This document shows positions 1-64,000 of a stretch of DNA of 64,000 nt, in pieces. Position 1 is the first letter of the stretch, and each line of letters begins with the position of its first letter. The position numbers and the translations under genes were made by a program. Under the pieces are notes generated by a model, which was not told the origin of the DNA, searched no databases, and worked only from the letters and a program-made list of their open reading frames with translations. Source of the stretch: Mauremys mutica (taxonomy: Eukaryota; Chordata; Testudines; Geoemydidae); assembly GCF_020497125.1 (NCBI RefSeq), contig NC_059080.1:68678618-68742617 (forward strand), given 5' to 3'.

Positions 1-274
1 TGTGGAATACACATGAGCAATCACTCAAAGAAGAATATCTAAAATGCAAATATTTCAATTCAGAAATGCTGCTGCAATCGCTAAAGGGAATTTTAGAATG
101 GATGTCTCATGATTCCATTTTCCTTTATAGGCCAGATTCCCAGGCTGGATTACCTCTCTCACAATGCACCATGATCCTTTATGGGAACGGGAAGCAGTTC
201 ATCATGGAAGATGCAGTCCAGCCAGGGAGCCCAGTCCATAGAGGAGAACAGAGACATGGGACATAATGGTTCAT

Positions 275-432
275 ATCCAAACTGAAATTTTTTTTGGTTT
301 TCAAGCTTCTAGTTTTTTGACCAAAAAATTTAAGTTTTCTGCAGTAAGCAGACATTTTGGAAAAAAACGTTTATCTGAAAACCCAATTTTATAGCTGAAA
401 AACTGTTTTGATGGAAATTTTTGGCCAACCCT
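275..432. repeat. Short AT-rich interspersed repeat, possibly a TIR MITE
   Basis: Runs of A and T with AAAATTTTT-type inverted segments at both ends (AAATTTTTTTTGG near 285; GGAAATTTTTGGCC near 413-426). It looks like a short fold-back MITE; the family was not identified. Confidence 0.35.
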
Positions 433-527
433 TTATCTTCTAGATTGGCTGTGGCCCTGGAGGTTTTTCGCCTTCCTCCGAAGCATGGGGCAGGGGTCGC
501 TTGCTAAAGGAGTGGGGGGATCAGCTT

Positions 528-600
528 ATGTGGCCTGCATCTTGCAGGAGGTCAGACTAGATGATCATAATGGTCCCTTCTGATCTTGAATTCTATGATT
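528..600 (+). repeat. CR1 3' terminal fragment
   Basis: Contains GAGGTCAGACTAGATGATC followed by the CR1-type tail ATTCTATGATTCTA, typical of the last 70 bp of reptilian CR1 copies in sense orientation. It is interrupted by the hAT element that starts at 607. Confidence 0.75.
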
Positions 601-606
601 CTAGTC

Positions 607-1054
607 CAGGGGTGGCCAACCTGAGACTGAGAAGGAGTCAAAATTTACCAATGTACATTGCCGAAGAGCCACAGTAATATGTCAGCAGTCACCCTCCCCA
701 CCCATTTGCTTCTCCCCCCACCCCGCTCCCAGTGCCTCCTCCCATCCACTGGCAGCCCCGCTGATCAGCACCTCCCCCTCCCTCCCTGCACCTCCCAATC
801 AGCTGTTTTGTGGCATGCAGGAGGCTCGGATGGGGAGGGGTGAGGGCATAGCAGGCTCAGGGGAGGGGGCGGGAAGGGGTAGAATGGGGACAGGGCCTGT
901 GGCAGAATCAGGGGTTGAGCACTGAGCACCCGCTGGCACATTGGAAAGTTGATGCCTGTAGCTCCAGTCCCAGAGTCAGTGCCTATATAAGGAGCTGCAG
1001 ATTAACTTCTGAAGAGTCGCATGTGGCTCCGGAGCCACAGGTTGGCCACCCCTG
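607..1054. mobile_element. hAT-type MITE with perfect 8-bp target duplication
   Basis: Terminal inverted repeats CAGGGGTGGCCAACCTG at the left and its complement at the right end. Flanks are TTCTAGTC at 599-606 and TTCTAGTC at 1055-1062. There is no transposase, so it is non-autonomous. It sits in the tail of a CR1 copy. Confidence 0.9.
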
Positions 1055-2994
1055 TTCTAGTCAGATCCTGGAAAAATTGGAAAGTCTCACAAGTAAGAGC
1101 AGAGCTAACTTACATTTGTGGGTGTTAAAAGGGCTTAGAATTCAATTTTTCCACTTAAGCAGCCAACACACGTGAGCCTCATCTGGCTCCTCTGTGCCCA
1201 GGCTCCCTATTTCCATCTTTACCTTTAGACTGAGTCTAATGGAGGTGAGGCTTGCTGGCCAGAAAGGTTCACCAATGCAACAACAAATTAGGATCAGTTA
1301 TACAACTAGGCATCTGGAGTAGCTAAACCCAGCTCCTGTAATTCAGTGCATCATGGACAGAGATAGGGAAGAGGATCTGGTTCCTACTGACTTCCCCCTC
1401 AACTTCTTTGAGGGTTGTAGGCAAGGAGATCTATCTACCATCACAGGGCAAGCAGTGACAAGATCTTCCTCCTCCCAATATCTGTGGTGAATTAAGAGGT
1501 GAACAAGGGAAGGGCACTCTCTTAAGAGGCAGCTCAGCTTCATTCAGTCCCTCTGGTTTACTGCCCTTAATGAACACAAAAAGAGAACCACCTGGGAATC
1601 AAGGTTCAGTGGCACTTGGGGCTGAGCCTAGTTAGCTGCTTTGAGAGCTGTACTGACATACAGTACACTCACTGCAGTATATAGGGACTAAAATTTCAGA
1701 GCACTACTTGCCCCCTCTCTCCATCCCAGAAACACAGGTCCCTGCCAAAGAGTGAGACTAGTAACAGCTTCAGAGTCAGGGAGCTACAACAGCTCTCTGA
1801 TGGCCCCTTCTTACCTCCTGTGCTCAACATATCTTGGTGCGGGAGAGAACCTGGCCCATGTTGGCAGAAGGGTTACAAATGCTACTGACTATGCCAGCAG
1901 TGCTTTATTAAATTTCTTGGGTTCTTCTTTAAAGGGGCTCTCAGAAGTTACAAGCTTTATTACCCATTATCTGCCACACAGAACCAGAGCATGTAGTGCT
2001 ACTTTCCTACATAGGTGCGACTCCTCCACATAAAATCTCCTGAAAATCACCACCATTTTCTAGAAATAAATGATCAGATTTCCTTTATTCCTGCTATTGC
2101 AAATAAGCAGGTATCAATGTTGACAACTTATTTTAATGAGAACCAGTCCTGATTATCTCATACTGGTGATAATTTAAATCCTGGACAGATGCAGATGTGC
2201 TTGTTATGTGGAACTGTCATTTTCTTCTACTACTAAGTTAACATACTAGTTCACATAAGTTTTAAATGGTCTTCGACTTGTGATAAACACAATGGGCTCA
2301 ATTCTCCATCATTCTGCATCTTATGCAGACAGTTACGCTAATGCACAATGTGTATAGGACTCTACTGAAACAGAATGGGAGCATTTTATCCACACTAAGT
2401 CTGTTGCCTTGCACCAGAGCGGACCCCAAGTCACAGAGATACATTTGCTCACAGAGAGGTGATATGAGGGACCCAAGAATCTGCTCTTTCCATACCTCCA
2501 GCCCCACCCCCAACTAATTACACAAAAATGCTCTCAAACATGTAGAAAGGCAACTCAGTGATAAGCAAACCCATCAAGTGCTCTTCCTTGGAACACTTTG
2601 CTGATACACTCTGTTCCTAAATTATATCCTCCGGGTGTTGATAATAATGCTGTTTAACTTGTCTTTTCCCACACTTCAAAAGGATACCTGGGGGGGCCGG
2701 AGGGGGGGAACTGAGATCTCCTCAGGTACATTTTTGAAAACACCTGCCACTAGGTGCAATTTGGGGCACTGCAAAGACAAAATATTTGCTCTTCAAACAT
2801 ATTTTTGAAGCCTTAGGGATAAGTCATCCACGGCAGGACAGGTTTAGCAGATTGCAGAGAGGCTTAGCTCCATCAGGCTAGGAAAAGAATCAAGAAAACC
2901 ATCCTCTCAGTTGGTGGTAGAATTTTAACAGGTGGCTCCCAGGAGTCCTGCCCACAAATACTCACCAGCACATTGCTGTGATACCTTGGCATCT
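1055..2994. other. Intergenic sequence downstream of SERPINE2
   Basis: No exon, RNA gene or complete repeat recognised. Short open frames on both strands lack any protein-like signature. Confidence 0.5.
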
Positions 2995-3655
2995 CTGACT
3001 GCTCATAATGCACTTTATTTTTTCCTTTGTACAAAAAACAAATATAAAATTTAAATCCAATACAAAGTGAATACTAGCAATGACAAGTTTACATTACAGT
3101 AAAATAGGACGTCAATGCAAATGTGTTATCTATCAAGACATTAGTTCTTTAAAACTTTACCTCAGTGGTACATGCATTATATAAAATAAACTGCTAGAGC
3201 TTTTCATCTAGTTCCACAAAAGATACCCAATCAAGCCATTCAAGGGCAAAAATAGTATTGAAGGGACATCTACAAACCCAAAGACATTTTCCACAGAAAA
3301 AATCAATGCTAACAGAAATGGTTTGTTTAGTCATGCTCTTGTTAAAACCCTCCCACAAAAGCTATGCATAAAATTCTTAGGACAGAAAAAGCTCAGTAAG
3401 TTTGTTAGCATAGGCAACCATTCAGTAGTTTCAAAGAATCTTTCAGACATTTTGAAAAGGTATCATAGTTTTCAATTTGTATTTTCCCATAAAACCAGAA
3501 CTACATTGACTCCTTTTTCAAAATCTAGTCACAGCTGACTAAAAACTAGTTCTTGAGTGAAGTGAAAGAGTAGTGTACAAAAATATTTAACGGAACTAGC
3601 AAGGATGTATCAAATGAGTCTCTACTTTGCTTCTTAAGGAAAACCTTTTCCATAC
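2995..3655 (-). other. SERPINE2: SERPINE2 3' untranslated region (probable)
   Basis: AT-rich, apparently unique sequence downstream of the stop. On the minus strand an AATAAA hexamer lies at 3019-3014, which would put cleavage near 3000-2985 and give a 3'UTR of about 650 nt. The end point is inferred from the hexamer only. Confidence 0.55.
3014..3019 (-). terminator. Candidate polyadenylation signal of SERPINE2
   Basis: AATAAA on the minus strand, about 640 nt after the stop codon and followed by a T/G-containing stretch. No transcript evidence is available, so an earlier or later site is possible. Confidence 0.5.
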
Positions 3656-3693
3656 TCAAGGTTTGTTTATTTGTCCCATAAACAAGACTGCAC
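3656..3693 (-). CDS. SERPINE2: SERPINE2 exon 9 (last coding exon, C-terminus and stop)
   Basis: 38 coding nt. The acceptor CCCTCAG ends at 3694. It encodes AVLFMGQINKP followed by TGA at 3658-3656. The intron before it is about 497 bp. Confidence 0.93.
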
Positions 3694-6600
3694 CTGAGGG
3701 ATAAAATAAAGACCAATATTACTATATATACACACATATCCAATTTGTAAGTATTGTAGAGCATTCACTGAAAAATACAAAATTTACAGAATGCGTTCAA
3801 ATAAAATCTAGGTAAGAAAGCTGTTTCACACTCCATGAGCTTGCTTTGTTTTGGTTAGGGGAATTGTAGATTAACAAATTATTTGTTTTCAGGTGAATTT
3901 GGAGTGTATATGAATATAGATTCTCCCAAGGACCCTCCCATACACTTTAAGGTCAGAAGGGACCATCATGATCATCTAGTCTGATCTCCTGTGGAGTAGG
4001 TTTTCCAGTTCTTCTGGTTTATTTTAAATGGATTTAAAAGCACAATACAGAAGCATATCCTATTTTGTATTTGTTTTAGCAACACTTACTGGACAGCTTC
4101 AAGCTTTCCCACCTAGAAATTACAGTTTGCACGTACCCATTATACTATATGAACTCAACTTGCATGCAAAATAATACAAACATTGCTTACCTGTAGGATT
4201 GTGCCGGATGAAAAATACAAATGGTCTATCTACTATAAACCAAGGAGGGGAGGACCTGGCTATTAAAATCGCAGCTTCCAAAGAAAGTTAAAGAGAAAAA
4301 TAGGATGGAAAATTAAACAAGTCAAACACGATCACACTATAAACAGTGCAAATATGAAGCATCGAACAGGTTTATGATTTCCATTAGATATTTGTTTGCT
4401 CCTTTAGGCATTCCATTTCACTAACATGCATCAGTTTATCAATTGTTTTACATCACCAGTGGCAGCCTGGGTCAGCCACATGAGGCCATTTTATCCAATG
4501 CTATCTATTGCAAATGAGCCTTCTTATATTGCTCACCAGAGCCACACAATCCATAAAAAAAAGGGAAGAACTAATAATTAACATCAAAATTCAAGATTGT
4601 TCCCCTACAGGAAAACCCAGCTGCCATCTTAGAGCAGTGTTGCATAAATGCGTGCCTCTGGAACAGCACAAGGATACATATTAGGAGCCAAGGATTTGGC
4701 CACTAGATTTTAAACTTGATGCTGTTCTATCGGTAGCCAGTGGAGTAAAGAGACGTGTTTACAATTTGTGGAGGGCTATGTTTAATTAATTCTGTACTGA
4801 CCCAAAAATTCACTAACCCCTTCCCCCTCCCCCCCCAAAAAAACCTCAATGGTAAAATTCACTTGATTTTTTACTGTCCTTTCTATGTGCTTCTGCTGAA
4901 GTGATCTCAATTTAAGCACTCACAAAAGATTTCCTATTTCTGAGAAAATCTAATTAATTTGTTTTAGTACAGTTACTTTTAATTCAGGATTAAATTAAAC
5001 CAGAGAGAGAAAACTACTTACTTGTTGCTGCAGAAGCTTTGGTTCCATCTTCACTAACTTCAATTTTTGCTTTTTGTAAAATATGAGATACATGAAGGCT
5101 TTCCGTTCCTGTGTGGTGGAAACAAGAACAGCACTTGTGTTAACATGCAGTTATACATTTGTTATACTGTATGTAAAGCTGGCTTGGACCGAGGGGTTCA
5201 GAGGGTGGGAGGAGGATCAGGGGTGTGGGTAGGAGAGTCGGGATGCAGGCTCCCGGTGGCACTTAACTCAATCAGCTCCTGGAAGCAGTGGCACGTCCAC
5301 CCTCCAGCTCCTATGCGGAGGCGCAGCCAGGCGGCTCTGTGCACTGCCCTGTCTGCAGGCGCTGCCCCCGCAGCTCCCATTGACCATGGTTCCTGGCCAA
5401 TAGGAGCTGCAGAGCTGGTACTTGGTGCAGGGACAGCATGCTGAGCCTACTAGCTGCCCCTACGGGTAGGAGCTGGAGTGGGGACATGCCGCTGCTTCCG
5501 GGAACCACACAGAACCATGCCTTAGCCCCACTATGCCACCCACCAGACTTTTATTAGCCCAGTCAGCAGTGCTGACCGGAGCAGCCAGGGTCCCTTTTCG
5601 ACTGGGTGTTCTGGTAAAAAACCAGACACCTGGCAACCCTAGCAAAGATTGAAATCACGGTGGAAGCAAGAGGACTTTGTTCTATTGTTATTAAGATGCA
5701 GTTGCTCGATCTGACCACTACAGAAGCAGTGAATCTGATGACACCAAGCAGAGAAAGCAAACAATATGCTGCATGTAAAGGAATGGATTAGCTGGACTTC
5801 TGCATGACTGTTTCTTATAACACCATAGTATATCAGTTGTTAAACTGAGAAGTATTCACACAGGCACAATGCATTTGTGTATACATGCCATTGCAGTGTT
5901 TGCACATGCATGTGTATACATTAAAACAAACATGGTGATGGACAATGTCCAAAAATCAGAATCTATTGCCTTAATTTTATTTAGTGATACAGGAATCAGT
6001 GGCACAATTCACTCACTGCTTAAGTGCATTATGTTTATGATGACATTAATAAAATAAATGGGATAGAAAACATCTAGGTGACTAGGGGACATATTTTACT
6101 GCAAAGATGATGCAATACAAATCATTTTAAAAAAAAAAAACTACTGATACCCTTAAATTTTATGATTATTTAGTGGTTTTAAAGGTAAAACTGAAAATTT
6201 GTAATCTGAGAGAGTAATTTTTTCTTAAATACAGAAATTACAGCAACACGTAACCAGGAATGCAATTTTAATCCTGAGTGTCTTAAAAACTGTTAAAGTA
6301 GAACACCTTGCTTCCAATAAAATAAACGAACAAGGGCTGACAATCGCAATAAACTCACGTGATTAACTCAAAACAAATTAACTTGATTAAAAAAATTAAT
6401 CATGATTAATCAGTTTTACTTGCACTGCTAAACAATACCACCAATATACATTATAAAATATTTGTTTTTCTACATTTTCAAATACATTGATTTCAATTAC
6501 TACAGATTACAAAGTGTATAGTGCTCATTTTATATTTTTATTACAAATATTTTCACTGCAAGAAAGATAAACAAAAGAATTTTTTCAGTTCATCTCATAC

Positions 6601-9600
6601 AAGTACTGTAGTGCAATCTATCATGAAAGTGCTACTTACAAATGTAGATTTTTTTTTTAACATAACTGAACTCAAAAACAAAACAATGTAAAACTTTAGA
6701 GCCTACAATCCATTCAGTCCTACTTCTTGTTCTGCCAATCGCTAAGACAAACAAGTTTGTTTACATTTACGGGAGATAATGCTGCCCACTACTGATTTAC
6801 GTTACCTGAAAGTGAGACCATGTATTTGCATGGCACTGTTGTAGCCAGCATTACAAGGTATTTATGTGTCAGATATGCTATACATTCATATGCCCCTTCT
6901 TGCTTCAACTTGTAGATTGCACTTTTATTACAGTGCAAATATTTCTAATAAAAATAATAATGTAAAGTGAGCACTCTACACTTTGTATTCTGTTTGTAAT
7001 TCAAATCAATATATTTGAAAATGTAGCAAAACATCCAAAAACATAATAAATTTCAACTGGTATTCTGTTAATGTTTAAGTGTGATTAAAACTGCAATTAA
7101 TCGCAACTAATTTTTTTAATTGTTTGATAGCCCTAAAAGGGAACTTAATCTTTTACTTCAAGTGGAAAAGTGTATATGAGATATAAATGAGTTGTGTTAA
7201 CAAGCAAGGTCTTTTTGTTTTGGATGGGTTTTTTTTGGAGTAACTAATCAGAAGTCTGATGAGGACATAAAATTCATAGACACAAGATATCCAGTTTTCT
7301 TTTAGAAGTCAGTGCTCCATTGTCAGAAAGAAGAAAACGTTTATGGATCAGTTATGTAGTTCAATGACTGTTCCATTTTTACTCAGCGTTACCATCAATT
7401 TGGCAGACATCCTTCCTCTCTCTCAAATCCATTGATGTAAAGTTTATAAAACATAAATTGTAAAAGAAAAAGTGCCTCAATTACATCTTCCATTATGGTC
7501 TCATCCAACATTGTTTTTTTTTTTGTAAGCCAAAAGGAAAAATATTGAAGAATATGTAAGAGTGTTACTGTGAAAATGCCTCATGACATTTTACTGGCTT
7601 CTCGCAAGTCACACCATATGTTTAAACTTTTTGTGGTTAATTTAGAAGTTTGTCTTTTGGTGGAAAAGTTTCAAAGCAGCAGGTTGTTTTAATAATTGCA
7701 ATTGTAAAACAGTAGTTCTAGAAAACGTGAACAAAAACCAGAAGAAGAAGAATTTAAACAAGATAACCTACTTGTTATTTTTGCAAAGTTTGCCTTTGAC
7801 TGCTCAAACATATCTGTAATGCCAAGTACTTTCAGAGGCTCCTTTAAATCTGTTTCTGCTACTGCTGTGAACCTGATTGAAGCATATAAAAGAGAAAAGA
7901 TATCAGAATTATGACTAAAAGTTGCTTTAAGTGCTGAGGAGGACTATAGAAGAATTCCTTATTTTGGGGGCTGAGAGGGAGAAGAGATTGGAAGATAGTA
8001 GTACTCACTTGGGTAAAATAACTTGCACTCTCTTTTGTATCATGGTTGTCATCCAGCTCTGTATTGTTTTTGTGCTGATGTGAGGAATGATGGCAGAGAG
8101 AGGGGTAGTGCTTTCTGTAGGCAGAGCAATCAGCATACTGATGCTTTCGCCATGGTAAGGCAATTCAATTATGTTATACCACAAGTCATTTGGGGTACTT
8201 GTTGTGCCTAAGGAGAGGGAGAGAGAAAGAGAAGCCATAATTCTCAAACAGTTAAAAGCCTTCAATCTCTGATATTAGAAGCAGCAGTGAGTAAAAATGT
8301 TAGACCTAGTGGCAAAGCTATACTATTGTAACTGTAAAGTCTTGATATCACAGTTGGGTTACCATCTTCCAGTAGAGTTCACTTACATAACAAGCATGGA
8401 GTCTATATAAATGTTACATTTTGATAATGCAATGCAGATAGCGCAAAAAATCTATTCTATGGCATCTCAGATTAGTTTCTACAAGTTACATGAATATTAC
8501 TTGGTGGATTGTTGGAGTTCCTTTGAAAATATAAAATAGCCATGCTGCAGACTGCTTCAGAGTGTCATCAGCATCTACTGAAACAGTAGGGGGTGGGAGA
8601 CACGATGGAAATAACAAAAAAGACTGTCCAAAAAAGAGTAAGAGATTCCTTTTGTAAAACAGACTCTTTTCCTCCAAGGACTATGGTACACTGGGGATCA
8701 GAAATGGTCTTTAACAATCTCTACAAACTGCCACACCATCTGCCTTTAAACCCCATTGAATCTTGTGCTGCTTCTAAACAGAGTAGAAGAGCCTACTGCT
8801 ACAGTTCACCAGGGAGACTCCCCTGGAAACAGTAAGGTAGGCAAGTAAAGGAGACTGGCAACTATAAGAACAGAGGGCAGCAAAAGAGAAGCACTTAAGA
8901 ACTTAGATACTGCCCTGGAAAGGACTGCCAGCAGTTCGTAAGCACATGATGAACAACAGACTGTAGCAGGCCATTGGCTATCTGTAATGTGCAGTGGGTA
9001 AAGAAACATGGGGTCTCATCCAAAGGCCACTAAAGTCAATAAGGGTCTTTCCAGTTTTTTTAAAAGATGCAAAATCCTATTAGTGTTTTAAAAGACAGTT
9101 TTCAGTATGAGAACATTCAAAGGATTGTTGAACTTTTTGGTCCCACATGATGCTACTTTAGCAGCAGTTTATTGTGGCTAGACATAAATCCAATGGTGGA
9201 AACTTCTGCTGCAAGTGACAGTGGTGCATCCTATAAAATAGATTTCAGCCATACTGAATAAAACTTTTCAGCATAAACACCTACATCCAAATTATGCTAG
9301 TATTCAAACTGCTGCTGGTAATCAACCAGGGACCATAACTACTCTAGTTAAGACCATAATGACATCAGTAGCATACTATTACATGAGGTTTCCATATCAC
9401 TTGGAAACAAACAAACAAACAAAACCAGACTATTTTCTTGCTTGTTCTGTTACGGGATAGGAGGACATGAAACTGAAAGTACTATGGAAAAAGACTAACA
9501 GGGCTAACGAAAAGCACAACAGGCTTGTTTACCAGTTGGAAAAGAAAGTAGAAAAAAAATCTAGCTACTTGAATGGATCTTGATCAGTAAAAATTATATA

Positions 9601-12600
9601 TGGAGACAGAGTAAAAAGAAAATGTGGTCAAAAAGGCTAAGGGAGCTGAAAGCCATTTTATACGTTCCAGGACACCATTTCTCTGGGAAATGGACTAAAG
9701 TTTTCCTTATTTTATTGTTAACAGAAAAAAGGAAGAAGTTAACAAAGTTAATCACAAGCTTGTTTGACAATAAATGTCTCTTCTCACAAAAAGGAAGCAA
9801 TAAAAAGACATCCTGAAATGTATTCAAGAGTAAAGAGATTTGCACAAATAGCTCCTATTGCTGGTAAAGCGTGACACACCATTATAGGCCTCCAGCCAGC
9901 TCAGCTCATGCTAAAATTCTCAAAAGCCCCCTTTAGCTATCAAGACGTTAATTGGTGCTCTAACAAACATCATAGGTGTTAGTCCATGGAGGATTTCAGC
10001 TAGCACTTTATCTACAAGTGTCCCATGTCACAGGATTGCATTGCAACTTGAAGATCCATTAGCAATCGGAGAGTCTTTCCTATGTCTAATTACTAGCATT
10101 TTATTTTGAAAGCTAATTATTTTCTTTACTTTTCAGTGGAGGCTGATAAACCTATTAGAGTCTGTGTCCTAATCGAAGAGATTCTTTTTTGTGACAAGGA
10201 ATCCCTTATGAACTGGAATTCTTACTATCATCAGCTGGGTGGACAGCATGCTGCCTATATATCTAGCTGAAAAGCACTTATTTGTAAGACTATGAAAGAA
10301 ACTCTTCCCTCAGAGTTATGCTGTAGGCATTTAGATTCTGTTTTAAACATTGTCTTGAGTGGACAGTCCCTTTATAGGGCTGCCAACTTTGTAATATTTA
10401 AAAACCAGACACCAGTAGGAGTGCCAGAACCTCCCCCGCCCCACCTCTTCCCCCCAAAGGCTCCCCCGCGTTCACTCTTTTTCCCATGTCTCCCCATTGT
10501 TTGCTGCTTTTCCCCTCTTATCTCCTGCTCCCTCTCCCTGGGTCAGCAGGGACTCGCAGAGCCAGGGCTGGGAACTGCAGCCACCGGATGCAAGTAGGAG
10601 GCAGCCCCAGCTGAGCAGGGGTTGGCACAGGTAATGACCCAGTACCTCCCCCACCCTCTGTAACTGGACTTTGGACTCCCAGTCAAGTCCCTTTTTCAAC
10701 TGGACTTTCCAGTCAAAAAACGGGCCGCTGGCTACCCTAGTTGAATAGGGTCCCTCTTCCCACTCCACCCTTTTTTCAGTTAATATCATGGCTTTTTAGA
10801 CAAGTGCCAAAAGAACAAGTTTCATTAATTTGAGCATTGACCTGCTAAACCCAGGGTTGTGAGTTCAATCCTTGAAGGGGCCATTTAGGGAACTGGTGTA
10901 AACATCTGTCTGGGGATTGGTCCTGCTTTGAGCAGGGGGTTGGACTAGATCGGGGTAGGCAACCTATGGCACAAGTGCCAAAGTCGGCATACAAGCTGAT
11001 TTTCAGTGGCACTCACACTGTCCGGGTTCTGGTCACCAGTCCGGGAGGCTCTGCAATTTAATTTAATTTTAAATGAAGCTTCTTAAACATTTTAAAAACC
11101 TTATTTACTTTACATACAACAATAGTTTAGTTATATATTATAGACTTATAGAAAGAGACCTTCTAAAAACATTAAAATGTATTACTGGCAAGTGAAACCT
11201 TAAATTAGAGTGAATTCATGAAGATTCAGCACACCACTTCTGAAAGATTGCCAACCCCTGGACTAGATGACCTCTTGAGGTCCCTTCCAACCCTGATATT
11301 CTATGATTAAACCAGACTTAAAGGAGTGTCTCAGATGAGAAGAGCTGGTCTATCTGCACAGACCACAAGGTGCCAGAGACTGAGATTTGGGACAGAGTCA
11401 CTACACAGCAGCAACATCTCTCTACACTTCCCACTCTGCATCAAAATCCACATCTGCCAGCCCAAATTGATGAGGGATTTCTGTACCAGAAAATTAACCT
11501 CATTAGCAGAGCCCTGCAGCCTTAAGACTGTTTGCCTGAAACCAGCTCATTACAGAGATGGTAGTAGGGAGCCGTTAGCTTACCTCTTTTCGCAGCCCAC
11601 CTCCTTTTCCAGCTCAACTAAAGAAAATTTTTTCTCTGTCTGAGTAGCTCCTTTACATCATTAGGCTTACAGTTCTCAAACTAGTGGTCCACAGACCAGC
11701 CTGGTGATTACATGTTTCCAGGTTCCCTCATTCACATGGCTAAGTTACATTTAAAAACAGCACCACACACTTACTTCACCATACTACGTTTCCGTGCAAA
11801 CAGTTGCTGTAGTTGCCATAGGATGCTGTGATCTTCAGAGCTACAAATGGGAGTGGAGGTGTCTACAAGATGTTTTTGCTCTAACATGCTTCTCACACTA
11901 CTAAGAAATCCGAGAATCTTTGCATTCATCTGTATTAAGATACCTAACCTGAAATAGGAGTTTCAATTCTGCAACAAGAATCTTAACACTTTCCATCTAA
12001 AGACCTTGAAAATAATGGCCTTGGTTCTAATCACAGTTATGACAATGTAATAAAAGAGTTACTCGCTATTTACACCAGAGTCAGACCCTATGAATTTTAG
12101 GGCAATATAAGAATGGTAAGCAAGACCTGACCATGATGTGTGGTCCTTTGCTGAAGTATAGATACTACATATTTCACTCCGTGATTTTCATTCACATCCC
12201 TCAAGTTTTATTTGTCTAAAGCATTTAATTTTTGCTTTAATGTGTAAAGATTTTCAGGACATGGCCAACGTACAAAATAGTTTCATATTTTTTAAACCAA
12301 AGAGTGATTGATTTGTAAGCTCCTATGTTGGCTAAGCTAGCACATTTTTAACACTGATCACTTACAACACAAAAAATGGAGGCAATAAATTAATGTTTGC
12401 CCTCTTGGCTAGCTAGTGGTACATTCCTTACCAGTAACATTTTTTCAGATTTATTTCTAAATTTATTCCTTGTAACAGTGTTTAGTGCATACGAAAGCAA
12501 GTTACAAATAGCACTTGTCTAATCTTAGAACACAGGCAGAAAACATGCACACACTTTTATAAAAATGCTGCCAATGCACTATGAGCCTGACCAGCAAAAC

Positions 12601-15600
12601 CCGTTTCAGTACTGGAACTCTTGAGTAGAGGCTGCCTGTCATGTGGGCTTCTGTTCTGGTTTTGTGACAGGCACAAATAGAAATTAGGCTGAACCCAGTG
12701 AACTCCTTTTCACTTGCAATTCAATTTAGAATTTAAATGCTGGCCTCCAGAGGTAAACAACTAGTATACTAACCCTGAGCTACTCTGTCCCTTGGTTCAA
12801 TGGTTATTGTCTGCAAAACTGTTTCCAGTTGTCTACTACTGCAGAATCTAAAGTGAATTTAAGCATGCTTTGTGTACACTTCTTATGGCCTGCTATTAAA
12901 GAAAGAACTCTGTATTTTAATTTTTATTTGCTGATTTTTAAAACATATTCCTTCCCACAATATATGGGTAAAATACAATATAAAAACAAAGTAATTCTAA
13001 GTTTTTTTTACTTTAGATAGGTTTTTGATTAAGGACAGGACACATTTTATTTCTTCTTATCTATTTGGCCAAAGGTTTTGAACAGGAGCATCTAAAACAA
13101 TGCACCTAAATAAAAGTCACCCGATTTCCAGAGGTGCTGACTATTCATAGTTCTCCATGTTTCATCCAGATAAGATAGGAGTTTAACCAACAGTACCTTT
13201 CAACACAAATATCTACTCATAAACAGGAATGCTATGTATCCCCCCCAAAACACACACATTAACCTTCTTTCCCTACATTTTGAAAGGAGTACAGGTGCAA
13301 AAAGTTTTGCGTTTCATTTACAAGAAACGAGCTCCTGAGCTTACCACAGCGGAACAGAGACAACTGGGCCAGCATAGGTACTTGGTAAGTCTTCCCATCA
13401 GCTCCATTAAATGTGCGTTTCTTTGTATTTTCAGGCTGAAAACGTGATTTCCATAAGCCCTTGAAATACACCGCATTTACCAGCACAAGCCTGGTCAAAG
13501 CACCATCAATAATGTCTGGAGATAAGAGATTATCAATCATACCTGAAAATAAGATAAAAAAGGAAGGGGGAAATTGAGCATTTTCTGTTGCAATGTAAGC
13601 CAGCTGGTCATGATGAAACAGAGCCAATGTACTTTGTAATTCACTAGGTAACATTCATTCTGAATTGGAGCAAAGATGGCTGCTAACTCCAGCCTGAAGA
13701 ATTATGGCTCTGCTCATTTCAGGGCCCGCTGACATCAGTGGAGTCATTTTACTGAGTACAGTAGCAGCTGCATTAGGGCCTTAGTCTTCACTAGTGAGGG
13801 AACACTCTAGCACCCATCTAAGGAGTTGTGCTCAGGCAGGGCCTTATTTAGCAACATTTGTGGTGTTTACTAAACTAAACAATTAAGGCTGAATCAGCCA
13901 CAGCCTGGAAATGAATAGTTAAAAGGAAAAATCTCCAGCACTTGTTGCCACCCATACATTGCCTTCACCACAATCAATGACACACTGCAAGCATCCCCAG
14001 TATGTCACTTTCATCTCCTGAACTCTAGCCTCAGCAATATGTGGATAAAAGTTTGAATAGTGGTTGTGTTTGGTTTTGCAGGGTTTTTTTGTTTATGAAA
14101 ATAACATCACTGGAATTAGTTTCATGGAAGTGACTCTTAAAGGACAATAGACACCATGCATCTTCAAGTAGTTAGACAAGATGCCCCCAAGTTTTAAAAA
14201 AAAAAATACAAGGGACAAATTAAGATGAGATGATTCAGTGTATTCCCACCACTTTTAAAAAATTTTTTACCCCCTCTCTCAAACTTTAGTGTCTATAAAA
14301 TAAGTGTTTAACAGTTACACAAAAAATTCAACAATACCTACCCCTTGTTTCATTTTTCACCCACTGGTTAATGGAATTGCATGCTGCATTTTGGTCCTCA
14401 AAATCCACAGTCTTGACACTGCACTGAAACACTTCTTTGTTTCTTGTAACAAAAGGCACTTCCATTTTAAAGCCACTCTTTGAAAACACTGCATTAGCAA
14501 CTGTCACAATGTCTTTATTCTTCTTGGAGACTATGGCCTTGTTTATCTTCTTTAATACTTTACCAACTCCTAGTTAGAAACAGCAAATTTTATTTAGAAA
14601 GGAAAATGAAAGAAGTTTTAAAGGAGTTAACTTGTATCAGTAATTACTGACATCCACACACACATTAACGTGATGGGGTAAAGAAAGAATACCAATGCCA
14701 CTGACAGACATTCTTCAACCCTCATCTGAGCAACAGGATCTCTGACTCAACTGAAGGACACTACTTTACAGTGAAGAATTTGGCTCTTTGTCTAATCCTT
14801 GTACTGTACATCCAAGTCCTGGTGTAGTATATCAATCAATAACTTTCTGGTATGGACAATAGTTAAAATGTTTATTCTAGAACAGGTACAAACAAATCTA
14901 GATAAACTGTCATCAATTACACTAGAGAGCCACAACATAAATTAGGCTGCAATATCCTGACCTATGTTGACATGTTTACAGCACTGCAACTTAACACGAT
15001 ACTACAATGTTATTTTGTGGGTGAGAGTCCTCATCTTCCCAGCAGCTACAACTGAATAAGGATATTCATTCTGGCCACTCACAGCAGGACCATAAGCACA
15101 GGAATAAGGGTAGTTCCCAAGAGGCAGAAGTCATGGGGGAAGGAGGGACTAAGACCATAAACTGAAAAACTAAGGTTGTCATTTTTGATCCCTCCATTCC
15201 ATTCAGTAAGGAATAGGGTGGGAAATAAAAAAAAGTTTTCTGAAAACTGTGTGCTAACCAAAAGAGAGAGACACCTTTGGAAAGTTTTTGGAACAAATTA
15301 AAATTAAATTTGAAGACTAGGCTACATTAGTAAGGAAATTCAGTATTAGACTCCAGCCTCTAATTAGAAGTAGAGTATTTATCCAAGGGTATCAACTATT
15401 AATAGGTTGCAATATGCTCCATGAAAGTCTCTCATATATGAAAGAGTGGTCTTCAAAGGAAGGTGTTATGACTGGTAAGTGTAGCCATGCCCTTAGAGCA
15501 GCACAGGAAAACTACTACATTGGGCACACCTCAGTTCTCCCTGTCATTAATGCTTCTAAACAAGACACAAAAAAGGAGCTGAGAAGGGAAAAAAAGAAAG

Positions 15601-18600
15601 CAAAAGATTCAAAAATGACCATTTCGGCTCCATGTAATAGTTGGGCCTGCTGGTTATATTACTGTGAATCTTTTAGTAAGATAGATCACATGATGTCCGT
15701 GTGTTCACAGTCTTCAATATTATGGGCATATTCTTTTGGTGAGCATACCATAACAGATGTTTTCACGCTAGGCTGTGGCCCATTAGCCGTCCACTGAACT
15801 TTTGCTGGTGGCTGCTCACATGGTACTGGCTCTCCTCCTTGCTTCCAGCTGCTAAATTGCATTAAAGGATAGCTAAAAATGCTTTTAACGTTTCCCTAGA
15901 GTTATCTTTCCAAGTAAGCAACTTTTGTAGCTGTCACAGGGTTATTAAGTATCAGAGGGGTAGCCGTCATACAGGGTTATTAGGCAATCATGAACAAGAG
16001 AAGAGGAGGTACATGCAAACATTAAAAATAGGTGGTGGTCAATGAGAAATTTTATGTTAAGATATAGTTCACTATAGAAAAGTTTGAGAACCTGTCTCAT
16101 GTGTCTAGGATTGTTAGACTGACTAGTTCAAACCAAATAAATTCAGTTAGTTTCAATTCTTCAAAATTCTTGCAGCTAGCGATGTTCAGAAAACTCAAAG
16201 TGCTTTTAAATTCAAGATTACCCCATAAAAGGATTTGACTCTTCAACATATGGATATTTTACTATGCAACAATAAATCATTTAGCTGTACCCTAAACAGA
16301 AAACTGCACAGCAAAGCAATTAAGGATGGGACAGTGTCTTACCAGGAAATATCAACATCGCTCATTCTTTATACGTCTGAAAATACACTCACCTTTTGGA
16401 AGGTTTCACATTTCATAAACACAGTTCCTTTAAGATTCTGTAAGTGCCAGCATTCTGTGCTGTTGTTAAGCCTTACTGGCATGCTAAGAAGCAGCAAGTA
16501 GTCTCACCCTACTCTCTAGAGGAAAGGCACTGGTAGAGGAATAATAGGGATTCATGCCAATGTCAGGAACAGAGACTGAAAGAAAGGGGTGTTTGAATAG
16601 AAAAAAGGCCCGGGAAAGGCTAGAGAGTCTGGGATCTTGACAGAAGAAACAGAAGCAAAGCCAAAAAAGCATCAAAAGATCCAAAAGAGAGCCCTCCAAC
16701 TAAGTGGGCTCAGAGGCCTATAAGAAACTAAATAAAAATATTTTATTGCCCAATAATTTCTGAAATCTTGAATTAAAGGCTGTTTTAGTACAACAGGAAT
16801 AGAGGCATTGAAATCTACCCATACTCTGCTGGCACTGGACCTCAACTTTGTGCTGCAGAGATTATCTGTAAAGCTAAGAGGACTGTTTAGTCTCATTCAT
16901 TTCTTGGCCCCTCGGCTGAAACTCTCAACAAAGGTCTGTATCCTGGGATAGTCCCAAAACATATGAGCCAGTGTGACTCTAGGAGACCCAAATCTCCAGC
17001 AGAAATATATTTTGGCAAGGCCACACACTGTAACCTACACAGGGACCAGTATGAACAACAACAAAAAAACAGTTACTTACCTTTTGTAACTCTTGTTCTT
17101 CAAGATGTGTTGCTCATGTCCATTCCATTCTAGGTGTGTGAGAGCCCACAGTTGTCGGAGACTTTTGCCTTAGCAGTATCCATAGGGTCAGCTGTGGCGC
17201 CCCCTTGAGTGCTGGGCTCATGCGTCGGTACTGCCGACCCTACACTCTCTCAGTTCCTTCTTGCCAGTAACTCTACCAGAGGGGTTGAAGGGCAGGTAAT
17301 GGAATGGACATGAGCAACACATCTCGAAGAACAATAGTTACGAAAGATAGGTATCTGTTTTGCTTTTTTTTCCCCCCTTCAAGTGCTTGCTCATGTCCAT
17401 TCCATTCTAGGTGGCTCAAAAGCAGTATCTATAGAGGTGGGCTCGGAGTTCAGTTTCACGACTTGCAGTACTGCCCTACCGAAGCCAGCATCATCCCAGG
17501 CCTGCTGGGTAAATGCATAGTGGGAAGTAAACGTATGGACGGATGACCAGGTGGCCGCCCTGCAGATGTTCTGGATATGCACCTGGGCCAGAAAAGCCGC
17601 CAAAGAGGCCTGCGACCCGGTCAAATGGGCGGTGACAATCATCAGGAGCAGCACCTTCACTTGATCATAGCAGAAGCGAATGCAGGTGGTGATCCAAGAA
17701 GAAATTATTCGGGTGGATACAGGGTGTCCTTTCATCCTGTCAGCCACTGCGACGAACAACTGCGTAGACTTACGGAATGGCTTGGTCCTGTTGATGTAGA
17801 ACATCCAACGTCCAAGGCATGCAGTCTATGCTCCTCCTCTGACTTATGCGGCTTTGAAAAGAAGACCGGTAAGTAAATGTCCTGGCTTGAATGAAACAGA
17901 CCACCTTGGGCAGAAAAGCCGGGTGTGGTCTCAACTGGATTTTGTCCTTGTAGAAGGCCATATAGGGTGGTTCTGAGGTGAGCACCTGAATCTCCAAGAC
18001 TCGGTGGGCTGAAGTCACTGTGACCAGGAATGCAACCTTTCAGGACAGGAGAGAACAGGAAGCCAAAGGCTCAAAAGGTGGACCCGTGAGCTGCGACAGC
18101 ACCAGGTTCAAGTCCCACAGAGGAACAGGATCCTTGACATACAGGTAGAGGGACTCAAGGCCCTTGAGTAATCTGGCCATCTGGGAGATCCTCTAGGATT
18201 GACCAGTTGATCGCAATCGACCGGTTGGTGACATACTGATGTACAGATTAGGTAGAACAAAGATCTATGAAGAACTGCTAACACTCTTGAGAATGGCAAG
18301 ACAAGGCACTCCAACCTCATGGGCAGTAAGAAGGAATAAGAGGTCATAGGGTTGGTGGTGCCTAATATACCGATGCATGGGCATGGCACTCAAGAGGGCG
18401 CCACAGCTGGCCCTATGGATACTGCTAAGACAAAAGTCTCCGACAACTGTGCTTGTGGGCGCACACAAACCTAGAATGGAATTGACATGAGCAAGCAAAG
18501 AAGAAATAATTTTCTGCCAGATCAGTCTTAATCGTAGATCAATAGTACAGTTTTAAAATGGTTTGCCCACAGGCAAGGGGTCAATAATACACACCAATCT

Positions 18601-19456
18601 TAGTTCCAGTCATGATACAAGCAATCTAAATTCAGGAGGCTTTTTTGGGTCAGGAAGTCATAACAGACTACAGATGTTCAGGTGAACCAAGAGAGCTCTC
18701 TACACATCACCAGTTCTGGAGTCTCTGGTGTTCCCAAGCACATCAGGATCAAATGCGTCTTTCAAGAGATGGGTAAGCTGCAGGTAATGCCATGTAGCTG
18801 GACCAAGCAGATGGTATTGTTGTTGGAGGGGTGCTTGGAATGGCAGAGACTGATTTTCTGAGATCGAGAGACCCAAATTATCCCTATATCTTTCTACACC
18901 CTCCACATAAATAGTTGATAGGTCACCCCAAAGCATGGCATCAATGTCAGTGAGAAGGGATGGAATTTGAATTTTCTAGCTAAACTGAGTCCATGTTTAT
19001 CTGGTAGCCTATACTGTAGGGGACATTTTATGAGCTATGGCCTTCTCTTAGTGCTGACCATACTTTGCATCACAAGCCAGTTTTAGTAAACAATGTAGCA
19101 CAATTTGAAGAACCTCCCATTAAAATATATTGTCCTTCCAGCCTTAAAAGTTTATGCAGGTTTTTTATTAAGTGATTCATAACAACAAATAAAAACTGAC
19201 CATTTACGCTGTATCTCATCACAGTTGTCAGCTGCTTCTTTGTCTTGCCATCAGCACCCAGCTGAAGTATTCCCAGTACAGATGCAATCCCATGTGGAGA
19301 AACCACAATATTCTCCTGAGGTCTAGCTTTGACTATCTGATTGAAAACTTGGATTCCAATGTCAGAGCCTAGTTCCTCAAGAGATAAAGGATTGAACTGA
19401 GACCACACAGATGTTAAAGTCATGGCGGTGAAGAGGAGAAGGAAGTGCCAGTTCAT
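3656..19456 (-). CDS. SERPINE2: SERPINE2, glia-derived nexin (protease nexin-1), eight coding exons
   Basis: Secreted serine protease inhibitor of the serpin superfamily. In other amniotes it inhibits thrombin, urokinase, tPA and trypsin at the cell surface or matrix, with heparin as cofactor. Eight exons join in phase to 396 codons plus stop, against about 398 residues in the human protein as I recall it. The first 19 residues form a hydrophobic signal peptide ending near VWS, followed by FNPLSLEELG. Exon 2 of the CDS carries a basic heparin-binding helix (KVLKKINKAIVSKKNK) and the sequon NET. The hinge reads EVSEDGTKASAAT, and the reactive-centre loop contains IARSSPPW with P1 Arg and P1' Ser. 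The C-terminus is GQINKP. No frameshift or stop interrupts the joined reading frame. The high similarity over the whole length makes a pseudogene unlikely. Exact identity to named orthologs was judged from memory, not computed. Confidence 0.96.
4191..4274 (-). CDS. SERPINE2: SERPINE2 exon 8 (reactive-centre loop)
   Basis: 84 nt. The acceptor ends in GGAAG at 4275 and the donor GTAAGC begins at 4190. It encodes AILIARSSPPWFIVDRPF, then VFFIRHNPTG. The scissile bond is Arg-Ser in IARSS, the thrombin-inhibiting P1 Arg known for this protein. The acceptor has a weak AAG rather than CAG, but the reading frame and homology leave no alternative. Confidence 0.93.
5022..5108 (-). CDS. SERPINE2: SERPINE2 exon 7 (reactive-loop hinge)
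   Basis: 87 nt. The acceptor CCACACAG ends at 5109 and the donor GTAAGT begins at 5021. It encodes TESLHVSHILQKAKIEV then SEDGTKASAAT, the hinge region needed for loop insertion in inhibitory serpins. The small alanine/threonine residues at the end fit an inhibitory rather than a non-inhibitory serpin. Confidence 0.94.
5180..5642. repeat. GC-rich non-autonomous DNA element (approximate ends)
   Basis: GC-rich block in an AT-rich intron ending in AGACACCTGGCAACCCTAG, the same kind of end as the copy at about 10376-10739. The left end and target duplication are not clear. Confidence 0.45.
6332..7133. mobile_element. AT-rich TIR DNA transposon remnant
   Basis: The left end AGGGCTGACAATCGC and the right end GTTTGATAGCCCT are imperfect inverted repeats. 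Inside them are further inverted segments (AAAAAAATTAATCATGATTAAT near 6388 and AATTAATCGC near 7094). No coding capacity and no clear target duplication remain. Confidence 0.6.
7772..7872 (-). CDS. SERPINE2: SERPINE2 exon 6
   Basis: 101 nt. The acceptor CAATCAG ends at 7873 and the donor GTAGGT begins at 7771. It encodes FTAVAETDLKEPLKVLG, then ITDMFEQSKANFAKIT. The intron to exon 5 is only about 136 bp (7873-8008), by far the shortest in the gene. Confidence 0.95.
8009..8207 (-). CDS. SERPINE2: SERPINE2 exon 5 (serpin core)
   Basis: 199 nt. The acceptor CTCCTTAG ends at 8208 and the donor GTGAGT begins at 8008. It encodes TTSTPNDLWYNIIELPYHG through SISMLIALPTE to QVILPK. The last two bases of the final Lys codon lie here and the third is the first base of exon 6. 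Confidence 0.95.
9405..9424 (+). repeat. (AAAC)n microsatellite
   Basis: About five uninterrupted AAAC units in intron 4. Confidence 0.9.
10376..10739. repeat. GC-rich TIR-like element
   Basis: Starts GGGCTGCCAAC and ends GCTGGCTACCCTA, imperfect inverted ends, with internal AAAACCAGACACC and AGTCAAAAAACGGG. It resembles the element ending at 5642. Target duplication is not evident. Confidence 0.5.
10833..11309 (+). repeat. tRNA-derived SINE (turtle type), split by an hAT element
   Basis: The head GAGCATTGACCTGCTAAACC and the box-B-like GAGTTCAATCC show a tRNA origin. The 3' part resumes after 11260 with GACTAGATGACCTC and ends GATATTCTATGATT, a CR1-like tail. The insertion at 10951-11260 divides it. 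Confidence 0.85.
10951..11260. mobile_element. hAT-type MITE with perfect 8-bp target duplication
   Basis: Left end CGGGGTAGGCAACC and right end TTGCCAACCCCTG. GACTAGAT is duplicated at 10943-10950 and 11261-11268. Non-autonomous, inserted in a SINE. Confidence 0.9.
13345..13542 (-). CDS. SERPINE2: SERPINE2 exon 4 (serpin core)
   Basis: 198 nt. The acceptor TTTTCAG ends at 13543 and the donor GTAAGC begins at 13344. It encodes GMIDNLLSPDIIDG, then LVLVNAVYFKGLWKSRF, ending QLSLFRCG. The NAVYFKG block is one of the most conserved serpin motifs. Phase 1 at both ends matches the neighbouring exons. Confidence 0.96.
14342..14569 (-). CDS. SERPINE2: SERPINE2 exon 3 (heparin-binding helix, N-glycosylation site)
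   Basis: 228 nt in phase with the preceding exon. The acceptor ACTAG ends at 14570 and the donor GTAGGT starts at 14341. The translation starts VGKVLKKINKAIV, continues through VTVANAVF, and ends CNSINQWVKNETRG with the sequon NET. The lysine cluster corresponds to the heparin-binding helix D of this serpin. No long open frame reveals this exon because it is short; I read it directly on the minus strand. Confidence 0.95.
15936..15982 (-). mobile_element. Minimal 23-bp insertion of a fold-back repeat with 12-bp target duplication
   Basis: ACAGGGTTATTA occurs at 15936-15947 and again at 15971-15982. Between them, 15948-15970 is the reverse complement of the conserved 3' end (CGGCTACCCCTCTGATACT) of the elements at 37209 and 44076. 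An extreme 5'-truncated copy is the simplest reading. Confidence 0.75.
17100..18500 (-). mobile_element. DIRS-like retroelement fragment with inverted terminal repeats
   Basis: About 110 bp at 17109-17213 recurs inverted at 18385-18498 (both include TCCATTCTAGGT-type and TTGTCGGAGACTTTTG segments). Between them the minus strand encodes a broken tyrosine-recombinase domain. Inverted terminal repeats plus a tyrosine recombinase are characteristic of DIRS-type elements. Reverse transcriptase and most of the body are missing. Confidence 0.7.
17440..18018 (-). pseudogene. Tyrosine-recombinase domain remnant (DIRS-like)
   Basis: Two overlapping minus-strand frames carry LFVAVADRMKGHPVST, then AAFLAQVHIQNICRAATW, then SSVHTFTSHYAFTQQ, in which the Tyr of SHYAF is the candidate nucleophile. 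The frame changes near 17790 and other damage mean no functional product. Related elements in reptiles encode such a recombinase; the assignment is by motif only. Confidence 0.65.
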
Positions 19457-19476
19457 GATTTCTAAACAAAAATAAC
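19201..19476 (-). CDS. SERPINE2: SERPINE2 exon 2 (first coding exon), signal peptide and N-terminus
   Basis: The acceptor (polypyrimidine tract then CTTTAG) ends at 19477, so 20 nt of 5'UTR precede the ATG at 19456-19454. The start is chosen because it begins the signal peptide MNWHFLLLFTAMTLTSVWS; the longer open frame upstream runs back through the acceptor tract and is intronic. The coding part is 256 nt and ends with phase 1 in AATG before donor GTCAGT at 19200. It encodes the N-terminus through the segment ending MRYSVNG. Confidence 0.95.
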
Positions 19477-19884
19477 CTAAAGGAGACCAAAAAAAAAAAG
19501 TTAAGACCACTTTCATGAGCATAAAAATTCTCTGCTACACTTGCATGTTAACATTAGCTAAATGCAGTGTAGTTGTAGCTGGCTGTCTCTAACATTAGCT
19601 AAAGTCAGACACATGTAGTGGATGCTTTGTGAAAACTTCACATAGCTTTGCCAATAAGCCTCAAACCTCAAGTTCAGCAACCCTACCATTCCCTCCAGAA
19701 GCAGAGAGAATGACAATTGTGCTGAGTTATATGGTTATTTAATGATGTAGGTAAAACTCCATTAAGACTTAGTCCAAGTTCAGTTATTTGCACCCTAACT
19801 GACTCTGATCCTGGTTTTAAGACATCAAATTGTCACAACACTCATACAACTGGATTTAATTAATGAATAATTAATAATATACCA

Positions 19885-20057
19885 GTCTCCTAGAACTGGA
19901 AGGGATCTTGAAAGGTCATTGAGTCCAGCCCCCTGCCTTCACTAGCAGGACCAAGTACTGATTTTGCCCCAGATCCCTAAGTGGCTCCCTCAAGGATTGA
20001 ACTCACAACCCTGGGTTTAGCAGGCCAATGCTCAAACCACTGAGCTATCCCTCCCCC
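19885..20057 (-). repeat. tRNA-derived SINE (turtle type), minus strand
   Basis: Reverse complement of the same SINE as at 10833: GGGATAGCTCAGTGGTTTGA head (as complement near 20057-20035), then AACCCAGGGTTGTGAGTTC and a CR1-like end near 19890. Nearly full length. Confidence 0.85.
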
Positions 20058-20454
20058 ATCTCTGCACTATAGAGTGCAGTACTTCTGATTAAGGCAAGTA
20101 CACCATAACATCTTCACAAGAATACTTGATGCACTTGTACACACAATAGCCAATTGTCCATCAAAAGCAGAGATGCGTGTATGCACACATGACGAGGAGG
20201 AGAAGAGATCTGAAAACAGATTTGACACCTACAGTTAACTATGAAATACAGTAGTCCAAGTTACTTTAAATTTTTATTGGTTTACTTTAGGCATAAGTGG
20301 CATTTTTCACAGAGAAGAAAGATTAGTAACATTTGCTAACTTCTCAAAAGCTGGAATTGGGTTTTTAGTTTTTCCAAATATGATTTTCTACCAAGAGTCA
20401 CCCAGTTACAGCTTATAGTAAAACATAATTGCATTTGAATGGTTCTGTATTATA

Positions 20455-20665
20455 AATACTACCTAGCTTTTATAGAGCAGTTTTCATTTGTAGATCTCAA
20501 AGTGCTTTACAAAGGATGCCAGTATCAATCTCATTTTACAGATGGAGAAACTGAGGCACAAAGAGGGCAAGTGCTCCAAGGTCACCAAGCAGGCCAATGG
20601 CAAGCCAGGAATAAAAACCAGGTCTGAGTTCCAACCCAGAGCTCTATCCATGAGACAACACTGCT
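20455..20665 (-). repeat. MIR-type CORE-SINE, minus strand
   Basis: Contains CATTTTACAGATGGAGAAAC and TGAGGCACAAAGAGG, followed by AAGGTCACCAAGCAGG, the conserved core of amniote MIR elements read in reverse. The open frame across it is not a gene. Confidence 0.8.
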
Positions 20666-23532
20666 TTCCTATGAAGCACAGAGGTTATAAAATAGATGCG
20701 TCATTGAATACAACTTGATATGGATAACTTGGTCCAGCATAATTTATGGAGTAACTGATCACCTTTTTTCCCTCTTGCATATTTGAAATGCATCATCCTA
20801 CTTGCATATTTGAAGGGCTCGGATTTTTCGGACGTTAATAATGCTCTACTGCATCATCCTTACTCTCTTTTGAGGTCTTAGTTGTTCCAACTGTAAAACC
20901 TTCTTTTCCTTCACAGTAGGCGGCTTGTTTATTATTTGCACTAATACAGACTAGTGTGTATTCCAAAAACTAAGGCTCCAAAGCAGTAGCCCTTGAACAT
21001 ACAAAAGTCACTAGTTACCTGGTTCACTGAAGACAAGTTATAAAAATCATTATTTAATAAGTCTTTATATACACTCAATTAAAACTCAGATAATTTGTGC
21101 AATTCTGGCAATGTCCCAAATCAGCATTGTATTGAAATGTGTATAGTCATTTACATTAGGGCAAAGGGATTACAAAGTGGGTGTAAAACTCTACAAGGTC
21201 AGAATGGTAAGTTTGCACCCATCTTGCATGAGTCTAAATGATCACACGAGGCGCAAAGCAACAACGAACAATGTACTTGAACAACAGTGTACTTGAACTC
21301 TGCTAGAATCTTGGAAATGGAAAAACCAGAAATGTTGTATTTGTCAAGGCTATATCATAGTTCAAGGGACATTATTCAATCATGGTTTGCTCCTGTACTG
21401 TATACGGAACCAAGGCACAATTTAAATGCACCTAAGAATAGTCATGACCCAACCTAGTCCCCCAGCACAATTGTATTTGTAGTGTAGATGTATCCAGAGA
21501 GAACTTCATGGGTCTTGGTTTATTAAGTTATCTAGAAGAGGAATTCAGATTCAATATATACTGTATGCATGCATGTTACAGTCCTTAGTTTTGAGAGGAG
21601 ATAGCTTTTTTTATTTTAGGATTTGGAAAACTGTTTGCCTATGTTGGTTTTAACTTCTTGCCTATCAACCCAAAGTCGTGCCCCTTTAAACTTAAACTTT
21701 TAACTTTTTTTTGAAAAATTTTATAACCTTAACCTTAAAAAGGATTGATGTATAAACAACTATTAGTTTGCAAAAAGGTGAGTTGGAGCTCTCTGAGCAT
21801 ACTGCAGACTAAACTGGATTTGAACAGTAGCAGTTGACAGAATTTTTAAGGGAAACTACAGAGGTAACTGAGATCCTATCTATCCACATAACAATACAAC
21901 CATGTTAGTTACAACACAGTTGATGGCAATAATCTAGTACAGTTTCCTTGACCCGTACAGGTAAGATTTTTTCCCCCCTTGTTCTCCTCCCCTGAGAACC
22001 ATGATATAGGCTAGAGCTGAACCAATTATAGGAAAAATTATTCAATCAATCAGATGAACTAGAAGCTGAATTTCAATCCATTGTGTTGACTATTAGTTTT
22101 GTTTATGAACATTCTTACTAGTAGGGTTTATTTGTACTAACATATTTGTAAACAAACCTAAGTGTCAAATTTTGTTTTGGCTAGCTGAGGAAGTAATAGA
22201 CTTCCTTTTCAAAGTTTGTCCAGAACAAGGAGGAGGAGTGGTGGTGAAGGTGTTGTTTCTTTGAGTTAAGTCATTACGTCCTGCCATTTGTAGGCAAGCC
22301 AGGTTATGACAATTAAACTATGCTGGTAATGCCCATGTTAAGGTTGCCTCCTGGCCTATGTGCGTCTTTTTGATTGTGCGGAATAGGCAAATGACAAAAA
22401 ACAGCAACTCAGTAAATGCACTTGGTAGATAGGTGAAACAGTGATGTAAATGGAACAAGATCAAGTGTCTGAACAATACATTGTCACTGAACATTATTGC
22501 CAAAACCCTAAACCAAAGCTTTTGCATTAACACATTTAAACAATATTAACAGGACATCAGATTTTACCCTTTGCAGGACTACGCAAAAACTCTAATCAGA
22601 GGCAATTAAATAAACCAGTTAAGGATATTGCTGCAATCTGCATGGCTTGGGACTGTGCATGTAAATGCCAATATGCAATTACTCTTAAACTGGATCCCAG
22701 AACTAATTATACAACAGGTAATTTTATTTATTTCTTTATTTAACAATTATGTGCCAGGCAAGGCCTGACTCAAGGGGCTTGGTAAAGAAAGAATTTAAAA
22801 TATTCTAAAAATTCCCTAATCCTGTCAGCCTAGTTCCTCCCAGCTCCACAAACTGTCCTGACCCTCTCTCTGAGAGAAGCAAGAAACCAGGATGGGTGTA
22901 ATGAAAGCCCTGTTTTCTGCATTCATCCAATCAGGGAACAGAAACAATACCATGTGACAAAAATGACTAGTCTTGGCAGATATGGCACAAGTACTGTTCA
23001 CATCTATATGCTCAAATATGTTCATATAGACTAATCAATTAGAAATGCACAAATATGGAAAAAAGAATTTGCTTGTGAACAGAAAAATGGACTAGCTCAT
23101 CAGATAAACTGTTATAAATAGCTCACAAAGGTCTAAGATGATGCCAATATTTTTCTTCCATAGTGTTTAAGCATGAATGTAGCAGCTTGCAGCAAATACA
23201 GAAGAGAGAGACCTTAATATTGATTTTCCATGTTCTCAGAGTCAAGTCAGGTTTGTTTTTTGCTTTTGTGATTCAGTGAACAATTTACAGTCTCTCTCAT
23301 GTAAACTCCCCCAGATGTAACACCATCCCTGCCTAACCTCCCTTGTTAAGACAGAGAAACATGCACTAAAATGGCAAAGGGCTGGGCTAAGCAGGTGTCT
23401 ACTGACTAAATGAAAGTTTTGCAAAGTAATGAGCATGTGAAAAACAAGTTTGTCCCCTGCCCCATCCCCCCCACCAGCACCCCTGGGGGAGACTCAGTGC
23501 CCCTTGTCCTATTCCCCTACCAGCGCCCCTGG

Positions 23533-23757
23533 TCTAGGGAAGGATATGGGTCTGGTCCAGTTTGGTCTGGGGAGGGATTTGGGTTTGGTTCAGTTTGGGC
23601 TTGGGAGGGATGTGGCTCTGGTCCAGTTTGTAGGATTCAAACTGGGGAGGAATGCAGGACGGGTCCAGTTTGGTCTGGGGAGGGATGTGGGTCTGGTCCA
23701 GTTCAGGGGGTTCAGTCTGGGGAGGGATGCGGGTTGGGTCTGATTTGGTGGGTTGGC
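23533..23757. repeat. 33-bp minisatellite
   Basis: About seven variant copies of a unit starting TCTGGGGAGGGATGTGGG and continuing TCTGGTCCAGTTTGG. The usual 33-bp period is a multiple of three, so frames on both strands stay open. This explains the 127- and 120-codon open frames here, which are not genes. Confidence 0.9.
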
Positions 23758-24540
23758 CTGGTCTTTTGGGGGCACAGCTGGTCCTGGCCCTGATCCTAAT
23801 CTCTGTGCTACAACTCTCAACCAAGAGACAATTAAAATGCCATAAGCTAGTGATTTTATGAGGGGTGCCTCTGTCCATGAATGCTACAGAAAACATCTTT
23901 ATGTTAATGCCTTACTGAATACCAGCATTTAGAATGATCAATGGCATGCTGATTTACTTAATTAGTCCAGACAAATTCAAAGTACCACCCACATTTAACT
24001 CTAGTTGGAAGTTTAAAAATTTAAAAATTACCTGTAAGAGCAACAATGTGGTATGTATGCTCTTCAGCTGGTTAAAAAGATACAGGACATACTCCTTTGA
24101 GTTTTCACATCCCAATTCAATACCACACTTGTTGTGTGTGCACATGCGCTTGTTCATTCTCTCCCGCTCACACTAAATGTCAATGTTAATTTCTATACTG
24201 ATATATTTCCCTTCCCCCACTACACACTTGGACACAAGAGGTCAAAGGAATTGCAATGTTTTGGAGCCACCAATCTATCTCAATCTCCTGAGAACATGTC
24301 AAATTCACTCATCCTCATACAGTGGATAGCACAAATTCAGAGATCTCTCCAGTCCCCAAATATTTCTAACTTAGTTCTCTTTAGTTTAGTCAGAGTTTTC
24401 CTATTCAGAAAGTGCTAAAATGGCCAAGAATCAAGAAGAGCGTAAGACAGGGTAGCCAAGAGGCAGACCGCGAGCAAAATCCGGACCACCAGACACTTTT
24501 GAACAGACCCCAAAAATCATATTTACTTATCACTGTTATT

Positions 24541-24563
24541 TTTTATTATTATTATTATTATTT
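24541..24563 (+). repeat. (ATT)n microsatellite
   Basis: Uninterrupted run of ATT triplets in intron 1. Confidence 0.9.
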
Positions 24564-26424
24564 TCTCTAGAGTCTGGACCTTAACTATATCTTGACCAAG
24601 AAATTTGGACCTTGACAAAAAATAATGGTCTTGCTCTTACAGCAGGGGTAGTCAAACAATAGGCTCTTCTGATGGCAGGACATTCTAGGCTAGTTGAGTC
24701 TCTCATGCCAACCCTTTGAAGAGTCACATGATGAGTCTGAGGCTGTAAACCATCGCCACAGCAGCAAGGAACAAGTCTGCCAGCCAAGTATTTTTGCACC
24801 AGTTAGGCAACAGTAATGCACAAGCAAATTAGGGCTCCCTTATTTTTTCCTTTTTATTAGTCAATGCCTTTATTGCAGCTACAGATCATCTGGACACAGG
24901 TAAACAGTGGACGACAAACATAATAAATCAGTTAAGATGAAATAAACCCAAAGTTAAAATCTGCCATTTAAGCTAAATATATACTCCTGAAAGAACCATA
25001 AAGTGCAACTATTAAAGGGGTCAGATCACTGGAGAATGACTTTTCTATCCCAACGTATCCTTGCCATGATGTAGTAATTTATAACACAATAGAAAACAAT
25101 TCCAATTCTCCATTTAAATCCACATGAACTACTGGCAGGATGACTGGATCCTTCCAAGAAGAGCTACAGAGTTAAAGCCTATGGGAATTTTGCTTGAATA
25201 AAGATTACACCATCAGGCGCAAAAACGAATTCTTTAGGGAATCCGAAGCACAATGCTGCTTATTTCTAATTAGAGTGCCAACCATTCCGCTACCTTACAA
25301 TTTAAATTCTTGTGACAGTTATACTACAAACTTTTGCCAGGATACCAGATATTTTATTTCAAGTTAATATTTTTACAAAGCTCGAATGCCTGAAGCTAAA
25401 GACAGAAGTTTTACTTTTGCTGCTAACCCTCTGTCCAGTCCTGCAGGAGAAATGCTCAACAAACTTGTAAATCTTGGTTGAGACTGGCTGTGCTGCATAG
25501 AACTGTTCCTTCAAAGCAAGTAAGACCAGAATCTAGCTGCATAGTGATGCAAGGCAGAGCAGGATGAATCCATAAAGAATATGTTGCCACGACTGCTAGT
25601 AGCAGTTATATCCTGTTGGCAAGTTCTTCTTCACACTAGTTAAAGGCTGTTCACAACTCTTCAATTGCCTAAAATTCTCAGGCTCTTATCTCATCTCCTT
25701 GCCCACTAAAGTTGCCAGCCTCATGCACCATTAGTCTCCTTCTTTTAGTCCTCTTTTTCTGTTCCATCTCTAGGCATGCCGTCTACCACCATGGTTCATC
25801 AGCTCTACGCATTCAAAATTCTTTTCTTTCACAATGCTCACCAAATGTGGGCAAATCCAACCAAACCCTCAAAGATATAAGACAACATTTATCCTTCTTT
25901 GGGGCTTTCCAGTGTCCTCTCAGTGTTATTTCCTCCCTTTTGTCTTTTAGGTATTCAGTACTCTGGGACAGGGAATGAGAAAATAGGGGCTCGTATGCCA
26001 CCCAAGGACATTATTGTTGCCTAACAAATTGTTGCTTAACAAATGACAATCACTAGCTTTTCAGATTTGCCTGATTTGAAAAAAATGGATGAGTCAGGTG
26101 CAGTAGATTTATCTTGCTGCATCTCTTAAATTACATTGTTTACTACTCAGTAGCTGGAAGATTTAGTATGTGTAAAATGTTGCTAAGAAAAGCTGATTGC
26201 TAGCTTTTAGAATGTTTTAAAATAGTTATGTCACTTACTACTATATTAATCTTAACAGGGATAATAGCTTGCTGGCTGCATAAATTGGTTTAGTACATGC
26301 AGATCAATATATTTTCTTTGAACAATTTGGAAAGCTAAAGGATTTCTGCCTCAGACTTTTTACTGCGCAGCAAACCACATGATATACTATGTAGTAACTA
26401 AGAACAGTATTGTATTACCGTATG

Positions 26425-26660
26425 CTAGGAGACACAGTCATGGATCAGGATCCCACAGTGCTAGGCGTTGTACAAACAAAGAAAAAGAAGAAGATGGCCC
26501 CTACCTCAAGGAGCTTACAACCTAAGTATAAGACAAGTGACAACAGATGAATACAGATAGACAGGGCAGTATGAAGATAACAACATTACCTGCTGCATGG
26601 GGGAGTTGTGAGGATAAATACATTAAAAGATTGTGAGACTCCCATTACTATAGTATTAGC
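26425..26660 (+). repeat. MIR-like / amniote SINE fragments
   Basis: Segments GATCCCACAGTGCTAGGCG, AAGGAGCTTACAACC and AGTTGTGAGGATAAATAC resemble conserved SINE cores and 3' parts found throughout reptiles. Assignment to one family is uncertain. Confidence 0.5.
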
Positions 26661-26744
26661 AGCCATGTAAGTACCCAGGAGGGGTTAAAATGGTGTGCGA
26701 TATTGCTTATGAGCCCTTATTTGAATAAACACACTCACAGACCC

Positions 26745-27125
26745 ATAGATTTTAAGGTCAAAAGGAACCAATATGATCATCTAGTCTGACCACCTTCACA
26801 TTGCAGGCCACAGAACTCACCTACTCCTGAGATAGACCAACCTCTGGCTGAGTTACTGAAGTTCGCAAATCATGGTTTAAAGACTTCAAGTTACAGAGAA
26901 TTCACCATTTACACTAGTTTAAACATGTACATGCCACATGCTACAAAGGAAGACCAAATACCCCCAGGATCTTAGCCAATCTGACCTGGAGGGAAAATTC
27001 CATCCTGATCCCCAAAATGGTGATTGGTTAGACCCTGAGCATGTGGGCAAGACCCACCAGGCAAATACCTGGAAAAGAATGCTTTGTAGTAACTCAGAGC
27101 CCTCCCCATCTAGTGTCCAGTCTCT
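26745..27125 (-). repeat. CR1/L3-type LINE 3' fragment, minus strand
   Basis: Begins CATAGATTTTAAGGTCAAAAGG, then ATCTAGTCTGACC and, further on, AAAATTCCATCCTGACC-like text. These are parts of an old CR1-group 3' end in reverse orientation. Diverged, with no open coding sequence. Confidence 0.55.
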
Positions 27126-28078
27126 AGCAATTAGGGATTGCTGAAAAGATTAGGGAAAGACACCTCTGTTTACAAATGTTTCCAAGATATTTAAACAGCC
27201 CCATTTTAATTAATCTGGCTATTTTGTATGTTATCACTAATGACTTAATCCTACCAGTTTTCCATAGCCTCTAGGAAAGGCAAGATCTGAATTTCCAGTG
27301 TAAACAAAAACCTCACATCTTTCAAGACTTCATATGCATCACAATAAACCAGAGGCAAAAGTCTCTCACCTCCCCTCACTTCTCTGCAGATCCCCTTTAA
27401 TTAGACCCAAAAAAGGTGTTACCTGGTTCAAAATCCAGCCAGAACTGAAGACCCCCATTTCAACTCTCTACACCACCCAACGAAGACTAAGTAAATTGGT
27501 ATGTCTGGCTAACCTACCCCAGAAGCGACCATGTGAATGCTCACTAGGAAATACTTGTGATTTAATGAAAAATTAATCACTTGAAATCTAACTATATTTT
27601 GACTCTTACCAGGTTATAGTCCTGATAGTGACCAGGCACAGGCCAGGATCAAAAAATCTGGCAACCACACCATTCCCTTGAAAGTCAATGGAGCCCAACT
27701 ATATACATGATGGAACTACTGAAGCACCATAGCCTCATTCAGTCAGGAAGTCTGACACAGTGATCACAAAAATAATAAATTGTGTTATTTTTCATCTTTT
27801 CCCCTTAATCTCTAGGACTTTTGGTGGGGGGCAGGAAATCACAAAGTTCATGCAAGTGTCACAGCCAGTGATGAAGATTTTGGGGATAACTTATCTAACC
27901 TCTCTTTACCACATTCCACACCCACATTGAGATGGGTGGGTGGCGGGGTCAGAGATTCTGTTAGCGAAGGAGAAATTCACAACTATCCAGTCTGTTGCCT
28001 CTGATGGGATTCCAAGAAGATGCTGATAGCAAGTGGGGCCAGGTTGAGGTTTCAGTCTTGATGATATGTGGGGCATGG

Positions 28079-29040
28079 CTTGGTCTACACTAAAGAATTA
28101 GGACAACATAAGGCAGCTTATGTCGACCTAATTATGTCAGTATCTAGACCAGTGCTTCTCAAAGCCGGTCCGCCGCTTAAGCAGGGAAAGCCCCTGGCAG
28201 TCCGGGACAGTGTTTACCTGCCGCATCCGCAGGTTCGGCCAATTACAGCTCCCACTGGCTGTGGTTTGCCGCTCCAGGCCAATGGGGGCTGCGGGAAGGG
28301 CACCCAGCACATCCCTCGGCCCACACCGCTTCCCACAGCCCCCATTGGCCTGGGGCCGGCGAAGCCAGTGGGAGCCGCGATTGGCCAAACCTGCGGACTC
28401 GGCAGGTAAACAAACCATCCCATACCACCAGGGGCTTTCCCTGCACAAGCAGCGGACCAGCTTTGAGAAGCACTGATCTAGACTACAGCCTTGCTCCCAC
28501 CAATTTAAGTGCCCTACAACACCGACACAGTAACTCCACCTCCATGAGAGGCATAGGGCTTATGTTGGTGTAGTTAGGGAGACACAGTGTCAGTGTACAT
28601 ATTGAGTCCCTAACATCGGCAGTTGGCTGGAGCCCTGAAACTGACAAGAAAGCCAGCTCCACAGGTGGGCTGCTTCTGGGTCTCCGCTCCAAGCCCAGCT
28701 GCTACCCAGGGTTCCAGCTGAGGCTAACACCTGGGCTCTGCACTGGGAGCCCTGCTGCACACCAGGGTCCTGGCTCCCCACCAGGAGCACAGCTGCTGAC
28801 TGGACTTCAGGCCTGGATCTCCCAACCTGAGGTGCAGCTGAGCTCCCGACAGAGAGCTGCGAGCCCTGGCTCTCAGCCCCCCACACTGCTCCCATGAGTC
28901 AGTGGAAGCGCTCCTGGTGAGGACATGCACCACTGACAGAAGGAGGGTAATGTGGACATCAGCCCCCACAGTAATTACTGAGGTGGCTGTAAGTCAACCT
29001 AACAAAGGTTTACTTAAGATTGTTGTGTAAACCTGCCCTT
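28079..29040. mobile_element. Non-autonomous TIR element of the 'GGTCTACAC' type
   Basis: The left end CTTGGTCTACACTAAA and the right end GTTGTGTAAACCTGCCC are imperfect inverted repeats, and the left end is like that of the larger copy at 60127. It contains a nested hAT MITE (28150-28475). The exact ends and target duplication are unclear. Confidence 0.5.
28150..28475. mobile_element. hAT-type MITE with perfect 8-bp target duplication
   Basis: TIRs CAGTGCTTCTCAAAG and CTTTGAGAAGCACTG. ATCTAGAC is repeated at 28142-28149 and 28476-28483. Several overlapping short open frames on both strands are side effects of GC content. Confidence 0.92.
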
Positions 29041-29344
29041 ATGCTATATTAAAACCAAACCAAGACAAAATGAGGAGTGAGGATTCTCTCCAGTAAGAAT
29101 TAAGAAATGCTAGTATCTTTCTTTCCTAAGACTGCTGGTTGACTTAGTAATATTGTGAAGATCCTTGCAGTTAAATAAGCTAGGATTTTTTTAAAAATAA
29201 AAAGCTTAATCTAACTGGCGCTTGTAACATTTAGACCATTCACAAGTTATCATACAAGCATAAATGGCTTCTAGTAACTATATACTGCTGCATGCCAACA
29301 TGTTAAATCATCCTGTGACTAGTTTTTAGAGAATGTGCATTCAG

Positions 29345-29492
29345 AAAGAAGTGTTGTTGTAGCCATGTTGGTCCCCGGATATTAGCATGATAAGGTGGAT
29401 GAGGTAATATCTTTGTATACCTCGTGTGTATCTCACCAACAGAAGTTGGTCCAATGAAAGGTATTACCTCACCCACCTTGTCTCATGTAGAA
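29345..29492. repeat. Fold-back repeat fragment (GTAGCCATGTTGGTC type)
   Basis: Contains GTTGTAGCCATGTTGGTCC, then CACCAACAGAAGTTGGTCC. Related copies lie at 34950, 41270 and 63797. Family not identified; it resembles the 44076 family in having fold-back segments. Confidence 0.5.
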
Positions 29493-29633
29493 ACAAGTTA
29501 TTTCTAACCTGTATTATGAACAGACCAAAAAAAGGCACATTTTAAAAAGTGGAACAAATTTTTGGAAGCTACCCTTTCTGGTTACATGCAAACTTTCCTT
29601 AATAAGGATCCCTCTGGACACAGACTATACACA

Positions 29634-29726
29634 TGCATCTGACGAAGTGGGTATTCACCGACGAAAGCTCATGCTCCAATACGTCTGTTAGTCTATAAGG
29701 TGCCACAAGACTCTTTGCTGCTTTTA
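29634..29726. mobile_element. Truncated fold-back repeat with 13-bp direct repeats
   Basis: GTGGGTATTCACCGACGAAAG, then CTCATGCTCCAATACGTC match the right arm of the elements at 37209 and 44076. CAGACTATACACA flanks it at 29621-29633 and 29727-29739. The conserved 3' tail is absent in this copy. Confidence 0.65.
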
Positions 29727-30519
29727 CAGACTATACACAGTGATCATCACAAGGGGGGTGGAGTGGGGATTTCTTGTTTTTTTTAAAAACAATATTCAAT
29801 AGATCAGGTTTATAAATGAAAGTGGTCATATAAGGTTAACTTTGGAGTCATGATTTGATTATCTTGACTGCATGCCTCTCCTTTTGGAGAGTTTATTTTC
29901 ACTCCAATGTACCACAATGTTCAGTGGTGACTAATCTGCTTTTTAAGTGATAAAAATGAAGACATCCAATAGTGGAGCTGTCTCCACCAAACCTGTTACT
30001 GAAATTCTACATAGTCTTGCAAAAAATCAGCATAAAAATGTATTAACCCAGATACAATTAAACTCACCCATCCTTCCAGTGATAAAAACTGAGGGTACCT
30101 TACTTGCTCAGGAAAATAAAAAGTGAAATAACTTGCCACAAGCAAGTTGGTTTTGATAGTTAGTTTATTATTGCGAGCAGGAAGATTATTAAATGTACCA
30201 AAAAAAGACTCCATTCTTGGGAAACCATTACTATAATTTCTAGGTAGAAGACACAAGGTTAAGAATGCACTGAATTTTTTCTTAAGACCCTTTCTCTCCT
30301 CCATTCCTCAATTCAGGTACAATTGGAGATTCCTCCTCACGTATCCCTGAGGGATTATAGCAGGCCATTCTTTATTACAGAGATGTAAAAGGGTTTGCAA
30401 AAAGGTGGGCCTTGCACCATGCTCCTGGTCAGGCTTACAACCATTACAATGGAATTCTTTAGGAAAGTGCCCTCTGCTAAGAATGCTCTGCCCTCTCTTC
30501 CCCATCAGATGGAGTTTTT

Positions 30520-30815
30520 CAGTGGTTCTCAAACTGTGGGTCGGGACCCCAAAGTGGGTCTCAACACCGCTTTAATGGGGTCATCAGGGCTGGCATTACA
30601 CTTACTGGGGCCCAGGGCCAAAGTCTAAGCCCCACTGCCCTGGGCGGCGGGGCTCAGGCTTCAGGCCCCTCGCCCTGGGTGGAAGCCCTTGGGCTTCAGT
30701 TTTGGCCTCCCCGCCTGAGCTAGTGGGGTTTGGGAGGGCTCAGGCTTCGATTCCCCCCTCCTGAGGTTGTTTAGTAATTTTTGTTGTCAGAAGGGGGGCG
30801 CAGTGCAGTGAAGTT
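30520..30815. repeat. Degenerate hAT-like element (approximate)
   Basis: Starts CAGTGGTTCTCAAACTGTGG, a typical hAT terminus, followed by GC-rich internal sequence. The right end is eroded and no target duplication could be matched. Confidence 0.5.
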
Positions 30816-32113
30816 TAAATACTCCAACAGTTCTCAAAGCAAGGGAGCCAAGTACATCCACAATAAAATAGGGAACCCCCAGAATGGGCACAGAATTCAT
30901 GTGATGAACTCGGGGGGGGGGGACCTCTCTCTTGCTCAGAAAGTACCATTATTCAAATTGAAGTTTCCACATATTTTTCTTCATCCCCAACTAGATTAAA
31001 ATGCAGTAATCTAATCTGGCAATAGTAAAAAGCATGACCATAGTGGCTAAAGCCTTCTCTGACTAGTTAAATCTCTCATGGCACCATTGTGTAAAAACAG
31101 GAAAAGCAACAAGACCAATCAGACCCCCAAACTGTATACTTCCCTCAGGGGACAAGGCTGATGTTCCTTCTAGTTCCTCAAAGCAGGAGTTCAAGTCTGA
31201 GGCAGCTATTTTGCTCTGGTTCTAAAACCTTTGAGACATATGAACTAAACTGGTTAGAGAAAGGCAAATCGTTTTCATCCTAGGTGATTTCCTCCCCTCC
31301 ACTAACAGAGACGCTGGCCACAGCCCTGATTGTGGCTGCTGAAAAGAAAAGGCAAGCTATTTGCGCTGTGTAGTAGATCCAACCATTATTGTATTGTATA
31401 AAGGACCAATCAGTATTGTTTACCCAGATGTGCCAAGGACTGCACAAACACTCAGGAACACATGGTTTCTGAAAAGCTAGGCTCCTCCAGTATATTGGTG
31501 GCACTGGAATACATGATATCTCAACTGCTCTAAGCAGTCAAAAATTAATGAGAGCAGGAGATGGGTATAAGTCTTGTGGCAAGGAACTACTCCTCACAAT
31601 GTTGTAAACTGTCTATAAGAAATAATCAAAACCAACTTTGAGCTGCAGTTGTAAGAGAAGCACTGTCATGCATGCAATCAGCAGCACTATATGGCCAACT
31701 GTATCAAAGGCTTCTAAAAGGTCCTGAAGTATAAGCATGAAAGTTTGTTTTGTTCATAACCATAAGAAAGTTCTTAATCCATATCAGATGCATCAATGCA
31801 GTGTCCTAGACCTTCCACTGTAGGTACTTGCAAGCATAACAAAACCAAGATTTTTATTTAGGAGTGTTTTCTATGTACACTAAGACTTTTTATACCTCTG
31901 CTTTGTAAAGTAAAAATCTGCTTTGCTATTATGTGAAAATGTCATCTGAAACATCCATAATTGAAGAACAGGGCAGGACAGGCATGCATTGATACAGAAA
32001 GCTAGCACAGGACTTATTTGTATTATCACATTACTGCCTTGGTTACAAGGCTACTAACTTCATTCACAACAAAATGCACATATCTTTCTTTATACCACAC
32101 CGCAACCCATATA

Positions 32114-33049
32114 CCGTATTGTCCCGAGTATAGGCCGCACTTTTTTCCCCTAATTTAAGTCTTTAAACTAGGGGTGCGGCCTATAAGCGGGATCTTGCCA
32201 AAAAAACCAATAAAAATACTTTCAATCCCAGCCGCGGCGGGGAATCAGAGCACTCTGGGCTGCCCGCCGCGGCGGGCAGGCCGGAGCCCTCTGATTCCCC
32301 GCCGCGGCCGGGATTTAAAGAGCTCTGGGCTCCCCGCCGCAGCGGGCAGCCTAGAGCCCTCTGAGTCCCGGCCGCAGCTGGGATTGAAAGCGCTCTGGGC
32401 TCCCCGCCGCGGCTGGGATTTAAAGGGCTCTGGGCTCCCCGCCGCGGGGGGCAGCCCAGAGCGCTCTGATTCCCCGCCGCGGCTGGGATTGAAAGCGCTC
32501 TGGGCTCCCCGCTGCGGCGGGCAGCCCAGAGCACTCTGAGTCCCGGCCGCGGCTGAGATTTAAAGGGCTCTGGGCTCCCCGCCGCGGCAGACAGCCCAGA
32601 GCCCTCTGAGTCCCCGCCGCGGCTGGGATTGAAGGGGCTCTGGGCTCCCCGCCGCGGCGGGCAGCCCGGAGCCCTCTGATTCCCCGCCGCGGCTGGGATT
32701 GAAAGCGCTCTGGGCTCCCCGCCGCGGCTGGGATTTAAAGGGCTCTGGGCTCCCCGCCGCGGCGGGCAGCCCTGAGCGCTCTGAGTCCCGGCCGCGGCTG
32801 AGATTTAAAGGGCTCTGGGCTCCCCGCTGCGGCAGACAGCCCAGAGCCCTCTGAGTCCCGGCCCCGGCTGGGATTTAAAGGGCTCTGGGCTCCCCGCCGC
32901 GGCAGACAGCCCAGAGCCCTCTGAGTCCCGGCCGCGGCTGAGATTTTCTTTAAGTTAAAAAAAGTTAAAAATTTAATTTTTTTAAAATAGCACCAAACGT
33001 TAAGGGTGCGGCTTATAATCAGGAGCGGCCTATACTCGGAACAATACGG
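32114..33049. mobile_element. TA-flanked TIR element filled by a GC-rich minisatellite
   Basis: Ends CCGTATTGTCCCGAGTATAG and, as complement, CCGTATTGTTCCGAGTATAG, each bordered by TA (32112-32113 and 33050-33051). The TA duplication fits Tc1/mariner-like integration. About 720 bp of the interior is tandem repeat; no transposase is present. Confidence 0.8.
32222..32945. repeat. 35/70-bp GC-rich minisatellite
   Basis: The word CTCTGGGCTCCCCGC recurs at spacings of 70, 35, 70, 70, 70, 70, 35, 70 and 70 bp from about 32323, so a 35-bp subunit is arranged mostly as 70-bp dimers. Units contain inverted words GGGCTCTGGGC and GCCCAGAGCCC. Open frames of about 120 codons on both strands follow from the repeat. 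Confidence 0.88.
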
Positions 33050-34949
33050 TAGTACAAATTAATTCTTTCAAGAATGATTAAGATTGCCCAATATTTCCCA
33101 TTGTAAGGACACTCTTTTCAGTTGCTTATAAACTTCGCCAACTTTAATAGTTGGAGCTGAAATTTTCCATGCCGGAGTCTGCCTAAGGCTGATTTATTTA
33201 TTATTAATTATTATTATTTCAGCCACTTCCAAGAATGAGGCTTAGCAAAAATACATTGTTTTGCCCATGTTATTTTTTTTTTTAAATTGAGACCTTTTCT
33301 TTTAAATGCTCTGGCACCCCCATGCTTGATAGCAGGGGCTCTCCATATCTTCAGGGCCAAAAATTTCAAGTTCCTACTCCCCCTGTAGAAAAAAATAATG
33401 TGATCAGGTAATTAAAAATTCCGTCATAATGCATATGAATGCAGAAGCATATGCATGGGCAATCTTACTTCTGGCATTTCTTAATTTTTGAGTTCTTGAT
33501 TTTGAAATTATGGTGTTCTGTTAACAGTTTTTGTGTGTGTAATATGTAATTAGTGGGATAAGCATTACTATATATAATTTGCACAAAAAATGAACAAATC
33601 AGAATATACAAACTAAGATTAGAAGATTTCCCATATTTGTCCATGATATTTTCAACATATCTAAAGAATATACTGTATAGTCTTTATTACATATGTAGCA
33701 TTTTAGTACTGTGGATTACTATTCAGCACAGTAATCCATTTTTATACAACATACTTAATTTGAGGTTATGAAAATCTGCCTATATATACACACACCAGCA
33801 CATACATACACACTAGAGATGAATTCATGTGGCAAATATATTTTATATTGAATCAACATGTGGATATAGCTAATAGTCCCAGTCTGGAAAACATCTGTGT
33901 ATCTTAATTTATTAAAATTCAATAGACTCCTCACATGTGTGTTTTCAGGTCTGAGTCCTAATATACAAATCTTGGCAATAATTTTAGTGTGTAATCTACA
34001 CAGACTGTTCAAGAATCCAGGAGATTTACAGCTTTACCGTCTCCACCCACCCCCTCCCAAAAAAACACATTTCAGTTAGCCTTTCAACAGATCTCAGTGT
34101 GTAATCAAGTTAGTAGTAGATTTTTTAAATTTTTGTAACAGTTTCAACCGGTAGAGGGTGTGCTTGAACATGCAAGGGAATCCGAATATATCCAGCTAGG
34201 TTTCACACACTGAAAACATTATTGATATTTCCATAAGATAAGTCTGAAAGTTATTTCTGTAATAAGATTCTCTCCTCATCTTGTAATGTTCGAGCTTTCA
34301 ATAAACAAATACATAAAAAGGGTTTACTCTTCCATGCTACATTCCACCTCAAAGCCAAAAGAAAAAATTATTCTACATTTTGCTTGTTAGTTCAGAATTG
34401 GTTTATGGTCAACATAGGCTGTCTAATCTACATGTCATTTTAAAGTAGTTATCCTGGCAATGCCTGCTATGAAGTTATTTCAAATTAAAGTTTTATGACT
34501 GTTTGGGGTGAGGGATGTCTAATGCAATGCAAAAAACAGCAACCCTTTAAAGACTACTTACAGAGATGATTAATCGGTTTTATCCTTTTCTTTTCCAGGA
34601 TATGTGACCTTTGATATTGAATTCTACTATTACTTACTCAGTTTAGTATACCAAGTTAACAGAAAATTCTTTGATGGTTGCCTTCGGTTTTCCCCCAATG
34701 AATAATAAAGGGGCCTGTGTTATGCATGTTTGTGATTAAGCAATCAAAACTGTCTAGACAACCCTAAATAAGATTCCCAAAAAGAAAAAGCTTCCACTGG
34801 GACTCTCTTTTTATCAAATTGCTGTATACTATTTTATCAGTGTTAAAGACTGGATGGCTCATGGAACTGTTAAGATACTGAGAACCTTTCACCTCTAGTT
34901 ACACAAGTTCAAATCTAACCCAAGCCAGCCCCCGACCACAGGCCTGTGT

Positions 34950-35075
34950 ATATGTTGTTGTAGCCATGTTGGTCCCAAGATATCAGAGACACAAGGTAGG
35001 TGGAAATATCTTCACTGGACTGTTCAGAAGTTGGTCCAATAAAAGATATTACCTGTGCACCTTGTCTCTTGCTAG
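34950..35075. repeat. Fold-back repeat fragment (GTAGCCATGTTGGTC type)
   Basis: GTTGTAGCCATGTTGGTCCC, then GAAGTTGGTCCAATAAAAG, then ACCTTGTCTC. Same family as 29345 and 41270. Confidence 0.5.
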
Positions 35076-36332
35076 GCAAGACATCCAAGTAATCAAAAAA
35101 ACAACTGAATCTGGTTCATATTTACTTTATCCTTGGCCAGTTTACAGACTTATCAAATAAATTACTTTTCCACATTCTAGTTGGTGTCTGCATTATGTTT
35201 GACTGTATGTTCTATATTGGTCCCCCTCTCCACAAATACACATACCAGATGCAAAGCATGATATATCTGTTTTACAACAGTTGTTGAACTGCTGACCGTG
35301 ACCAAATCTCAGGACTTTAGCTGTATGCTAAAACCTTTGTAGATTGTTGAGACATTACCTATTTTACCTGTTGTCACTGACAAACGGTAGGAACAGCAAT
35401 ATTTCTGCATATACCCCTACGTGAGATTGACTATTATTTTGAAGCCTTATGTAATTCTCTTTTGTTGTACTGACATGAATTTATCTCATCACCTAGCTGA
35501 GGTATAACATGATGTAACATGTAGGCAACCACACGTACCGATTACTATAATCTCCACCAGTCTAAGTGAGAAAAGTCATATTTTTATAGCTCTGGAATAC
35601 CTTAGTAATGGATGCAACAGAGAAAAACAAAATAGAATGGCGGGGGGGGGGGGAAGCAGCTTTTGTAACATCTTACTATGGCAGTTTTAACCTGTCCGTT
35701 GTGCAGATCCAAACTGTTCTTATTAGCAGATGCTCATTTTACACCCAAGTTTACTATGTACTGAACACCTGCTTTCCCTATTTCTCACTATCTTGCCATC
35801 AGAAATGCTAAATCTTGGAACTTGCAAATTTTATACACACAGGAATTCAATTATTTAATCATCTTGATCTCCGGTTTGGGCTGTTCCTCATTTTCTGTGT
35901 CTTCAAAGTACATTTGGTAGTTCTACAGGTATGCAGCTGTATTTTGATCACCAGTATATGCACCAGATTCTCCCATTCCTCAAATCACACACAGTGTTGC
36001 TATATACATCTGCTTACTGCTTGTGCGTAGTCACTACACAAAATTCACAGGAAACCTTTTTGGAGGGGTCAGAGGAATACTCATGAGAACATTCTTTTTC
36101 TTTGCTATCAACCTGCTTTCTCCAAGATTACAAGAGGAATTAATTGCTTGGATTTATTTTTGAAGAGCAGCCCAGGAATACAAAGTCTGTTTAAGGGGTA
36201 ACAGAACAGTAGGACAATAAACATACGATACGAGAGTACATCCTGGGGCCTCAAACTTGAAAGTGGCTCATTAACAAGTTAAGAATTTCATCTCAAATTA
36301 TTTCCAAAACCACATCAGAGATGCCATTAGGC

Positions 36333-36626
36333 CAGGGCCGCCCAGAGGATTCAGGGGGCCTAGGGCCCTCCGCCGCCAAATTGCCGCCGAAGACCCGGTA
36401 CTTCAGCAGCGGGTCCCAGGGCGGAAGGACCCCCCGCCGCCGAATTGCCGCTGAAGACCCAGAGCGGAAGAAGCTCCAGGGGCCCGGGCCCCGCGAGAGC
36501 TTTCCAGGGCCCCCAGAGTGAGTGAAGGACCCTGCTCCAGGCACCCCAGAAAACTCTTGTGGAGGCCCCTGTGGGGCCCAGGGCAAATTGCCCCACTTCC
36601 CCCCCGCCCACCCCCGGGCAGCCCTG
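36333..36626. mobile_element. hAT-type MITE with perfect 8-bp target duplication
   Basis: TIRs CAGGGCCGCCCAGAGG and GGGCAGCCCTG. CATTAGGC is repeated at 36325-36332 and 36627-36634. It shares its ends with the element at 57178. Confidence 0.9.
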
Positions 36627-37208
36627 CATTAGGCTTGCTAAGTTATTGATTTACGTAGAACAGCTCCTTCTGCATTTACACACTTGCTACTCAAGACATT
36701 AATGGCTACTGTGAACAAAAGCCAAAGGCCTGATCCTGAAACATACCAAGCATCCACAACTTCCACCAAAATGAAAGTGTTGAGGATAATCCATATCTAT
36801 CAAGATAAGTAGAGCCCTGTGTGGATACAAGATTTGTATCTACATCCAATCCGCAAACGTCTGTGGATAGCCGCAGATTTGCAAGGCTCTAAAGATGCAA
36901 AACAAAGGTACTCATTAACTATAATTCACTATTCTGATACACACTTGGGGTCTTTCTTTTGCACTTCATTTAAAAAAAAAAAGTATTGTATACCCAATTC
37001 CAGCCAAGATAAATCCTTGTCTTCTTCCTTCCCGTATTTCACCCCCACCAGCTCATCATCTGTTAAGTTAACTCTGTACATAAATATATTGCTACCTTTG
37101 AGAAAAGAAAAGTTACTGAGAAGAGTCATGGTTGACCTTCAATCTTGTGCTGCAGTTTCTCCACCAGTGTTCTATTTCTCACAGCAGAAGACAGTCAGTG
37201 ATTGAATG

Positions 37209-37398
37209 GCAGCAACGAGTCCTGTGGTACTAACAAACGTATTGGAGCATGAGCTTTCATGGGTGAATACCAACCGATGAAGTGGGTATTTACCCACGAA
37301 AGCTCATGCTCCAATATGTCTGTTAGTATATAAGGTGCCACAGGACTCTCTGCTGCTTTTACAGATCCAGACTAACACGGCTATCCCTCTGATACTTG
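37209..37398 (+). mobile_element. Fold-back repeat with 12-bp target duplication
   Basis: AGTGATTGAATG flanks the insert at 37197-37208 and 37399-37410. The interior has inverted arms (GGAGCATGAGCTTTCATGGG and its near complement) and ends CACGGCTATCCCTCTGATAC. It is an almost minimal version of the 491-bp element at 44076. Confidence 0.8.
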
Positions 37399-37594
37399 AG
37401 TGATTGAATGACTGCTTATGATATTAAAACTAAAGAAACAATATCTGACAAAACATTAATTAGGGAAACAAACAACACAGAACACCCCAGCCCACCTCTG
37501 AGATTATGATTAAATCTCTAGGTCTGAAAGGGACTTCCTTCACTGCTAGTAGACCCTGTTCTTTAATTGGCTGAAGGAGTTGGCATTGAGCAAG

Positions 37595-37805
37595 TCAGAC
37601 CATAAGAACGGCCATACTGGGTCAGACAAAAGGTCCATCTAGTCCAGTATCCTGTCTTCCAATAGTGGCCAATGCCAGGTGCCCCAGAGGGAATGAACAG
37701 AACAGGTAATCAACAAGTGATCCATTCCCTGACGCTCATTCCCAGCTTCTGGTAAACAGAGGCTAGGGACACCATCCCTGCACATCCTGACCAATCCATC
37801 CATCA
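37595..37805 (-). repeat. CR1 3' end, minus strand
   Basis: CCATAAGAACGGCCATACTG, then GGGTCAGACAAAAGGTCCAT, then AGTGGCCAATGCCAGGTG, is the reverse complement of the 3'UTR of the CR1 subfamily whose full-length copy ends at 55480. Truncated. Confidence 0.8.
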
Positions 37806-39359
37806 CTGGGTTGGACCAGTAGCCTCTTCTGGTTCAGGGAGTGAGATCTGGCACTAAACTCACATGAAAGTGTAGAGCATTAGGCCTTGTGATTTAATTT
37901 TAGGGCATTTGATTCCTGGAAGTTTGGTTCAAAAGCTAAGCAGACACTAAACACCAGAAAAGACTTTTGCGATCAGGATAATCTATTCAATTGAATTACA
38001 CAATACTTAGAACTTGCACAGTGCTTTATATTTTCAAAGTGTAAGTCAGACTTCAATCTTTGGTTAAAAGTCCATTTGTTAATACTTGTTCCAATATAGT
38101 TTAGTTAATTAGCTGGTGTGGGTGGGAGTTGTCAAAATTATTTATATTTGTCAATAAATATTCCAAGTAGAAGACTTTCCACCTATTCCCCAAAACATTC
38201 ACTGGAGAATTTGGACAGCTCTATACAGAAGAGGTGGTCATAAATCTTTAAAAACAAAAACCACACACACAAGGTCCTGTCTGTTGCATGGATAAAGATC
38301 ACATGGCATTTTTTATAAGATTAAAAATTTATCCTTTTGTTATTGGCTCAAGATTTCCCCTATGTGCCAGTTGGTTATTGACCTCCATCAGAGAGGTGGC
38401 TGCCCAACACTTCAGCTGTATGCATTCAGTTTTAATTTTTTTTTAAGAGAAAAAAGCTTTTAAATTATTATTGAAGATACAGATAAATATTTTTTTTAAA
38501 TCATTTTTTAAAAGTGTACCAAAGAATAATCACACATTTGGGAGCATTCAGTTTTTATCCAGTCTATCATTTGGCATATACAGTATACCCATAGGTTAAC
38601 TGAAATGTTATTTTATTTGAGTGTTCTCCTGATAGACTAGGGCAGTTTCCCACATATCTCCATCTCAGATTCTCATCTATTTCCAAGTATAATCAGAAAA
38701 AAATAGGTTTCCCTCCTGCTTGTACCTCAGAGTACACCTCTGCTCTCATTTTTCTATTTTAACTTTGTAATTCTTCTTTAATGACAATGATAGTATTCTT
38801 AAGACACAGTACAAGCCACAATACAAAGCTGCATTGTAACATTTGTACTAAGTGTTTATCCCTCTCTTGCCCTTTCCTAAAGGAGTCTTATTCTCTTCGT
38901 CCTTACATCTGTTTAAGACCAATATAACCCCACTGGCTTTAGTGGGGTTACACAGGGAGTCAGTGAGAGCAGAATCGAGCCTATAGTCTTTTATGGGCCT
39001 CCTTACTGTCACTATTCCGATATTAGCACCAACACACATGTTCAGCAATGTCTACACGAGGCTCTCTACAAGCAATTTTCCACTGTTTTCAACATTGACT
39101 CTTGCCACAGTGGGTGTAACGTAGACAAAGCTCCCATGCAGCTGCTGGTGCTTTTACCCCTATGTCACTGTGAGGCCATAGGTGCTGGATCTAGGGGTGC
39201 TGGGGTGCAGTGGGTTCCATCAATAACAGGGTTTACAGTTTGGTTTAATGGCTCTCAACACCCCCGCTATAAAAACTGTTGCAGCACCCTCATGTGAGGC
39301 TACAGAGGTGATAAAAAGCACTGGCAGCTGTAGGCACCTCGTCTACACTAGGGCTCCTC

Positions 39360-40060
39360 GCCTTGCACCAGCAGGGGGCGGTGAGGAGGGATAGGAAGTG
39401 CGGGCGAGGGGAGAGAGGTTCCCCCACCGGAGGCAGGCGATGGGCAGCCGCGGGGGCGGACCCCTTACTCCCGGGGCCATGGGGACCCGGCAGGGGAGAA
39501 CAGGACCGCGCACCGAGGCGGCGGGCTCAGGGGACGCAGCACCCCAGGAGCCGGGGTGCGCCGGCTGCCAGGAGGCGGGTAACGATCCCCGCAGCATGCT
39601 CAGCGCGACCCCAGGGCACCGAGCGAGCCGCCTCTCCGCGCAGGACCGCGCCCGCCCCGGGGCTAGCAGCGGGCACTGGCCGGAGCCCGCGCACTCACAC
39701 AGGGGATGGGGCCCTGGCTGCCCCGGGGCTCCCGGGGTGGGGCGCTCACCTACTCTCCTTGCTGCGAGTGCCGGGGGTGCGCAGACCAGGCTCCGGCGCG
39801 GCGGCTCCGGTCCCTTTAAATCCCCTCAGCAACTGAGCACCGCCGCTGCCGCGCTTGGGATTTATCCCCGCCCGGTGGGAGCGGGCGGCGCTAGCAGAGC
39901 CCCGCCCCAATCCCGCCCTCTCGGCCAGACCCCGCCCCCACCGAGACCCCGCCCTTCTCCCGGACACCCCAGCCCCAACTGAAACGCTTCCGCCTACCCA
40001 AGCCCCGCCCCCTCTGCGGGAAACCGCGCCCCCGCCTCCGCGGGTCCCTCCCCCCTCTGC
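39360..40060 (-). promoter_or_regulatory. CpG-rich promoter region, probably of SERPINE2
   Basis: The only CpG-dense single-copy-looking block upstream of the gene. On the minus strand it carries several GC boxes (39866-39873, 39900-39907, 39930-39939, 40003-40011), a GGATAAAT element near 39859-39866 and TTTAAA at 39820-39815. It lies about 20 kb upstream of the first coding exon, which fits the long first intron of this gene in other vertebrates. A bidirectional promoter cannot be excluded. Open frames of up to 194 codons across it are a by-product of GC-rich sequence. Confidence 0.65.
39750..39835 (-). other. SERPINE2: Candidate non-coding exon 1 of SERPINE2
   Basis: Downstream of TTTAAA (39820-39815) a minus-strand transcript would start near 39790; if the GGATAAAT element is used, it would start near 39835. 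A good donor, AGTAG followed by GTGAGC, lies at 39750/39749. Splicing to the acceptor at 19477 would give a short 5'UTR leader. Inferred from signals only. Confidence 0.45.
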
Positions 40061-40557
40061 GCCTGTTCTCATCGCAAACCTCTCTTCTGAGAGCCCCCCA
40101 ACCCCTCCCATAACCATATTCCACTCACTCCCCCACCCTCCATCGCCACCCAGAAACAGCCTGCCCCAAACTCCCCCCTCTCCCAGTGCCATATTGAGAT
40201 AATCCACAACTCCCTCCCCACACACACGCCATCACCTTCACCCTCGCTTGAGGTAGCTGGGTCAGGAGCCATCGCTGCTAGTCTGGGGAGGCTGAGACCT
40301 CACCCCTCACCTGACCACTGCTGGTGGGCTGCAGACTGTCCTGGAGGAAGGACTTGGTATCCATACACCTAGTGTGAAGGTCCCTGCTCACATCTCCCAA
40401 ATAGAAACATGATGCGGAGTCAGCAAGCAAGCACCCTCTCCCCGCCACCCCTCCCCCCAAGAGCAGCAGGTTTCAGAATATAAAACCCTATATCCTTGCC
40501 CACCCCTTCTCCAAACTCTACCCGTTCCCCCATGTAGTTCTACAGTACAGCAAGAAG

Positions 40558-40680
40558 TAGGGTGACCAGACAGCAAGTGTGAAAAAGCGGGCCGGGGCTG
40601 GGGAGTAATAGGAGCCTATATAAGAAAAAGACCCCAACATCGGGACTGTCCCTATAAAAAGGGGACATCTGGTCACCCTA
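40558..40680. mobile_element. Short TIR MITE (AGGGTGACCAGA type)
   Basis: TIRs TAGGGTGACCAGA and CATCTGGTCACCCTA. The flanks GCAAGAAG (40550-40557) and GCAAGAAA (40681-40688) match at 7 of 8 bases. 123 bp, non-autonomous, hAT-like. Confidence 0.8.
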
Positions 40681-40689
40681 GCAAGAAAG

Positions 40690-41267
40690 AGCAGAGGGAT
40701 TGAAGCACATGGGCAATATGAGAGCTCTGTAATCTAAATCTCAAAAAATCCCTTACATTACAGTTGCCAGGAAAAGTTTGAAAATAGACTAATAAAATGA
40801 AGAAACTTTAGGAGGTAAAATCTTCATTAGGGCCCCCAATCTGTTCTCCTTCCCTACTCATGACATTCCTATACCCCACCCTTACCAGACAGAGAAAGCA
40901 ACCACCCACCTTTTCCAAATTCCTCCCCATTCTTCACCTTCTTGCTTGTGTGAGAGGTTACCCACCTTTATCTCAGATTCACCACTCCACCTACCTGGGA
41001 GAACCCCAACCCAAAATACTCTCCCCTTTTGCCTGGTTGAGAAACCCTCTAGACTTCTTTCCCTCACGCCTGTGTGCAGTCACTCCACTCCTGTCCTAAT
41101 TCCCCCATCTCTAGCCTCAGAGAATCCTCCTCACTCCTGGCTTGTCCCCAACTGTTCCCTTCTTGCCTTATTAACTCCCTTACTTTATTTGCAGGTGAGA
41201 TTATCATTTCCCCTGCCAAAACCTTTAGTCCAGCAGTGAATAAAGCAAACACACATACACTTTGTAT
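40690..41267. other. Upstream flank, no gene recognised
   Basis: Pyrimidine-rich plus-strand sequence with short frames of no recognisable product. Confidence 0.4.
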
Positions 41268-41495
41268 GCAGAGTTGCTGTAGTTATGTCAGTCCCAGGTT
41301 ATTAGAGAGACAGTGAGTGAGGTAATATTTTTTTATTGGACCAACTTCAGTTGGTGAGAGAGACAAGCTTTCGAGTTTGCACGGGGTTTGAAAATAGATC
41401 AGAAGAGCTCTGTGTAAGCTCCAAAGCTTGTCTCTCTCACCAACAGAAATTGTTCCAATAAAAGATATTACTCAGCCACCTTGTCTCACACATAC
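41268..41495. repeat. Fold-back repeat (GTAGTTATGTCAGTCCC type)
   Basis: GGTGAGAGAGACAAGCTTTCG near 41355 and AAGCTTGTCTCTCTCACC near 41424 form inverted arms, and the outer parts carry ATTGGACCAACTTCAGTTGG and CAACAGAAATTGTTCC. Same class as 29345 and 34950. Confidence 0.6.
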
Positions 41496-41499
41496 ACTT

Positions 41500-42780
41500 G
41501 GTCAGGCTAAGACACTCACCCTGGGTGTGTGTGTTCAGTCTCATGTGTTCTCTGTCACAGGTGCTACTGTTACTGCCTGGAGCTGGCTAACTTCCTGGTT
41601 TGAGGGGGCTTTGGCCCTTCCCTTACATGTTGATGGCATCTATGGCACTGTAACAAGGAGGAAGTATTATACTGGGAAATGCACATTAATCTTAACATTG
41701 GCTGACAGCCCTGAGGATCCTGACAGCCCTGTTAATACCACTTGGGTCATTTGCAAGCTAAACAAATAGGCATCTTATGAGCCTGGTGGAGTGCAGCAGT
41801 CATGGTTACACATTAGAGTTGTTTGAAAGTTACAATTTTTTCATTTTACAGGCACAGCAAAGGAGATGCAGCTCAGCAAGAGAGGGACAAAGGCACTTTA
41901 AACAATCTTTATGCCCTTGGGTTTCTGTATTGCTCTGGGAGCCAATATACAACCCAGCATAAACTAGGACAGCTAGAGGATGCTTTAATTTATGGCAGCC
42001 TCCTCAGGGCTGCTTATGGACTGTTCCACAGTCTGGAGCAGCTCAGAATCGCTGTACCAATCTCCTCTCTCATCTCTGAAATGCCCCCAGTTCCAGAACA
42101 ACTGAGGGGGCAGCCAGTGGAGAGGCAGTAAGGACAGGGATTTGGGGACAGACAATGTTCCATAATGTTTTACTTTATTAGCAGTATCAACCAAAATGAG
42201 TATTTTTGCACGTTTTCAATACAAATGCCACCATTGTTCAATACATGGCCCATTTTTGCTTATTTTCACTCAGAAATGCTCTTCCCCCCTCCAAAATGTG
42301 CATACTAGTGACATTTTCTGAAAAAAATGGACCCATTTAGAGGCAAATGCAAAAACCCTTGCATTTCAAGTAGTTTGACATTTGTCACACACACTGATTC
42401 TCAAACTCTTTCTTCATATGGACCAAATGTTAATATAGAGAGAGTCTCATGGATGCATTCTGCTCCTTCTATGAGTGATCATGCAGACCCTTTCATCTTC
42501 CTTTCATGATTACAGAACATCCCTGTGAAAACTATGTGGAACACTAATATTAGGAATGTATTTTTAGCAACACTTTAATGCGTTTTAGCTTTTGGGAATA
42601 AGGAGGAGGGGGAGCCAGAACTAAGTGACTGGCCAGCTGCGTGGATACCTAGCAAGTACCCCATACTCTCTGAAGACAAACCAAAACCCCAGGTTTAAAT
42701 ATACTCAAACTTTGGCAAATCTGAATCCAAATTTTTCACTCTAGGTCTGTTTCTAGTTTAAACACAGATGTCGACAAGAC
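41500..42780. other. Upstream flank, no gene recognised
   Basis: Mixed AT-rich sequence. The 113- and 102-codon frames near 41428-42131 show no domain or homology I recognise. Confidence 0.4.
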
Positions 42781-42787
42781 CAAGAGT

Positions 42788-43048
42788 CAGGGACGGCTCT
42801 AGGCATTTTGCCGCCCCAAGCACGGCAGGCAGGCTGCCTTCGGCGACTTGCCTGCGGGAGGTCCCCGGTCCCACAAATTCGGTGGCAGCCTGCGGGAGGT
42901 CCCCCGAAGCCGCGGGACCAGCGGACCCTCCACAGGCATGCCGCCGAAGGCAGCCTGCCTGCCGCCCTCGCAGTGACCGGCAGAGCGCCCCCCGCGGCTT
43001 GCTGCCCCAAGCACCCACTTGGCGTGCTGGTGCCTGGAGCCGCCCCTG
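42788..43048. mobile_element. hAT-type MITE with perfect 8-bp target duplication
   Basis: TIRs CAGGGACGGCTCTAGG and CCTGGAGCCGCCCCTG. CCAAGAGT is repeated at 42780-42787 and 43049-43056. Same family as the copy inside the R2-like element at 49888. Confidence 0.93.
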
Positions 43049-43766
43049 CCAAGAGTGTTTCCACCAAATTAGCTTGAAATGGTTTTCAGTTGTATTTAAA
43101 ACCCAGTTTGGGTAGCACAGTTCCCAGCTCACTGTAGGTAAAGCCTTGGAATTATGCTGCCAGAAAGCAGCCTTCTTCCTTCACTTTCTGGTTGCCATGG
43201 TGCACTGTCAGTATAAGATCATGTAGAAGAGGGCAGCCACCTCTAGCCCAGATAAGTAATCACTATTTTTCTAATTAATTAATGGTCTTATATACTTGTA
43301 CCTATTATAAAGTAAATTATTAACACGTGTTCAGGTATCTAAAGAAAACATCATGCATCATGCCTGTTAGTTATTTTGTATCAGCACTGATTGATTTTGT
43401 ATGTAGGCTAAAATTAATTAGCCAAATCCTGAGGTCCTTACTTAGACAAAAAACTCCAGTGACACAGAGGTTTTGCCTTAGTAAGGATGAGAGGATTTCA
43501 CCCTGAATTTGTACAAAGGTCTGAATTGAATATATGTCTTGTTACTATTTGAATTCATTTGTATGAAGGTGTGTTTATATTAAATTTTGGTGCACATATG
43601 TATATAAAAGAAAACTTCATACTCATATCTAATATGTTACACGGCTATACTTAGAACCAGATAGCTTTGTCAGACGAGATCTAGTCATTTTGAAGGGACA
43701 GGGTTAAAGTCACATACAGACACTAATAAGACTACAGAAAATGTCAGCCATTTCTATTTTTTATAC

Positions 43767-44863
43767 TGGTACTAGAAAAGATTCAGAAAAGGGCAACTAA
43801 AATGATTAGGGGTTTGGAGAGGGTCCCATATGAGGAAAGATTAAAGAGGCTAGGACTCTTCAGCTTGGAAAAGAGGAGACTAAGGGGGGATATGATAGAG
43901 GTACATAAAATAATGAGTGATGTGGAGAAAGTGGATAAGCAAATGTTATTTACTTATTCCCATAATACAAGAACTAGAGGTCACCAAATGAAATTAATAG
44001 GCAGCAGGTTTAAAACAAATAAAAGGAAGTTCTTCACGCAGCACACAGTCAACTTGTGAACTCCTTACCTGAGGAAGCAGCAAAGAATCCTGTGGCACCT
44101 TATAGACTAACAGACGTTTTGCAGCATGAGCTTTCGTGGGTGAATACCCACTTCTTCAGATGCAAGTGGTGGAAATTTCCTACAGCAAAAAAACTTTAGG
44201 ACCAGACTTCAAAGAGAAACTGCTGAGCTCCAGTTCATCTGCAAATTTGACACCATCAGCTCAGGACTAAACAAAGACTGTGAATGGCTTGCCAATTACA
44301 GAACCAGTTTCTCCTCCCTTGGTTTTCACACCTCAACTGCTAGAACAGGGCCTCATCCACCCTGATTGATCTAACCTCGTTATCTCTAGCTTGCTTCTTG
44401 CTTGCTTATATATACCTGCCCCAGGAAATTTCCACCACTTGCATCTGAAGAAGTGGGTATTCACCCACGAAAGCTCATGCTGCAAAACGTCTGTTAGTCT
44501 ATAAGGTGCCACAGGATTCTTTGCTGCTTCTACAGAACCAGACTAACACGGCTACCCCTCTGATACTTACCTGAGGAGGTTGTGAAGGCTAGGACTATAA
44601 CAGCGTTTAAAAGAGAACTGGATAAATTCATGGTGGTTAAGTCCATAAATGGCTATTAGCCAGGATGGGTAAGGAATGGTGTTCCTAGCCTCTGTTTGTC
44701 AGAGGATGGAGATGGATGGCAGGAGAGAGATCACTTGATCATTGCCTGTTAGGTTCACTTCCTCTGGGTCACCTGGCATTGGCCACTGTCGGTAGACAGA
44801 TACTGGGCTAGATGGACCTTTGGTCTGACCTTATGCTCTTACGGTCGTTCTTATGTTCTTATT
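43767..44863 (+). mobile_element. 5'-truncated CR1, split by a fold-back element
   Basis: Nearly identical to the last 600 bp of the full-length CR1 at 51155-55480, including ATGATTAGGGGTTTGGAGAG and the coding text for [20 protein letters not shown]. Coding is broken by the insertion at 44076-44566. The 3' tail is TTCTTATGTTCTTAT. Confidence 0.9.
44076..44566 (+). mobile_element. Fold-back element, 491 bp, with 11-bp target duplication
   Basis: TTACCTGAGGA occurs at 44065-44075 and 44567-44577. Arms of about 106 bp (44076-44181 and 44422-44529) are near-perfect inverted repeats, separated by about 240 bp of unrelated sequence, followed by a 37-bp tail ending CTACCCCTCTGATAC. It has no coding capacity. 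Variable-length target duplications and a constant 3' end suggest reverse transcription-mediated insertion; a Penelope-like or SINE-like identity is possible but not shown. Confidence 0.85.
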
Positions 44864-44869
44864 TCACTT

Positions 44870-46110
44870 ATAGCAAAATATCTCGTCATGATGGAAAACT
44901 TTGACATGTTATCAAATTCAAAAGGGAAAAAAAATCAAAGTAATATGGGAAAATTGATTCAAATACAAGTCTAAAACTGAAAAGATAGGGTGTGGTTTTG
45001 AAGGACAGTGTCTATCCACTATCTAATTTTGGAGAATGCTTACTTTTTGGTACCTATGAATGCTGCCATAGACCAGGAGGCAATTCTTTATTCAAAGTAA
45101 AAAATGTTTCAACCCCCTTGCATTTTCTATAAAAGTAAAAGTCAAAAAGTATCAGTGATTATAATGAGAAGCCTGTATAATTTATGTGCGTTTTGAGACA
45201 TTGATAGAGAATACTTGAATTTGAAGAGTATTTGTGCAAGAAGTGGGGGAGTGAGATTTTCTTTCCTTTAGACTGTAATAAAATTTTCAGTACCTCGCAA
45301 CCCCCTAATTGCCTACATGACTCCCCAGGGACATGAACCACTGGTTGAGAATAACATACTCCAGACTACTGACAAAATATACTATATATGTATACACACA
45401 GCAGCTATTTAAAAAAAATAAAACCCAACAACAAGTAATCCAATCTGAGGCCAAATCCATCGCTCATGGGGTACCTTAACTTGAATGGAGTTTCTCTGAT
45501 TTACACTGGTGTACATGAGACCAAGATTTGACCCCAAACCATTTGGCTGAGTTTTGGATGAGGATAAGATTAAAAAGTTTTCCACTCTGTCTCTTAATCT
45601 GTAAGCACAGAGGACTGTTAGCTACTATGCTTTTACTCATTTACAGGAATCAGATAACATCACTTATCAGCTAAATTCTTATTTATCTGACGCAATCTAA
45701 CTAGAAAGTATTAGTGACATGGGTTATAATAGGCCTGTAAATGAAAACACCAATGTGGGACACCTGAACACAGCAATAAGAATGATGTTAACAGAGATAA
45801 GAATCTTTTCTTTTTTAGGGTTCATACTCAATACAAAGCTGGAGTGAGCAATATCCCCTAGGTTTTTTGAAGGCTAATTGGCTCATCTGTGTTTGGCATA
45901 GCCAAGGATCAGTGCATAACAGAAGATCCGTTACTAAACAGTGGTTTCCCGAAATAGGTTGAAATGCATTAATGGGTTATTAGCAGAATATGTGTGTATA
46001 ACTGTAGTGAGCGTACATTTAAAAGAAGCTTAGTCCCTTTTCAGAAGATTTTTATGGCTCAATCAGATATAGGCACTGCTTCAAACCTGGAACTGATAAA
46101 GTCCATCTTG
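44870..46110. other. Intergenic AT-rich sequence
   Basis: No exon or recognisable repeat; short frames only. Confidence 0.45.
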
Positions 46111-46116
46111 TGTGAC

Positions 46117-46470
46117 AGGTTTCAGAGTGGTAGCTGTGTTGTTGTTTTTTGCTGATACAGACTGAGGAGTCCTTATGGCATCTTAGAGACTAACACATTT
46201 ATTTGAGCATAAGCTTTTGTGGGCTAAAACCCACTTCATCAGATGCATGGAGTGAAAAATACAGTAAGCAGAATATATATTAGAGCACATGAAAAGATGG
46301 AAGTTGCCTTACCAAGTGGGGGGTCAGTGCTAATGAGCCAATTCAATTAAAGTGGAAGTGGTCCATTGGCTTCGTTAGTACTACAAAAGTAATTTTCCCT
46401 CCCTTGGTATTCACCCCTTCTTGTCACCTTTTGAGAATAGGCCGCTTCCATCTTAACTGAATGTGATCAT
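46117..46470 (-). repeat. Diverged fold-back repeat, reverse orientation
   Basis: GGTTTCAGAGTGGTAGCTG, then GATACAGACTGAGGAG, then AGCTTTTGTGGGCTAAAACC, then CACTTCATCAGATGCATGG match, with changes, the tail and arm of the 44076 family. The outer boundary at the right is uncertain. Confidence 0.55.
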
Positions 46471-46794
46471 TGACTCCCAATAGCAACAATGATGTTCCAT
46501 TTAATAAAGTTCCAGAGATGGGTATTTATTGCATCAAAACACTTCAATAGCAATCACTTCATCATGAAGGTTATCTATAATAGTTATGTGGTAGTGATTT
46601 CCAACAAGTATTCCACATTGGGTGACCAGCTGTCTATTGCAGAGGGAGAGTTTGTTTCTGGATTCTATCACAGAGTTGATGGAGAACAACAGACTAAGAA
46701 TGAAAAAACAATGTTGGATTCCAAATGGTACCATCAGATTATGGGAGAGAAAAAAAGAGTCACGATACAGAATGGATGCACTTGAAAGTCAGAG

Positions 46795-47819
46795 TCAAGT
46801 CAGTGAAGAGAGGAGGAAATGGGCAAAAGAGGGAAAAAATGTCTTGAACAAGCAATCAAGAGGGGCCGTCAACGGTGGAATAGTATGGCTTATTGCATTA
46901 AGGAAGCCTATGAAAGACATGACCAGAAATGTATATTTGAGACATGAAATGACAGAGTTCATGATTCTAAGGAATGGTAGGAGGGAGAACAGCAAAATAA
47001 AGACAATGGATTTCAAGAAGGCAAACTTTAGCAAACTCAGGGAGTTGGTAGGTAAGATCCCATGAGAAGCAAATGTAAGGGGAAAAACAATAGAAGACAG
47101 TTGGCAGTTTTTCAGAGAGACATTATTAAGGGCACAAGAGCAAACTATCCCACTGCATAGGAAAGCTAGGAAGTATGGCAAGAAACCACTCTGGCTTAAC
47201 CAGGATATCTTCAATGATCTAAAAATAAAAAAAGAGTCCTACAAAAAGTGGAAACTAGGTCAAATTACAAAGGATGAAAATAAACAAATAAGTATATAGG
47301 GACAAAATTAGAAAGGCCAAGGCACAAAATGATATCAAACTAGCTAGAGACATAAAGGATAACAAGAAAACATTCTACAAATACATTAAGAGCATGAGGA
47401 AGACCAAGGACAGGGTAGGACCATTACTCAATGGGGGGGGCGAATAATATCAGAAAATGTGGAAATAGTACAGGTGCTTTATGACTTCTTTGTTTCAGTT
47501 TTCACTAAGAAGGTTGGTGGTGACTGGACGTCTAACATAGTGAATGCCAGTGAAAATGAGGTAGGATCAGAAGAGGCTAAAATAGGGAAAGAACAAGTTA
47601 AAAATTACTTGAACAAATTAGGTGTCTTCAAGTCACCAGGGCCTAATGAAATGCATCCTAGATTACACAAGAAGCTGACTGAAGAGATATCTAAGCCATT
47701 GGTGATAATCTTTGAAAAGTCATGGAAGACAGAAGAGATTCCAGAAGACTGGAAAAGGGCAAATATAATACTAATCTATAAAAAGGGAAATGAGGACAAC
47801 CCAGGGAATTATAGACCAG
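46795..47819 (+). pseudogene. Old CR1 ORF2 remnant, left part
   Basis: Damaged frames encode [17 protein letters not shown], then later KSPGPNEMHPRLHKKL and NPGNYRPV, the linker and first reverse-transcriptase blocks of a CR1. Stops and frameshifts occur between 47065 and 47459. The frame is cut at NYRPV by the insertion at 47820 and resumes at 55851. Confidence 0.85.
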
Positions 47820-48385
47820 TGTGACAAAGCTTCCTCTCCGCCTCAGTGTCTCCTGCGCTTCCGTTTAGCGGCAGGCTGGGGTATTCCTCTTTTCCCTCAT
47901 AATTTTCCCTATGCCCCTGGGTTTACAGTCCACACCCTGTTGGAGCAGAGTTCCTTCTGGCCTCCCTGATGGGGAGAGTGGGAGGGGAGCCTCTCAGTCT
48001 CTGGTAGCCCTTCCGGGCATGATGGCAACAGACTAGACACCCAGTTCAGTCTCTCCCCTCTGGCAGAGTCTCTTCCCTCAGACCTACGTGGCTGTCCACC
48101 CTGTTGGGCAGGGATTCTCCTGCCCTTCACCTCTGTACCTGTGTGGCTTCTCTCCTAATGCTTGTCAGTGTCTGCACTGCCCAGCTCTCCAGTAGCTCAC
48201 CTTCCTCCCTCAGCTCCTATCGCGTAGCCCTATATCTGGCTGGAGGGGAGGCTTTTAACAGATTCTGGCAGGCCCTTGATTGGCTCCAGATGTCCTAATT
48301 AACCTAGAGTAACCCCTGTTCAGCTACCAAGAGAAAAGGGACCTGCTTATCCTGGGACTAATATCTCTGCCTTCCAGCACTCTTC
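47820..48385 (+). repeat. LTR-like left segment
   Basis: Pyrimidine-rich sequence from TGTGACAAAG to about CTTCCAGCACTC. The matching right end, TCTGGCCTGACCCCATCACA, is at 55827-55846. It looks like a solo LTR later opened by nested insertions. Confidence 0.55.
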
Positions 48386-48428
48386 TCGGATCTTAGGAGA
48401 ACAACCGAGACTAAGGAGAATAAATAAA

Positions 48429-48509
48429 CAATGTTGGAGTCCAAATGGTACAGATTATGGGAGAGAAATAAGAGGCACGATGCAGAATGGATGCACTTGA
48501 AAGTCATAA
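48429..48509 (+). repeat. Duplicate of 46706-46795
   Basis: AACAATGTTGGAGTCCAAAT, then GATTATGGGAGAGAAATAAG, then CAGAATGGATGCACTTGAAA differ from the earlier copy at only a few bases and one 4-bp gap. Confidence 0.8.
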
Positions 48510-48612
48510 CTCAAGCCTGACCCGAGATGTACAGTACCTTCCTTCTTAACTTCACTTAACTGGTCGGTGAACGGAGGAGCCATTAGCTCCATCCAGAAAA
48601 GCTTCATTTTGT

Positions 48613-49395
48613 GTGAAGGCTGTTACGAACACAACTTTGTCCTTCAGACTGCCACCCACTCCGGCCAGGGGGGCATGGAGGCAATGTGCCATAGCATGGC
48701 TCAACCTGGCTAATGCTTTTGGATTGATGCCCCACCAGCATGTTTTTGCAACGCTGCAAGAGATCAGGATGCCTGAAAATTTTTTCCAACTAGTCTGGGA
48801 ATTTTATGAAGGCTCCATGGAAGGAGAGACACCTGAAATTCCTATCCATAGTGGCGTGAAGCAAGGCTGCCCCCTGAGCCCCATCGTTTTCAACTTAGCC
48901 ATGGAGCCGCTCATTCAAGCGATCTCCAGCAGTCTAGGCGGTTTCAATCTATACGACAACAGAGTGAATATCCTGGCCTACACAGACGATCTGGTCCTGA
49001 TTGCAGACAACCCCAAGAGTCTCCAACAAATGCTTGACATCACCAGCCAGGCTGCCAACTGGATGGGACTCTGCTTCAGTGCCAAGAAGTGTGCATCCCT
49101 TCATATTGATGGCAGTAGAAGGGATTTGGCCCAGGCAACGTCTTTTCAGATCCAGGGTGAACCTATGATCTTCCTTGAGGATGGACAGGCATACCAACAT
49201 CTTGGCACGCTGACGGGTTTCTGCGTCCAGCAGACACCTGAGGATACCATCATGGAGATCCTACGAGATGTGGCCAAGATCGACTCCTCCCTATTGGCAC
49301 CATGGCAGAAGATCAAAGCCTTGAACACTCTCCTGATCCCCTGTATCTTATTCATCCTGAGGGGATCTGCCGTGGCGAAGGTACCTCTGAACTAG
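48613..49395 (+). pseudogene. R2-like reverse transcriptase domain
   Basis: One open stretch of 260 codons with GVKQGCPLSPIVFNLAMEPL, then LAYTDDLVLIA (the catalytic box, here YTDD, at 48979-48990) and CFSAKKCASLHIDGS. It ends at a stop after AVAKVPLN, beyond which the same protein continues (RASNEPVYISHRQGGANIP), so the stop is a disabling mutation. Confidence 0.8.
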
Positions 49396-49887
49396 GCAGA
49401 CAGCACCATCCGGCAGCTGGTAAAGGAGTGGATGTTTCTTCCCCAGAGGGCCAGCAATGAACCAGTGTACATCTCGCACAGGCAGGGTGGCGCCAACATC
49501 CCTCGAATGGGTGATCTGTGTGACGTTGCTGTGATCACTCACATCTTCTGCCTTCTGACGTGCCTGGACACCAAGGTGAGGACCATTGCGGAGAGTGCTC
49601 TGCAGGATGCCGTCAAGAAGCGAATCGCCAGGACCCCCTCCAACAAGATGTCACCACCTACCTGAGCGGCTTGCTGGCAGGTGAATTTGGAAGAGATGGG
49701 GGAGACTTTGCTTCGCTCTGGACTTGTGCCTGCAACACTACGTGATGACTGGAGAAGTGTATCAGCTGCCACTGGATGTGGTGCGAGGAATGCCAGGAGC
49801 TGGGAGTCCTGGTGCCACAAGTGAAGACTACAGATCACTCTATCATCACTCTGAGAGCTAGAACCATGCTGGAGAGAACCCCGAAGG
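49396..49887 (+). pseudogene. R2-like linker region after the in-frame stop
   Basis: Continues with RASNEPVYISHRQGG and GDLCDVAVITHIFCLLTCLD, then frames shift near 49660. Matches the region between the reverse transcriptase and endonuclease of R2-type proteins by general layout. Confidence 0.65.
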
Positions 49888-50326
49888 CAGGGCCGGCTCC
49901 AGAGCCCAGCGGGGCAAGCACCTGCCTGGGGCGGCCCTTTCCCGGGGGGGCGGCAGGCTGGGCCGGCGGACCTGCCGCAGTCATGCCTGCGGGAGGTCCA
50001 CCGGAGCCCCGGGAGGACCGGACCTGCCGCAGGCATGACTGCGGAGGGGATGCTCGGCCGGCGGCTCCAGTGGACCTCCCGCAGGCATGACTGCGGACGG
50101 TTCGCTGGTCCCGCGGCTCGGCTGGACCTCCCGCAGGCATGACTGCGGCAGCTCAACCGGAGCCGCCGGACCTGCGAACCGCCCGCAGCTGCGGGAGGTC
50201 CAGCCGAGCCGCGCGACCAGCGGACCCTCTGCAGTCATGCCCGCGGGAGGTCCGCTGCTCCCGCGGCTCAGGGGCGCCTCCCGGGCATGACTGCTTGGGG
50301 CGGCCAAAAACCTAGAGCCGCCCCTG
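49888..50326. mobile_element. hAT-type MITE with perfect 8-bp target duplication
   Basis: TIRs CAGGGCCGGCTCCAGAG and CTAGAGCCGCCCCTG. CCCGAAGG is repeated at 49880-49887 and 50327-50334. GC-rich interior with several CTCCCGCAGGCATGACTGCG-like tandem words. Confidence 0.92.
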
Positions 50327-50334
50327 CCCGAAGG

Positions 50335-51049
50335 ATGCCATCCACTGCTAATATGTGGAAAATCTGAAACGGAAGCCGGACCAGGGCAAGGCATTCGAGG
50401 TGACGTGCAAGTGGGATGCCAGCAACCACTTCCTCCCCAGGGGCAGCTTCACCCAATTTGCTGACTGGAGGTTCATCCACAGGGTCTGCCTCAGCTACGT
50501 CCCACTGAACAGAGCCGTCCACCACGGGAATCGGGACAAGCAATACAGAAAGTGTGGCTACACCAACGAAACAGTACCCCACATCCTTTGTAGCTACAGG
50601 CCCCATTCGAGAGCTTGTCAGCTGCAACACAACACCATCCAAGATCACCTGGTCAGAGCCATCCTGCCACCCATGGGGAAGGTTGCCGTAAACTCCGCCA
50701 TCCCAGGAACCAACAGCCAACCGCAACCGGACATTGTCATCACCAACAAGGACCGGAAGAAGATCATCATGGTGGACATCACAGTGCTGATCGAGAACAG
50801 GACCCCGGCCTTCCACAATGCCCGAGCTTGAAATATGCCCCTCTAGATGAAACCTTGAGAGTTAAGGTCCAGACACACACACTGATCGTCAGAGCCTTGG
50901 GCACATGGGACCCCAGTAATGAGCAAGTGCTGAGAGAATGCGGAATTGGTCAATGCTATGCCTGGCTGATGCGGCAACTCATGGTGTCGGATGCCATCAG
51001 GTGGTCAAGGGACATCTACATAGAACACATCACTGGACATTGGCAATAG
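50335..51049 (+). pseudogene. R2-like zinc-knuckle and restriction-like endonuclease region
   Basis: Contains QYRKCGYTNETVPHILC, where the usual first Cys of the C-x2-C knuckle reads Tyr, and later QPDIVITNKDRKKIIMVDIT, which matches the PD...D core of the restriction-like endonuclease of R2-group elements. A frame change near 50830 separates this from the C-terminal SDAIRWSRDIYIEHITGHWQ. Confidence 0.75.
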
Positions 51050-51335
51050 CAGGAGGGATGAGCTGGAGTGCCAATGAGAAGCGCAGTCAGGAAAGTAACT
51101 GAAATAATTTCCTCATGTATTGTATTTACTAAATGGACAAACAACCTTTTGCGAACAGGGGCTGCTAACAGGGAGTTTCGCAAGGGAGTTTGGAAGGGGA
51201 GTGGGAAGGGAGCAGGAGTCCCTCGCTGGCCGTAACCCCTTCCCTGTGGCCCCCCCCTAAAATCCTAAAACCTATAAACCAAACTACATTCCAAAACTAC
51301 TTTCCGTAAACCACCCTTTCACTAACTAGGAGACA

Positions 51336-52259
51336 ATGCAGGCAGAAGCCCAGCAGCAGAGTGGGGGCTATCCAGTTTATTGCGCTGACTGTCGCATGTA
51401 TGATTACCTGCCCTGTGGGCGGGTGGCGTATGTGTGCAGTCGGTGCAAGGAGCTCCTGGCCCTCAGAGACCATGTACGGACTTTGGAGGCCAGGGTGGCG
51501 GAACTGGAGGAGCTGAGAGAGGCAGAGAGGTATGTTGATGAGGCTTTCCGGGACACTGTAGAATTGTCCCACCTCCGCTTAGACAGCTCCTGTGCTGTTG
51601 AGGAGGAAGAAGGGCCCAGGGAAGTAGAGCAGTCAATGGGAGCAGAGGGAAACCTTCCCGTAGTTGGGACCCTCCTTCCAGATGGTGCTGGGGTTGCCTC
51701 TCGCACTGAGGTTGCCTCTCCGGGGGAGGGAACTCCAGTTTCTAGGAAAAGGCAGGTGTTAGTAATGGGAGATTCGATTATTAGAAATGTAGATAGCTGG
51801 GTCTGTGATGACCGGGAGAACCGTATGGTGACTTGCCTGCCTGGTGTGAAGGTTGCGGATCTCTCGAGGCATCTAGATAGACTTATGTGTAGTGCTGGGG
51901 AGGAGCCGGTGGTCGTGGTACATGTAGGTACCAATGACATAGGGAAGGGTAGGAGAGATGTCCTGGAAGCCAAATTTAGGCTGCTAGGGAAGAGACTGAA
52001 ATCCAGGACCTCTATGGTGGCATTTTCAGAAATGCTCCCAGTTCCACGCGCAGGGCCAGGTAGGCAGGCAGAGCTTCAGAGTCTCAATGCGTGGATGAGA
52101 CGATGGTGTAGAGAGGAGGGGTTCACTTTCATTAGGAACTGGGGAAACTTCTGGGATGGGAGGAGCCTATACAGGAGAGATGGGCTCCACCTAATCCAAA
52201 GTGGAACCAGACTGCTGGCACTAAACATTAAAAAGGTTGTAGAGCAGTTTTTAAACTAG
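51336..52259 (+). CDS. CR1 ORF1 protein with esterase-like domain
   Basis: 307 residues. The N-terminal part (about residues 10-45) has a Cys-rich finger ([14 protein letters not shown], then VCSRCKELL), followed by a coiled-coil-like stretch ([16 protein letters not shown]). From about residue 135 an SGNH-type esterase domain begins with [14 protein letters not shown], where Ser of GDSI is the likely nucleophile, continues [12 protein letters not shown] and ends near [12 protein letters not shown] with the Asp-x-x-His pair. This layout is known for CR1 ORF1 proteins, which bind RNA in the ribonucleoprotein. Complete, no stop. Confidence 0.88.
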
Positions 52260-52294
52260 GAGATGGGGGAAAGCCGACTGCTGCAGAGGAGCGT

Positions 52295-55270
52295 GTGGAT
52301 CGGACACCGACTTCTCTTAGGGGAGAGTCTGATGATAGAGAATCTCCAGGTTATAGTCAGGAGCAGAGGAATGAGAAGTATAATGTAAGGGCCGGATCAG
52401 ATGATAAACAGTCACATAAAAAAGAATCTGGCACATCAGAAAAAGGCAGGCTAATAAACAGGGACAAGTTTTTAAAGTGCTTGTACACAAATGCCAGAAG
52501 TCTAAATAATAAGATGGGTGAACTAGAGTGCCTCGTGATAAAGGAGGATATAGATATAATAGGCATCACAGAAACCTGGTGGACTGAGAGCAATCAATGG
52601 GACACAATCATTCCGGGGTACAAAATATATCGGAAGGACAGAACAGGCCGTGCAGGGGGAGGAGTGGCACTATATGTTAAAGAAAGTGTAGATTCAAATG
52701 AAGTAAAAATCTTAAGCGAATCCACAGGTTCCATAGAGTCTCTATGGATAGAAATTTCATGCTCTAGTAAAAATATAACAGTAGGGATCTATTATCGACC
52801 ACCTGACCAGGACAGTAATAGTGATGATGAAATGCTAAGGGAAATTAGAGAGGCTATCAAAATTAAGAACCCAATAATAGTGGGGGATTTCAATTATCCC
52901 CATATTGACTGGGAACATTTCACTTTAGGACGAAATGCGGAGATAAAATTTCTGGATACTTTAAATGACTGCTTCATGGAGCAGCTGGTACGGGAACCCA
53001 CAAGGGGAGAGGCGACTCTAGATTTAATCCTGAGTGGAGCGCAGGAGCTGGTCCAAGAGCTAACTATAGCAGGACCGCTTGGAAATAGTGACCATAATAC
53101 AATAGCATTCAACATCCCTGTGGTGGGAAGAACATCTCAACTGCCCAACACTGTGGCCTTTAATTTCAAAAGGGGGAACTATACAAAAATGAGGGGGTTA
53201 GTTAGACAAAAGTTAAAAGGTACAGTGACTAAAGTGAAATCCCTGCAAGTTGCATGGGCCCTTTTTAAAGACACCATAATAGAGGCCCAACTTCAATGTA
53301 TACCCCAAATTAAGAAAAACAGTAAAAGAACTAAAAAAGAGCCACCGTGGCTTAACAACCATGTAAAAGAAGCAGTGAGAGATAAAAAGACTTCCTTTAA
53401 AAAGTGGAAGTCAAATCCTAGTGAGGCAAATAGAAAGGAGCACAAACACTGCCAACTTAAGTGCAAGAGTGTAATAAGAAAAGCCAAAGAGGAGTTTGAA
53501 GAACGGCTAGCCAAAAACTCCAAAGGTAATAACAAAATGTTTTTTAAGTACATCAGAAGCAGGAAGCCTGCTAAACAACCAGTGGGGCCCCTTGATGATC
53601 AAAATTCAAAAGGAGCGCTTAAAGATGATAAAGTCATTGCGGAGAAACTAAATGGATTCTTTGCTTCAGTCTTCACGGCTGAGGATGTTAGGGAGATTCC
53701 CAAACCTGAGCTGGCTTTTGTAGGTGACAAATCTGAGGAACTGTCACAGATTGAAGTGTCACTAGAGGAGGTTTTGGAATTAATTGATAAACTCAACATT
53801 AACAAGTCACCGGGACCAGATGGCATTCACCCAAGAGTTCTGAAAGAACTCAAATGTGAAGTTGCGGAACTATTAACTAAGGTTTGTAACCTGTCCTTTA
53901 AATCGGCTTCGGTACCCAATGACTGGAAGTTAGCTAATGTAACGCCAATATTTAAAAAGGGCTCTAGGGGTGATCCCGGCAATTACAGACCGGTAAGTCT
54001 AACGTCGGTACCGGGCAAATTAGTTGAAACAATAGTAAAGAATAAAATTGTCAGACACATAGAAAAACATAAACTCTTGAGCAATAGTCAACATGTTTTC
54101 TGTAAAGGGAAATCGTGTCTTACTAATCTATTAGAGTTCTTTGAAGGGGTCAACAAACATGTGGACAAGGGGGATCCGGTGGACATAGTGTACTTAGATT
54201 TCCAGAAAGCCTTTGACAAGGTCCCTCACCAAAGGCTCTTACGTAAATTAAGCTGTCATGGGATAAAAGGAAAGGTCCTTTCATGGACTGAAAACTGGTT
54301 AAAGGACAGGGAACAAAGGGTAGGAATTAATGGTAAATTCTCAGAATGGAGAGGGGTAACTAGTGGTGTTCCCCAAGGGTCAGTCCTAGGACCAATCCTA
54401 TTCAATTTATTCATAAATGATCTGGAGAAAGGGGTAAACAGTGAGGTGGCAAAGTTTGCAGATGATACTAAACTACTCAAGATAGTTAAGACCAAAGCAG
54501 ATTGTGAAGAACTTCAAAAAGATCTCACAAAACTAAGTGATTGGGCAACAAAATGGCAAATGAAATTTAATGTGGATAAATGTAAAGTAATGCACATTGG
54601 AAAAAATAACCCCAACTATACATACAACATGATGGGGGCTAATTTAGCTACAACGAGTCAGGAAAAAGATCTTGGAGTTATCGTGGATAGTTTTCTGAAG
54701 ATGTCCACGCAGTGTGCAGAGGCGGTCAAAAAAGCAAACAGGATGTTAGGAATCATTAAAAAGGGGATAGAGAATAAGACTGAGAATATATTATTGCCCT
54801 TATATAAATCCATGGTACGCCCACATCTCGAATACTGTGTACAGATGTGGTCTCCTCACCTCAAAAAAGATATTCTAGCACTAGAAAAGGTTCAGAAAAG
54901 AGCAACTAAAATGATTAGGGGTTTGGAGAGGGTCCCATATGAGGAAAGATTAAAGAGGCTAGGACTCTTCAGTTTGGAAAAGAGAAGACTAAGGGGGGAC
55001 ATGATAGAGGTATATAAAATCATGAGTGATGTTGAGAAAGTGGATAAGGAAAAGTTATTTACTTATTCCCATAATACAAGAACTAGGGGTCACCAAATGA
55101 AATTAATAGGCAGCAGGTTTAAAACAAATAAAAGGAAGTTCTTCTTCACGCAGCACACAGTCAACTTGTGGAACTCCTTACCTGAGGAGGTTGTGAAGGC
55201 TAGGACTATAACAATGTTTAAAAGGGGACTGGATAAATTCATGGTGGCTAAGTCCATAAATGGCTATTAG
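52295..55270 (+). CDS. CR1 ORF2 protein: AP endonuclease and reverse transcriptase
   Basis: 991 uninterrupted residues. An apurinic-type endonuclease comes first, with [43 protein letters not shown] and SDHNTIAFN. The reverse transcriptase follows with [45 protein letters not shown] and the catalytic FADD (54455-54466). The C-terminal part has [20 protein letters not shown]. The endonuclease nicks the target and the polymerase copies the element's RNA there. All expected catalytic boxes are present; I cannot test activity. Confidence 0.92.
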
Positions 55271-55489
55271 CCAGGATGGGTAAGAATGGTGTCCCTAGCC
55301 TCTGTTCGTCAGAGGATGGAGATGGATGGCAGGAGAGAGATCACTTGATCATTGCCTGTTAGGTTCACTCCCTCAGGGGCACCTGGCATTGGCCACTGTC
55401 GGTAGACAGATACTGGGCTAGATGGACCTTTGGTCTGACCCGGTATGGCCTTTCTTATGTTGTTCTTATGTTCTTAACCTAATTCTCAA

Positions 55490-55826
55490 TTACTGAGGGA
55501 CAATCTCCTCTCATTGATATATTTTGCTTTCTACATCCAAATCTCCTTACAACTTTTCATGAGTGATGTACCCAATTATTCAGATTCTAATATCTAAACT
55601 GTATTGTTAAATCTATTCACCTAAATTTGGGTAATTGCTGATTATGTAGTCTATGTATCATATGACTTTTAAAACTAACTTTATATTTGTGGATAATCTA
55701 AGCACTATACCCAGATGTACAGACACTTTTCCCCCAACCTATGGATTATATACTTTTTTTTAACATTAGCTTTAATAAAATTTTAAAATCTGTTCTTATC
55801 AGTTTAACAGTACCCTCCTGTAGCTG
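55490..55826 (+). other. AT-rich segment between the CR1 and the LTR-like right end
   Basis: AT-rich, with CTTTAATAAAATTTTAAAAT near 55770. It could be part of another LTR or of the interrupted element; I cannot place it. Confidence 0.35.
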
Positions 55827-55850
55827 TCTGGCCTGACCCCATCACACCAG

Positions 55851-56642
55851 TCAGCTTAACTTCTGTACCTGGAAAGATAATGAAACAAATAATTAAGTAA
55901 TCAATTTGCAGACATCTAGAAGGTAATAAGGTGATAAGTAACAGTCAGCATGGATTGTCAAAAACAAATTATGTCAAATCAACCTGATAGCTTTTTTTTG
56001 AGAGGGTAACAAGCCTTGTGGATAGGGGGAAAGTGGTAGACGTGGTATATCTTGACGTTAGTAAAGCTTTTGATACTGTCTTGCATGACCTTCTCATAAA
56101 CAAACTAGGGAAATGCAACCTAGATGGAGCTACTATAAAGTGGGTGCAAAACTGGTTGGATGTACTAGCAGGAGTGTTGTAAGCAAGACATGAGAAGTAA
56201 TTCTTCTTCTCTACTCTGTGCTGATTAGGCCTCAACTGGCGTATTGTGTCCAGTTCTGGGCACCACATTTCAGGAAGGAAGTTGACAAATTGGAGAGAGT
56301 CCAGAGAAGAGCAACAAAAACGATTAAAGGTCTAGAAAACATGACCTATGAGGAAAGATTGAAAAAACTGGGTTTGTTTAGTCTGGAAAAGAGAAGACTG
56401 AGAGGGAACATGATAACAGTTTTCAAGTACATAAAAGGTTGTTACAAGGAGGAGGAAGAAAAATAGTTTTTCTTAACCTCTGAGGTTAGGATAAGAAGCA
56501 ATGGGCTTAAACTGCAGCAAGGGATGTTAGGAAGTTTTTCCTAATGGCCAGCCTAACTGTCAGAGTGGTTAAGCACTGGAGTAAATTGCCTAGGAAGGTT
56601 GTGGAATCTCCATCATCAGAGATTTTTAAGAACAGTTTACAC
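55851..56642 (+). pseudogene. Old CR1 ORF2 remnant, right part
   Basis: Directly after the 8-kb insertion the text for LTSVPGKIM follows on from NYRPV at 47819. It continues with YLDVSKAFDTVLHDLL, a deletion, then [19 protein letters not shown] and [18 protein letters not shown], up to the insertion at 56643. Several stops and one internal deletion make it non-functional. Confidence 0.85.
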
Positions 56643-57807
56643 CAATGATTTTAAAACTTTTTTTCTGGTGACTCAGTGGAAGAAAATTGTTGATGACCAT
56701 GACCCAGTGGAGCTGGCGATGAAGGGCTTGGGATGTGGAAGGGGGTCAGGGCTGGGGCAGAGGGTTGGGGTGTGGGGGTGAGGGCTGCGGGGTGGGGCCA
56801 AGAATTAGGGGTTCAAGGTATGGGAAGGGGCTGTGGGCTAGGACAGGGGGTTGGGGTGCAGAAGGGGGTCAGGGCTCTGGGTGCAGGCTCTGGGATGGAG
56901 CCAGAGATGAGGGGTTTGGAGTGCAGGAAGGGGCTCCAGGTTTGGGGGGGCTTGGGGATGGGACAGGGGATTGAGGTACAGGGTTAGGGCACAGGCTTTT
57001 ACGGGTGGCTTCCGGTCAGCGGCATAGTGGGAGTGCTAAGGCAGGCTTCCTGCCTGTCTTGGCACCGTGGGCCACACTGCGCCTTGGAAGCAGCCAGCAG
57101 CAGGTCCGGCTCCTAGGTGGAGGTGCACAAGAGAATCCGCACGGCTCTCACCCACAGGCATCGCCCCTTCCCCCAGCCAGGGCCGCCCGGGGGGGGGCAA
57201 GAGGTGCAATTTGCCCCGGGTCCCGCCAGGGCCCCCACGAGAGTTTTTCGGGGCCCCTGGAGCGGGGTCCTTCACTCGCTCTGAGGGGCCCGGAAAACTC
57301 TTGCAGGGCCCGGCCCCCCGGAGCTTCTCCCGGTCTTTGCCAGCGGGGGGTCCTTCCACTCTGGGGCGGAAGGACCCCCCGCCGGCGAATTACTGCCGAA
57401 GTGGGACCCACCGCCGAAATGCAGCCGGGTCTTCGGCGGTATTTCGGCAGCGTGGGGGGCCCTTCCGTTCCGGGACCTGCCGCCGAAGTGCCCCGAAGAC
57501 CCGCGGCTGGGGCCCCCTGCCGCCGAATTACCGCCGAAGACCCGGCTGCGCTTCGGCGGCGGGTCCTGCTTCGGTGGCAGGGGGCCCCCGCTGCAGGCCT
57601 TTGGGGCACTTCGGCGGCGGGTCCCGGAACGGAAGGGGCCCCCCCGCCGCCGAATTACCGCCAAAGCGGGCCCCCCCCTGCCGCCGAAGACCCCAGGCCC
57701 CCGGAATCCTCTGGGCGGCCCTGCCCCCAGTTCCCATTGCCCACGACCCAGTGCCTTACATTCCTCAACCCAGTCCTAGGTCGCGACCCACAGTCTGAAA
57801 ATCACTA
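56643..57807. mobile_element. Large degenerate hAT-like element
   Basis: Ends CAATGATTTTAAAACTTTTT and CAGTCTGAAAATCACTA are eroded inverted repeats of the CAGTGGTTCTCAAAC class. The flanks GTTTACAC and GGTTAGAC agree at 6 of 8. G-rich left part; a second hAT MITE lies inside (57178-57723). Confidence 0.65.
57178..57723. mobile_element. hAT-type MITE nested in another hAT-like element
   Basis: TIRs CAGGGCCGCCCGGG and CTGGGCGGCCCTG. Flanks CCCCCAGC and CCCCCAGT match at 7 of 8. GC-rich interior with repeated GCCGCCGAA and CTTCGGCGG words, which hold long open frames on several strands. The 267-codon frame here is not a gene. Confidence 0.85.
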
Positions 57808-57815
57808 GGTTAGAC

Positions 57816-57912
57816 AACACCTGTCAGTAATGGTTTAGATAATACTTAGTCCTGCTACGAGTCCAGGGGACTGGGCTAGATGACCTCTCAAGGTCCCTTC
57901 CAGTTCTTTGAT
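57816..57912 (+). repeat. 3' end of the old CR1
   Basis: CTGTCAGTAATGGTTTAGAT, then GGGCTAGATGACCTCTCAAG and GTCCCTTCCAGTTCTTTGAT are a typical CR1 3'UTR, continuing the copy cut at 56642. Confidence 0.8.
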
Positions 57913-58029
57913 ACATTCTCACCGCTTCCACCAGTTAAGAACAAAAATGGAAAATACTGCCAGGATATTGAAACACAACTTAAGTGTTGGCATGAGCATT
58001 TTTATGAATTAATGGAACAGGTAATAATT

Positions 58030-58208
58030 GGAGATATACTGATCTCCTAGAAATGGAAGGGACCTTGAAAGGTTATTGAGTCCAGCCCCCTGCCTTCACT
58101 AGCAGGACCAATTTTTGCCCCAGATCCCTAAGTGGCCCCCCTCAAGAATTGAACTCACAACCCTGGGTTTAGCAGGCCAATGCTCAAACCACTGAGCTAT
58201 CCCTCCCC
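58030..58208 (-). repeat. tRNA-derived SINE, minus strand
   Basis: Same element as 19885-20057: AACTCACAACCCTGGGTTTA, then CCACTGAGCTATCCCTCCC at the head side, and GGAAGGGACCTTGAAAGG at the 3' side. Slightly diverged. Confidence 0.85.
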
Positions 58209-58209
58209 C

Positions 58210-59640
58210 CAACCAAGATGTAAACTACAATTTAATCCAGAAATGAACCCAGCAGAAAACTGGTCAGTGACAGCAGAGGAAATGATGCTTGAGGTCAAAC
58301 AGTTACAAAATGATAAATGGTCTTGACAAGATTTAGTTCACCGGCTTCATTGAGTTGTCTTAAAAGTTTGGGAAAGCAGCCACATTCCAGAAGGTTGGAA
58401 AAGGGGCTGCATCATCCCTTTTTTTTAAAAAAGGAGAGGAATTAGATTGCTCAAATTATAAGGGAATAATACTGCTGTCAGGCTCAGGGAAGGTGTTTAT
58501 GATCTTATTATTGAACCAACTGAAATACTATCTTAACCCAGAATTGAGAAACAATCAGTGTGTTTTCTGTACAGGTCGATCTACAATCCATGTTATATAT
58601 GCTCTGCAGAATGTTACTGTAAACCGACAAAAGAAAGTTAACATTGCGTTTATAGATGGCAGATGCTTTTGACTCAGTAATGTGGATACTTCTACCCCGT
58701 ATGAGGTGCCGGAGGACTTAGTGTGCTGCTGGTAGAGGAACTGGTAGAGGAACTGTACCATGGTACATTTAGCTGTGTGAGGACCAACATTGTTGTATTA
58801 GATTGGTTTTCAGAAGACTCAAGAATATACTAGGGATGCATTTTCTCACCTGTGTTATTTAATGTTCTAATCTTAGGACAAAGCTGATTGAGGCCACAGT
58901 AGGAGGTCTGAAAGTTAAAGATTCATCTTTAGAGGATCCTGAGTACATGGATGATATAGCCTTACTGACCAACTACAGCTAATGCTGGAAGAGCTGCAAA
59001 AAACTGCAGAATCAATGGGACTTAAGATCAGCAATGATAAAACCAAAGCTATTTATTTTCTATAAAATGGAAATGAATGACCTGCCAGTGCTGCATAAAG
59101 ATGACAATGACAGTGAATGGATGAATAATTTTATTTATCTGGGGAGTCAGTTGACAGCAGGAGCGTCTATAAGAAAAGAAGTAAAATGCTGAATTGGTCT
59201 TGCCTCAATGGCATTTCAGCATCTTCAGAGGTATCTGTCTGGATGGCAGGATGTCTGTATGACAACTAAGGTGCGAGTTTTCAATGTGATGGTGATGACA
59301 ACAGCCGACGAGAGATATCGTTTTCAGTGTCAAAGGTTTTATGGTGTATTCTTAATATCTGTTGGTTTGATTTTGTCACAAATGAGGAGATAATTAGATG
59401 ACCCCAGCAAGTTGCAGTCTTCCAACAGTTGAGAACAAGATGACTGCAATGTTCATGTCCAACATGCAGAAGTAACCTTTTTACAGAAGGTTTACAAAGC
59501 TGAGCTTGAAGGAAGTAGAGAATAAGGCTGACCATGAATGAGGTTGGAAGGTGCAATTTTAAGGGATTTAAGAAGCCTAAATCCTCCCACACTGACTCTT
59601 GCTGAAGAAAAAAGACTTACAAGGACTGTTCAAGATGGAA
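58210..59640 (+). pseudogene. Degenerate RTE-like reverse transcriptase
   Basis: Broken frames hold IPEGWKRGCIIPF, then YLNPELRNNQCVFCTGRS, a catalytic-type YMDDIALL (YMDD at 58944-58955), then FIYLGSQLTAG and LASMAFQHLQRYLSGW. The order and the YLGS block fit the RTE clade of non-LTR elements, though other clades share it. Many stops; no function expected. Confidence 0.6.
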
Positions 59641-59814
59641 GTCCATTCTATGCACCACCATGGCTACATCATAGCCATGTGAATTTGCTGCTGCATCTCA
59701 GCATTGCACTTAGATAGCTAAGTTCCATAATCAAAAGAAACTCAGGCACTTAAGCCCATATCCTCCAATGGTATTTAGATGTCTAACTGTGGGAGTTAGG
59801 TGCCTAAATACCTT

Positions 59815-60095
59815 AAAATCATAGAATATCAGAGTTGGAAGGGACCTCAGGAGGTCATCTAGTCCAACCCCCTGCTCAAAGCAGGACCAGTCCCCAACTA
59901 AATTATCACAGCCAGGGCTTTGTCAAGCCTGACCTTAAAAACCTCTAAGGAAGGAGATTTCAGCACCTCCCTAGGTAACCCATTCCAGTGCTTCACCACT
60001 ATCCTAGTGAAAAAGTTTTTCCTAATATCCAACCTAAACCTCTCCCACTGCAACTTGAGACCATTACTCCATGTTCTGTCATTGGGTACCATTAA
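59815..60095 (-). repeat. CR1 3' region, minus strand
   Basis: AATCATAGAATATCAGAGTTGG, read in reverse, is the ATTCTATG-type tail. It is followed by the C-terminal text complementary to [12 protein letters not shown] and [15 protein letters not shown]. Truncated at the 5' side. Confidence 0.85.
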
Positions 60096-60126
60096 CCTTT
60101 GATGATCTGGAATGTAGGAGTCTAAA

Positions 60127-62258
60127 GCCTGGTCTACACTAGGCGTTTAAATCGGTTTTAGGAGCGTAAAACCGATTTAACGCCACAACCGTCCACACTA
60201 GGAGGCACCTTTTATCGATTTTAATGGCTCTTTAAACCGGTTTCTGTACTCCTCCCTAACGAGAGGAGTAGCGCTAGTATCGGTATTACCATATCGGATT
60301 AGGGTTAGTGTGGCCGCTGATCGACGGTATTGGCCTCCGGGCGGTATCCCACAGTGCACCACTGACCGCTCTGGACAGCAATCTGAACTCGGATGCAGTG
60401 GCCAGGTAGACAGGAAAAGCCCCGCGAACTTTTGAATATTTCCTGTTTGCCCAGCATGGAGCTCCGATCAGCACGTGTGGCGATGCAGTTAAAAATCAAA
60501 ATAAAGAAAGAGCTCCCGCATGGACCATGCGGACGTGATCGCTGTAAGGGCAGGCAAATCTGTTCTATCAGCGCTCCGTTACAGAAGACGAAATTCAAAA
60601 TCATTTTTTTAAAATCTCCAGACAGACGCCATAGCAGGGGCTCAGCGCACTGCTGCGTGACAAGCGTAACGGAAAGCCAAAGAATCAAATGGACGCTCAT
60701 GGACTGGAGGACTCAAGCTATCCCACAGTTCCTGCAGTCTCTGAAAAGCATTTGCATTCTTGGCTGAGCTCCAAATGCTTCTAGGGTCAAACACCGTGTC
60801 CGCGGTGGGTCAGGGCATAGCTCGGCAATTTACGCACCCCCCCACCCACCCCCAGAAGTGAAAGGGAAAACAATCCTCTCTTGACTCTTTTACATGTCAC
60901 CCTATCTTTACTGAATGCTGCAGATAGACGCGATGCTGCAGCCGTCAACACTAACATCCTCACTCCCCCCCTCGCCATGGGTGGCTGATGGTGCAATACG
61001 ACTGATACCCGTCCTCGTCATCAGTCTATTGGCACATGGGGCAGTGCAAAAGGGCTGGTAACCATGCCGACTAGCATCAGTGAGGTCAATCAAGGGCGCC
61101 TGGCCCTAATTTTTCCTTGTAGATGGTGCAGTATGGCTGGTAACCATCCTCATAATAGCAACAGGGGGCTGAGCTCCATCAGCCCCCACCCTTCATGTGT
61201 AAAGAAAAGATTCAATTGCCCCTGGACTAGCAGAGGGATGCTGGGCTCCTCTTCTCCACACTCCTTACTGTCCTGTCTGGACTATCATAGCAGCTGGAAG
61301 CTGCCTTCCACTCATTTCTCACTAACAAGTCACTGTGTCTTATTCCTGCATTCTTTATTAATTCATCACACAAGTGGGGGTGCAATGCTATGGTAGCCCA
61401 GGAAGGCTGGGGGAAGAACGGAATCAACAGGTGGGGTTGTTGCAGGAGCACCCTCTGTGAATAGCATACAGCTCATAATTTCTGTGGGATCTGACACAGA
61501 GCAGCTGTGCTCTCTGGCTCTATGATACAGTGGTTCTCTAGTACACTTGCCCATATTCTAGGCAGGACTGATTCTATTTTTAGATACCAAAAAGGAGGGA
61601 TTGACTCAGGGAGTCATTCCCAATTTTGGCTTTTGCGCCCCTGGCTGATCGGCCAGGGGCACTTATGACAGCAGCAAATGGCACAGTGCAAAAGGACTGG
61701 TAACCATGACCATCTTATTACCAATTTATGGTATGGTAGATGGTGCAGTATGGCTAGTAACCATCTCTGCTATCATGCAAAAGCAAAAGCATGCTTCTGT
61801 GTAGCGCTGCTGAATCGCCTCTGTGAGCGGCATCTATTACACATACGGTGACAGTCACAAAAGGCAAAACAGGCTCAATGATTGCCATGCTATGGCATCT
61901 GCCAGGGCAATCCAGGGAAAAAAGCCGCGAAATGCTTGTCTGCCGTTGCTTTCCCAGAGGAAGGAGTGACTGACGACATTTACCCAGAACCACCCGCGAC
62001 AATGATTTTTGCCCCATCAGGCACTGGGATCTCAACCCGGAAGTTCCAAGGGGCGGGGGAGGCTGCGGGAACTATGGGATAGCTACGGAATAGCTACCCA
62101 CAGTGCAACGCTCCAGAAATCGACACTAGCCTCGAACCGTGGACGCACACCACCGATTTAATGTGTTTAGTGTGGCCGCGCGCACTCGATTTTATAAAAT
62201 CTGTTTTACAAAACCGGTTTATGCAAATTCGGAATAGTCCCGTAGTGTAGATGTACCC
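60127..62258. mobile_element. 2.1-kb Harbinger-like non-autonomous element
   Basis: Starts GCCTGGTCTACACTAGG and ends TAGTGTAGATGTACCC, with TAAA on both sides (a 3-4 bp duplication, as in Harbinger-type insertion). Subterminal hairpins (AAATCGGTTTTAGGAGC and AAAACCGATTTAACGCC) lie at the left. Interior frames (about 130 codons at most) look like leftovers, not a complete transposase or DNA-binding protein. Family identification is by ends only. Confidence 0.6.
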
Positions 62259-62309
62259 TAAATCCCATTTACAATGAGATTTAGGTTTCTAAAGAGAAGC
62301 TATTGTCAC

Positions 62310-62500
62310 ATTCATAGACTATCAGGGTTGGAAGGGACCTCAGGAGGTCATCTAGTCCAACCCCCTGCTCAGAGCAGGACCAATCCCCAGACAGATTTTT
62401 GCCCCAGATCCCTAAATGGCCCCAGATCCCTAAATGGCCCCTAAATAGTTGAACTCACAACCCTGGGTTTGCAGGCCAATGCTCAAACCACTGATAAATG
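62310..62500 (-). repeat. tRNA-derived SINE, minus strand
   Basis: TTCATAGACTATCAGGGTTGG tail, then GTTGAACTCACAACCCTGGG and CAATGCTCAAACCACTGA. A 20-bp internal direct duplication (CCCCAGATCCCTAAATGGCC, twice near 62402-62441) marks this copy. Confidence 0.85.
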
Positions 62501-62784
62501 CCTAAGTTACTTCTGAAAATGGGACTTCACCATCTAAGTCACTGAGGCCAGAGCCTCAAAAGTAACACTCATAAAATCAATGAAGTTACGCAGCTAAATA
62601 TCTTTGAGGATCTGGGTCCTAGGTCTTGCAATGCTGGGTGGAACAATGCCTAAATAAGCTTTAAAAAGCTGGGCCTTGAGTCCTGATAGCAAGAAGGTCC
62701 TGTCTCTGGCTCACTTCAGACAGACCACATGACCGAGAGCAAAGGAGCCTGGCCAATCTCAACTGCTTTGTACAGACACAGGGG

Positions 62785-63030
62785 CAGAGACAGAGTGACC
62801 TAGTAGATTGAGCACAGGACTAGGAATCAAGAGCTCCTGTATTATACTACCAGCTCTGCCACAGAATTCCTGGCTTACTACAAACAATCCACCTCATCTC
62901 TTTATGTTTCAGTTTCCCCCTGTGTACAATGGAGCTAATTTTTACTTACCTATATCACAGGACTGTTACAAAAAATAATTAGTGCTTAGACCATTTCATC
63001 ATCCAAGCACCAAACTATTATTAAGTGGTA
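62785..63030 (+). repeat. MIR-type CORE-SINE
   Basis: GGACTAGGAATCAAGAGCTC, then AGCTCTGCCACAGAATTCC, then TTTCAGTTTCCCCCTGTG form the conserved MIR core in sense orientation. Confidence 0.75.
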
Positions 63031-63039
63031 TTATATAGG

Positions 63040-63478
63040 GCGAAATATTCATTACAATATGTTAGGCCTAGATTATATTAAGTGTTATACATAGATCTGT
63101 AAATTCTTGAGTTGAATCCTTCGGTTTACTGGCAGCCAGTGGAGGCCATAGAAAGTGAGCATTTATGATTTTCTCAGCTCCATGCTAAGGAGCAAATAAA
63201 CAGCCACATGCTGCACCTATTCCACCCTTTGTGATCATTACAAGGGAATCCAATTAGAAGTGAATTGCAATAGTTTAGCCTAGAGGTGACAAAAAGATAA
63301 ATAATGTTGAAGAGAAAGGGTCTTGCTGGTGAACCTGGAGATGGCAATATCCACTGGGGAGCTGTGCCTTACCAGGCATGAACTTCACTGCTGAAAGAGT
63401 AATTCTGAGCAGTCCAGAGGGTGAAATGACGAAAAGCTGCCCAAGCTAGGTAGCCTAGTGACAACACACTCCACTATG
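63040..63478. other. Repeat-derived or intergenic, no gene
   Basis: No coding signature. Text such as GCAATAGTTTAGCCTAGAGG suggests an old dispersed repeat that I could not name. Confidence 0.35.
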
Positions 63479-63486
63479 ATTTAGGA

Positions 63487-63715
63487 CAGTATTTCCCAAA
63501 CTTCCCAAACTCGCTGCTTCAGGCCAATGGGGGCTGCAAGAAGGGCGTCCAGTATGTCCCTCGGTCCGCGCCGCTTCCCATTGGCCTGGAGCAGTGAACC
63601 GCGGCCCGTGGGAGCCGCAATTGGTCGAACCTGTGGATGCAGCAGGTAAACAAACCGGCCCAGCCCACCAGGGGCTTTCCCTACACAAGTGGCGTCCCAA
63701 GTTTGGGAAACACTG
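63487..63715. mobile_element. hAT-type MITE with perfect 8-bp target duplication
   Basis: TIRs CAGTATTTCCCAAACTT and AAGTTTGGGAAACACTG. ATTTAGGA is repeated at 63479-63486 and 63716-63723. The interior is related to that of 28150-28475. Confidence 0.92.
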
Positions 63716-63796
63716 ATTTAGGAGGTGAAAATTTAGGCACTGAGCTTCCTGAACAGCATGAAGAAGAGACCTAAAGAAGAGCTCTGGGTAGCTAAA

Positions 63797-63880
63797 AAGC
63801 TTGTCTCTTTCACCAACAGAAGTTGGTCCCTTCACCCAGGTTGCCTCTCTAACATCATAGAACAAACATGGCTACAACTA
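63797..63880. repeat. Fold-back repeat fragment (CAACAGAAGTTGGTCC type)
   Basis: AAGCTTGTCTCTTTCACCAA, then CAGAAGTTGGTCCCTTCACC and AACATGGCTACAACTACAC. Short, diverged copy of the 29345/41268 family. Confidence 0.5.
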
Positions 63881-64000
63881 CACTGCAAGCAACAATGGAA
63901 CAGCATGAAGGCAGCATGCTTGAATTATCACTTTGCATCACTCTTAAGGAAACACCTGTGGCACATGCTCTGAGTTACACTTACAGGGTGAAATCTGAAA

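Follow-up and report, generated by a model that had tools for sequence, protein, structure and literature searches.

Transposons nested at least four levels deep in an old CR1 LINE of the turtle Mauremys mutica, including a Utopia-like element joined to a U2 snRNA tail

The window, which is the whole stretch of 64,000 nt of Mauremys mutica DNA analysed in this study (contig NC_059080.1), contains no N. Pieces of an old CR1 LINE, and the elements that appear to have entered it, are listed below by position in the window, strand (none where none was assigned) and the basis of each assignment.

46681..46799, + strand: copy of the 120-bp repeat that lies upstream of the old CR1
46937..47819, + strand: old CR1 ORF2, left piece, ends NYRPV (tblastn with sea-turtle CR1 proteins)
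47816..47819, no strand: CCAG target-site duplication, left copy (sequence)
47820..48384, + strand: putative LTR, 5' portion, starts TGTGACAAAG (TG...CA ends with 4-bp duplication)
48385..48533, + strand: segment at the Utopia 5' junction, of which 48396-48515 repeats 46681-46799 (no Utopia RT by profile)
48534..51058, + strand: Utopia-like ORF (RT part, linker, C-terminal region), 5'-truncated, frameshifted and broken by MITE 1
49888..50326, no strand: hAT-like MITE 1 (TIR 13/15; 8-bp duplication CCCGAAGG 8/8)
51059..51147, + strand: probable Utopia 3' UTR, first part (by position, from the end of protein homology at 51058 to the presumed CR1 5' end)
about 51148..55475, + strand: full-length-type CR1 (ORF1 51336-52259, ORF2 frame 52232-55270)
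55476..55788, + strand: probable Utopia 3' UTR, second part, ends AATAAAATTTTAAAA (by position; the U2 nt 39 junction follows directly)
55789..55807, + strand: U2 snRNA nt 39-57 tail TCTGTTCTTATCAGTTTAA (exact match)
55808..55846, + strand: putative LTR, 3' portion, ends CCCCATCACA (a Utopia target duplication may occupy the first 9 nt)
55847..55850, no strand: CCAG target-site duplication, right copy (sequence)
55847..56642, + strand: old CR1 ORF2, middle piece, begins with the second CCAG copy (internal deletion near 56160)
56643..57807, no strand: hAT-like non-autonomous element (TIR 11/15; duplication GTTTACAC/GGTTAGAC 6/8)
57178..57723, no strand: hAT-like MITE 2, within the hAT-like element (TIR 13/15; duplication CCCCCAGC/CCCCCAGT 7/8)
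57808..57912, + strand: old CR1 3' end, right piece (match to an uninterrupted CR1 copy in the window; excised alignment)

The host element is shown by homology to be an old, 5'-truncated CR1 LINE. Its left piece is 43-44% identical to sea-turtle CR1 proteins in the best eight tblastn matches, and its RT and 3' pieces are 43-64% identical to the reference protein P0039; the endonuclease is absent, and reference residues 626-768 are missing near 56,160 by a deletion at which nothing was inserted. The original prediction started the nest at 46795, whereas CR1 homology begins no earlier than 46889, and the best matches begin at 46937-46943. The break that it described, with the frame stopping after NYRPV (47819) and picking up at LTSVPGK, is seen in the sequence. 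Excision in silico of 47820-55846 and one CCAG copy, the check that had been proposed, restored one reading frame, and the rejoined flanks aligned contiguously to sea-turtle CR1 ORF2 in a single tblastn alignment (402 columns, 46% identity) spanning the join; the 60 columns surrounding the join are ungapped with each of the three references tried. A DNA block shared with the CR1 copy in the window also crosses the join ungapped. Thus 8 kb was inserted between adjacent codons with a CCAG duplication, as claimed.

The ends of this 8-kb unit read TGTGA...TCACA and the CCAG copies match at 4/4 positions, which is the form of a solo LTR (TG...CA with a duplication of 4-6 bp). The inserted unit therefore looks like a solo LTR that was split by a LINE; LTR-like ends had been predicted inside the unit, and such ends are present, but they belong to one split LTR, not two. 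The label ‘LTR’ rests on the TG...CA ends and the 4-bp duplication. No second copy was found in the window beyond short matches with E of 0.5 or worse, and a 23-mer of the LTR had no exact match in viral contigs.

The old CR1 is split again at 56643-57807, as predicted, by a hAT-like element that holds a second MITE. The CR1 paralogue in the window runs uninterrupted across this site: its positions 60077-59929 correspond to the left flank and 59930-59831 to 57807-57907, the two matches overlapping by 2 bp. TIRs with 8-bp duplications, as expected of hAT MITEs, were found, although the duplication of the hAT-like element is only 6/8. MITE 1 sits in the coding region of the Utopia-like element, and its octamer CCCGAAGG occurs in the window twice on the + strand and never on the - strand. 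Relatives of the MITEs lie elsewhere in the window, that of MITE 1 between CCAAGAGT repeats at 42780 and 43049, and that of MITE 2 between CATTAGGC repeats at 36325 and 36627. An inverted repeat at 60.1-62.2 kb has only a weak terminal match.

The LINE inside the LTR had been called R2-like. Its RT matches PF00078 (E 2.2e-23), R2 proteins are its best matches among solved structures (PDB), and its three best matches listed are unnamed sea-turtle proteins (65-70% over 58-65% of the query); the name ‘Utopia’ is absent from the 120 relatives listed. The C-terminal region, where a Utopia element would be expected to have a restriction-like endonuclease, aligns with that of turtle and arthropod relatives, and its ORF piece gave no Pfam domain and no R2 among solved structures. 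The element is better read as Utopia, the U2-snRNA-targeting member of the NeSL clade, because exactly nt 39-57 of U2 follow its 3' end; the 3' junction of Utopia starts at U2 nt 39 (PMC4640811). The predicted R2-like element carrying a hAT MITE is therefore retained as to the MITE and relabelled as to the LINE. Identity with the 28S-targeting R2 was set aside, since the flanking sequence is that of U2 and rRNA families gave no match. Rfam on 46000-58500 returned neither an rRNA family nor U2 among 22 matches up to E 10; all 22 fall below the gathering score of their own family, and the best, mir-550 (E 2.3e-05) and MIR7526, are hairpins inside MITE 1.

The copy is 5'-truncated inside the RT and broken, so that N-terminal zinc fingers cannot be seen; the lack of an N-terminal Myb domain is used as a criterion for Utopia in PMC13188248. 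Reptile Utopia families make a 20-bp duplication in U2, whereas here, at a non-U2 site, only a weak 9-bp candidate (CAGCACTCT/CAGTACCCT, 7/9) was found, which is equalled by 986 of 20000 random placements (about 5%) and is a hint only. Since recognisable duplications are rare at crocodilian off-target Utopia junctions (PMC4640811), the lack of a 20-bp duplication is compatible with Utopia membership. For the Utopia 3' UTR, too, the window gave no second copy beyond short matches (E 0.5 or worse). In common with reptile Utopia (Kojima and Jurka 2015, PMC4640811), the element has an R2-type RT, a U2 flank from nt 39, presence in turtles and the weak target specificity seen in reptiles; in contrast, the Mauremys copy lies within an LTR, is followed by exactly 19 nt of U2, and is 5'-truncated and broken.

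A full-length CR1 had been predicted inside the 8-kb unit and was found at about 51148-55475, its ends being placed by eye and by a possible 5-bp duplication, AACCT, at 51143-51147 and 55476-55480. The first five bases of the second part of the Utopia 3' UTR may be this CR1 duplication. PF03372, PF14529 and PF00078 were detected, giving the APE endonuclease and RT of a CR1, and the highest identity among the 120 relatives listed was to a hawksbill-turtle protein (85% over 71%), which is consistent with a turtle element. There are no stops in either frame, which bounds decay at 2.2% (95% bound, stops only), or at 0.6-0.9% if frameshifts are assumed to be 10-5% of substitutions. ATG is absent from the ORF2 frame ahead of residue 95; an early frameshift may thus have occurred, and the element is not called active. 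A CR1 28-mer had no match in prokaryote genomes. The U2 tail places this CR1 within the Utopia 3' UTR, so that it is also a fourth-level insertion.

The U2 match extends to 20 nt when nt 38 at 55788 is counted, whereas 100 Markov controls gave matches of at most 14 nt. The U2 letters used for the comparison agree with the fragments quoted in PMC4640811.

It is most improbable that a single large LTR element makes up the 8-kb unit, with the R2-like and CR1 parts as its internal region, or that the unit is the product of an assembly join. Everything is indeed enclosed by the TG...CA ends; however, the interior codes for LINE proteins (an R2-type RT; a CR1 endonuclease and RT), the LTR portion has no second copy in the window, the inner MITE is flanked by a perfect duplication, and a join is opposed by the window without N and by CCAG matching at both ends. 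That the U2 stretch pre-existed in the target, with Utopia entering a U2-like site within the LTR, seems unlikely. Short U2-like sequences do occur at crocodilian Utopia junctions (Kojima and Jurka, PMC4640811), in line with the weakened specificity proposed there, but the match here is exact over 19 nt and ends close to the 20 bp duplicated in reptile families, and the possible 9-bp duplication outside U2, although weak, would place U2 inside the insert. We also find it rather doubtful that the tail is a fixed part of the 3' UTR of a turtle Utopia family and not a one-off read-through. PMC5035012 offers a precedent, in that the 3' sequences of some fish R2 families are derived from 28S, and R2Hm-B is open to a similar interpretation; against this, a single copy is seen here, and the exact identity with U2 suggests no drift. 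The Mauremys element shares with those fish R2 a target-gene sequence at its 3' end, and differs in that the sequence is U2 and not 28S, is exactly identical, and is present as a single copy at a non-target site.

The 120-bp repeat beside the Utopia 5' junction is unexplained and counts against the best explanation. Its two copies are identical at 106 of 114 aligned bases, gaps set aside. It is a tentative possibility that the segment is a patch made at integration, by repair or by RT template jumping, from a source 1.7 kb upstream, as this source lies on the same strand, the segment separates the LTR break from the Utopia ORF, the profile gives no Utopia RT, and PMC8857657 deals with template jumping by a non-LTR RT; on the other hand, the segment may belong to an unrecognised repeat family with other copies. 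Its assignment to motif 0 of the Utopia RT was rejected on profile scores no better than shuffles. A tblastn of 240 proteins gave 27 matches at E<=0.1, of which two (E 0.006) have the correct frame and order and one (E 0.002) lies on the wrong strand, and a profile from 41 of the 120 RT relatives listed scored 1.1 bits on the junction copy and 0.0 on the upstream copy (shuffles, 300 each, reached 5.3 and 5.5 bits). The repeat had no Pfam match in the four frames tried, the single frame compared with proteins gave no homologue, and a 24-mer of the repeat had no match in viral contigs.

Overall, frame continuity and target-site duplications support nesting at least four levels deep in a single old CR1, as originally claimed, and so does the uninterrupted paralogue in the window at the hAT site; there are four levels on one branch, three on the other, and seven insertions in total. 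We regard it as highly probable that the locus is a dead stack of ordinary insertions, with the LTR in the CR1, Utopia in the LTR and MITE 1 and the younger CR1 in Utopia, and separately MITE 2 in the hAT-like element. In the proposed scheme, an LTR retroelement entered the old 5'-truncated CR1 between two RT codons, as the frame and the 4-bp duplication show, and was probably then reduced to a solo LTR. A 5'-truncated Utopia LINE probably entered the LTR by target-primed reverse transcription, carrying the 19 nt of U2 that lie there today, which may be a copy of the 3' end of the RNA template. Afterwards, a hAT MITE would have entered the coding region of Utopia, and a complete CR1 the 3' UTR; on the separate branch, a hAT-like element would have broken the 3' end of the old CR1 and then taken in another MITE. 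An age order of six or more element types had been predicted. It holds within each branch, where the order is fixed (old CR1, LTR, Utopia, then MITE 1 and CR1; old CR1, hAT, MITE 2), but not between branches, as nothing sets the order of the two branches, or of MITE 1 and the full-length CR1.

Relative chronology from nested insertions is established genome-wide by TinT, so that the locus adds one case, and nested CR1s are common, with 6,752-9,100 per crocodilian genome (PMC4316615). As in that study (Suh et al. 2014), younger elements interrupt an older CR1 and give relative ages; here CR1, LTR, Utopia and hAT-type elements meet at one locus in four levels, whereas there nested CR1s were counted genome-wide. 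The nest illustrates dating by insertion order cleanly, with a method and element types already known.

The stacking is ordinary; more unusual are a 19-nt tail of U2 at a target other than U2 and the unexplained 120-bp repeat, and the tail matters more than the nest. A speculative proposal, to which we give a low probability, is that turtle Utopia spreads off U2 from RNAs ending about 19-20 nt into downstream U2 (the length of the reptile target duplication), its 5' end being patched in the same event by 120 bp from 1.7 kb upstream. If the RNA does end there, off-target pieces of U2 would be brought by the RNA instead of being selected at the target, and the apparent weak specificity would be explained by the tail of the RNA and not by the target. 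If other off-target Utopia copies carry such tails inside target duplications, they would reveal the end point of Utopia RNA and the way in which a gene-specific LINE disperses after missing its target, which would bear on R2-type gene-insertion tools.

The reading frame of the old CR1, the broken LINE that holds the nest (46937-47819, 55847-56642 and 57808-57912), ends at NYRPV (47819), and CCAG recurs at 55847-55850. After 47820-55846 and one CCAG copy were taken out in silico, tblastn with the flatback-turtle CR1 protein P0039 gave one alignment of 402 columns (46%, residues 228-625), and two further references, P0047 and P0053, gave 401 columns each. For 3/3 references there are 0 gaps in the 60 columns around the join, which is spanned by the same 13-residue string. 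At the DNA level, the rejoined flanks also match the window's own complete CR1, in a single ungapped 131-bp block across the join, and the window has no N. The predicted frame break with a CCAG duplication is borne out, and the proposed excision and alignment yield a contiguous CR1 match; the proposed left limit, 46795, has to be moved, since CR1 homology starts at 46889 at the earliest and at 46937-46943 in the best eight matches. Degenerate LINE reverse-transcriptase pieces just past the old CR1 end (58201-58588, weak tblastn matches) are possibly a second old LINE.

The unit at 47820-55846 begins TGTGACAAAG, finishes CCCCATCACA and is flanked by the 4-bp duplication. Once its inner insertions are assigned, only 565 bp on the left and 39 bp on the right remain, and the simplest reading would be one solo LTR of ~600 bp. 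No second copy of it was found in the window. Turtle LTRs of such appearance exist.

The LINE that splits this LTR was originally predicted to be R2-like. Its frame at 48571-49395 is indeed a reverse transcriptase (PF00078, E 2.2e-23) whose closest solved-structure relatives are R2 proteins; however, with U2 at its 3' end, it is read here as a probable Utopia. Its open pieces, concatenated into a 587-residue query, were compared with 4829 candidates, of which 287 matched at E<=0.001; the best three are unnamed sea-turtle proteins, 65-70% identical across 58-65% of the query. Among the 120 of the 287 matches listed, two proteins called R2 by their source reach 34-36%, and the name Utopia is absent. 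The element is 5'-truncated, with homology from about 48534-48558 and isolated weaker matches from 48502, and its ORF has at least two frame changes and an in-frame stop. Towards its 3' end the sequence turns A/T-rich and then, from 55789, reads TCTGTTCTTATCAGTTTAA, which is exactly U2 nt 39-57 (20 nt if nt 38 is counted); in 100 first-order Markov sequences as long as the window, the longest U2 match was 14 nt. Passages of Kojima and Jurka (PMC4640811) state that the U2 sequence 3' of Utopia begins at nt 39, as it does here, that the duplications of reptile families in U2 are 20 bp long, that Utopia is present in three turtle species, and that few reptile copies have U2 genes as flanks. These features point to Utopia as the probable identity of the element.

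With U2 marking where Utopia ends on its 3' side, the 313 bp that follow the full-length CR1 (55476-55788) are assigned to the Utopia 3' UTR, which puts the full-length CR1 within Utopia, at the fourth level. At 19 nt, the U2 tail has nearly the length of the 20-bp duplication made by reptile Utopia, and beyond it the LTR resumes. The 9-mer after the tail, CAGTACCCT, resembles that at the 5' LTR break, CAGCACTCT; taken as a duplication, the pair would put U2 inside the insert, but random placements matched as well in 986 of 20000 cases. It is favoured that the RNA template of Utopia may have run into U2, giving the tail. Alternatively, the U2-derived tail may be fixed in the family, or the insertion target may itself have been U2-like. 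A precedent for target-gene sequence at the 3' end of an element is given in PMC5035012: fish R2 families have 28S-derived 3' UTR sequence, as does R2Hm-B in one interpretation. In the listed titles and abstract openings of the Utopia literature, no description was found of a U2 tail outside U2 targets. Crocodilian off-target Utopia junctions are noted in PMC4640811, in the part consulted, to carry short U2-like stretches, so the tail extends a known observation.

A direct repeat lies at the Utopia 5' junction.

Copies of the 120-bp direct repeat:
48396-48515, with the LTR break on one side and the Utopia ORF on the other
46681-46799, upstream of the old CR1

The copies, 1.7 kb apart, are identical at 106 of 114 aligned bases, and one stands exactly at the junction. 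No Pfam match was found for four frames of the repeat and no protein homologue for one frame, and a Utopia reverse-transcriptase identity was rejected by profile (1.1 bits vs up to 5.3 in 300 shuffles). Copying of a local patch during integration is an attractive explanation, but it is equally possible that the segment belongs to an unknown repeat family.

The Utopia coding region contains, as predicted, an hAT MITE (MITE 1, 49888-50326) with an 8/8 duplication, the octamer being otherwise absent from both strands of the window. The predicted second split of the old CR1 was likewise confirmed: the hAT-like element (56643-57807), within which lies MITE 2 (57178-57723), breaks a CR1 stretch that runs on without a break in a paralogue (59831-60077), its flanks aligning to 60077-59929 and 59930-59831 with a 2-bp overlap. 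In the excised alignment the two copies of the duplication were retained along with two bases of the element, and these show as a 9-nt gap.

Relatives of the MITEs in the window:
42788-43048, MITE 1 relative, perfect 8-bp repeats CCAAGAGT at 42780/43049
36333-36626, MITE 2 relative, perfect 8-bp repeats CATTAGGC at 36325/36627

In the region 60148-62221, a unit of 2 kb is bounded by inverted ends that match weakly; it is possibly another DNA transposon.

The full-length CR1 (~51148-55475) has two frames.

Frames of the full-length CR1:
51336-52259, ORF1, GDSL esterase match
52232-55270, ORF2 frame, endonuclease and reverse-transcriptase matches

Neither frame has an internal stop, which bounds neutral decay at about 2.2%. 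The ORF2 start is uncertain, since no ATG precedes residue 95 (52232-52516); the frame may have shifted early on, or its start may be unusual. Directly after the ORF1 stop, an alternative frame there encodes a peptide string of at least 10 residues. AACCT (5 bp) stands on both sides of the element and is short enough for chance. A 492-bp insert (44075-44566) splits another copy of its 3' part (43762-44861, 93-94% identical); it comes with a duplication of 10 bp, TTACCTGAGG, at 44065-44074 and 44567-44576, and with inverted arms of 113 nt (44069-44181 and 44423-44535).

From older to younger, one branch of the nest runs from the old CR1 through the LTR and Utopia to MITE 1 and the full-length CR1, which are unordered between themselves, and the other from the old CR1 through the hAT-like element to MITE 2. 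The nest comprises seven insertions, and the predicted age order of six or more element types holds only in part, along each branch. In the sections of Suh et al. (PMC4316615) consulted, 6,752 to 9,100 nested CR1s per crocodilian genome serve the same kind of chronology, and ongoing CR1 activity is suggested for painted and sea turtles; therefore, both the nest and a young CR1 are unsurprising.
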